Origin: Diprion similis
Taxonomy: Eukaryota; Arthropoda; Insecta; Hymenoptera; Diprionidae
Direction: 5' to 3'
Length of the DNA stretch: 64,000 nt
Assembly: GCF_021155765.1 (NCBI RefSeq)
Contig: NC_060106.1
Coordinates: forward strand, 20,548,031-20,612,030
In this document: positions 1 through 64,000 of the stretch, one piece after another
Layout of the letters: the number at the start of each line of letters is the position of its first letter
Position numbering within the stretch: position 1 is the first letter of the stretch
Notes under the pieces: generated by a model
What the model was told of the DNA's origin: nothing
The model's database searches: none
The model's input: only the letters and a program-made list of their open reading frames with translations
Made by a program: the position numbers and the translations under genes

Positions 1-1066
1 ATTTCAGCGGAAGAGTTGCTATAATCATTGCGGAAATGAAAAGTTCAGTATTTTTACTTGATCTCGATGTTTTGAGGTCTCGAAACTCACCCTCCGGTGA
101 TAAAGTTTTTTGTTCTCCTCTCTGCTCGCGATATCTCGCCAAAGAATAGACGGATTCTTATTATTCTCGTCTCAAACAAGGTAATTAATTGTTCTAACGC
201 AGTACCTGATTTGATTTTGATCTAAATCGGTAGCAATGTTTTGAAGCTGTAGGTATAATGCAAAGATGTAAATTCTTTTGTCCTATCGTTTCTCAAAAAC
301 GGTTCAACCAATTTTGACTTAAAAGCCGTTAAATTTCGAACCGTCTCTGTTTTTTAGTATTAAAAAAAAAAAAAAAAATTTGCCCGATGGGAACAGAGGA
401 AAGTTCATGGGAGGGTCCTTCGAATATTTCTCGAATCTAACTCGGTTGCCATATTGTTTTTAGCTCTTATCGCAAATCAACTCGGACAAGTTTGTGTTAC
501 AGCAAACGTACTATAACGTTCGTTGTATCAATACGAGGTCTTATGAAATCTGTTTCTATAATTACACATGTATATATGTAATTACGTATAGCGAAGAGTT
601 AGATTCGTCTGAGGATGAAAAAGAAGAAAAAGAAAAAAAAAAAAACTTATCAAGTTCGTGCGAAGCTGACGGTAAATATTTTTCTCAACGAGCAATTGTT
701 TGCCGCAATGATCTATGTATGTTTTAACAGTTATCTTACCGTATACGGCAGAATAGATTACCTACTCATCATAATTGGTTTGTGGTTCTTCGTAAAACCT
801 TATCAAACACATTTAAAGCATACCTAATGTGGTCAATGTTACATATATCTAAAGGTATTATACAGAAAGACAGGTGCGATTACTACGCACACATCCGGTA
901 TAAGTATATGTATATAAAAAAAAAAGAAAAAAAAAGAAAAAACTATGTTTACCCAGCATAACAGGATCATCGCGCTCCGGCCTCAGTCGGTTGATTTATC
1001 AAGAATCAGTTATCTACAGAGTCTAGTCGAATAAAAATGGTTCAAATAAACTGATGTGTGTTGCAG
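1..1066. other. Non-coding sequence upstream of the first visible CMIP exon
   Basis: No exon that fits CMIP could be recognised here, so this is most likely intron of that gene. The stretch is AT-rich with A-runs near 361 and 919. Its first third (about 55-330) resembles a segment in ptc intron 2 and may be an old dispersed repeat. Confidence 0.5.
55..330. repeat. Possible diverged dispersed repeat, copy 1
   Basis: A motif reading gatctcgatgttttgagg near 60 is followed about 240 bases later by an A-rich tract and a phrase like ggttcaaccaattttgact. The same order with substitutions occurs at about 27750-27925 (gatctcgacgttttgagg, then aatggaccaatttagact). The similarity was judged by eye and no element ends were found. 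Confidence 0.3.
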
Positions 1067-3369
<2,303 letters not shown>

Positions 3370-4379
3370 CCCGAACCTCCGCCGCGAAATCTGCCGAACA
3401 ACCTCAACAACCTCCTCGATAATACCGCACCGACGAATATATTAACTGCAAGGCAACAGCGTTGAGATGGAAATTTTTGAGCAGCCACTGCCACCGATTA
3501 CAAAGTTCAATACTTTATTTACAGTTGTTCGGCCCTGGCCTACATTACAATGTCTGTACAATTATAGTGAGCATACGAAAAATTTAACGCCCGTTAAAGG
3601 TGTACCATTTCAATTGATGCAAAGCTGACGACAAAAGTTGGTTTTTGCTGAGTTTCTGTAGAAATTTTCATCACCATAACGAAAATTTCGCGCTAGAGTG
3701 AATTTTCTTAAAACGAAGGTGTCTTGGAGATTTTGAAAATAATCTCCTCATCCAACTTACAAATATATAGAATCACGTATTCTTCTTGTTTTTCATTTAC
3801 ATTGTAGGTGGATTGATTAATTAACGGAACACTCGGTATGTATACTACAATTCGTTATAGTATAGGATATTACATCTCAATATTGAATGACCGTTATTAG
3901 TGTATATAGATAGATAGGTACGCGGTGATGAAGAACCGTATAATATACAGCTTAAGTTAATAATTTATTAAAGCTAGGGAATATTATACATATATACACC
4001 ATACATACATGAATACATATATAGGTATATGAATGCCTGAGTAAATGAAATGATTTCATACACCGCAGCTATACTGCAAACGTATGATACATATAAGTTG
4101 TTAATTAAAATTGGAAGAAAAATTTTTAAATAACAAAAACGCATCATTTATAAAGACGGTATAACGAAATTAATTGAGGATAAATCGAGATACGATGTGG
4201 TGTATAGGATTGTATATTACAAGTTATACGTATATGATACATTATATAGTACCCTAACGATAGGACGACTGATTCTGTATTTTATTTGAATATACATTTG
4301 CAAAGCTGCAAGGGAGCAAGCGTTGTATGAAGACTGTATCTGTCAATTTCATTAATGATTATCAAATTAGTTAATTATG

Positions 4380-4492
4380 ATAATAATATAATAAAAATAA
4401 TAAAAAAATAATAACGTTAATAATAATAATAATAACAACAACAACAACAACAACAACATTGATAATTCATTAATTTATGATAATAATAAATA
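4380..4492. repeat. AT-rich microsatellite, (TAA)n and (AAC)n
   Basis: Runs of taa/ata units are followed by about eight aac units, then more taa units. It is likely in the CMIP 3' UTR or just beyond. Confidence 0.7.
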
Positions 4493-6540
4493 CAAGTTTA
4501 ATATTCATTCTGCCTTTGTGACATTTCCCACTACAAATACAATCCACCTATGCATAATATAAGTAAATCATTATTAGAAACAAATTAAATAGGAGTACAT
4601 CAAAATCCAGATAAATATTATGCTTTAAAAGTATTGATGATTCATCGGAAGATTTCCCTTATCGTCAAATGTTGACGTAATTACATTTTTTTCTCTCTCT
4701 TTTTTTTTGCTTCTTCTTTCAGTGAAACAAATTATAACGAGGATAATCATTAATCATACGGATGAACGTACCGGCGTTTTGACGCTAATACATCGAAACA
4801 AATTGAAATGATTAATATTTTCATAGTTATTTAATTGTTATTATTATATCGTTCCTGTCGATAAAATTTTTGAGGGTAAATATGTATTTTTTTATTTGCT
4901 TCCTTTTTTTCTTCTCACACTGGATGTTAAATTTTTCAATAATAATATTAAATCAAATATTAGAAAAACTTTTAATCGTTACAAGTTAGTTATAAGTATG
5001 TGTATATATATATATATATATAAATTATGGATACGTTCAGAACGAGTATTCGTGTTAAAAAAAATTGTGAAGTACCACTGTTGACCGGTATTTATACTGC
5101 ACTGTACATTAATAACAACAACAACAAGAATAACAACAACAACCTTCTTGTGCGTTCATTTGATGAAAGACAGTGGCGTGAGATTTTCAGTAAAATTCAA
5201 GTTGTCAAATGATTAAAAACTAAGACTGATCCTTTTCTCACCTGCCGACCTAATTGAACTGGTAATATGATATGGAAAGCACTTGTCATTCGGCTTTCAG
5301 GTTACTCTTCACAAGAATTCATTAATTGTAAATCATATTATAATTCTAGAGCGCCGCCGATGCCTATTGATAACAATAATAATATTAATAATTAATAATA
5401 GATAAGAACTGTAAAATCAAATACATATAAAAAAATACACTTCGTATTTAAATACTTTGGCTAGATTTTGTTGGGATTCGTTGTCAGATTGCTTTTTGTA
5501 TAAGTATAGTATACATGTAATGTGAGTCTATCGATATAAGATTAGGGTAATCCTACAACATACAACTATAGATTTCTTATTAATATTAGTACGAAAATTA
5601 ATGTTTTACGTTTAGGTAAAACGTGTTAACATAACACTCGGGTTCTAATACAATAGTACCAGAATCCGTATCTGCCTAATATCAAATTACTTCATAGACC
5701 CTATATCAAAAAAATAAAATCACAACAAAAAATTGTATGAATGTATAAACTCAATTTGGTATCTATGATGTAATAAAAATAAAAATATTGTCAAGCATAT
5801 GGAAAAACGAGAATGAAATAGAAGAATGTTCAGATTGAAGATGTTTGTTTGGTTTTTACAGATCTGTAGTATGAAAATTAATAATATTCTTAGTATGATG
5901 TAAAAAAAACTTTGTCTCTACTGATAGAAAAAAAAAACTACCTTCAATGCTTTAGTAGTACATTGTGTATCGAGGGGGGGAAAGAAGGCGGTGATGGGTG
6001 TGATATTTGTCGTCCGAGCAAAGCAAGGGTGGTGATTACACAAGGGAAATCACCTATCTCTCGTCAAGCACACAATTTTTTTTGTCCGACCCCCTTTGAA
6101 AAATCATCTTTCGTGTATGTGAAGCAGGCGCATGAAAACGGAAATTTGATTCATCGTTTACATACGCGAATCGGTATTTTCTCATGGGGGCTTGGACAAA
6201 AGACATTAATTTACATTTGCCATTTGATCGGGATGTTGGTAATATATATCGATAATTGTTATAAAAATTCTAATTCATTATTCTTATCGTTTCAATTCCT
6301 TGGAAGTCAAAGGCACTTGGCTTACGAGCTTGTTCAGGTCACTGTGATAATGTAGAGTATATTTAGAAAAAGAGAGATATTGTTGGATACAAAGAGTTCA
6401 ACAAGAAGAGGGAAAATATGCCTCAAAATAAATAAGTAGCTTCTATCCAACACCACCTCTCTCATTCTTTGTTTGTACGTCTTTATTTAAATTTTTCCTT
6501 AAAACATATGCTCTACATGTCCGATATTATATATGTATAT

Positions 6541-6825
6541 TAGGGTTTCCGTTATTTCGCAAGTTGGCTTTTTTTTTTTTAGCTGCTACCCCCTAAAGTT
6601 TGTTTCTGCCCTAAAAAAAATGTCATACCAAAAAAAGCTCTCAATTTTCCGAAGATAAAAAATTAAATCCAAAAAGTACAAAAATCTCGTGTTATCTAAA
6701 TCGGAAATGTAACATGATTGTGGCACGGTTTAAAATGAAAATTAAGAGCTTTTTTCGGTATGATTTTTTTTTAGGCCAAAAACTCAAACTTTAGGGGGTG
6801 GCAGCACAAAAAAAAAGACACCCTA
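6541..6825. mobile_element. [14 protein letters not shown] element (MITE), TA-flanked, GGGT ends, 285 bp
   Basis: It begins TAGGGTTTCC and ends ACACCCTA. Inside, the arm with ctaccccctaaagtttg and tcataccaaaaaaagctct is mirrored by agagcttttttcggtatga and caaactttagggggtgg. Both ends fit a TA target duplication next to GGGT, as in Tc1/mariner-type non-autonomous elements. There is no coding capacity. The ends resemble the element at 43105-43715, although the interiors differ. Confidence 0.7.
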
Positions 6826-6977
6826 ATGTATACATATATTATCGTCATTGAATAGTATTTTTAGTGGCTCGGATGCTTCTTTTTTTTCAACAACCGTTTA
6901 AAGCCGTTTGAAAAAAAATCTTAACATACGGTATTTTTTAGCGAGTCAACTAAACACCTCCGACAAGTTTGTTTTTA

Positions 6978-8170
<1,193 letters not shown>

Positions 8171-9173
8171 TTTTTTCTTACCGATAAAATTCGTTTAAAT
8201 AATTGCACTTGTTACGTATCTACAACCTCGTCTCGCTGTCAACATTGGGCTACGCCATTTTGGGAGATGAGCTGTCTCCACATCAAGGCTGCAACGATAT
8301 CACGTGGTTTCTCAGCATCCCCGAAGATGTCGCCACCGATCAGCATACAAGTGGCGCCATTCAGGCAAAAAACGGTTAAAGTCGAAAGTAGTTACCCGTT
8401 ATATTACACACAGTCCACGTTACACATTACACCAACGATCCGGCTCATGGTAATTGCGTTTCTCGGCTCGGACCAATCATTGGCCAACTTCAAGTCGGTA
8501 GTCGGTAACGCCGGTAACAACCAGAGGGACACGTGAAAACAAAGAAGAATCGGTACTGCCGAGGCGAGACTAGCAGCGAGGCTTGTTGACATTCCAAATT
8601 TTCAACGGTCAGTTGGAACTGCGTCGAGATATTGCGGCTGAATTCATGTGCAGGTATGCATTCAGGCACAGCGATAGGTATGTAACAGTTTTCTACCATC
8701 GACATTATAAGTTATAACACAAGTTGGTCGTTTCAATAATCGATAGAGATTGAACGACCGGCGTGACATAGAGCAACAGGTCGAAATTTGGCAGTTTTAG
8801 TTTTTAACGTGACACTGACGAGTTCGAATTACAGTTTTTGTTCATGTAATGACTCGTACCTCTCGTGCAACAAATATTCCGCCCGGGTCCGAAGGATAAT
8901 CGTATGATTTTTAAGAAAATTTACGTGAAATATTCGACAGATTTTCGGTCGGATTTGCTGCTTCGTAAACAATTGAAGCGCAGTAGGCTCGGCGTCGTTT
9001 CCGCATCATGCTGAAGTTAGTCACCGATCATCTGTTTTGAAACTACTCGAATCTACAGCGTTTTGGCGTTCTTCTAACACTTTATACCCTATTCGTTGAT
9101 TCAATTTGTTCGATCCTAGAAAATATTGTGTTTACGAATTTTCTGCGAATCGGCGGCTAGCTTCAGCATCATA

Positions 9174-9330
9174 TTAACCCTTAGAGGACCGGCTTACGCT
9201 ATTTAGCGTAAGGTCATCCACCTACCAGCATTTGACTTTGATTTGGTACAATGTTCTGGACTTTAGATCACTTTTCTATTGAAAATAAGTTTGTTCGAAA
9301 TTCCTCAGACCTCTGTTCTCTAAGGGTTAA
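9174..9330. mobile_element. piggyBac-like MITE flanked by TTAA, 157 bp
   Basis: TTAA at 9174-9177 is followed by CCCTTAGAG, and CTCTAAGGG is followed by TTAA at 9327-9330. Flanking TTAA with CCC-starting inverted ends is the signature of piggyBac insertion. The interior has a perfect short palindrome, CTTACGCTA-TT-TAGCGTAAG. There is no transposase, so this would be a non-autonomous copy. Confidence 0.7.
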
Positions 9331-9609
9331 ATATACGAACACTTGTAATGTTGTCATGTGCGAAGGAAGTGCGCTTACGTTAGTGTGTCGCTTCACACTT
9401 GTGATGTAATACGGCGAGCAGTGAAGTGAAGTTAACCGCGTGTATTCCGTTCGAATCCCAACCGCCAAAATCAGGCGTAATTATCACCTAAACACACACA
9501 TACACTCAGGTAAGTATTGTTTTACTTCCTCGTCGAATGTTGTATTCGTGCACAGATATTTTTCAAGTCATTTATAGTTTTAGTGATCACATTTTGTTAA
9601 TTGTAAGAC

Positions 9610-10530
9610 AGCAAATGCTGAACCTATGTGAACTTGGCACATGAAAATCCAGAATTCGAAAAAGTTGGATCAGTTTTGGTCTCATCCCCAACATAGTTCT
9701 ACAGTTCCTGATGGATAATGACCATGGTTCCGGTCCTGAAATTACCTGAACAACGGATTTGCAAAAACTGATATTTAATAATGACGGATTTTTTAGTCGG
9801 TATAGCTTAAGGAGACGATGCTGCTTGTAGGTAGATGGAGTATAGTTATATCATACAGAGATGTTATGAATTTGTAGGCAGAGTGCAGCTACAGTACACA
9901 ACTCGACCTAAAGAACGTGCTCGAACGTTCAATAACAGCAAAACTGTTCGAATTTAACTTTTAAAAACTGGATTGTTAATTTGCGGCAGCATAATATCGA
10001 ATTTTGATCGATTAAGGGTATTTCAAAAAATGTTCCGGCCTTAGAAGTTGTTAAACAATTGTTGATGTATCTTATAGCACGTTATCCTGAAAAATCATAA
10101 CATGCTCTGAAATCGAATATCCTTTAAACGTACGAAAATTTTTTTACTACTCCGAAATTTTTTTTTATGGGAAAACTTATTCATCCCCTAACCGGATGGG
10201 TTAGTGAAATCTACGTCGAAAGAAAAGCATTCTATTTTATAAGTTCATTATAATAGGATTTTTCCCGAAATATATAAGAAATCGTAGATTTCGTCGAAAA
10301 CTCTCAAATCTCACTGACAAAAATTTTCATTTCAGATTTTGATATACTACCGCAAATTAGCATATCAATTACTGCGAATCGATTTTTTAGGTAATTTCAG
10401 GATCGGAACTGTGGTCAATATCTATCAGGAACTGTAGAACTATGTTGGATGCGATAGTAACTGATTAAACTCTTTCGAATGCTGAATTTTAATACGCTCA
10501 GTTATATAATAGGTGAATTCCGATTACGTG
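9610..10530. repeat. Long inverted repeat / foldback element
   Basis: About 100 bases at 9646-9746 read back as the reverse complement of about 10387-10486. Shared blocks include aacatagttctacagttcct (left) against aggaactgtagaactatgtt (right), and cctgaaattacc against ggtaatttcagg. Weaker similarity continues on both sides, giving arms of roughly 150 bases around a 640-base AT-rich spacer. No coding capacity and no clear target duplication were found. Confidence 0.7.
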
Positions 10531-10980
10531 CGAGTTCTGGATAAACTCTTTCCAATCATCATCAGCCATCCTAATACGAATTGTGATTTTTAAACCCCAT
10601 ACCCTGCTACCTTACTAGCAATGACACGTGATAGGAGAAATTTTGAATTTCCAGTATATTAGTTTATTCAATATGTACAAAAAATGCATTACACAGTATA
10701 GAAATAATTGCTCTGGTATTCGTATAAAGAATAACTAGGTTTTGTTTTCTTCGCATAATCAATACATTATAATAATATTAAGTCATGGAGCAGGTATAGT
10801 GCTTAACGGAGGTATGTTGACTATTATCTTTTTATATAAAACTAATAGCGTACCACTTAAATCTTTCCTATACAAAACATGGTTAGGTATCGTTATTAAG
10901 ATCATCATACAACTGCCGTTACTGCTACGCGTTACTTTGCCTTGACCAAAAGAGAAATTTGTAACCTCATTTTCATTTTT

Positions 10981-11320
10981 TTACTAATCTATACTATTAT
11001 CATTACTATATTTATATTATTATTATTATTATTGCTATTCAACTTTATTTGATATACCGATGATATAAACAATAATAATAGTAATAATGATAATAATAAC
11101 AACGGAAGATTTTAGTGAAACATTGATTGATACGCGGTTGTTTTATTTTAACCTGCGATAAATATATTACAACTTTTTACACAATTTAATAATAGAGGTA
11201 TGATTGATTTAACATTATTGTAAGTTTTATTAAATTAGGCCATAGACTTTTTAATTAAAGTAAATAATGATAATAATAATAATTTTAATAATAATAATAA
11301 TAATAATAATAATACATATA
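10981..11320. repeat. (TAA)n / (TTA)n microsatellites
   Basis: Imperfect runs occur at about 11015-11036, 11069-11101 and 11265-11318, probably within the ptc 3' UTR. Confidence 0.65.
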
Positions 11321-12325
11321 GTGTAACATAAATAATTGAGTATTTTTACAAGTCACTGTACTTAATAACAATAATAATTATTAGATTAAGAGATTGTACA
11401 CGTGCCGTCGTATATCCGTTTAATATCCATGTACATTGTACAAATATTTCTCTTATCCGTTATGGAAAAGAAAAAACTAAAATAAATAATAAATAGGGTT
11501 TCAGTTTCACTCCACTCCGCTTAAATTCATTTTATTCTATGCATCAGTAAACTTTTGTTGTTAATTACATCGCATAACGTGAAGCGTTTTAATAAATAAA
11601 ACAGAATTCAATTTTCTACCCCTTTTTTTTCAAATCAAGTTGGATAATTTACGGAGAGTCAATAATCTGCAATGTCAACAACGGAATCTCAAGCTTATAG
11701 TTAACTGCATAGTTAGTCCTTCTCTCTTTCTCTATCATGCACACTTTTTTTTCCCACTCAAACCGCATGCATCCACGTATCCACACGTACGAAACACAGA
11801 AAAGCACACATTTGTTGTACTTTTGCCACAGCAAAAATATATGCGTAGTGGTGCGATATTTTTTGTTTTTCCTATCTCTTTCTAGTTTTCATTTAATAAT
11901 CCTTTATATCATAATTCGAAAAAAATCATCAAGGTACTGTGGATTATTTATCAATGCATCGAGAGATAACTCAAAGTACCAGATGCACAACTGAAAATTC
12001 GTATTGCCCTCTAGATTCAAAACTGTTATGATTTAAATTCTTTGTATCAAAACAAAATACGACTATTGTGTATTTTGTGGAAAACTTTATATATACAATT
12101 CTGTTACGTTAAACTTTTTCTTGTACTCTGAACGGCAGTAAAAGTTTATCGTTAATTTGTAAGAAGAGAAAGGATAAAAAAAAGACCGCCTAAAAAACTG
12201 TACGAAAATTAAGTATTAAAGAGGAACAGGGAGAAGGAAAAAGTTGAAACTAGCCTAGTCAGCCTTGTGTAGGTTTTCGTTCCGCTCTGTACTTTATCAG
12301 CAGTTGCCGATTGTCCCGGTACTTG

Positions 12326-12480
12326 TCAGTGTTTGTACGTGTTCCCCGCGTTCGCATTCGAGTCAGAATCTGGCTCAGAACCGGAAGATTCCCCCCCGTT
12401 AACGTTCGTGCTGCAACGCGAACTCCGTCTGCTGCTCGCGACACCGCCGTGTCTGCATTTCTCACCACGATCCACTCCAC
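12326..12480 (-). CDS. ptc: ptc terminal coding exon 11
   Basis: Chosen because the acceptor (ttatag) restores phase and gives an open frame reading [12 protein letters not shown], then [17 protein letters not shown] and [17 protein letters not shown] before TGA. The serine/arginine and acidic composition suits a cytoplasmic tail. There is no firm similarity to Drosophila here, so this exon is less certain than the others. Confidence 0.7.
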
Positions 12481-15400
12481 CTATAATTTTACAGAAAAAT
12501 AATCGTCATTTACTATAAAATCTGGGTTGAAAAGCAAGGGGATAACTCAAAAGCGAATTCAAATAAACGAAATTAACACAAATCAGGGTTGTTACACTTA
12601 CTGGACAACGGCGTGTGGACTTCGACCTTTATGTTAGCTGTAGCTGTCACCTTAGTTGTGATGTGAGAGGTCGAAGGTACTGGAGACGTTCGACTAGAAC
12701 CACTCGTGTCGGATCCACCACAGTTCTGTTAGTCAAATGAAAAGGAAATTCACACGTGTTAGGCATGCGTTAAAATTTTTCGTTTCGCTGGCGTGCTTGA
12801 ATGAAGGGCAAAAGCTTGAAAATTATTTACTTGCAATAATCTTCAACGCACAACACTGCAAAATCTGTATCTCTACTTTTAACTCTTGTGCTTTCGATGG
12901 TATTTATCAAAAGATACAAACTGCTGGTCAGAATTATTTTTGTGTTTGACTTCGATATAAAATTTTCTGGTTAAAAAAACAAGTGAAAGTATTCAAAAAA
13001 ATTTATTGAAAATTTATCAATCAATGGCTTTCGTGATTAATTTGCGACTGAAGGTAATCAGTCTTCTGCGTCACGAAGTTAAAAATTGATATTCAAACCC
13101 TACCTGATTGCCGCACGTCGAAGTCGTCTCGACTTTGAGTTCTGGCTGAACAATGATGCACGACTCCTGAGTGCTGTGCCATGAATTTGGTTCCTCAGTG
13201 ATTGTGGTCAGCGAGGGCTCGGCGTGCAGCCTATTGCTCTCGCTCTTGTGGGGTCGTTTAGGCGGCGCTGGAGGCTTGGTCCTCCTGACAATGGGGGATG
13301 CTGGGGGCGTTGGTGTCGATATTCTGTCGGGATGATCGTTGGGTATGACTTCTGGCGAAGGACCAACTAAGGAGAGGAGTATGGGGAAGAAGAACAGTCC
13401 ATTCACGAGCCCGATACCAATGAGGCTGACCAGTACCAGGAAAAAGTACCGCACTATGAAGTCAAACTCAGACAGTCCAAGCATCATTACCGCCAATAGC
13501 GTCGTGAGAGCACCGTGCACCACTGGAGCATACATGTGTTCCAGAGCCAGTCTGACGCGTCTGTCTCTGCTGCCGATGCTTGTAACGAAACTCTGCAAAA
13601 AGTGAAAATAAAGGTTCAACTTTGAAGCAACTTTGATGTGTGAAATTGCACTAAAAAATGAGAAGGCCAAATGAATTCACTTTACGACAAACAAAAGAAA
13701 ATCATTCTTACCAGACATATGTGAACGGTGAAGTGTACCGCAATGCCGACGCTGACGACGAGTAGAACAGCCGGAACAGCGCTCAGTTTTATACCGCAAA
13801 GTCCCATGATCCCAAGTAGCTGTAAAACAACCCCAGCCAATGAGGTGCCGACGAGAAGAGCAGCCCATAGATTGAGGAGAAGAATCCCAACTACAGCAAC
13901 GGAAGCACCGAGGGCTGCGAGAAGCGCGATACCGAGACATCCTCTCAGTCCCATATACTGTTCCCAATAAAGAAAGGGAATCCCAGAAGGAAAATTAGGA
14001 AGACCACGTTCTTCGAATTTACCACAGAGTTCCCGAACGCTGCCGATGAGCTCGGTGATCTGATCAGTGTCCGTGAGTTTGTGGAGGTAAAAAGGCATCT
14101 GGGCGTAAGTGAGAGGCATGCTCTTTGGTATCTTGAGTTCGGGGTCATTTGTGTAGAACCACTGTCTAGGTTCCGGTCTCAAGTTAGCCTGAGAAGCGCC
14201 GTAGGCAAAGGCGTCATTCGACGCCCAGGCGCTGAGGTAGTTGTAAAAAGCCCTAGGATTTATAATACCATCGGAGTCGACAAGTCGCGTTTGATTGATG
14301 AGCGTCTTATCGATCGGGTTGTCAACGTGGCCGGTTTGCACCATCAGCTTGTACGCCAGGATTGCATCGTCGCTCGCGTTCTTGAACCATTCCTCCTGAA
14401 CGACGCACCCTCGGCTGTAGTCGCGGTCGAACGCTGCTTGAAGCCCCTTGAGCCAGTCCCTGAAAAGGCCGAGCCAGAATTCAGGGAGTCCACCGTCGTC
14501 GTTTTTGATGACGTTCTTGACACGCATGAAGGCGTCATGGTACTCGTAGAGGAGCCGTTGGTTGTTGGGATACTCAAAGTCGCGCCCGGTCACCGCGTAC
14601 ATGTTATAAAACCCGAAGTGCTTCGCTTGGGCGGCGAGGAAGCCGTGCTCGTCCGAGTTCTGGGGGACGAGGTCAGTCAGCTCGAGTCCATCGTTGACCC
14701 TCGTCGCCTGCCAAGCGCTGCCAGCCAGGATGCCGGCGAAAAGCATCATCCCGAAGACCTTGGTCGTCGGACGAGTTACGAAAGGTGCGTAATGCCGAGC
14801 GGCAAGCTGCGAGAGACCGAATCCGAGGCAATCGTCCTTTGAGCATCCGGTCAGCGCGTCGTCCTCGGTAGGCTGCTTCTCGGCATCCCCTTTAACGTCA
14901 CCGCCGATCCATGCCTCGTTCCTGTGGCTTCTCGGGCTCAGTATTTGCGTACAAGTCTCTCGACGTTCGGGCGGAATCGCTCGCGTCACCGTCTGCTTCG
15001 CGGTTCCGCAACCGTTTCCTCTGCAGTTTGCACTACCTGCAGAGTAAACCGCAGGCCTTTTCAAGGCCGGAAGACAGCAGCAGAGGATGTCAGAGCGACC
15101 AGATCTACGGCGACGAAGGTCGAGGCTCACCATCGCCGGGAAAACCAACAGCATCGCGGCGAGGTTGAAGAGGATCAGGATCGCAGCCTGAAGAGAGAAG
15201 ACCCTCAGGGCTGGTACGGGGATCATCGCTGCGGCGAAAAAGGCCGAGACGTTGCTCAGCCCGGTCAGTAGTACCGATAGACCCGTACGCTTCAACACCA
15301 TCCCCGTCTGCTCTCCGCTCCGCACCTCGTTCACCGACAACTCCGCGTAGGTATGGGTCAGCAGGAACATGTCGTGCACACCAAGACCCAACGCGAGAAA

Positions 15401-18326
15401 AGGCACGATCTGCGTCGTCGCTGCGTTGAACGGGATGCCCAAGAGTGCGCAGAAACCCAGACCCGCTGCGACCGCTGCGCACACCAGCATCACCCCCGCG
15501 ATTCCAACCCCCGATTGCGAGCGCACAGGGTCGTTCCACCTCAGGAGTGCCAATCCCGCGTAGAGGAGCTAAGGAAAGTGTTGGAACAAGATGTAAGGGT
15601 CACTCATCGGTTGGTTTTGGTACCATTGGAATGAGTCCTCGTGGAGAAGGTAGAAGGATACTCACCATGAGTGCGCACCCGATGACGATCTTCACTACTG
15701 ATATCTCGCTGTACTTTCCGAGAATGTCGTTCATCGTGGTTGTGCTAAAGGCGTAGAGGTTGTAAGGCGCGCTTCCGTTTCCCTTCAGTTGCTTTTTTAT
15801 CTCGTTGCTGAACGCCCGCTGCCAGGTATCGAGAACGATCGATGCCTTCTCCTGGGACCAGTCGATGTGGTGAACCTTGTACGTGTTCAACCAGAAATCG
15901 TAGAGTTCCCGCTCTCCCATTAGCTGAACAACGGTCTGCAGTGCTGCAGCTCGCGTCAGGTGACCCGTCTTATTGTGCTTTGCTCCCCCGACTACGAGCT
16001 CCTCTGGCCAGTGCATGTACTTCGCTGCGAATCCGTAACAGCCTCCGGTCAGTTCTGCTCCTACATCCGGTGGCTGAGAAAGAAAACAACGTCATCGTTA
16101 ATTTTTTTTTTTTTTTTTGGAAAATATGTTGTGAGTTATCGGTTATATGTATATAGTTGGGTAGCAAAGTTAGTGTATGTACAAAGCTTCTTTGGGTTAA
16201 TATACTTTGAGAATTCTATTCCGAAAGAGGATTAACGGCGATAAACGTTTTCATTAGGAAACAAAGCGCGGTTCATTAGAGAATTTATGTCATGTCTTAT
16301 TAAGAAAACTGTTCCATGATTTATGCAGCAATCCAATTGGTCGTAAGTGTCACTCTGGCGAGTGTGCTTATATTATACCATGGCTATATAGGTATAATAT
16401 GATGTTTTAACGGCGGAATTGAGAACCTCGTAATAAACTTTCGAGGACTATATAGGTAGCTATATTACCTACCGATACGTATACCAGGTATAGGAGGGTA
16501 ATATACAGGTATAGTTGGGTCAGGTTGGGTCCGTGAAAATGACGAAACGGCGACTGCGGTGGTCGCTGAGGTAAGTCATGGAATGGGGAGAGAACCGGAG
16601 AGGGAGAGACCTCACAGCGCGCTTTTATGGGCCCGTTATATACATATACCTACATGGTCCATTTTTCGTCGGGCGGATCGGACCGAACGATAATATTAGG
16701 TACCCTCGATTCAACGAATTTTTACTAGAATCATATTTATGGAATAAAGAAGCCGCGCGTGAAAATATTTGGGATTAATTCGATGAATTGTCCGTATAAA
16801 TTTTCGCTCCATTATTAAACGATCTATATTCATTTCTGTCCTTCGAAAGATCGATCTTTATCTTGAAACTCGTTTTCGACGGTATACAGTGTGCATTTTA
16901 TCGATTCTTTTTGCTTTTATTTTTCCACCAATTACGTTACGTCATGGAGCACAGGATAATGAATATTACCTTTATTCTCATAGAATTAATAAACCTTTAT
17001 CAACAATCATAAAAACAATACAAGAGGAAAGTCATTCTCCTGATAAACTCAAATACAGTATCGCAGTTTGTAGGCATAATTAATTTTCATCTTGTCACTA
17101 TTTCAACTAAATTACGGGGTGTTGATTTCATTCGTAAATGTAGACGAAGTTTCGACCGTTTCAAAAAATACGAGACGACCGTATTATTATTCCACCCCTT
17201 AGAAACCAAAGTAGCAATAAAAAATAAATATAACGAAGTTGTTGAGTTCGCAATATTACCTCGTCTATCTATTTTATACGTAAAAAAACGGTTTAATCAA
17301 ACTACTGATATTCTGCAAAATAAACCCGGTACTAACAATAAAATTTATTCCAAAATTTCGAGCTATTGATTTCAATATATATAAAAAGAAAACATGTTCG
17401 ATCACGTGTCCAACTTTGTAACCTCACCATCTTAAGTATCTCAGTATTTTTTGAGCCACCCTTTATCTGTCCGAACACTGTTATACACACAGCGAGTATA
17501 TCTCATACATACTACAGCTATGCCTTTATTCTACTTCTTATACTTATACTTATAAACGTACATTCGTAGAACTGTATGGGTATTTATGTACCCCATGCGC
17601 ACGTAATAAAGGACCGCGAGGCTACTTTTGACCTCGTATACTCCCTCCGTCGAGAGGAGAGCCAGCATATTATAACCTCCGTCTCGTCGCAAGGCGCAAG
17701 ACGCAAGACGCGAGATCACGCCGCAACGCAACGCAACGCAACGCAACGCGGTGCGGCGTCTCCCGGTCGGAACGGAAGAGACGTCCGAGTGAGCGCCCGC
17801 ACACGCACACTTACACGCGACACCCGCATGCCGAGGTTGGGGCCGGGGCCACCCACGATTATCCCACCGTGATTATCGTACGCGGTGGGCCTCCGTCATC
17901 CCCCCTCCCTCCGCCGCTCACCCTCACCGGCCGTCGCAATCTCTTTTTCTTTTCCTCATAGTCCCTCGCCGTATAACGTAGGTATGTTGTACGTATCTAT
18001 ACAGACGCATGTCCTATGTAGGTATGCAATGTGTAGATACTTACGTATGCGTACTTATATGCATGTGTATGGCCGCGCAACGGCAACGGCACATTATATG
18101 ATCATAATATTGTACGTAAAGTATGTACGGATCTGACGAATGTATCAGATGTAGTCGAATTAAACTTCTACAAACACCGTGTCTGTACACCTACAATATT
18201 ATACATATATATGTAGTAATATAATGTATTCGTTCATTAACCTCGAATTCCAGTTGTATCATAACACCTAAGTTCGGTTGTATTACTCGCCAAAAATAAG
18301 TTGACAGCATTGAAATAAACAAAATG

Positions 18327-18360
<34 letters not shown>

Positions 18361-21300
18361 GCAAGTGAACCGCGACTCGTGCGCGCTGCGAGTTTCGAGC
18401 GCGATCGCTTCTATGTCGAAATTATATCTATATATGTGTGTGTGTGTGTGTGTGTGCGCGCGGGCTTCTCTTGCACGACCTTCGCGGGTGAGAGGATGGG
18501 TGGGTACCAATAACCGCAGTGTGCACGAACCGCGGAGCGATTATACGTATACAAATGTATATATGTAGGTTGATCTTGTCTTCCGTGATTTTTACGTGAA
18601 ATTTGAATTTTTTTTTTTTTCTATGCGTGTTTTGTCCAATTTTGAAAATTAAATACTAATTCAATTTCAAAATTGGAGGGAAAAAGACGGGAAAAATATA
18701 ATTAAACAACATCATCGCGTAACGTAACTACACGTAAGAAGGGTTCTACAGTGTGTTGGTCGGTTTTAAAGAACCGCTGCACCGTTGAACTGTTAAGGAA
18801 TGCCGCGTCACCTTTTCTGACCGCCTCGCTGAGCCCCGTCTGCAGACTAGGTATACTTTCACCCTTCTCTCTTTCTCTCTGTCTTCTTCTCTTTTTCTCT
18901 CCGGGCTCCTTGCATGTCGCTTCGCTGCTAAGACGAGAGGATTAACACTCCACGTGGAAGAAAAACATGCCAAATGAATTGGGTATTAACCCAAACCCTG
19001 ACAGTTCCGCGGTCTCCGTATGCTTCAATATCTACAGGCTCATCCAAGTTTGATAGAAATTTTCAGTTTTTTATTCCGGGGTAAGAGAATTCTTCTTCAA
19101 AATATATCACACATACATTTTTTCCTTTAATTCCTGTACTTACACGGCCTGGTCAGAAATCGTCAAAAATCAAGTTTTTTTTTTTTTTTTTAAATATTTT
19201 TTTTCGTTACGGTATAATTTTATAAACAAAAAAAATCCGTAAGTTTCAGTTCAAAATTTGAATTTTAAAAGGTCGTTCATAATTTTTTTTTTTCAATTTT
19301 CTGGTGCATTACTTTAGATCTTTTCGAGCTACCTTTTAATATTCATATTAAAATTTCATACATTTTTTTTTCTTTAATTTAGTAAGAAAGAATCGATAAC
19401 AATACACCACGACATGAATTAAAAATCAAACAAAATACTGAAAATATAATTTTTATAATTTAATTTTTTGACGATTTTTTACATTTTAAAAAATTTTGAG
19501 CGACCTCTTAAAATTTTTTTTTTTTGAGCTGTCCTTTGGAGTGGGCTCTTAAAACATCAAAAACTAACATTTTGTCACACGAGACTCAAAGAAAAAAAAA
19601 AACAAATAGTCCGTTTTTTTGCGCCACCCTAATGTATATATATAATATATATGTATACCTATATATACGTAAAATTCCTGATGAAGAAAAGTAATATTAC
19701 GTATACGTATAATTTATTCCCAAGAAATGATTTATATTCTAAAATTCACCCGGCACACCTGAGAATCGGCATCACGTTATACATGTAAAAGAAATAAATA
19801 CATAACCAATAGATCAGAGGCGGAGGTGCATGTGTATGACAAAAGCGCAACAATGAACGACGGCCGGTGCGGGACCACCGGAGCAGATTGCCGAGGCATT
19901 CACGGGTTGCATGCGGAATATCGACGGCACTTAGGTACTCTGTGCGTCGAAGAGACGGTCGCCGATGGGCCGTGGATGGTTGGTGTTGGTGGTCGGGCAG
20001 GTATCATTGTAGCAACAATAGGCGGTAAGTGGTATGACGCGCGTCTGTCGGCGTAATGTTATTTTATCGTTCTCCCCGGTGCATGCTCGGCTCCTCACAC
20101 GCAACCTCGCATACGCATTGCCTGATCACCGCTGACGGACCGAAGAAAATATCAACCGAAAATCCCGCCGCCGGTGTGCATGCGGTATGTATAATGCATA
20201 AACGTCGTTGCTGCTGCACGTTACAGAGTCGGCTAATGAATGAATCTTCTTTCTTCTTTTTTCTTTTTTCTTTTACAAAATACATTTATACATAGTCGCG
20301 TCATCGGAGAACTCATCGAACTCACAAAGTACGAACAGCAGGTGAAGTAATGCGGACGCAATCGAACATCCAATTGTCATTTCTCGTTCGCATGATTTTT
20401 GTTCGTTTATTTTTTTATTTTTTTTTTCAAACTAGAAGAAGAGGAATTTCGTATGCGAAGAATAAAGGAGTTCAATTGCAAACGATCAATGAATCCTATG
20501 GAAACAATTGTTAGAGACTCGACATTCACGCAAACATGTTCATCCAAGTTTAGTTCTATCTAACTATCAAGCTATATAAAAAGTGGTGAAAAATCTTTGT
20601 TCCAAATCACGATACAAAGTTAACGGATTTCAAATTTTATCCCAACTTAAACCAAGCTCGTTTTTCTATGGGTGAAAAATCGCGGTATAAGTATAGGTAT
20701 GAAAAAGTTTAATTCTTAAGACGACGCCAACGACGATGATTATCTTCGACGTATAAATTGTACACACGTACCCACGCCATTCGCCAGATTAACAAGGTTC
20801 AGAGTACGGCTGGAGTGTTTAAGTAGCATCGATTGATTTCCTCCTCCTCCTCCTCTTCGGGACAGCAGCTCCGACAAGTTTGGTTATCGGTTAAGAATAT
20901 AAAGCGGGTCGTTTAAAATTCTATAGACGTTGTTAGATGCGTATTTCGGGTCGTTATAAACGTAAGTTAAGTATTCCCCGGTGGTTATCTTCCGCGCTTA
21001 GCTCTTCGTCGGAATAATTGATCAGAACTATAAATTAATCAGTCCACCGTGAGAGGTAGAAGGATCACATCGCAACTATAAACTGATAACGAAGTTAAAT
21101 ATTTTTACTTCTTAACAGCGATCGAGACGTTCTTATAAATGTCAGAAGCAAACTTCTTACCTGCTGTGACTTTTTGTTCGGGGCAGTTTCGGGGCAATCC
21201 TTGTCCGTAGGGTCGAGACACGGTTTGCTCTGGTACCCGTTCGTTATCCCGGACCGTTTCATGTAGTCCTCGAGAGTCTTGAAGGAGAATACGAACGGAA

Positions 21301-24300
21301 GTTTTTTCATCTGCTCCAGCATCTCGGTGGGGTTTAAATTCGTCCATTGAACCCCGGTTTTACTGTGCCTGTTCAAATACCAAGTTATATGTGCCAGTTC
21401 AATCCATCCAGTATAGTATAATTTATTGGGTCAATTCAAATTTGGGGATATTCATTCGTTAATGTTCTTCTCAAAACTCAAATTAAATTTTTAATTTAAA
21501 CTTGTCTCATATACGTGAATTCTAAAATCTTATTACTCAACGTACGAAGAAAGACTTACGGTATATGAACTGGATACTCCGGACCAAGGAGTTTGCTACC
21601 TTCCCAAAAACAGTCCAACGGCGTGATTATCGCGCACGGTATGATGTTCTCGAATATCTGAAAAATAAATTTAAGGAGACGGTTGAATTGTTGAGTTCCG
21701 TTAAAAATTGCGAAAAATCCTTCTTCTCTCTCTTTAAATCCAAAGTCCACCGAGTCTCCTCTTCTGCGCAGGATCCGTTTATAGTTCAGGCAGAAACTAA
21801 CACGCGGTTAGGTATAATATACTTGTATAGGATCGCGGAGAAACGAGCTTTCTTAGAATAGGACGAACCTTGCGCCCTGCTTGGCCTCGCCTTCTGTCCT
21901 TACATTCCCCTCTCCCTCCCTCCCTTCCTCATCTACCTTTAGACCTTCGGCAACAAAATCACTCCGTATAGTTTTCTCCTCTCTTGTCCTCTTGTCCTCT
22001 CTTTCTACACCTCATCTCGCCCTTTTTCTTTCCCCTTCCCCCCAACTTGCGCAGGAAAGATTATGGCAGATTAAGTTTCCTACTTCTCGGAAGAATTTTA
22101 AACAGCGGACGAGATTCGAAGAGGTCTGTAGCACCCTCCTTTCTTCACTTCTTTCCCTTCCTCCTCAGCTCTGATCTCTTCCAGGACAGTGTGAAATAAT
22201 TGAGGTAATAAATTGTGCTATCCGGATGTCGAATGAATGTCAGGGTTGGATGGTTTTTGTTCTTTTTTGTACACCACTATATTTGCATTCAGTTATTTAG
22301 TTTCTTTGAAATTCTGGGATCGATGTTAAAATATATACATCACAACTATTTTCTTCCAGCAATTTTTGAAAATTGTTATACATATTTTTTTTCTTGTAGA
22401 GGATGGAAGTTAGTTTTTTAAAAATAGTCGAACAGTCGTTCGGAAATAGTTAAAATTTTTGATGTTACGAGATTATCGACGAGCGGTTATCAAAGCAGCT
22501 CTATACTAACCCAGAATAATAACACAGGTAATTCAAAATTATCTCTAAAATTAAAATCTAAAAAAAAACAAACACTCCGATGTTCAGCAAAAGTTTTTCC
22601 GATTGTAATTAAAAAAAAAAATTACGAAAAATTTAGTTACTTTTCTTAAAACTGGAAAAATCGCTTTGGTTTCTACAAGATCAAACTTTGATAAAAAAAA
22701 AAATGATTTTTTCCTTTACTAGTAACGTATAAGAAACCAAAATGTAACATTCATAAGTCAGACCCAAAAATCGTGTTGACCGGTATAATTCGTGTACTTT
22801 TGGGTTCGATCTCGTCGCTATTCTCAACTCAGGGAACAAAATAAGGAAAAAAAAATGATGAAAGGAAGGGATATGTTTGAATATATAATGATCAGTGTTC
22901 TCAAGGCCTAGCTAAAGCAGCCGGATGGAAATAGGAGGGCAGGAAAGAGACTATTATGTCACTGTACAGAATGTGGGAGAGTTAGTAAGTGTATAAGTAA
23001 TAGGTAATAAATGATTGGAAAAGATGGGAAAGACCTAGGTGAGTGGGATAGACGAAACGTAGAAATAGCAAATTGCAACAAATTTTAAATATGAAGGTTT
23101 ACAGAAACACGTCTCGCTTCTAGAGACTTAAAAAACAAAGGACGCAAGGAAATCGAAACAGATATAGAACGGTTAAAATGAATCCAACCCTGCAATGGTT
23201 GAATACAAAATATCCTCAATTAAAGCTGACTGAATTGCCCCGCGCGTTAAACAAATCGAAGGCGTTTCATATATTAACTGCATACTTCAGAGTACAAGTA
23301 GGTATTAGCTTTCTGACGTCCGACGGCAGTATCAAGTATAAAATGATTAGCGGTAGGGGTAGAAGATAATTGGATGGGTAGGTTTGAAGAAGGTAGGCGC
23401 GTGCGTGCACGCAACCGCGTTTTACAGTAGCGTGCGAGATATGCAGATTGTGTCATGGAGCAACGTCATATTTCCTGCAGATACCGGTTGCCGTACGAAG
23501 CTGCGCGTCGTTGTCGTCAAGGATGCTTTGGTCTAACCTAACAATAATGCAAAATATCCGATGTGGCATGCCCGTAAACCGCCTGTTTTTTTGGAAAGGA
23601 TAAAGATTTCAGCATACAACTGAAATTATCCGAGCCAAAAAACGGTTTACGGGCATGCCACATACAATATTTTTTACGGTATGGGCATTGAAAAGCAAAA
23701 CGAAGAGTGAGGTTATGTCGCGATCTGTTCGACGAAGCTACTTTATAAGGCAGTTTGGGATGCGCACTTCTAACTGCGCATCAAAACTGCGGAATAAAGA
23801 CTTTAATCCGCAACTTTGTTCGCTGCCGTATAAAGCGTTACTTTACAAAACGAAAACTGCCACAAAAAGTGAACTTTTCAATGCTCATGCCTTAAAAAAT
23901 ATTTTCACCCTAACTTCCCAGACCATTTTCTCAATTCCCTGATTTCTCGATTTTTCCTGCGCAGTAATTTGAGTGCGAGAAAACGCTGTAATCATTGGTA
24001 CCCGAATTTCGGCATAAAAATCTTCTATAATTCTAGTCAACGATTAAAATTATGCTTTCGAAGTGGAAGTGATCGTAGTTGATCAGCGCGGAGGACTGCT
24101 GGGAGTAGCGATTGCAGGCTGGGCGCAGTATTCTAGGTAAATAGAAGGCAGATGAGACCAACACACTCCTATTATCACATGCTTGTGTCCCATTCTCTCA
24201 AAGCGTGTGTATACCTGTAAAGAGTACCTGCTGTGGCACATTATACCAATACATACACACAAACAAACCCTCCACAACCACGATCTACTCTATACTCGTA

Positions 24301-27300
24301 TAATATTATACAAGCACGGTACGTAATCGGTCGGTATCAGCATCAACATCAACATCAGCAGCATCAACAACAGCAGCAGGAGCAGCAGCAGCAGCAGCAG
24401 CAGCAGCATCTCAACAGGCTGCGATACTACCCGAAGGGCATTTATTGCGCTCGCATTTGCGTACGTAACGACGAGGGTCCGCGCCGACGACCTGAAGAAG
24501 ACCACACGCCGTGACGACCCGATGTAAGAGGACATTGGTTGAAGAGGTGAGGGGTGGCGGTGGCGAGACAGGGGGATGAGGAGGGGGAGGGGGAGGGGCA
24601 CAGGAAGACAACCCGCGGCCGGTGCCTGCGCCAAAGACGAGGAGGAAGACGAGGAAGACGGAGCCAGGCGCACCCCGTCATTATGCGAGGCTAATTGCCT
24701 CGCCGCTTATTTAGTAGTGGCTGCCCGTTCGTTCCTTCGTCCGTTGGTCGCCTTGCCGCCGCCGTCAGGCTCTCTCTGTCCCCTTTCTCTTGTACCTTCC
24801 CTGCTCTTCCATGCTCTTCTCTTCTCTTCTCTTCATCGCCGTGCCGCGAACCACTTGATGGGCTTACACAGACCCCATAATGCGTATTATACCCTATATG
24901 TCTTATACCTTCGGGCTACGATATACCGATCGTAAATCGTCTGTCCCAGACGTATTTACAGTCTATATAGATATCGCGCTTGTGTCTACATACATACGTT
25001 ACGTCGTACATTTTTATGGACGCTTCAATGTGTAGGTCAGACGTGCAGATTAAACTGCGGAACGTGAACATCGATCGGATTTGGTTATTGATTAATTTTT
25101 ACAAAGCAAACGTTTTTGTGCTCGACGATTTCGCGTGATTTTATGCGTGTATGTATATATGAGACATAATGTTTTTGGTAATGTCATATCGAATTGCACA
25201 AAATTTCTTCTTCTCATACCTATTTAGTCTCGACTTTTGTAGGCAGATTTTTTTTTTCTAAATATATTTTTCTGAAAGCTTTCTTTAGTAAGGAAAGTCA
25301 GTCAGGAGGTTAGAATCTCTCATCGCGATAAAATCGTATCGATTGATGTGAAATGTTTTGCAATAGTGTTTGAAATTTGTCAACTATTTTAAAATCCTTC
25401 GGGAAATCATTGAAATTTTGTTTGTTTTTTTTCATCTGTTCAGTATTGAGAGTGTGATAATTTTATGCACATCGACGAACTACGATTATAAGCGTACATA
25501 ACGTTACATACCTGATCGATATAGTGCATGTCGTAATTGGGCACGCTCGGCGCGTAGCACATGTCTTTCAATCGCCAGGACCTAGAAAGAAAGAATACAA
25601 CGTGAGGCTAGACTACACGCGTCTGAAATTCTCGTATTATACATGTCATAGATTGCGTGCGACTTGATTTTCTTTTTTAGTCTAGTATAGACTGTTTGGA
25701 ATTGGAAATTCTGAAATTTCTGAACCAATTAGCATTACCTAAAAACTGATTATTTTCAATTTGTGTTTCTTTTCTTTTCTTTTCGCTCACATTATACAGA
25801 AATTTTTTTTCAAACTCATTACACAATGGATAGCAAAAATTATCTCGTCAATTTTCTTAATTACGCATCCGCATGTAGAATGAAGTTCTTAATTCTCCTT
25901 GACGTAGAGAAAAAAAATCATAACATCGTAGCGTTTAGAAACACGCAAGCTAATTTTAACAGTGCGCGGTCCAATTTTATTACGTATAATTTATGATAAT
26001 TATTACTGTTTCTTTCTTCTAAAATTCATTGTAAATTTGTCCAGTTTATGTCTTTGCACGAAAGAAGTTGCAAGCTTTACACAATTCCATATGAACTTTG
26101 GGGTTGAGCAATGCGAGTGCACAGCATAGTGACGTCGTTAATTCTTATGGTGGAGTTGTTGCTAATTACGTATGCATACAGGTGTGGATGACACAAACGA
26201 AGATAGTATCTTTCTGGCAACTTATACACACACCAGTGTATTATGGAAGTTATGTAATGTTTACTCGTGTGTAGGTATACTTTTTATGTAATGTAATATA
26301 GGAAAGGGGTGAAGATGTTGTACATGCATCGTGTGTATAACTTTTAAAAATGCATCTCAGTACTCCATCGCTCGACGTTCGAGAATGCGCGTTGGGTTGT
26401 TGGCCAACCAGGATGTGGATTTTTTTTATTGCTTTTATTTAATTTCGCTTTATATTCTTTGGTTTCTTTATTCTCTCAAAATGACAATTGAAAAGAAAGA
26501 AGAAGAATCGGAAATATACCCTTCGTACGATACCCTAAATTATAGGAATTAAAAAATCGAGCAGAAACAGGAGGAAAAGATAGTAAAATAGTAATAATAA
26601 TAATTAGATCTATTAAAAAACAAAAAAAAAAATAAAATAAAATAAAACCTGATACTAACAAAACGCAAATAACTACACGATGGTACAAAAAACGGGAAAA
26701 AGGAAAACTTACGTATCGAACAACTGAACCGTCACTTGAGTCGCGGCTCTTAGAGCGGTCAAATGTTCCTTCAGAGCAGCCGAATGTAGGATATTTGCTC
26801 CCGCGTGTTTCGGGGTCTGGATCACGAGCTGATGCGTCGAAGCTGCAGCCTCGCCGAGGGCCTCGCTCGCGTATTGGACCTCTTTCTCCAGCCTTCCACC
26901 CTCTGCAAAGTAAAAGCGAACGAAAACGTTTTTATTGCAAATGGTGTGCAGAGAATAATCAAAACGGGATAAATCATCTTTTGTATAATACTTCGAGAGT
27001 CTTTCACTCGTTAAAAGTAGGATTTTGTCAAAAATTTTATACGCATCATAGGTTTCAACACATCGTGAACTCTTCTGTTGTTTTGTCTTCATGTGTATTT
27101 ACATTGAAAAAACAAATTCTATGTATCGATGAAACGATTTTTTTTTAGAAACATTCTTGTAACGAAGTCTTCAATTTTACTCATACATCGATATTATTCG
27201 ATATAAATACTCGGTTCAACACAACAATTTCTGGCTTTTTCCGGAAATATTTATAACACGAAATTAACTGCTTTTATAACTCCAAAAACAATAATTGAAC

Positions 27301-30300
27301 CCACAGAGAATGGGAGCTCTAAAAAAGACTTGCTTAGCCGCGAGGCATCGGGCTTAGCTGATACAGAAAATACCCTTTATTTCCTTCAAATCATCAGTAA
27401 TAACCATAAGGTGTTTGAACTTATATTATACGCGATATGTCGTAAAGGGACGTTTGTCTGGCTTTTGGTCCTCGTGGTTCTTGGGCCCCTCGGGCCCCTG
27501 GGCCACCCAAAAGGTACCGGAGCCGCGGTTCTTTGGGTCGTTCCCAGCTTTCCCCAATTCCCAATTGTACTATAAGTCGGGTACCGACCAACGGACATGT
27601 GGCGAGTGGCGAGAATTCGGCGAAGATCCTTACGTCGTTATTTTCCGTGCGTCGATTATTGTCAATAGTTTTTTCTTCTGCTTTTCCGTTGGAAAGAAAA
27701 CTTGGTGTATAATAATATAATCGACCAGCAAATGAAAGGTTGAGTTTTGCACCAGATCTCGACGTTTTGAGGCCCAAAGAATTACCTCCTACCTTTCTCA
27801 CATCGATTTTTGGGTGTTTGTCTCTGAGCAATTTTGCGCAAAAACGTAAAATTTCTTGTGTGACTGCAATATAATCAACTCGAAAACGAATGGACCAATT
27901 TAGACTGAATTTGGTCCACTGCAGGTGGAGCTTCTTTGAACTTCTCATTAAAACTGATGATCCAGATTTTGAGTAGATAACAAGATCTAAGTCGAGATTG
28001 GATCTGACTTTTCGTGCGATTTTTACATCGTCAAAATTTCTTCTTCTCAACAGATTTTTCTCTGCTCATTTTTTCGTCACTACTTCCACGCTTTTACCGT
28101 GAAAACCATTCGTTCAATCTGTTTTCTTTCTTCCTTTCATTTTTTATCAAATTTAGAATAATACTTCCACAATTTTTTCATCGACTATCTTTTCGATCTC
28201 TTTTCCGAATTATTGATCGCTGATGGTATAACAACATCAACAATAATATCAATAATTGTTTTTTATTTTATTCATTCAAAATTTCTATCCGCCCTAATAA
28301 TCCTTGCCGATTTCTTCATCCCTTACGCGATGCATCCTTGTCGATTTTTCAACGTGCAAAGAGTGCAGCAGACCGGTAACTGCAGCCTGCATGCATGCCG
28401 CTAATAGGTAGGTGAAGGAACGTGGCTGCGGCGCGCTGCGCGTAGACGGGCAGCGGAAGAGAGGGCAGCAAGAGGGGGGCGGGGGGGGGGGTCTAGATGA
28501 ATGGATGACGATGGCGGGGAGGGGAAGGGAGGGGAGAGAAGGGGGCATCACGCGGGAGGTCGCGGCCACGCCGCGCGCCATTGACCGCCTGGCGGTCCAG
28601 CACGAAGCTCGACGCCAGGATCAATTCTGAACCATTTTCCGCAGAATGCAGCCCCGTCTCGCCCTCGACCCCCTATGGTTCAGATTTCATCGCTTTTCAC
28701 GTACTTAGTTCTGTTTCCAAATTCATACGACGATGGTGTGTAAAGTTGTTTGCCTTTGAGATTCTTGCGATGGACTGTACGTCGATGATGAATTTGGCAA
28801 TTTTGAGGTTATGAAAGCTTGGACATTATTTTTCTTATTTGCGTGAAGTTTGTAAAATTCAGTTTCTCAAAGACACGCTTGAATTTGAGAAATCCGACTG
28901 CGTGGATCTCTGTTGTTTACGATATTTCGAAAAGATGCAATTTTAAAACAGTAATTGTGTCACAAGAGTTTTATATTTTTTGTATACTTTATTGCACAGA
29001 TGTTCAGTAAATATTGTACAATCAAATTATCAGTTACAGAACTATATTTGATTATGAACAGGACTGTAAACATAAATATAAACAGTAAATAAATAAATAT
29101 CATGTAACTAAGACTGGTCATTCAGAATGTATAATACATACAGTACCAAACAGAATGTGCTAGTCAAAACATTACATATAAGTAAGATTTACAGAGTTTA
29201 TTGAACATAAAAACATGCGTTGTCGTTAAAAGTAGCTACGATAACAAAACAAATTCGCAATTAACGACCCGAATAAAATCGAACCAAAACATGCAAATTC
29301 CACACTGCGTGATTTCGATCCGGTCGCAAAGACACGTGTGTTTACAGTATATCATATGAACCGATGCCCGCGGGACGGTTAGTAGTAGAGAGAAGAAAAA
29401 TCGAAGTCGCTGTCTTGTTCTTCGGATTTCCGGTCCGGTCGTCGATCGGGGGAATTGGCCGACGTAGTACGGCGTTTACGTTACAAGCAAACTTGCGGAG
29501 TGCACGCGTGTCCTCGCTATCGGACGGCTTACGCATAACCCCATTTAGTCTGGAATCTGATAAGTTGCGGTTTCCGCAGCGTGTAATGAATGCGCGTACA
29601 CACAGCTATCATCCGTGATGGTGGTTCGTACAAACTTGGCTGAAACAACGTCGACTATGACGAGACTGAGGACGAAGATGCGGTACCTACAGCCACAGCG
29701 CCGCGTCGCGTCGAGCGAGACGAAAAAAGAGACAGAGAGAGAGAAAAAGAGAAAGAGAAAGAGAGAGAGAGTGGCGGAGGGGCGACGGTCCGGTGGGCAG
29801 GGGGTAGACGGACCCCCGACGCTGGCCGCGGGCCACCCACGGAGACCATTCACCGGAACCGAGCCCCGTCCAGTTCAGTGGTTTTCATTTCGAAGCTTCC
29901 CGTACCTCGTCGGAATGTCGGCAGGGGGGTAGAATTAAGAACGTGGTATAAAGCCTACTCCTCGGTTCCCCGAAAAGTGAAACTAAGACCCCGGGTTTGG
30001 GGGATCCTCCGTTTTCAAGCTAAGACTCCGATTCATAGGTCTAGAGGTCCACGCAGTATCGAGGATCGAGTTGTTCTTCATACTGCGTCGGTAATATCGA
30101 CTAGGAAAAAAGCATTGGAGCACCTACACATCTCGATTTCCATGGGTCCTTTGGACCTCATTTTTGCCAATCGTTGGGCGAGTCGTGTTCGTGGTGCTGA
30201 ACATGCGAAGAAAGATTCGATCGAGCCAGGATGCTACTTCTTCGAGATCTTGGGGTGATCTTTCGCGGGGATGAGATCCGCTGTTGGAACAGCCGCGTTC

Positions 30301-33300
30301 GTTGGTCCCGTGGTCCGTCTGTCTGTCCGCTCTCTCATCGGCGCAACAACAACAACAGCAACAATAACAACAACAACGGATTCCCTCCCGGTGGGTCTTC
30401 GGACGCTCTCCGTCTTCGTCTCCGGTCTCCGTCTGGGCCCGAGGCTCTTTTATCCTCGTCGGAGCCTCTCGCTCAAATGCGCTCAAAGGCATGGGGGCCT
30501 AATGAAGATGTAAGCAGTCGACCCGCATGCGCCGTCGTGCCTTCTTCCTTCGTCCTCCGTGGCCCGGTCCTCGGGACCGACCGACGCTCATCTCCGACCG
30601 AAGTCAATGTAGCGGGTGTCTGATTACTCCTGCCATTCGAAGCTCATTTCCAATTTCCTGACTCGTTCGGAGTGCGAAATTTGCCTTGTCACGCGGGACG
30701 GATCTTCAAGTCAGATTTCAACACTCTACACTATAGAGAAGTGGAAAATATGTGATAAATTGACTTTTAAATGGGTTCAAATTTTCTAAGCTCCATCGTG
30801 GTATTCAGAGTTTGATAATATGTCCTGAATGTAAACCCATCCGGTCAATTTTCTATTTCCATTTCAATCTCAGGCGAGAGTTGCTGATCCTGATTCAATT
30901 TTCCTTTAACTTGCTCCGTACTACAATGAACTAATCGAAAAAAGCATAAATCCAAGATTTCTGTGTCCTTTTAAAATTTGTTTAAATTATTACTATACTC
31001 TTTTGAAAACTAAGATCCAAGGGTCAGGAATAATCTTCTGTTCCAACTTCCATTTCTTATACAATTGTAGTAATTATTTAAAAAAAACGGAGCGAGGCTT
31101 ATAATAATTGTTTAGTGTGCCTGATTAAGTAAAAATGAGTGTACTGCATTTAACAGAGATTATAGTAATTAAATATTATTACAACTGTCACGAAGAGCAT
31201 ATTTCGGGTCACCAATTCAATTGATAATCGAGCTCGTCATGAAGTTGAATAAAACTGCGAACTTTGGGTGTATATAATCTACCAAGATCACTTTTACTTT
31301 CGCGTAATTCGCGTTCGCGTTCGCGTTTCTCGCGCTTTGATCAGTAGCTCTCACTTTCGCGAAGAAATTCGCAGCGACGTCGCGCGTTCACGGCTGAACC
31401 GGTGGTCCTCGATATACCGTTACTTATCGTATTATAAAGATGACGTCATACGGAATCATTATGCTTCCGCAAGGTTGTGGGTCTATGACACACTTATCCT
31501 TATATAAAGTATTTATATACACCTATATGCATGGATTTATAAATAGAGGAATTCAAGGCGCCATGCGGTCGAATTCCACTGCTTGAATATTCAAATGTAA
31601 TTTAGATGACCATTGGTGATCAATGTGAAAATATAAATATATATAATAAATTTCTTTTTTGACCTCCATGAATGTTAAATTTTCACAAAAAAAATGAATG
31701 ATTTAATTTTACTCCACTCGTGGTGGATGCTCATAATTTTTTATGAAAATCATTTATTCTAACACAAAATGACCTCGCGATTTTTTTTTTTCTCTGATTA
31801 TAGGCATAATACCGCAATTCCTCAATAACAACCGATTATTCTACCAACATATACGACCGAACTCGACACGCTGGAATGAGTAGTGATACTTGTTCCTGAG
31901 TAAGTTCAGACTGCAGCGTGTCTATAATACAATATTTGTAGGTGTGCGTGAGCGTTCGTTGTACGGCATCCATGCCTACATTCCGACATATTTTACAGCT
32001 GTGAAGCGGGCTGAACCGGATGAATCATCTCCGAGGGTGTCTCAGAGCTTTCTTCGGGATGACCCTGTATCATATTATCTTATACCGCGTCTCAAATCCG
32101 TACCTACGTTCAAACTAAACTTACATTTCAAGGCTCTGGTACGTGTATACGTATCCTCTTACGCCACAGCATATGATGATATGATCAGGATAGACACAGG
32201 ATTTTCATGTTTCGTCACGAGTCCTACTGACCCCGTAAGGTTCATTGTGTGGTTTCTGCAGGACCAACAACTCCACTCTGCATATCGTGACTTTTGTCAT
32301 CTTGCCAACTTTGTTAGAAACTTGGCCAATTCTTGGGAGCTCGAGTAACTCCAGTAACTTCAGTGCGGTTCGTTCTCACTTTTCGAAGAACCCGGGCCTT
32401 GACTCGTATAGACGGATGCAGCACTCTACTCTGGGAGAGATATCATCCACCCGTGCAGCGCCGTGTCGTGTCGTTGACATCTCAATGTTTTCGAAACCGG
32501 ACTGCATCCACTCAACGTCGTTCACCCCGCATTCGGTGCGTCTTCTTCACGCCGCTTCGGTAGATGTTATTATAACGCAAAGTAATTGAGGAGATCTCGT
32601 TTTGATCGGAATTCGATCTTTGGTAGCAGCAAACTAAATTAGTGCAAGGCCTGATCTGACCAACTTGGCGAAATTTTTGTTCGACGATATTCAGAGGATA
32701 TCGTGCATGCGAGAACCCTTTAGACCTTCTTTAACAACTTCCGGTTATGGGATACTGGCTACTACCAGTTTTGTTGTTGCACCTTGCCATATAAATTTTC
32801 CTAGAATCCTCCGAGTTCACTCCTTCTCGACACCGCAGGTATAAATTACAATAAGTAGACCCGTAGACTGTCGGGGAAAAGGTACTGTAACCCATAACTG
32901 GATGCCCGCACCTATCGTTCGATCTTTGCCTCACGGATATCCGGTATGAGCATCTATATAGACGTAGCGATCCAAGCTGCGTGCAGCACGTATTGCATCT
33001 CGGGTCTGGACCTTGTCTGCAACTGTCGGCGATGCGACAGGCTACCAATTTCGACATCAAAACAGAATCGAGGATCACTTCATCCGGGTTTATTTATTAC
33101 TCATCCAAAATTCGTTGAACCAAAGGTAAGATTATCAGTTTTCCACAACTGCATACATCCATGGACAAACCTATGGATATCGAAAAATGGGATGGTTTAA
33201 GCTGGTTTTGAATGTTGACTAAACGGTTGAGATGATGCGAGGGTAACAACCTCTTGCCTGTACCATAAACGCAAAATAATTTCCCGTTATTTGTCGACAA

Positions 33301-36300
33301 ATTACACAACGCCGAAGCGAGTTGTGCAGTGTTGTAGGTACCCTGCAACTTGTACCTCTTATACCCACCCGTCAACAATACGCGGCGAAAATCATGCCAG
33401 AGAAGAATCGTGGTGCTCGGGTAAATATAGGGGGCCCACCCAACACGCGGCTAATGTACTGTAGCTACGAGTAAGAAACGAAGTCGCGAGAGCGATATCG
33501 TTTTGCTCGAGTTGCCCCGCGGTTGGTTGGATGGTTGGATGGTTGGATGGTTGGATGGTTGGTTGGTTGGTTGGTTGGTCGGTTGGACCGACGGACGGAC
33601 CGACTTGGTAAAGCCGGACAGGAATAGGAACGGCGCGAGACGTGCGCGGAAGATGAAGAAGAAGAACTTGCCCGAGACGGTCATCCGCTGACTGACTGAC
33701 AGCCGCCATTAGAACCTCTTACGATCGCTCTCGAAACACGCAACTCGCCGACGTTTCTCAATATTACACACTACTTTATAATATCATCATCCGGTGGCAC
33801 AATTACTTCAGGGATACATGAAGAGATGATTTTTCTCTATAAATTTCTTATACCCACACAAAGAGATCCCATAGTATCGTAATAGCCAAGGCATTCTTCG
33901 GAAATTGGGCCAATCTTTTACATCGTGTGTTTTTCATCATTATTTATAAACTGGTATATATCTATTCACAATCTTCTTCAGGAAAAAAACTCTTCATCAC
34001 GTGTATTCATCGCATGCTTCAGATTTTTCAAATCGTTTTATACGATCACGGTTATGTTATTGGACTGTTTTATGAAACAGACTGTTTTCCTTTTTTAGAA
34101 CACTCTTGACTGGTATCGAAAACCGTGAGTATAATAGTCTCCATGTGATGTACTTACCCTGTACCCATAGTTGGTCGACTCGGCTGTGGACTTGGACTGA
34201 CTTTAGAGCAACGCAAAAGGTTGCCAGCGCCAGTATCGCGACAAAAAGCACCTTCCCTGCGTGCCTCTGCAGGAAGTATCCCAGCTGGCTCAGCTGATCC
34301 TGAAGGAGCGCTCGAATCCACACGGCCGACCTTTGACCCTCCGCCTTCCCCTGAAAAATAACCATAGAAAGAGAATATCAGGTTAAATTCTATCTTCTGT
34401 GCTGATAGTTTTGTGTTCTGAGAATTTTCCAGGACATGCAAGTCAAATTTCAGGACATTTATCGAGGATCGTCCGCTGTGCGATGAATAACTTACTATAG
34501 ACCCGGGCTCGTGGCCTGAGGAGGGGATAAAATGATATTGAGCCAAAACGGGGGGTGGCAACACATTTTCGAGAAACTACGTATGCACCTATACTTTGAC
34601 ACACACACACACGGACACGGGGCATATAGAAAAGCGAATGGAGGGGAGGGCAGGTGCTAACCGTGGCTTACTAATATCCCAAGGCGATGTATAACGTACT
34701 CGCCAGGCCGGTGTGCCGTGTGTGGCTCGCTTACATAACACTGCAGTTGCACACATAGTCACCCACAAGTGTAAGTGAGTAAGAGGATCATTCGTGGGCT
34801 GTTGCATCGTCCTAAATTAAGACAACATCGAGATGCGCCTACAATTTTGGATAACATTTGTGCTTCCAGTGCATCGGCTCACTGTGCCTTCAAGCATATT
34901 GCTTTCATTTCAAACTTTTTGCCTGATGAAAAATTGTTGAAACAGTTTCTCACTGTTAGTTCACATGTCCCGTTCCGAGTCGCTAGTATCTTCGTGGCTA
35001 CTTATTCATCAGGAAGACAGAGGACAGCAAGACGCCTCCGTTACTGCTAACAAGTGAAGAAATGAGAGGAGAAGCTTTGTTTCGAATCCTGTACACCCGC
35101 CCCGAGTTTCGCGCTAGGATCAATCTCCAATACTGTAGAAGTGGATACCTTTACTCTCTGAATATCCAGGGACCGCCGATCTACTCGTCCAAAGGAAGAA
35201 AAGGTGTGCAGGAGTTGGATATAACCGGCAACGTTGCGCCACGCTGGGACCGGGACCAGCCCAAGGTACCCGGGTCACTTTGACAATATCCCTCCTGGAC
35301 CACACGCAATCACCAACCCTATTCTCCGCGCGTCTCCTCGACTCTCGCTTCAGTTCCCGCAAGGACCACCAAGGACGGAGACGAAGGAAGGAACGAACGG
35401 CGATACATACACTCTAATATCATCATCCGTGTGGCGCAGTGTACCTTTGCCTTACCTTGGTATAACACGCGTATTGTACCCCGCGTTATGTGCCTGTGTC
35501 GGGCACAGGTATGCACACATATCGCCGCGAGGAATCTGCACCTCTCCCACCACCACAAGCCCCGGGCCCCGAGCTTCTTGCTTCTTTGCACCTGCGCTAG
35601 ATACACCTTTTCGTACCTACCGTAGGTAGGTATAGACATATTTCACGATGGCATGGAAGACTTATTGTATTTGCAAATTTGCAATTGCGTTAAATACGAA
35701 AATGAACATTGATTTGAGACTCTTTCAACTCTTGCTACGATATACTATCCCGACTATCAGTTCGTCACGGCGAAAATGTTTTGCAAGTTTCAATTTTATG
35801 ATCTTGCCAAATTTTGAATCGGAAAAATTGATGCGATAACGACCTTGCTATAGAGACTATACTAAATATACCCCGAATAAAAATACGCCGAGGTCTCCAG
35901 GGTTTCAGGACTTTTCAGCTGTCCGTAATGTGTCTGCAGTTCTTCTCTTCCATACATTACTTTCGCGCCCTTTAACGGACGTAACAGCTGATATCGTTAA
36001 GCGAGTGTTGTTTGGAAGTACTTGACACACGGACACGCACAGCGAGCGTGCACGTATAAATAGCGGCGTACCTATAAGGAGGAGACTGACGCCTACACTA
36101 GACTCTAAACAAGCCCTACAGTGTGGAGTGTGGAGAAAGCGAGGAGAGAATTCCCTGCCGCCACCAGAGGGCCCACGGATCAACGAAAGTTGAAAATGAA
36201 GACATTCGTTCACGAGCTATGGGCAACAGGGACGAGGGGCGTGTATCCCCTCGTCAAGATCAAAGGAATCCCCGGCTACCGCTACCGCGGCGTTTTCTTT

Positions 36301-38688
36301 CCGGGCCCCAAGCAAGGGCGATTCGGAGAAAGACCGTGCCTGATGGGCATCGGGCAGCTAGCAGCTAGATGCCAACGTACACATGCGCTCTTTGGAATGC
36401 TTGTCGCACAATCCGCCGTACTTTGCAGTAGGTATATAGATGTCTCAAATTCAAGAAATAACTACTGTAATACAGTATCATACAAAACCTATAAGAAAAA
36501 TTTCGTATTTACAACAATTCTGTATTAAACGACAACCCTTGTCCCAACACTGACATCAGTACAGAGAAGATTCACCTATTTGACCATTAAGTTGTGAAAA
36601 CATATAAAGAATTTCATTTGTCTGAAGAAAAAAAAATGTATCGGACAGTGCGAAACCAACAACAAGTGAAAAGAAGAGGAAAACTGTTTTCTAAACTGAT
36701 TAATTATGCACCCATCAATTTTTTTGCAAATTCATTGAAAATCTTACATTGCATAAATGTTAGTTTCTTCAGAGATTTTTTTTCATATCTCGTTAGTTCA
36801 GCAATCGACAACAGATTATGTGGCACAGGCGCAGAGCCTCTTGATGGCCGTAGGAGGGAACGGCTAGTGTGGGACTCTTCGTATATATTATTAGTACTTA
36901 TATATACTATAGTGTATGTATGCCGCACACGATGGCGGCACCTTTAATCTTACGCGCTGCACATTCAGGACTCCGAAGACGATGCGACGCGACGTGAGAG
37001 CTGAAGACGAAGACGAAGGTGACGCTCGGTGGAACCAGACGGTACGGGATGCAACTGACAAGTGCGACCATTCTATACTAGCGTATTCGTATAAGTACTA
37101 CGGCTGGCCCTTTACACATGCGTGAACCATATATACATATATCATGCACATAGGTACATGCGTTATGTAGTTTATAAAAAAAAATACTTGAACATGTTCA
37201 TAAATTGTGCTTTCATACCTTGCGTATGATGCATACTACGTATGCACTTTCTCTCGGCTACGTTACGCGTAACCACGTGGTTGTACATGCGCATGCAGAT
37301 ATCGGTATACATACACTTTACCTGCGACAGTTAATCAAGTGCGTAAACTGCAGGACATTATCACACATACACGAGGAGCATTCAATCAGGTTAGAAACGG
37401 TTCGCAGTTAGCATATTACGATATCAATTGGGACATTGTTTATTTGGAGCTTGGTTTTATGCGAGCTTTTACCTCTTTGCAGATTAAAACTATGATAAAT
37501 AAATATATGTAACATGACGGGAAGAAATGTAAGATTTTTTTCTATCCAAATTTAATCTTCTACACTTGTACTATTATAATTATGGTTTGGACAGTTCAGT
37601 ATTTAGTACAATTGCTTATCACGCAAATTATGATTTCATCTTTCAGCTAACGATCTGAGCCGTGGGGGGGCGCTGCTGGTTATGTAGAACCAGGAAGTCG
37701 AGAGAACTGAAGATCGAGAAGAGAATGGCGAGAAAGCTGATGCTAGAGGTCGAGGGCTGATCCTTCCCAGTTGGAATGCACTCGTTTTTCAATTCTCCGT
37801 GTGGAATCTGGTATGTTGTACGGAACGAGTCAGGCATAAACCGACTGTCGGACAAATACTGTTATTTATAATATAGATATAACACAATTTCAGGCAATCA
37901 TATTATAGTTGCTCCTCTATATGAGTTTGAAAGTGAATTCAGAGAATAACTTGAAGAAAAGAAGAGTAAACTAAGTGAAGATAAAAATGTGAATGAATCT
38001 CACATCACAAAGAAATCTTGATGCGGAAGACTATGAACTTCCGTTGGATGCACACGAATTCGTGTTGTAAGATATCACGAATAATCAGAGATCCGTTAAA
38101 AGCTTTTGAAAATGTCGCTGAAACTCCTACACTAGTCTGCCATTAAAATTGACTTAGGTCACGGACGACGAGGTGGAGAAGGAGTAGCAGTATTATTATT
38201 CATGCTACGCGTTGAGTTTTCAAAATGGAATGTACAGTTATATTCGGGGCTGTTTTAAAATGCCCATTTCCGCTTCATACAATTTTTACTCAAACTCCAA
38301 CAGCACAATCTCCTCACAAGATTGAACTAGGATTGAATATTTCGTTTCGGAGATACTTTCGAGAAGACCATCGAGTGTAAAAATATTCAGAAACCCTGGT
38401 TTTTCGTTAAGTGCTACCCAAATTCTACGGTTCTGGAATATCAAAATTTCTTCTCCGTCTTCTTACCTTCTCGAGCTGATCCAAAGCGATCGCAGCATCG
38501 GTCCAACTGGGCCTGACGTAAAGGTCGGTTTCGTGCCTGTGTCTAGTACTTCCGGTGTACCTCGCATTCGAGGAGGGTTGGTCAAGGTCTGTTTCGCGGT
38601 CGGTTTGGGACGGCGTGGGCCCATGTAGCCGTTCAGAACCGGAAGGGCGGTCCGCTAGGATCCCCGTTGGACCGGACGAAGCGACCAT
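12326..38688 (-). CDS. ptc: Patched, the Hedgehog receptor (complete, 11 coding exons)
   Basis: Exons on the minus strand: 38688-38467, 34350-34158, 26902-26713, 25581-25512, 21657-21560, 21368-21161, 16073-15666, 15568-13712, 13592-13104, 12725-12602 and 12480-12326. They total 4014 bases and 1337 residues, and phases agree at every junction. Patched is a 12-transmembrane RND-family protein that holds Smoothened inactive until it binds Hedgehog. Drosophila-like landmarks appear in order: [31 protein letters not shown] (TM1), [31 protein letters not shown]-like [14 protein letters not shown], the sterol-sensing domain with [68 protein letters not shown] and [11 protein letters not shown]. The ATG at 38688 has a good context (gaccATGg); the in-frame TTG upstream is not needed. 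The C-tail has a proline-rich PPAPPKRP but no PPxY motif. The upstream 11 kb carries Ci/GLI sites. Confidence 0.96.
12602..12725 (-). CDS. ptc: ptc coding exon 10 (C-tail)
   Basis: Encodes [18 protein letters not shown] then [19 protein letters not shown], matching the [11 protein letters not shown] block near the end of Drosophila Patched. The donor is a consensus GTAAGT. Confidence 0.85.
13104..13592 (-). CDS. ptc: ptc coding exon 9 (TM11-TM12 and C-tail)
   Basis: Begins [20 protein letters not shown], covers TM11 and TM12 ([15 protein letters not shown] region) and then the tail [33 protein letters not shown] and [16 protein letters not shown] before GTAGGG. Confidence 0.95.
13712..15568 (-). 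CDS. ptc: ptc coding exon 8 (sterol-sensing domain, second ectodomain, TM7-TM10)
   Basis: A single 1857-base exon for residues 464-1082. It holds the rest of the sterol-sensing domain (residues 464 to about 620), the central cytoplasmic loop starting [16 protein letters not shown]7, the whole second ectodomain ([13 protein letters not shown] to WEQYMGLR) and TM8-TM10. The TM4 charge motif reads GLGVHD (H528, D529) and the TM10 counterpart reads GIAVHF (H1075). Confidence 0.96.
15666..16073 (-). CDS. ptc: ptc coding exon 7 (first ectodomain to TM2)
   Basis: Begins [18 protein letters not shown], contains [14 protein letters not shown] and [20 protein letters not shown], and ends in [11 protein letters not shown], the start of TM2 and of the sterol-sensing domain. 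Confidence 0.95.
17640..17960. other. GC-rich island in ptc intron 6
   Basis: CpG-rich sequence in an AT-rich intron, with five CAACG-type units at about 17722-17749 and a one-mismatch GLI-like site GGCCACCCA at 17847-17855. The open frames on both strands show no protein similarity, so it is more likely regulatory or simple sequence. Confidence 0.4.
18330..18360. repeat. Poly-A run
   Basis: About 30 consecutive A residues; it may be the tail of a degraded retroposed sequence, but no body was identified. Confidence 0.7.
19150..19631 (-). mobile_element. Truncated copy of the 43105-43715 [14 protein letters not shown] element
   Basis: In reverse complement this follows the 43105 element closely: TAGGGTGGCGC end, GAGTCTCG-GTGACAAAATG, GAGCCCACTCCAAAGGACAG, and TTTTTAATTCATGTCGTGGT. 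It ends abruptly near the far arm, so one terminal repeat is missing. Both copies are non-coding. Confidence 0.8.
21161..21368 (-). CDS. ptc: ptc coding exon 6 (first ectodomain)
   Basis: Encodes [17 protein letters not shown] onward to [18 protein letters not shown] and KSQQ before GTAAGA. The paired C residues of the CLDP-x-CP-TAPN block are conserved. Confidence 0.94.
21560..21657 (-). CDS. ptc: ptc coding exon 5 (first ectodomain)
   Basis: Encodes [20 protein letters not shown] and [12 protein letters not shown], the conserved PC[11 protein letters not shown] block of Patched. Donor is GTAAGT. Confidence 0.94.
23561..23663. repeat. Perfect 21-bp inverted repeat forming a nested hairpin
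   Basis: Left arm ATGTGGCATGCCCGTAAACC plus G (23561-23581) is exactly complementary to 23643-23663. Inside the loop a second stem pairs ggataaagatttcag with ctgaaattatcc, so the whole 103 bases can fold as one long hairpin. Confidence 0.85.
23666..23903. mobile_element. [14 protein letters not shown] element with about 30-bp ends, adjacent to the hairpin
   Basis: The left end AATATTTTTTACGGTATGGG and following CATTGAAAAG match the reverse complement of the right end (AATATTTTTTAAGGCATGAG, CATTGAAAAG) with three differences. The interior holds two more small stems: GATGCGCA-TGCGCATC and TGCGGAATAAAG-CTTTAATCCGCA. It looks like a MITE with multiple hairpins; there is no coding capacity. Confidence 0.65.
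24335..24412. repeat. CAG/CAA trinucleotide tract
   Basis: A run of cag, caa and cat units that would read as polyglutamine on the plus strand and polyleucine on the minus strand. It sits in a ptc intron with no surrounding gene structure, so it is treated as simple sequence. Confidence 0.7.
25512..25581 (-). CDS. ptc: ptc coding exon 4 (first ectodomain)
   Basis: A 70-base exon encoding [23 protein letters not shown] in two overlapping parts: [11 protein letters not shown] and [12 protein letters not shown]. Acceptor ttctttctag and donor GTATGT fit, and the phase joins both neighbours. Confidence 0.9.
26713..26902 (-). CDS. ptc: ptc coding exon 3 (first ectodomain)
   Basis: Encodes [18 protein letters not shown] onward, through THQLVIQTP and [20 protein letters not shown]. 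It corresponds to the start of the first large extracellular loop of Patched. Confidence 0.94.
27740..27990. repeat. Possible diverged dispersed repeat, copy 2
   Basis: Shares an ordered set of short blocks with 55-330, beginning gatctcgacgttttgagg and later aatggaccaatttagact. This is a by-eye match without defined ends. Confidence 0.3.
29380..30640. other. GC-rich, CpG-rich island in ptc intron 2
   Basis: About 1.2 kb of elevated GC including a GA-rich run (29725-29772) and a CAA run (about 30345-30378). No conserved protein or splice pattern was found. It could hold an internal promoter or enhancer of ptc, which the sequence alone cannot prove. Confidence 0.35.
33519..33585. repeat. GGTTGGAT / GGTTGGTC minisatellite
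   Basis: Four or more ggttggat units followed by ggttggttggttggtc units. Open frames reading PTNQPT repeats on the minus strand arise from this run. Confidence 0.85.
34158..34350 (-). CDS. ptc: ptc coding exon 2 (TM1)
   Basis: Begins [10 protein letters not shown] after a tatttttcag acceptor, encodes the first membrane segment [19 protein letters not shown] (about residues 108-126) and ends in LWVQ plus one base before GTAAGT. Confidence 0.93.
34351..38466 (-). other. ptc intron 1 (4.1 kb)
   Basis: No exon recognised. GC-rich segments at about 35050-35640 and 36120-36400 have overlapping open frames without similarity to known proteins. A near-consensus GLI site with one mismatch, GACCACCAA, is at 35364-35372. 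Confidence 0.7.
38467..38688 (-). CDS. ptc: ptc coding exon 1
   Basis: Encodes residues 1-74, the cytoplasmic N-terminus, ending in [12 protein letters not shown] before a GTAAGA donor. A short upstream ATG in another frame (about 38703) overlaps the start and could act as a small upstream ORF. A 5' UTR intron is possible because gagggggcag precedes that ATG. Confidence 0.93.
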
Positions 38689-39120
38689 GGTCTGCAACGC
38701 ATCTGCCCCCTCAAAAACTCGCTCCCGGTTTATCCCCGTTTCACAGTAACCTACTTCCGGCTCTCCGGGCCCCGACTAAATGCGGGAAAAAAAATCCTCG
38801 TCATATCCGTCACCCGCGGATGGAATAAATGGTCGTCAAACAAACTGCCGAAGAACTAACGCAGCTTGAAGCCGCCCCCTCCCTTTTCCTTCAACCCTGT
38901 CAAACACTCGCGCACAATTTTACGTGCGATCAGTCGCACCACCTAATATATTCAAGTAAAACTGCAAACTGCTTCAATTCTCACACTGACGATCCAACGC
39001 ACGCACTCCGTCACGTTTGGGACCTGCGAAACTTGGTCGGTAAACACAGACTGGGCCCGGTCCCCTGCTCCCGATTTCGATGCCGTCAACCCGAGTCAGC
39101 ACCGCCCCGCTTTTTGCTTC

Positions 39121-39168
39121 TCCTCTCTTTCCTCCCTTCCTTCCTTCCTTCCTTCCTTCCTTCCCCTT
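39121..39168. repeat. (CTTC)n microsatellite
   Basis: About eight CTTC units upstream of ptc exon 1. Confidence 0.8.
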
Positions 39169-40379
39169 TTACGGGAGTATTTACTACGCTGGAGTTTGTC
39201 AGACGTAGGCCGGTTGGTATACAAAACGATTGGCGACGGTTTCACGCCGCGCGTCTACCACGAGGAATAGACAATTCGCGTTCCTGGTATAAGGTTGCAC
39301 TCTTCGTTAGCCTCGCGCTTTCATTCCTCATTCGTAACTCGTAACCCCAACGGCTAGCACCTCACTGGGTTTGATCTTCTTTTTTCTGGATCCAAGAGGA
39401 GACTTCGAGAACTTCGAGAACGAATACTGGTGCGTATTGCGTGTAGTCTGCGACTGAGGATCTAAAACGGATTCGTTTTTCTTCTGTTTTTGGTTTTCCT
39501 TCCTCCTTTCAATTTCTGCTCATTACTTTTACCCTGATATTGGCACATCTGGTTTCAATTTCAAACTATCCTTGAGTCGTTACGGTTATTGTTGTTCTAC
39601 TGTCACTGCACCGATCCTCGCAGACAACTATTCGACAAGCGCTAAGAACCAAGCCTTGTACTCCTTCTTCTCTTGCTAACTTAACCGCGACCGGCACTTC
39701 GAACGGTCCAAGTCCGTACTAACCGACTCACAGTCCCACATTTCTCTTCTGGCCCCGAGTCGCAGTCCCTCTCTCTTCCGCTATCCCTACCTCTCTATCG
39801 CTCTCACTCTATCACTCATTCCCTTCACCCCTCGCCCCTGCCAGGCGGCAGCCATGCCGCATCATCCCTCCCGCTCCCTCTCTCCCGGTTCTTTCCCTCT
39901 CCAACAACGCCGCATCTTTCTCGCGCTCGTCGGCAGGACCGGTACTACTATCCAAGGGCACCATGGGTACTGGGATCATTCGACGAGATGGACGATATAT
40001 ATAGTATTTACTTCCGTGGATGGAATGAAATTTTTTTTTTCGCACATTTTCAAATGGCTTGATGGTATAATTTACTCCAAAATGAAAAATTTCTTGATTC
40101 TGCATTTTTACATTTTTTTTAAATTCTTTGTTATTTTTATCCTCCTGTACATATAAAGTGGTAATTTCTAGTCAACTTATTTTAATCAGAAGGCGATATT
40201 ACATACCGAGATGCTAAAAGAATTCACATTATTTCCATCTAGTTTCAGTCCCATTGGAATCTTTGTATCAATCATAACCTACATCTCCATGTACCAGAAG
40301 TGCCACGGGAAAAAGGGAGAAAAAAATCAGAGGAGAAAAACATATTCGCAAATGTTTCGCACTCACGAATCGCAAGCTA

Positions 40380-40830
40380 CGTACCTGGGACACCAGTGAT
40401 GTCAGAGTCGAGTTCAGCCGAGCGTAGCCGAGATCGGATCGGGTGTTTCCTGATTGGTCCTAACTGAACGTGGCGTCTCCGGTTGCCAGGCAACGCTGAA
40501 CGCTTTGAGCGCAATATGCGCTGGTCACAGTGGCGGCGGCTGGCGCTCGGTGCTTGCGGCGCGGCGGGGTGCCTGAACGTAGCGACGTGTGCGGGGCGAG
40601 GGGAAATTCGGACCACACACGCGGTACCATTTCCCCTCGAGCAAAAACATTACACACTTGCGAGCGAGCGCGCGTTCGTGCAGGATACCAACGCACGCAC
40701 GCACGCACGCACCCGCGCGCACGCACGCGCACGGAGCTCGGCCTTGGATGTGTGCGTGCGCACTACCGTGCTAGGTCGAATTCAGGTGTTGCCTATGCGC
40801 GTGTGAGATTCCCTATCACTTAGAGGCGAA
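40380..40830 (-). promoter_or_regulatory. Possible CpG-rich promoter region upstream of ptc
   Basis: A 450-base GC- and CpG-rich block contains a reversed CCAAT box (gattgg, 40452-40457), a perfect X-box palindrome (40482-40494) and a (GCAC)n run near 40688-40715. It lies 1.7-2.1 kb upstream of the ptc ATG. It could be the ptc promoter or that of an unrecognised transcript; no TATA box was seen, so direction is inferred only from the neighbour. Confidence 0.35.
40482..40494. promoter_or_regulatory. RFX X-box palindrome
   Basis: GTTGCCAGGCAAC is two perfect RFX half-sites (GTTGCC and GGCAAC) separated by one base. RFX factors bind such X-boxes upstream of ciliary genes in animals. The occupant gene is unknown. 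Confidence 0.5.
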
Positions 40831-41300
40831 AAACTGCACTCTATGCGTGCTCGAGTCGCACCTCGGGCTCGTTGAATCACCGTCGAAATATTCTCTGCCT
40901 TGTTATGCTTATGTGGAAATTTCAGGCCATAATATCTACTCACGCTCAATGCCCATCACCGGGTTGTCCAGATCGGTCTTGGCCACATAGAATGACACTT
41001 TTCAGAACTTGAATTTGATTTGATATACGGAATGTACAGTGTGCAGGGTCCGATTTTTATACCAATCTTGTTAGAGTTCATTGCTCTGGCACTTTACCGT
41101 GAAATCTGTTAAAGAACGCGTGTGATCTATTTTCACGCATGTCAACGTTTATCTTACAAGCTGAAAACTTTTACTCCTACGATGTTTGAGTATTTTTAAA
41201 CTACGGTAGAACAGTTTTACATACTACTTTTTTTTTAAACAATCGTACATTCGATGCAACGTTGTTGACAATTAGATGCGAAAAGAATTTCGAGGGTAAT

Positions 41301-41665
41301 TTATATTTTTAAAACGTTTCGAGAGAAATCACGTCAACAACTAAATTATTCTTTAATCTTATCGCATGATTCGAAGAATGAAAATATTTTGGAGGCCAGA
41401 TCAGGTTGAGTTCGACGTGGTAATTATGTTTCTACATTTCAAAATAATTGGATTTGATCGAAAAAAATGTCATGCGGCATGTTTGAAGATACCAATTGGC
41501 ACTATTTTTATAACGTTTCCAGATAAATAACGTCAATAACTGAAAAACACTTTAATCTTATCGCATGTTTCGAAGAATAAAAATATTTTACAGACCAGTT
41601 TAGGTCCAGTTTCATGTGATAATTACCAGTTTCCAGATCTCAAAATAACTGGATTCGAATTAAAA
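41301..41665. repeat. Tandem duplication, about 200-bp period, two diverged copies
   Basis: Segment 41301-41465 is repeated at 41501-41665. Shared blocks in the same order include aacgttt, taatcttatcgcatg, ttcgaagaat, aaaatattt, and caaaataa-tggatt. Copies differ by many substitutions, so the duplication is old. Confidence 0.75.
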
Positions 41666-43104
41666 ACCTAAGTGCTCTAATTTTACCTTATACGTATTGC
41701 ATACAATAATCTAAGTGCTATTTTCGCAATCCGATATTTGTGCAAGCGAGCTATGGACTTATGCAATAAACTGTGCGATATTGCAGGACACAGCGTGCAG
41801 AAGAAACGTAGAATGAGGATGAACTCCTTTATCTTCCACATCTTATAATTAATTCTCGTCAAGGTACAGTTCATCGATCAGTACCTAAAACTTTCACCCT
41901 ACGTCTTTCCGCATGTGACACACATGGCAGATTTTAGTCCGATGTTCATCCTTCAGGAGAGACATTCCCAAGTCGATTCTACGGGCCCAGGTAGAGGCAG
42001 GGGCCTCACCGCTGCGGGAGCGCGGGGGGCCTTGAGTCGTGACTGAAGGACCGCAAGGAGAGCCGAGGTGTTATTCACGCGTAACGAATCGCGCCGCACC
42101 GCTTAGCAAGAGGAATAAAAATGAATTTTCCATCGACGTAGGTATCGCAATATACTTATACCAACTTGTCCTTACGAACGAGAGCTCGAAGCACACCTGC
42201 GTTATTAACGAGAACCTTTCTGACAAATCGTTTGACTCAGTAGACTGGTCAGTCTCCGTGACTCCGTGGTTCTGCTTCGGACGTGCCCCCGGAAGATAAC
42301 CTATAGCTTCGCCGTTATTTGTTGGCGAACAACTTGAGGGGATGTCGGAGTACCGACGGAGCAAGAACATCGCATTTTACACTTTTACCCTAATCTGAGC
42401 AGTGAGATCGCTTCATATTTTGGGTGTTGACAGATGATAGAGTTCGTTAAGAGAAGTTTGAAAGATTTACCGAAACACTATGAGCTATAGACTTCTAGCT
42501 GATTCTCATACTTGTTTCGATGTTATGCACATTTTGTCTTTCAATTCTAAAATTCCGAACTTTTCTTAGTAACTACATAAGCCCGACGATAAATCTTATC
42601 ATCCCTCAAAGTTTAAAGCCACGTTATCGCTCAAGAGAAGAAAATGATGTAAGTTTTATTGTCTGTACTTGAAGGTCCGACATCACTTTGATCCACACTT
42701 GAGCTCCACTTTGGATATTCAGAAGAGCGTTTCCCCCTGAATTTTTCTTGATTCTGAGTCTTTGGAAAACAGAGTCACGCTGTCATTCCTCACTTTCAGT
42801 ATCGAGCTCTATAACGAGCGGTCTTAAAACACGAGAGCCGATCGCGGATGGATCCGACTCTCTTTTCCACAAGACTCCATTCGTTTGGACCGCGATGACT
42901 TTCGAGCCCTGGCAGCCCCTTAATTACGTAATTCACCTTGCTTGCGTGCGATTACGTGCAAGCACAGATTCGGCTTGTCCTTCATTTTTCCCAATCATTT
43001 GGCTACATGTAATGTAAATACTTTTGTAGTAGCCGCAAAATTATCGCGGTCCTCTTAAGGCTCACCTGTGACGCGTTCAGATGTATACCATTATACATAC
43101 CCAC

Positions 43105-43715
43105 TAGGGTGGCGCAAAAAAATCGTCTATTTTTTTTTTTGAGTCTCGCGTGACAAAATGTTAGTTTTTGAAGTTTTAAGAGCCCACTCCAAAGGACAGC
43201 TCAAAAAAAATTTTAAGAGGTCGCTCCAAATTTTTTAAAATGTCAAAAATCGTCAAAAAATTAAATTAAAAAAATTATATTTTCAGTATTTTGTTTGATT
43301 TTTAATTCATGTCGTGGTGTGTTGTCATCGATTCTTTCTTACTAAATTAAAGAAAAAAAATGTATGAAATTTTAATATGTATATTAAAAGGTCGCTCGAA
43401 AAGATCTAAAGAACTGTACCAAAAAATTGAAAAAAAAATTATGAGCGACCTTTCAAGATTCAAATTTTGAACTGGAACTTTCGGAAACTTATTTTTTTTC
43501 GTCTATAAAATTATACCGTAACAGGGAAAAAAATTAAAAAAAAAAAATCGATTTTTGACAATTTCTGACGTTTTAAAAAATGTGGAGCGCCCTCTTCAAA
43601 TTTTTTTTTTCTGAACTGTCCTTTGGAGTGGGCTCTTAAAACATCAAAAAGTAACATTTTGTCACACGAGACTCAAAAGAAAAATAAAAACAGTCGTTTT
43701 TTTTGCGCCACCCTA
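43105..43715 (+). mobile_element. [14 protein letters not shown] element (MITE), TA-flanked, 611 bp
   Basis: The ends are TAGGGTGGCGCAAAAAAA and TTTTTTTTGCGCCACCCTA. Arms of about 150 bases are inverted copies, both carrying GACAAAATG-TTTTT and GAGCCCACTCCAAAGGAC. The element is very AT-rich with no coding frame. Ends next to TA fit a Tc1/mariner-like non-autonomous element. A truncated relative is at 19150-19631. Confidence 0.85.
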
Positions 43716-43988
43716 TTACCCACATTATTCCTAATTATTCCCGGGTAATAGTTTCGAGTTGTGTTCAACGTCAATGTGCTTCGACGTAGATACGGCAACT
43801 CGCTGTGGCATTACGGACGTAGGATGGCGGCTACCGCGGTATTATAACGGCGCGCAAGAACGTCGCGGTTGAGGAGGAAGAGGTGAGGCTGCAACCGAGG
43901 AAGGAGGGCGGCGAGCCAAGCGTTGCGCGTCTTCTACATAGACCGATTCGACGTGTGCGTAGAGACGAATACTCCTAAACGGGAAGAA

Positions 43989-43997
43989 GACCACCCA
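43989..43997 (-). promoter_or_regulatory. Ci/GLI consensus site 1
   Basis: GACCACCCA, an exact Ci/GLI 9-mer (same sense as ptc transcription reads TGGGTGGTC), 5.3 kb upstream of the ptc ATG in a GC-rich island between two MITEs. Confidence 0.7.
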
Positions 43998-44144
43998 CGA
44001 TCGACGGACCGACTGCGTTTCATTTCCCCCATCCCCCCGTGGAACTTCCCCTTCTTGTGTACGTGCACGTCCGTTAAAAGGGCTCGCGAGATGCGCGTGT
44101 AAGTTCCGCATTTTCATTATGTTATCATATACATGTATCTATAC

Positions 44145-44407
44145 TAGACTGTATCGAAAAAATTGACTAAAACATGTTTATAAATTTTCTGTACGACGCG
44201 TCGTTATCTAGTTATAAAAATCGCAAGGAGCAAGAACCATTTTTGCCACGTTATTCTTATGGAAAGTAGAAAATCGCGATGAGGCACATCTAAATATCAA
44301 TATTAAAATCTGAAATTTTTATGGTATTTCTTTTTCGTCATCTTGAACAATATTTTCAGTATACTACTAAAAATAAAAAAAATAGTCCATTTTTTTGATA
44401 CAGTCTA
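44145..44407. mobile_element. [14 protein letters not shown] element (MITE) with TAGACTGTATC ends, 263 bp
   Basis: The left end TAGACTGTATCGAAAAAATT and following GACTA is matched by the reverse complement of the right end, TAGACTGTATCAAAAAAATG then GACTA, with two differences in 25 bases. The interior is AT-rich and non-coding. Flanking TA suggests a Tc1/mariner-like mobiliser. Confidence 0.8.
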
Positions 44408-46008
44408 ATGTATACACATACCGACGAGTCGCGATTTATGCAGCAGCGTTATACCGTGATCCGGAAACTGCGGTTAACATCTATTGTTAATCGATTTATT
44501 TGTGGGTGTACCGGATTTTCGTCACGCTTTGAATTCCGTCTTCTGTAGTTTACTAGGTATACTACTTCCATATTCCTTGCACTATATATAATACCTTTAA
44601 CGAAAAATCTGAAACACGTGCAGGGAGATAATCGAAAACGTGAGTGGAAATGACCGTAAACTTTTCTGGAGAAATCCTTCACCGATTCTCGCGAAAAATA
44701 ACAGCGCATAACTCATTCTACTATTGTCATTGTCAGTGTAACAATTCACCGATTTGTTTATCAACAATGCATTGTATCCATTGGGTATGCATTATATGTA
44801 TGCATGCTTGCAACAACGATATTAGGTATGGTCACCATGCTATCCTGTACTATCGCGGGTTAGCTCATACGCCTCTTTATTACACACGCGTTCTTAGCTC
44901 CTCGCCAACGCTGTATATCCTGCTTTGATCTTTGCCGCAATCTATCTGCGATAGTACCGTTACCTGGCGTAGGTAGGTAGGCAGGATATAGCGGCTCGCG
45001 TTCTTGGCCTCACTCTTTCCACACTCCTTCGTCTTAAATCATACAGCAGGGAGTTCGTGTATGACTGTGTTTGTTTGTGTGTAAAACATTCACGTGAATA
45101 GAGTCATGGACCCAATCCGTCTCACTGTAACTCGCAATAGCATTTAATGGAATAAATGTGTATGGTGAAATGTGAGTTGCCTTTTTTTCCAACGTCGTTG
45201 GATTCTTCAAGACGGCTCGTTTGAAGACTGTTTTTATACCATTACGGGTCTGCAATCTTTTTACGATTAGTCAAAGTAAATGCATCGTAGAGAGTAATGG
45301 CACCTTGGTTTCAATATTCACAGAAGTTTTGAAATTCTTTATAGCAAGGATATTGTAACCTACGATGTACGATAAATTCAGTCCTTTTCAGTCTTTGATC
45401 AGGAGAACAATAAAAACAGAATAAACGAGATACGTCTCTCTTTATGGTCTTTATCATCTCGCATTTAAGGAAATGTTGGTCCTTTAATTTGAAACCACTT
45501 CAAACAAATAAATTCCCAAAAATGCAATCCAGTTGAACAGTAGAATGCCCTAACCTCAGTGATTGAAAATCAACTGCAAATATTCCTATGATATAATATG
45601 TCCATCAGTTTGCTGAACATTTTTGGGTAATCATACTGCAGACACAATTGCAAACTCACATAATATCCCGAAGTTTGAAACGATTTCGTTACTCAACAAG
45701 AAAGAAAGTGTAAAACACGCAATTCGCATACTCGGTCGCTACTCTTAACATCTCTTAAATAGCATTCGCCATTCCACATTGAGTGACCATCAAGTCGCAA
45801 AAATTGATACTTACTATTTATCCTAATCTATATCGCATTGCCCAAGTTTCATACTAGTTGACATTGCTTACGTTTCGTTCTGCACGTATAAAACGAAAAA
45901 GTCTGGAACGAAGGCACCGTCACTAGAATATAATCGAATGACGTGGGCAGTGCGGATATCGCGGTTTTATCTAATTTCCATGCGTCGTGAATCGGGGATT
46001 GAACGAGG

Positions 46009-46045
46009 CAGGCAGGCATACAGGCAAGCAGGCAGGCAGGCAGGC
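46009..46045. repeat. (AGGC)n microsatellite
   Basis: Interrupted aggc units; this lies about 125 bases from the first member of the close Ci/GLI pair. Confidence 0.8.
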
Positions 46046-46169
46046 GTTCAATCGCCGTTCTCTGTGAATATACGTGTGTGATTTTATGACACACGTGAAC
46101 GAGCTCATACGTTAGGACCCGGTGTATGTATACCGTGAACGATCCGGAGACAGCGTTTTAGACTCGCGT

Positions 46170-46178
46170 TGGGTGGTC
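46170..46178 (+). promoter_or_regulatory. Ci/GLI consensus site 2
   Basis: TGGGTGGTC, exact match; first of a pair whose starts are 21 bp apart, in a GC-rich island 7.5 kb upstream of the ptc ATG. Confidence 0.75.
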
Positions 46179-46190
46179 TTGGGCACGCGG

Positions 46191-46199
46191 TGGGTGGTC
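46191..46199 (+). promoter_or_regulatory. Ci/GLI consensus site 3
   Basis: TGGGTGGTC, exact match in the same orientation as site 2 and two helical turns away. Confidence 0.75.
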
Positions 46200-47376
46200 T
46201 CTCACTCGCACCACATTAGCCCTCACCGCGGTTCCAGGAGGCGACACCCACCTCCGCCAGCACCTATATCGCGTTAAACGGGCTCTTCTCGTAATAATAG
46301 TAATAACCTCGATCCATCCGGCCGTAATGCGTATGTGGATCCTCGATTACGCGTGCCTTCGTACTCCGGCTGCGTACCGGTCACTTCACCCTTCATATGC
46401 ACCTCCACGTGGACGAATTATGCGAGGAGGTTGACGTAGCTTTCCGCGTTTGAATCGAACACTGCAAGCACCAACTGAATGCGCAATTTTAAGCGCAACT
46501 GTCATGCACTACTTGTAGGAAACATGTCTCTGCATCAACTGGACTTTCATTTCATTACGTTTTTGGATAGCTCGTGAAATGGTAATTATGTGGAATCCTT
46601 CAGGACACTAAGGAAACGACTTGATCCATTTGAACTTGGGTCGTTCGCCAAATTTCAATAGAATTCTATTTGACAATTGCCAATGATTCAACTATCAAAA
46701 ATTGGATTGGTGTTGAAACCTTTGATGCCGTCAAGCTTCGGAGCTAAGATTTTTCGCTCCTTGATGACCAAAAACTTCTCGGTTTCTCGGAGAGCTTTGC
46801 TTAGTTAAGCGCCTGAAAGCTGCAACCAATCCAACGTTTATACTAGTAAAAGTGAAAGGTTGCCGCCTCTGCGGCGCCACGTTAGTCTCATATCTCATCG
46901 AACACCTATTGTGAAGTTGAAAACACTTAAAGCCTGGAAAGGATTAATTAGAATTCCACTATCAAACTTATGGCGTTTAATTTTTTCAGAACCACAATAT
47001 CCCTGCCATTAATACAACGGTGCAAAAAGTGGAGTACCTAACCAAACAACCTATGTACATAAACTTTCATATAAAATTGGCGATCTTCGGACTCTCGATC
47101 CAATATAAACGATCCTTTCAATATACATATATCGCAGCTGAGACTAGATATCATAAATTTTGGAATGTATTCAAATAACTTTTCACAATGCTCCATGTTG
47201 AGCTCCGCAGGTCAGATCATTCGCGTAAGTAGGTCGATCTTGTATCAGAATTTGACGGGATTGCGGGCCCTGAAACTTGCCGCTCGCGCTCGGAGGCGGT
47301 GGATACTGTTGGACCCGTAGGCTGGCTCGACGACTGCCAACTTCCGTGGCGACGGCGACGGCGGCTGGCGCCTTCT

Positions 47377-47385
47377 TGGGTGGTC
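47377..47385 (+). promoter_or_regulatory. Ci/GLI consensus site 4
   Basis: TGGGTGGTC, exact match in the GC-rich island 47180-47560, 8.7 kb upstream of the ptc ATG. Confidence 0.7.
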
Positions 47386-48863
47386 TTCGGCTCGCCTCTG
47401 AGCCCGCGGCGCGGTTCGTTCGATCCGGGCGACGGACGCTCATCAAGAGCGTGTCGATCCCGGTACGACGTTCCGTATGCGCAGGTATGTTCCTTGGCAT
47501 TGTACCTCGTGGTGTACATGTGGTCTCTTAGTTGCGGGGCGCGTAGGTAGCCGAGCACATTCTACGACCTGGGTAAACACGCCGCCCGCTACTGCACTTC
47601 GAATGTTCTTTCTACCCACTGATATTATGATCAGATTGTAATACCAGAGAAAGACTATACAGCAGAGGGAAAACGTTTAAACCAGAGGCGCTCTCTGGTA
47701 CTTCAAATATGCTTCTTTTGACTATTCACATGTTCCATCTTACCATTCCGCCTATAGTCAAGTTAACTACTTTTTGTAGTAGATTTTGTGTGCCTTGATT
47801 GCACAAAGAGGTAGTTGCTATTCACACAGTTTATGCAACTATGTGAGACAGTATCATCGAATTTTCTGGTTAGAATATACTCACTGCAACTAGATCTTTC
47901 CCTTACAATTACAGTAATCTGTGTGAGTATTATAGTTCAGAGCAAACGAAATCGTCATTTATTTGCTTAATTCATTTCTTCAAAAAAGTATAAGCAAATT
48001 CAACGGACCGGAACGCTACGGAGGAACGGTAACTTACGATTAGATGCCAATTAGTTACAAAGAATATCCCCCCCCCCCTCTCCCCCTTCCCCTCTATTAT
48101 CTCAATGAGGTAAAACAATAAGAAAGAAGAGGAAATTTAATGTTTTCTGAGGTGTTTTCGGGAACTCAGAGGCCTGAGACTTTCACTCTGTTCTTGGCGA
48201 TTCGGACAGCTGTGTATCAGCAGCCTTAAACCATTATACGCGGTGACCTGGAGTTGAGGAATCTACGCGTAACATAATCAAGCACGCTCCGCTAATACTC
48301 GGTTCGAAAAGGAGTAAAATAAAAAATTTACACACCGTGGTTCCTTCCATCTATCGACTCCGAAGAATAAAGTTGGTCACAGCATGGTTCTCAAAGCGTT
48401 TATAAAGTAATATTTCAGGCTTACACATATACAGCTTCCGTGCTTTTATTCCGGCTTTCCATCCGACGTAACTTGAGAGGTATAAAATAAAGAAACCAAC
48501 ATGTCGGCACCTCACACCCTCCGTTCACACTGGCCTGAACTCCTATCAAAGAACACCGCATTAAGTACCGCGTAAAAGATCTTCCTTTAATTTACCACCG
48601 GTATAATTATCCAAACAAATATTTCGACACCTGTAATCCCCCCCCCCCCCACCTCCCACCCCCCACTTCCCTCCCTGGAACCCTCTTGCGGGGGCAGACC
48701 AGGTGCCGCTGTTCGACGAAACTACAATGAACTCCCCTGCCATGGCTAAAATACGACATACACACGGTTTACTATGAACTATGTATGATGCATTTGTGTA
48801 CGGACGTGCTCGTCCATCGACGTGTGCGTCGACGTATACAATCGCGGGTGTCGGAGGCGAGCG

Positions 48864-48872
48864 TGGGTGGTC
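48864..48872 (+). promoter_or_regulatory. Ci/GLI consensus site 5
   Basis: TGGGTGGTC, exact match, flanked by CG before and CTTGG after; start 57 bp from that of site 6. Confidence 0.75.
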
Positions 48873-48920
48873 CTTGGACCGATTTGCCTTCTGCTAAATA
48901 TCGCCTTTGCGCCATCGACG

Positions 48921-48929
48921 TGGGTGGTC
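48921..48929 (+). promoter_or_regulatory. Ci/GLI consensus site 6
   Basis: TGGGTGGTC, exact match, in the extended context ACGTGGGTGGTCCTCG, which resembles the flanks of site 5. Confidence 0.75.
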
Positions 48930-49788
48930 CTCGCCTGTAGGACTCGGTCCTTGTCAGTCTCGGGCACAGCGACGCGTCGTCTTCGTCGGTGATCCCGGCG
49001 AACTACACCGTATAAAGAGTTACGTATATACCGAGTTCCGACCCGACACGCCGCGATGCGTGTGGTCCATTCCGCTCCGCTCTGTTCGACTCGGCTCTCG
49101 GCTCTCCGCTCGTCTTGCTGCGGTTGCTCCATGGGGCCAACTTTTCAAACGACAAGCTTTTATCTTGATCTCCCTGTTCCTTCGTTTGATCGATCGACCA
49201 ATCGGTCGCAACCCGCAAGTGCTCTCGGAATTTGGATGTATAGGTGTCTTTGTATTATGACCGTGATGCACTGCTGCCATCGTCCCTTGGTCGGCTGGCC
49301 TCCCCCCGTGTCGTCTCAGCAAATTTTGAAACCATTGTTATACCTACCTATTTCTGGGAGCGTAGTTCTCTGCAAAAATACGACCTCAAATGAAGTCGTC
49401 CTTCGCTTCGGCGCCGATTCCCTTCTTTCTATTGACCTTGTGAGACTCTTTAAATTCGAGAGGATGGTGGTTATGAAACGTCGGCACAAATCATCCAACA
49501 TCCGAAGATTATCGTTCTGTGCTGTTTCTGGGAATTTCACCTTTGCCAATTATAGATGCGAAAGTTTGAAAAATTCAATCATCTTCCATTTGGTTTTATA
49601 ATATTAAATTACATTAAATAGTGCTAAAAAATGCGTCGAATCACTATTCTCATCATCTGATATCATTAAGATCAAAACGGTGAGTTTTTGTATCGACTTA
49701 TTTAATATTTGTTACAAAACCATCAGGTTACTAATCTTAACGTATAATTTTAAATCAGCAATCATAAGATGAGAATAAAACTGACTTA

Positions 49789-51671
49789 TGGCATGATCGA
49801 GGCATCTGCGAAGCACAGTCTCTTTAATCCGTAAACTCATAGTTCGGGATCGACAATGGCCATGGCATCATCAGGGAATCCATTTTGCATGAACCAACCT
49901 GGTGATTCTGGGAACCGAGACTCCAACGTACTGCACAAGCCCAGTATTCGTGAATAAGGAAAGTATAATTGGGGCAGGCGGTGACGGATTGGTTGGTCAA
50001 AGTCAAGTTGTAGGGTTTAAAGTCCTCCATCTTTGACATGGTGAGGGTGTAGTTTATGCCCTTAATCAGCACCTTAAACAGCAGTCTTCTTCATCACTGT
50101 TACCTGCGACATCGCGGTATACAAACGTATGGACATTCCTCTGGTTTTCGGATGCTGGTATCCCACCCAGATGCTCATTGTACATTTTCCTCTGTTGCGA
50201 AGGGCCCCAATTTCGTTCGGTGTGCAGTCTTCGAAGTAGCCGTTGCCTGCCAGCTGGATTTCTGAATAGTTGGAGGTCGATTTGCTCGAGTTTAGAGCTG
50301 CGGCCACCCCAGCCAATCCAGCAGCAGACAGGGGCCCAGTCTGAAAAGCGATGTACTCTGTTGCAGGAGACCAATTATTATCGTAAACATCGAGTTCGTT
50401 GACGGTAAAGTCGACGCTGTACGATTCGTGGACATGATATTTAAATCCAATTCCACACAGATTCTTTACCACTTCGATGTCCACAGACTCCAGGTGTTTC
50501 TTCGGACCAACACCAGAGAGTAGCAGAATGTGATGCAAGCCTACTGTACCTGCGGAGAGGATAACTTCCCGGCATACAGCAACCTTTTTCATTTCCCCAT
50601 TCCGTAGAGAAGTTTTTAAAATCGAGGGGCAAATAGTTGTCAAGAGGTCATGCTAAGTTCTTGAAGAATTTCTCATCAGCCCGTATATGCAAACGTTCGT
50701 CTGTTGTAGAATATTTGATTTAAAAAAAAAAAAAAAATGTGCACATCAAATCATGAAAGTCTCTGCAGGACATTAGTACTATACTTAGTACTATAGATCA
50801 ATAGTCCTGAGGTTGCGCTTATAAAATGAAACTCATCTTTTTAGATTTTCATACTTGCCTTTCGTTCTAACGCGTTGTTCTTAAAAAAAAACAGGGTAGT
50901 CACTAGATTACTTCGACTACCAATCACTAGCTGATACTACTCGACGCCGACGGCGGTCTTATTATTGATTACGATTTTGGCGATGGTGGAGTTAAGAGAA
51001 ATGTGAAAGTTCTTGTGGCCTCCAAAGAGGTGTAGATAGACAATGCTGGTACTTTGTCTGACGCCGTTCGTAGTAGTTGTTTGAACGGTGTCGAAACCTG
51101 TAAGCTGATCTCCTTTGAGGTCATCGCTGGCGCCTAAACGTCTAAAGCCTGTAAAGACGTACGCGGTGCAGATCGCTTGCGTCATGGGAAATTCGTACGG
51201 AAATCTTTGAACTGAAAATGGCCCCCCTGTAGCATACCAAAATCTTCCGACTCTGTTAATTTCCCGATTGTCTTCGCACTTCAGACAAAACGGCCTCACG
51301 TCTTTCTATAACCACCTCTTGTTACCAAGAGCAGCCGATTCGTCGTAGTCTATGAGGATACTCTGCAAGTATATCATCGCGATGTGCACCATGTTTTCAC
51401 CTAAAACTTTCACGGTGTGATACGAGTAGAAACAGTTTGAGGAGTAACAGACGTAGCTCTCGTTTGTCGTCGAGTATCTCCAGTCGAGACTCAATGCTTT
51501 AAGAAGTGGTGTCTAAAGTTTATTGGACTGTGAAACACTTACTCACGACAGCGTTGAAAAGACTTGGACTTTCCGCACCCCATGGCTGATGGAGACCAGA
51601 TTCCAATACCAGGACTTTAGACTTTGGATTCTCGCCGAGTTTTGAAGCCAATACAACGCCTGCACTAGCTC
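49789..51671 (-). pseudogene. GMC oxidoreductase (glucose-dehydrogenase-like) pseudogene
   Basis: This is a degraded relative of the intact gene at 55264-57778. Exon-2-like sequence (51671-51547) reads GASAGVVLASKLGENP. Exon-3-like sequence (about 51514-50937) keeps RVGRFWYATGGPFSVQR but has a TAG at 51306-51308 where the intact copy has the tryptophan of the WDEVKPF block, and a TAG at 50937-50939. Exon-4-like sequence (about 50630-50122) keeps ILSAGTVG and ATEYIAFQTGPLS, yet its acceptor AG has become GG and its donor GT has become GA. About 40 codons at the start of exon 5 are missing. After NHQVGSCKMDS the frame shifts to DDAMAIVDPEL, then TGA (49837-49839), then VYGLKRLCFADASIMP. No first or last exon was found. 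The lesions are many and independent, so a functional product is very unlikely. Confidence 0.9.
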
Positions 51672-53672
51672 CTGTGAATGGAGGAGGTATATTATACACC
51701 TTTATTCACTCATACGAGCTTTTTTAGTCGGTACAGTAGTTCCATCTATAGCTTGCTTCCTTCTTGCAAATGCGTCCAAAAGAGACACGAAATCGTGGTA
51801 CCTCAATATTCGGGGATCGATCCCAGGAAACCTGCGTTGCCGGTCACTGGAGATGTGGAGTACGTCATGTCTGATGAAAATACAACAAGTATTGTCACTT
51901 TTTTTTTAACGTCTTGTTTGGAGAAGACAATCAAATTCATCGGTTTACAGTGAGTAGAATTTGATTCACTTACGGTTAGTGCATTAATCATACAATGGAT
52001 TTAGTAGAATTTTTTTATCTTAGACAACTGTTATTGTAAATGAATTTAACCACTTTTTCAGGATCGTAGAATAAAAATGTTTTTAGCAACAACGGTTGTA
52101 TAGTCTAGGTGTGATTTACATAGATATGTTGAATGACTTGCCAATCCTATAACGATTTTTTGTTTGCTTCCATATATTGTTCAAAATCTCTGACGGGGTA
52201 ATAATATTTTCTAGGTTGCCAATTAACAAGTCCAATTTTGCATTTAATAATAAGTATATTTCATTTATAAATACGAAATTTATATAAATAAATAAGGTAA
52301 CAAATTTTTATTCTCTACTATAATGTAACAGTTCGGGTTTTATATCTTAAATATGCCATGGATTTCAAACTAAACAATTTTACCAATATCAAATCATGAT
52401 CTGAACATGATCGCGTTGCGTGACGTCAAACTCGCCTGCATAAGATACGTGATACCGGTAATCTGCGATATAGAGTGATACGCATTTGTATGCCCGAGTG
52501 ACGACGTGTTCAATCACGAGCAACTATCTGCTACTATCTCATCTCCTCACTTCAATAGACTATCTCATCTCTTCACTTCAATAGCTCTTTGCTACTCCTC
52601 ACTACCTTCCTTTCTGATTCAAGTGTAAGATTTCATCTTTTTCGACGATAAAGCAAAATTCAAGAATACCCATGTAACCTATAGCTGATCGTGGAGAGCA
52701 GAGCCAGAAAAATGGCGACAATTTCTATGCCATAGATCGAGTCTTATACTGAAAGAATTAATTCGATTCCGAGTATTTGACAGAATGAAAACTATTTCAT
52801 TACTTTTCACTAGAAACATGCAGGAACACCCTCATATGAATCAAAAGGCGTGATCACTTATACATGAAGTGAAATAAAAGTAATAATAATAATAACAATA
52901 ATAATAATAAGTTATTATCATCGCATGAAATTCGTGAAAATTTAACTGAACTCTCAAATCAGCAATAAAGTCTTGATTACGCGCTTATTATTACAGGTTT
53001 CTCAAGTATTGAATAATATTCGATTTTTTAATGTTTTTTTACTTTTTGCGTGTTTCGTTAACAACAGGTTTTGTCTGCGAAAATATTTACAACAGTAAGA
53101 CTAATTTGGGTATGTATACTTAGATTTTTTTGTATTATAAAACAAATTTCACAGGTTTTAATATTGAGTACAATTTCATGTGAACACAGCCAAAGAAAAC
53201 CATTGCGTGATTCGAAAGCTCGTATGCTGCATTCGCATTATATTATATACACTGTAACAAATTGAGTGTTGAAATTGGCCGATGTAAACTTGTGTAGAAC
53301 TTTTTTGGAATGAATTCGGAAATTTTACATACAGATAGTGCGCAATTGAAACCAAATCGTATAAGTTTATAGTTTATGTTTTATGACACTCGTTTCTTAA
53401 TCTCATGAACCAGCAGCAGATTTTTATGCAGAGTATGCTTTTGCAACCTCAGCGATATGTGATACCTTGTCATGACATGCATATAAATTTTACCCATATC
53501 TATCTACTCTATCAGGCGCGACCCTCTGCCAAACTGTCATCCCTCACCCTATTGTTACTCTTTACTGCTTCCGGCGCTGATTCGTATCCGAGTTTCAATT
53601 TCATTGATCGATAAGATGGTAGAAGGAAGTTCCAGCACCCAACAGCTGGTCCTCAAATGATAACAGAACATG
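51672..53672. other. Intergenic region between the GMC pseudogene and the chemosensory gene
   Basis: No coding sequence was recognised, including the missing first exon of the pseudogene. It contains a 26-base tandem duplication (52533-52584) and a short TAA run near 52880-52910. Confidence 0.6.
52533..52584. repeat. 26-bp tandem duplication, two copies
   Basis: The unit starts actatctcatct and ends cacttcaatag; the two copies differ at one base (ctcctcac against ctcttcac). Confidence 0.85.
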
Positions 53673-54228
53673 TTAATGTTCAGCTTCAGTATCATTCTTG
53701 GACTGTTCTTCGAGATAGCGAAGCCGGTAGGCACCCGTAGGATCGTACTTTGTCTCGAGGAGTTTCCAGTCTTCTGGCTTTTCGTCGATCAGATGTTGCG
53801 AGAATTTGTCCGCTGCTTTCTTTTGCGCCACGCTGCATCCCGCACAATCCGTTGCCAAAGCGTCAGGAAGATTTTCTGAAACATGGCTACAGGCTAGAGA
53901 GGCTGGATTAAGATGCTTTTCAGGGTTACGTTGAATGGACAGATAAAGATGCATGGCCTTGTCATCAACTTTTGCCAGTATTCGTAAGGATCTATAGCGA
54001 AAAGTAGTACGTCACTGGTAACATCAATTTTGAAAACTCACTTTTGAGCTCAGAACCGTCTGGCGTGCAGGGCGTGAGGTCAAGGAGACAACCGACGTAG
54101 TTTTTAGTCAGACGTTCGTTGCGAATGACTGCATCCACGTCCACGTTGTCGTATTTTGTTGTGTACTTATCGCTTTCAGCAGCCAGCGCACCGCCGCCGA
54201 TACAGAGCAAAGTCAAAATTGTTAACAT
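53673..54228 (-). CDS. Chemosensory protein (CSP, OS-D family)
   Basis: Two exons, 54228-54042 and 53875-53673, total 390 bases and 129 residues. A hydrophobic signal peptide (MLTILTLLCIGGGALAA) precedes the mature domain. The four cysteines have the exact family spacing C-x6-C-x18-C-x2-C (YVGCLLDLTPCTPDG, then ATDCAGCSVAQK). The motifs NYVGCLLD and CxxC-x-QKK and the tail DWKLLETKYDPTG are typical. The single intron falls one base after a lysine codon, the conserved position for insect CSP genes. CSPs are small secreted helical carriers of hydrophobic ligands, used in chemosensation and in other roles. It lies between the GMC pseudogene and the intact GMC gene, on the same strand. Which CSP subfamily this is cannot be told. 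Confidence 0.95.
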
Positions 54229-54300
54229 TTTTCTCTTACAGGTATGCGAATCGGCAGTGATGAGATGGACTCACTGCCAGCAAACCTGATTCTTCCTGGT

Positions 54301-54307
54301 CTTATAG
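54301..54307 (-). promoter_or_regulatory. Putative TATA box of the CSP gene
   Basis: Reads CTATAAG on the minus strand, about 75 bases upstream of the CSP ATG. An initiator-like GCAGTGAG lies about 28 bases downstream, which is the expected spacing. Confidence 0.5.
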
Positions 54308-55126
54308 CCCTACAACTAATTTGATGCCGGGTCTATTACAATGTAGAGATTTCAGACAATTACTCGCACGATATAGCAATTTCTTGTTCAATCTTCGGTA
54401 ACGACCCAGGACCAATTCAAGGCAATCAAAACCAAAGCAAAAGTCGTTGCGTGATTTGAAAGTCAGCGTGATGACGTGCGTTTTACATTTATTTTTATAG
54501 GTAATTTACTTATCTTTAAATTAGCTGAACTAGAGAAAATATTGCATTTTATCACTACACGAAAATAGATGAAAATTTATAAATAGTTCCCTAAGATAGC
54601 TGAAAAGATTTTCTTTTCGACTATCTTTGTTGGCATATTTCGGTCTGGAGATAACCGTTACATATGCCTAATTCCTTCTCCCAGTACACGACGATTTCAA
54701 TTTTCAGGTTCTTCTGTTCATTAATACTTGACTCCAACTGCAAATTTCGTGATCAACATTTCCGATAATATTTCAAGTTTCAACTACTGATCCTTGAAAC
54801 CCACTTAGCGAAACGCTGTTGATTTTTCAATCTGGGTACATTACTGATATTAAATCATAACTGGAATTGTGGCTATGAATTTTTTACATTCCTCTGTAAG
54901 TGACAAGCAGATATTTTTTACAATTACTGCGGGTGAAAAATTCGGCCAAGACTCCGTCTTCAAGAAAGAGGTCCCATGTATTACCTTATACTCTTCATCG
55001 AGTCTGCACAGTGTTAACTGAATCCAAATCTGATCAAATGTTGAAAATGGCATCGCTTTTAATCGTATTCGATAAGTATTGTGTCACACGTTGAAAGAAA
55101 AAGCGCTGTTCGCAGTAAAACACTTT
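54308..55126. other. Intergenic region between CSP and GMC genes
   Basis: AT-rich, with no recognisable coding sequence. It should include the CSP upstream region. Confidence 0.6.
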
Positions 55127-55132
55127 TTTATT
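55127..55132 (-). terminator. Polyadenylation signal of the GMC oxidoreductase gene
   Basis: AATAAA on the minus strand 132 bases after the stop codon, in an A-rich context. Confidence 0.5.
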
Positions 55133-55263
55133 TTCTTTTTTATCGAATAACATAGGTAGATTACGTACAGTTCAAAAAACAAATGGTCTAATTCATCTAA
55201 AAGTATTTCATCTATTTACATTTGCACATATTCTTTACGTAATATCTCGTCAGAAAATTGCTC

Positions 55264-57778
55264 TCATTTCCACATTGAAGGCCAACCCGCATCTTTCTTG
55301 ATGAATTCTGCTGCTCGCTCCCCAATCATCATTGTTGGTGCCGCAGTATTTCCAGAAGTTATCTGTGGGTAAAAGGATTGAGAGCAATGGAGGGTGGCAG
55401 AGTGTTGAAACTTAATCTTTAGTTACCGTTAAACACAAACTTAAATTTTTTTTATGCTTTTTTATACTTCACTTCACAGTTAACTGTATACTATTTTACT
55501 CAAATAACTTGACATTCTTGCCATTTGACCGCGCAAAAGACAGATAAGGCAAATTAATTATGCAACGGAACTCATGGCAATAGATGAACTCAATGTATTG
55601 CCACAAAACTTACCTGAGGCATAATAGAAGTATCTGCAACGCGCAATCCCTTGATCCCTCTTACTCGAAGCTCGTGATCGACAACTGACATGGCGTCATG
55701 CTCAGGTCCCATTTTACAGGATCCACTTCCGTGAGCTTGGGGATATGTGTCCTCCTGTACCGCACACTTCCAGTAGTCAGTACTAGGGTAAGTGTAACTG
55801 CTACAGGCTGCCCGAATTGTTTCTGACAACGTAATATTCTGGGCTTTCAAGGTATTCGTATCGGCTAATTTCATGGCATTGTTTATGGCTTCTACGAGAC
55901 CATCAACATCGCTGGTTTCGCTGAGAAAGTTACCCCAGATCACGGGGTATTCCAGAGGATCATTCGAAGCCAAACTAATTCGTCCTAAGCCAACATATTT
56001 GAGGATCAGCGTCGTTTCTCCTCTACTATTTAACAATAAAAACTATTTCACAAAATTCATATCCCGACTCGGTTTACAGTTTATAACACCTACCTTTACT
56101 CTTCGGGTGTTGGTACGCCACTACCAGGGAAATCTGGCGAGATCCTGTACTCCGAAGAGCGCCGATTTCACCTGGTGCACAGTCAGCGTCATAACCCAAA
56201 CAGAAGATTTGAATGTCAGGGAAATCAGAGGTTGTAGTAGTAGAAGCAAGCTCAGCGACCACCTGACCTAATCCAGTACTAGACAATGGGCCAGTTTGAA
56301 AGTCGAGGTATTCAGTTGCAGCTAACCAATCGTTGTCATATACATCAGGTGTATTGATAGTAAAGTTGAGCATAAAGTACATGTGGTCGTGATAATTACT
56401 GCCAACTCCAGGTAAGTCCTGCACGACCTTGATATCCATCTGCCTCAAATGTTCCTCGGGACCAATGCCAGATAAAAGTAAAATTTGTGGTGATCTGACG
56501 GTCCCTGCGCAAACAATCACTTCTTGCGATGCGAAGATCGTTTTGAACTTGCCGTTCTGTAAAAATTTTTTAAGTATTTGGCTATTGATAATTAGGACAA
56601 CACGTCGACTACGGACCTTGAGCTGCTATCTTAAGGTGCTACTCGTAAGATCAAAGTGATATCATTATTACCCTAAAGTACTCAACACCAACTGCCTTTC
56701 CATTCTCGATTACTACCCTAGTGACGGTGGAATTAAGGGAAATGTGTAGATTCTCGCGGTTCCTAATCGGCCGCAGATATGATGCGGCACTGCTGCGTCT
56801 AACTCCATTTTTTGTTGTGGATTGTATTAGTGTAAATCCAGTGATATCATCTCCGTTGAGATCTTGGCTGATTCCGAATCCTGCTTCTACCGCTGCTTCG
56901 AGTATCGAATCCGCAAAGGGAGGTCGATAAGGATATCGCTCAACGGAAAGCGGACCTCCAGTGGCGTGCCAGAATCTTCCGACTCTATCAATTTCACCGT
57001 TATCCTCCGCCTTCAGGAAAAAAGGTTTGACTTCATCCCAAGTCCAGCCCTTATTACCCATAGCGGCCCAATTGTTGTAGTCCGTTGGATTGCCCCTTAA
57101 ATATATCATCCCGTTGTGCACTGTACTTCCACCGAGAACTTTTGCCGCGGTGTACGAACAGGAACCGTTCCTTGATAGACAAGCGTGACTTTCGTTCGTT
57201 GTCTGGTATTTAAAGTCCAAACTAGATTCTTAAATAGACAGAGATTTGATTAGTCTTCGCATTATAGTTGTAAAATAGATTTTCTGTTATACCCACGATA
57301 TACAACGCCGTAGAAACTAGGAATCGCAGCAGCTGCAGGCTCGTCGTCACCAGCTTCAAGAAGCAATACTTTCCAGTGAGGAATCTCGCTCAATCTTGCA
57401 GCAACTACAGAACCTGCCGCACCACCTGAAGTAAAGACAGCAGGGCTTGAATATTCTATAAATCTTGCAGGTGCCAATTTCTCCGTCACGTTTAAAGGTG
57501 TATTGCACCTTTGCACGTAAATTTGCATTTTTTTACGGCACTTACACTTCCAGAACTTATCACAACTTACCGCCAACTACGATGTAGTCATACACTGGAT
57601 CCGGTGAGTCAATGGACTTTACGCGTTCGCATATTCCCGATATTTTTTTATTCTTTTGTATGAGCGACCCCAGAAGGGACATGAAAACGGCAAATGTAGA
57701 GGCATTGCACATGTCTGTCATACTAGGGCTTGGTAGGGTTTCATTGCACGTGAATGGCGAAGGGAAGTGCTGATTCAT
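55264..57778 (-). CDS. GMC oxidoreductase, glucose dehydrogenase (FAD, quinone)-like
   Basis: Six exons: 57778-57571, 57425-57293, 57221-56672, 56556-56094, 56020-55614 and 55362-55264. They total 1860 bases and 619 residues and stay in frame to TGA. The N-terminal FAD-binding fold has YIVVGGGAAGSVVAARLSE, then an LLLEAGDDEP strand end, then the GMC signature-1 region LGGSTVHNGMIYLRGNPTDY. Signature 2 is VCAGTVRSPQILLLSGIGP. The active-site histidine sits in AHGSGSCKMGP (H548) and its partner asparagine in ITSGNTAAPT (N592). Insect members oxidise sugars or other alcohols; the substrate cannot be read from the sequence. The first 60 residues lack a strong signal peptide but match other insect family members (CNASTFAVFMSLLGSLI). 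The acceptor of exon 5 (tagtagag) is poor and was set by frame. A dead relative lies 3.6 kb away. Confidence 0.94.
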
Positions 57779-58436
57779 CGCTAACGATAAACGGTCAGTC
57801 GAAAATTGATATTAATCACAAATGTAAGCTGTTATTGCCACCGATTAGATTTTTTTTCCATACGATTCTTGTACACCTCAGACTTGTTTGTTTATTAATA
57901 ATTAAGCGGAATCATCAATCCCTAGGCTAGGCTATCTCATAAATGTATGCAACAGTATTTCAAATTGTAAGAACAGAGACGTTATTTCCATTGGACGACA
58001 CCTTACTGATTCACCATCCTATGATACCTACTCCAGGTTTTATCGAGTCTGGCTTGCATTGCGGTTCGGTATATTTAGTGATTTGCTATTGCCAAGTACC
58101 TGTTTATTCAGGTTGTTATTACCTGTCGTTGAAAAAAACACTTTTCATTACGAGTAAACAAGTCGATTTACATTAGTCAAATATTGCTCAACCCGTATCA
58201 TTCGTGGTTGACGTATACAAAACATTTAGACAAACGACCAGTTTCCTTGTAAATAAGCAAGCGGCTAGAGATATCGCATTTAGTTGACTAGCAATGCTGC
58301 AATTTTAACTTCGGAACACCTGCATGGACATAGCAATGATCATTGAAAGCAGTGCCGTCAAGTACTAGTAACAAACAATCGATGTTCAATCTTTACCGTA
58401 ATATTATTCATCACTGTCACAATCCTACGATTGCTA
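57779..58436. other. Intergenic region between GMC and DCST genes
   Basis: Contains the GMC promoter region and the end of the DCST 3' UTR. No conserved coding sequence or TATA box was recognised. Confidence 0.6.
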
Positions 58437-58442
58437 TTTATT
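58437..58442 (-). terminator. Polyadenylation signal of the DCST gene
   Basis: AATAAA on the minus strand 71 bases after the stop codon (within aataataaata). Confidence 0.5.
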
Positions 58443-58512
58443 ATTCCGCAGTAACTCACATCAAATATCGGGTAAAGGAGTCGTGATCAAGACCGCTGAG
58501 TAATCCAAGAAC

Positions 58513-61099
58513 TCAAATCTCGGCCTGCGTATCGTAGTCGTCGGTATCGGTATCCGGGAAATCAGCACAAGCGTAACAGATCTTTCCCACATCTCGCCAG
58601 CATTCGGCACAGTGAAGAAAAGGGCATCCTGGGGTCGTGCATCGGCGAAACGCAGGTCCTTTCCTTGGTTCAGCCTCACCACAGATGAGGCACTTCGGCC
58701 TGGCGCAAGCAAAGTAGCCCAACCATCCACAGAACCGTGGCGATCGAAGGCGAAGAGCCACCCAAGGGTCAGTGTCACGTTCGAGGAGTCGCGATCTGAC
58801 AAGGGATCGCACGTGTCCTCGCATGAATCTGAAGAACCCCAGACGCCGGCGTAAAGTTTCGTTGTAGAGGTACAAAATGCGTCTTTTCTCCCGAGTGCGA
58901 TAGAAGAAAGCGCATATCGCGTGTCGCAATCGCTGGGTGTAGCCTGCCAGGAAGAGCATCAACCAGATGGCGAAATATGTTCCATAGATCTTGGCCAGGA
59001 TGTAACCAGGCAGCTCGCGAGGGTTTGGTAGGCAGGTTTGATTCGAGGTCACTGTCTTGATCCGGCGTTTACCATTAAATCCTCCTATCACATTTCGGAG
59101 TAGGGTTGCAATGATTCCCGTCCCTCGGACTTCGAGGCTCATGTCGTGACGGCCACTCTGAGTATGAATACAGAGATAAAATGGCTTTTACTTATCAGCA
59201 GTCACGCATGACATTGAAACATCACCCTTAACCAGCGATAAGTTGCTGATTGGAAAAGACGTGATTTTGAAATCTTAACCTGGGTGTACTCAATGAGTGC
59301 GTGACGCCTCACGACGTCCAGAGTTTCGTAGAAGAGGCGATCGAGGAGGATGAATGTGGTCGCGGTTAACATTTCAAGAATAAGCTTTACGGTCTGTACC
59401 ATGAGATTTTTGCGCTCAATTCTGCTCGGTCTGGACCTGTAAGGGTCAATGAGTTTGGTGCGTTCGATCTTCCGTAGGGGCAGGAGTGTCGGGCAGTCGC
59501 GTATCTTTCGCCGCGCATCAATGCGCCGGAAATAGGCGGTCACGTAGATGTTGTCGTACTCGATATCATCAAGGTACTTTTCGTGGTAATTGAGAGCGCT
59601 CAGGATTATTTTGATGAAGACGAACGCGAGGCAACGTCGAATTATAGTCATAACCATTTCAAAGACTCTGCGTCTTGCATCGAATTCATGCATCACTGCC
59701 TTTGCGGTGTCACCTGCGCCCCGAACATCCAGGAATGGCCGATTCTTACGTATCTTGTACTGCAGCCGCGCGTCCTTGAAGCTTGAGCTCAACTTCTCTC
59801 GGGTTCCTTAACGAAAACAAAATTAAAGAGGTCATATGCAGGTATTGAAGATTATGATGATCCGGTACCTTTGAGCGCAACGTAACCTTCGCCAATCCCC
59901 ACGTCGACATTTCCGTCAGGGTTACAGGTGGTGGATCCACCCATCGCCTCTGCCAGGTTACAGACGAAGGTGAGCTTCATCGGCCAGCACAGAAGCCACG
60001 CCGCGAGCCACGTCACCTTTTCGTAGCACTTGTCGTAGACACCGCTGAACATGTTCCTGCGAGGATAAGAATCTTAGAATGAGTAAGGAACAGGAATGGC
60101 GGATGACGTTTCTCGGTACCTGCACCGTTCCGAACCTCGGGTGAACTGCTCTTCGCAACGTTGTTCCATTTTCTCACGATAACGAGCCTCGTAGACGTCC
60201 GCCTCGCTCTTCGACTCCTCGCGTTTCATTTTCTGCTTCCGTTTCGTCTTCTCCGCAATTTCCTCGCTCCGCTTTGTGTCCCCTAGATGCTCGTCAAAGT
60301 AGTCATTCTCCTCTTGGAGACGATGCATCTCTTCCTCGCCTTCTATTTCCTCGACAATTGGGCTCGACAAGTCTCGCACCGAAGCCAAAGTATCCCTGAT
60401 CTCGTTGGTGTCTGCCTTCATACTGAAAATTGCCTACAAGGATTGCCCGGTTTATGAGTCCCAATTATTCTCACAAGTTTTAGTACCAACCGGCGAGTGC
60501 ACACCTGCTGAAAAGGCTTGAACATCAGATCCAGTCGTGTCTTTGTCAGGTTGTAGGTGAGTTGCGTCGTGCACGCGAAGGTCCTGACCACTTCTTTGCC
60601 GTTGTAGGTTAGGTTGAAAATCGGACCCGCAATCACGTACGCCAGGACCATTGCCTTGAGGACACTGCGTCCTGCTCGGCCACAAAAGATTGGAATCGTC
60701 AGCAGGGAAATGCAACGTACCTGGAAAATCATGATGCGGTCAGATTCAAACCTGTGATAATTCACCTCTTGCCCTAGAATCCTTGATCGTGCAGATCATT
60801 TTTATAACCTGGATGGACGACGCACATCCAAAGGCGAGCATGACAATCACAACGGCTCCAAGAGCCAAAGTGGTGTATGGAGAAAATTCTAGATCCACGA
60901 TTACAAGCTCGTAGAATAAAACACCAAGCGTGACGCCAAGGAGGAACCCAATTAGTGTTCGCGATCTCTTATGCTGTCCTGGTGGATCATAGCACACACC
61001 GTAAAGTGTTGGGCAGATGTTCAAATATACCTTGGAAAGAGTATCCAAGGTGCGTTCCATCATTCGGCCTATTATCGATATCTTTTCTAGCCCAGACAT
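58513..61099 (-). CDS. DC-STAMP domain-containing protein (sneaky/DCST1-DCST2 type)
   Basis: Six exons: 61099-60773, 60720-60503, 60422-60120, 60056-59869, 59806-59280 and 59157-58513. They total 2208 bases and 735 residues, close to DCST1, DCST2 and fly sneaky. Membrane segments occur near residues 50-100 (LIGFLLGVTLGVLFYELVIV), in exon 2, near the conserved LCWPMKLTFVCN, and in exon 6. Exon 3 encodes a highly charged helical stretch. The DC-STAMP region continues through SGRHDMSLEVRGTG and LLRNVIGGFNG. A cysteine-rich RING-like module (residues 677-718) has CLICG, CTTPGCPFLHCAEC and CYAC. Family members act on the sperm acrosomal membrane in fertilisation; sneaky is needed for sperm membrane breakdown in flies. 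Two joins rest on frame: intron 1 needs a GC donor (AGG/GCAAGA), and exon 2 ends at a weak donor (GGT/GTGCAC). Whether it is DCST1 or DCST2 is unresolved. Confidence 0.9.
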
Positions 61100-61690
61100 G
61101 ATCGTTTTAGTTGATGTGCAGGGAATTGTGTTTGTTTGTACAGTTTGGTACTGACGCGAGGAGTCATGCGGTTTGTACTCACACGTCTGCTACTACTATA
61201 CCTAGAAACGAGCTGTGGAACAATTGATGTTGCAATGTGTGGAATGTTGCCACGTCATGACACATGATTAGTCGATCAATCAGGCGAGCGTTGATCTTCG
61301 AATCATGATATCGGCAGTAAGGGGCAGTTCTCTACCAAATATAATTGGTCAACACGTGAGTAGAACTGTAAAAGTTACGGTTGAACAAGAAAGACTTGAA
61401 TGACTCGTTTTATTTTAATTTGGAAAACACTTCGTCGAGCAGTGTTTCGCAGAATCTTTCATTATTTCATTGACTCTAATACATCGCTACTTCGTTTGAT
61501 AAAACAATTAATGTGACTCACAACCCAGTGGGTGAAATATCAAACCAAATTGCGTTTCAACTTGCAAAAACCAAGCGAATAGTCTCAGTCCTCTTATAAC
61601 CTTGACTTTCCACACCAGGATATTGGAATCATTATTTGACATTCTTATTTTAATCAGAAAAAATTAGATTCCCCCCACGAGCGGATATAG

Positions 61691-61766
61691 TTACAGCATC
61701 CACACGATGCACGCACGGCATCTGTTGTTGCCCTGGGTCATAAGCTTGCGTCTGATTATCTGGAAC
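61691..61766 (-). CDS. Possible orphan terminal exon
   Basis: After an acceptor-like tattgttatgtcag the phase-2 frame reads FQIIRRKLMTQGNN then RCRACIVWML and TAA. The compact Cys-x2-Cys end and the good acceptor look gene-like, but I do not recognise the family and found no partner exon. It could be chance. Confidence 0.2.
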
Positions 61767-62901
61767 CTGACATAACAATAATAACCATAGCTCTGTGAGT
61801 TACACAAGTGCCTTCAAATAACCATAATGTATAGATTCCAAACATTGTCGTAATTCAATCCGCAAGGATGATTTTATTTGTGACAAGTCAAAAATTACAA
61901 AGTGTACTTTTCATTGTCTGAACAGTAGGAGTATATTTTTTTCATGAAAAGAAGATGCAGAAAAGATGTTGAAAGATTGTACTCAACGCCTTCTTGCTTC
62001 GTGAAGTTATTTTTTCCAGGGTATCAAGTTCTGAGCGTCTCAGTCTACTTTGTGGCGTACCCCTATATTCATACTGACATGTGAACCATCTTTTCCTTTT
62101 CCTCCTTCCCTCATGCCAAAGTGATTTTCTTACGATCTTCTAGGAAGAGTGATTGGATATTTATTTTGCAAGCAATACTATTCAATTACTGCAACAGTTT
62201 GTCTTGGAACTTGGAATTTCTAAAAAATCTACTCTGATTATGAAATTAAATAGATGAATCATATTTTCAGTGGACTGTCCGTTGCTAGTTCGGATCTTCG
62301 GCAATCTTTAACAGCGAAGCACGCCTTGTTATATGCAATCTGCAATCTGAGCAGTATATCTAGTAGCATAATTCACGGCGCAGTAACCGCGTAGCAGTAT
62401 CTAGTAGTAACTTTCCAAACTATTTTTGCCGCCAATTACAAGGCGGCAGATAGTATAAAATATCCCGACGGAAGTCCACAGTATCGGTCCTTTTATTGTT
62501 TTTTTTTGCTGTAAAATTGCTACAATTTTCATTTCCTTTTTCCGTATCGATGATCAAGACTCTCAGCATCGAGTAAGATAGTATCAGAAACTCTGTACAG
62601 CCGTGCATTGTCCGAACTTGTGGATAAAATTGTACAAGTCATGTAATTTCTAAGGGCCAAAGAAAACGTACGCACAGCGGAGTTTGTAAAAATCTTATTG
62701 TTGACTTGTTGGGGCAAGTGATCAGCTCTACAGCAACTCATTATATATTATTAATCTGCCAATTATCATGTAAAGAAATGCCAGCATTGCCAATGTGATA
62801 ATAAAAACACAAAGTTTTGTGCGAGTAATAAAAAATTTCGTTGTAACCATCACATACGTTCAACGGAGGTGATATAAGGCCAGCAAGTGCGATGGTAGGG
62901 A

Positions 62902-63100
62902 TTAGTCTGAAAGTGCGAGCCTCTCGAAGAGAAAGAGGAACATGAAGCCTAGGATTTTCTCGGTTGTCTCAACGTTGCTGTTATTCCACGGTGAGTGTAT
63001 AGACTTATACATAAGAACAACCGTAAGTGCACCCAGAATAATCTCTATGTGCACCGAAGGTGTAATGTATAAGCATGCAGCGTGAATTTGTCGCGATAAA
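62902..63100 (-). CDS. Possible exon with a membrane segment
   Basis: Following tactttccag an open frame of about 65 residues runs to TAA, with hydrophobic stretches HIEIILGALTVVLMY and ILGFMFLFLFERLAL. No family is recognised and no upstream exon was found. Confidence 0.2.
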
Positions 63101-64000
63101 CTGGAAAGTAGATGCAGGAGAGAGGTGAGCAAACAAAGATGGATTTAGAACGAAAGTCAAGATCAACTTCAGCAAATCTTATATATAAGTAATAAGAGCC
63201 TTGAGGCAAATTTTTGATCGCTATGACCTACTCAGATGTGTTCGAGGTCAGGGACCATCGAAAGTACATTGTGATCCTCAACTGGTTACCCGCGTACGTT
63301 ATTGCGGAAATCAGTGTAAGTGTGTGCATGTAAATTATTTTTTGTCCAAACTAGCTCTAAAATTTGAAATTTTTTTTAGAGGTATCACAGTTATTTTCAA
63401 AATAATTATTTTGAAAACAGGAAATTATCGAAATTTCATTCTAAGGCAACTTACATTATATTTGGTCTCTCTCGATGTGTTAAATCGAAAAATACCGAAG
63501 TATGTTTCATTTACTTTTTTTTTAGCAAAATACGATATCCATGTGTAGTTTCACTGACCACGTTATGAATCGACAAAGTGAAAACGCGAGTGTATAAGAT
63601 AATATACAGGGTGATACGTGAAACTAAATATCGCTACCAGGGTGAAATCGAATCTGAGATAATGTTCTAAAACTGTCTGGGTACATCGTCATTGTTCTAA
63701 TGACGCAATAAAAAATGTATCCTGAAATCGAATCTTGCAGTCAAGCTTCAGAGAACATCTCAAGAATAGATCCAAGTGCTTGTCTGTGTACGATAATGCA
63801 AATAAACTCACTTTTCCTCTGACCTAGAGAATAAAACATGCCGAGATGTACATTGCGTTTCGAAATTTAAAAACGGCATCCAATTAACGTGCCGTTCCAT
63901 CCGGTGCGTAATCAGCGCGTGAGTCTCGGTACTATTGTGTTTTTAAACGCCTCTCTCATCTCACGTTGGGATCAGTGAAATGATACGCTGTTACTTATCG

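Follow-up and report, generated by a model that had tools for sequence, protein, structure and literature searches.

Six perfect Ci/GLI sites upstream of patched in Diprion similis: a candidate Hedgehog feedback region

Genomic organization of the patched locus

The window, which is the whole 64-kb stretch of DNA analyzed here (C2:20548031-20612030), carries on its minus strand the gene that the original prediction had named patched (ptc), and protein comparisons bear this identity out. Beyond the first coding exon, seven further exon matches to the Patched model TIGR00918 are ordered along one gene (Table 1). None of these matches alone passes the whole-protein cut-off of the model, which is expected because the gene was matched exon by exon. 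The largest exon scores 590 bits against solved PTCH1 chains, 109 against NPC1 and 41 against Dispatched, and the first coding exon presumably resembles the N terminus of fly Patched. The position of the start codon therefore places the exact sites described below 5.3-10.2 kb upstream of the coding sequence. The ptc promoter and transcription start may well lie in a GC-rich patch at 40.4-40.9 kb.

The stretch farther upstream had been described as free of genes, and it appears so: all 20 stop-to-stop frames of at least 80 aa in 40.9-49.8 kb lack a Pfam domain, and a hidden coding gene was rejected for this interval. Within 38.7-40.9 kb this search, which was for protein domains, covered a single frame of 158 aa at 39.7-40.2 kb, and it also gave no Pfam match. 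Upstream of the array, the nearest gene-like DNA is a relative of the GMC oxidoreductases on the minus strand, from about 49.83 kb, which is spread at 49827-51705 over several short frames with a Pfam score of 21.2 bits, below the cut-off of 23. Its neighbors are fuller GMC exons (55.6-57.2 kb) and exons of DC-STAMP (58.5-59.8 kb). Between the candidate promoter and the array, the segment 43100-43715 is AT-rich and has, by eye, mirrored ends (GGTGGCGCAAAAAAA ... TTTTTTTGCGCCACC); it is perhaps a small transposon. A dispersed repeat at about 44123-44427 has many genomic copies, which often form opposed pairs with a spacing of some hundreds of bases.

Table 1. Coordinates of patched exons and of exact and one-mismatch Ci/GLI sites in the window
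Feature	Position	Strand	Remarks
ptc, seven further exon matches to TIGR00918	13290..34362	-	Ordered along one gene
ptc introns, seven one-mismatch sites	17847..35372		2G (three), 2C, 8A (two), 6A
ptc first coding exon	38467..38688	-	Start codon 38688, GTAAGA donor
One-mismatch site GACCACACA (7A)	40611..40619	+	In GC-rich patch near candidate ptc promoter
Site 1, exact Ci/GLI optimum	43989..43997	-	Context CGTGGGTGGTCT
Site 2, exact Ci/GLI optimum	46170..46178	+	
Site 3, exact Ci/GLI optimum	46191..46199	+	21 bases from site 2
Site 4, exact Ci/GLI optimum	47377..47385	+	
Site 5, exact Ci/GLI optimum	48864..48872	+	Context CGTGGGTGGTCC
Site 6, exact Ci/GLI optimum	48921..48929	+	57 bases from site 5; context CGTGGGTGGTCC

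Exact and weaker Ci/GLI sites around patched

The original prediction took the 9-mer TGGGTGGTC, or GACCACCCA on the other strand, as the Ci/GLI consensus and listed six copies of it; the word is indeed the Ci/GLI optimum. An exact word count recovered the same six, five on the plus and one on the minus strand, with no seventh copy in the window, so the 5′ DNA of this ptc orthologue contains optimal GACCACCCA sites. The 12-mer CGTGGGTGGTCC shared by sites 5 and 6 is a motif reported from Gli3 ChIP-chip in mouse heart (PMC4214600).

Dinucleotide shuffles of the window (n = 100) contained the exact word 0.20 times on average and at most twice, against the six copies observed. When 43.9-49.0 kb is modeled as a first-order Markov chain, 0.013 exact words are predicted, and the largest count in 300 runs was 2; by this comparison GC composition was rejected as the cause of the array. 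The excess is limited to the perfect word, since one-mismatch words in this interval number 0 against 0.64 expected under the same model, and two-mismatch words are at background (8 against 8.7). Allowing one mismatch adds nine sites in the window, none of which falls in 43.9-49.0 kb. A motif-blind count of all 9-mers returned GACCACCCA as the most repeated one in the array apart from poly-C, and the next had three copies once simple and overlapping words were excluded. Among 50 control chunks, each 4.94 kb long, two contained a GC-rich word with at least five copies; these chunks were a non-random sample composed of other parts of the window and of loci fetched for other reasons. The array thus shows the homotypic clustering above chance that would characterize a Ci/GLI-responsive ptc region. 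Its sites lie in GC-rich surroundings, as had been claimed, at the 91st to 99.8th percentile of local window GC, and these patches are CpG-rich as well.

Weaker sites have a different distribution, and neither the 7A site nor the seven intronic sites described here appear in the original prediction. Between 38.7 and 43.9 kb there is a single one-mismatch site, the 7A variant at 40611, against 0.65 expected, and it is therefore its position, not its presence, that deserves attention. In a human PTCH1 reporter, the 7A variant was reported to be equal to or above the consensus (PMC2830928). The ptc introns (16092-38466) hold seven one-mismatch sites against 2.35 expected, a number reached in 2 of 60 Markov runs. 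Four of these variants (2G three times and 2C once) belong to types recorded as functional in natural promoters, two are 8A, and one is 6A, any change at position 6 being one that abolishes activity. The 13 kb past the 3′ end of ptc contain no one-mismatch site, and 49.8-64 kb contain one, again 6A.

Genome-wide distribution of the exact site

The genome searched comprises 269 Mb in 60 contigs. It contains 609 copies of the exact word and 612 of the reversed control pattern, and hence shows no genome-wide enrichment of the word. At this rate 0.011 copies are expected per 4.9 kb. The Poisson probability of six sites in one fixed window is 2.7e-15; when 609 starting points are allowed for, it rises to about 9e-10. 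Through seven flanking-base searches, whose counts sum to 609, 550 of the 609 copies were placed; the 59 others all belong to the class STGGGTGGTCS beyond C9:916242, and a denser group among them is conceivable.

A density rank had been proposed as a check, and among the 550 placed copies the ptc array is first at all eight scales (5, 10, 20, 50, 100, 150, 225 and 300 kb). No other 5-kb stretch has more than four of these placed copies. The runner-up at 5 kb, C14:8551081, has four, one in each unit of a 245-bp tandem repeat; a repeat of this kind, with the exact Ci word in its unit, is a trap for cluster scans. With ptc and the C14 repeat set aside, the 550 placed sites form nine pairs with a spacing of at most 5 kb, where 5.6 would be expected, which makes these other pairs mostly chance. 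Twenty frames from such loci gave Pfam matches over the cut-off to IF-2B and Ints3, and under it to Arc capsid, Mu Gam, BTB and C2H2; no clear Hedgehog target is found among these families. Among the 550 placed copies, five exact sites in 142 kb at C1:2646739-2788800 rank second at the 150-kb scale, and ten frames from this locus gave no Pfam match.

A further concentration lies at C4:15508708-15733519, where seven exact sites occur in 225 kb over a Wnt cluster. Wnt-family exons are found at about 15.508, 15.556 and 15.576 Mb, and by their features we tentatively take them to be Wnt10, Wnt6 and wingless (wg). One site lies between two Wnt10 exon frames, one is 2.9 kb past the last Wnt6 frame, two are 6.6-8.0 kb past the 3′ end of wg, and the remaining three lie upstream of the detected wg exons, at a distance of 137-157 kb. 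The rank of this locus among the 550 of 609 copies placed varies with scale. It is third at 10 kb, where its three sites come after ptc and the tandem repeat, is tied or placed lower at the 20-, 50-, 100- and 150-kb scales, and takes second place at 225 and 300 kb. It was first noticed at 10-20 kb and the 225-kb scale was picked afterwards to span the seven sites; the chance of so many sites in 225 kb anywhere is about 0.01 before this choice of scale is counted. In flies wg is reported as a Ci target (PMC4692483). The Wnt10-Wnt6-wingless cluster is thus a plausible further candidate for a Hedgehog target region, which is not to be taken as proof.

Candidate Hedgehog feedback control of patched

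The components of the pathway are encoded in this genome. Finger exons of the Ci type at C1:8090495-8091574 share 75, 92 and 88% identity with the fly domain used as reference, and by this comparison the genome encodes a Ci/GLI factor with conserved DNA-binding fingers. A Hedgehog signal domain (hh) lies at C6:12.70-12.73 Mb. The words, their clustering, the neighboring ptc and the Ci-type and hh genes are all observed. In a well-known loop, Hedgehog signaling induces its own brake, the receptor gene patched, and the array fits this loop.

We propose that the 5 kb upstream of ptc probably contains at least one Hedgehog-response module to which Ci, the effector of the GLI family, would bind, with natural units at about 43.8-44.1, 46.1-46.3, 47.3-47.5 and 48.8-49.0 kb. 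In the presence of Hedgehog, activator Ci would occupy the optimal sites, the modules would act as enhancers on the ptc promoter, and ptc transcription would rise; the additional Patched would in turn limit the Hedgehog signal. In its absence, the Ci repressor would occupy the same sites and keep ptc low. Judged from the sequence, we give Ci-dependent control of ptc through this stretch a probability of roughly 0.84, which derives from the fly base rate (PMC4692483) and from the genome rank found here. In that report, fly Ci-site clusters at known or suspected targets were active in 4 of 5 cases, and those picked by density in 4 of 17. Enhancer strength at fly ptc is described as not evidently related to how many sites there are or how good they are (PMC4887206). 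Perfect sites are also no guarantee of use, since a perfect site in human TGM3 was neither bound nor needed (PMC2830928).

Two explanations would deprive the array of a regulatory role, and both are scarcely credible. Chance matches in GC-rich DNA would agree with the location of all six sites in GC-rich patches, with a word no commoner in the genome than its reversed control and with the 2 of 50 control chunks that hold a GC-rich 9-mer in at least five copies, but not with Markov and genome-rate expectations of 0.013 and 0.011, nor with near-matches that show no excess. Copies spread inside a repeat are suggested by the dispersed repeat within the array stretch and by sites 2 and 4, which are identical at 18 of 20 bases; however, the flanks of the other sites differ, and all six sites lie outside the dispersed repeat and outside tandem arrays. 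The other 93 genomic matches of 43780-49150 all fall in the dispersed repeat, as judged from the 40 of 633 candidates that were scored, a fraction at which faint repeats could be missed. The dispersed repeat has no Ci site, and a repeat origin of the six sites was rejected with the same 40 of 633 candidates scored.

The remaining alternatives accept a function and change its nature. The array could serve the GMC oxidoreductase-like DNA, which begins about 0.9 kb past site 6; this is very improbable, since that DNA is also on the minus strand, which puts the array at its 3′ end, its Pfam match is below the cut-off, and it is spread over several short frames. Only slightly less improbable is a main user other than Ci. 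GLI, Zic and Gli-similar zinc-finger factors bind related words, and the top-scoring finger match of the genome search is at another locus, C6:15865477 (67% identity, 136 bits), but the word is the exact Ci/GLI optimum and stands at a classic Ci target gene. The sites might instead be promoter-proximal to an unmapped upstream first exon of ptc, and not a remote enhancer. Their GC-rich, CpG-rich patches would suit such a promoter, and human PTCH1 is reported to have alternative first exons with a GLI site above one of them (PMC2830928); against this, no positive sign of an exon was found and the GC-rich patch at 40.4-40.9 kb is closer to the coding exon. We consider it unlikely, though less so than the other alternatives.

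Comparison with patched control in other animals

The original prediction set the array against the compact promoter-proximal cluster of Drosophila. Flies do have a promoter cluster, but the contrast was overstated, since remote modules, both upstream and intronic, also control fly ptc. Ci acts there through the promoter cluster and through further modules spread across 27 kb of DNA upstream and in the first intron, and a comparable battery is reported for mouse Ptch1 (PMC4887206). As in the fly ptc-prox element, a cluster of perfect GACCACCCA sites lies upstream of ptc. The fly element has three sites next to the promoter (PMC4887206), whereas here six extend over 4.9 kb; measured from the start codon, the nearest of these perfect sites is 5.3 kb and the farthest 10.2 kb away, and the 7A variant alone is nearer. 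The several separate upstream units and the weaker intronic sites, known here from sequence, recall the distributed batteries of fly ptc and mouse Ptch1. The fly modules, however, mix many affinities, while the array stretch contains perfect sites and none with one mismatch. In fly embryos, most of the response is reported to come from weak Ci sites, and perfect ones can be repressive (PMC4887206). Human PTCH1 has likewise a perfect consensus, the promoter GLI site BS2, upstream of the orthologous gene, but as one perfect site at -704 and one variant at -1033 (PMC2830928), and not as six perfect sites farther away. The titles and abstract openings searched, with most subscription journals outside their coverage, contain no description of ptc Ci sites in a non-Drosophila insect.

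The observation behind the original prediction is exact and its reading is sound as a candidate; the known ptc architecture is extended to one more animal, with a remote array in which all sites are perfect. More tentatively, and with rather more doubt than confidence, the upstream response of ptc might be built on a remote, perfect-only Ci array, while weak variants are left in the introns and a single 7A site lies close to the promoter, a division of strong and weak sites unlike that of the fly; with the same reserve, perfect words alone would rank ptc first and raise the wingless-containing Wnt cluster towards the top. The array is relevant to the question of why perfect sites serve in some ptc modules and weak sites in others, and it suggests that perfect Ci words alone may point to a main Hedgehog target in a 269-Mb genome. 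It also names four short, testable pieces of DNA for this very old feedback link of Hedgehog signaling in an animal other than the usual models.

In addition, the word TCGACGTGTGCGT occurs at 43948-43960 and 48817-48829, beside sites 1 and 5. It is possibly a shared co-factor word and is regarded as a lead only; at least 13 shared letters were obtained in 24 of 1500 GC-matched draws (P 0.016).
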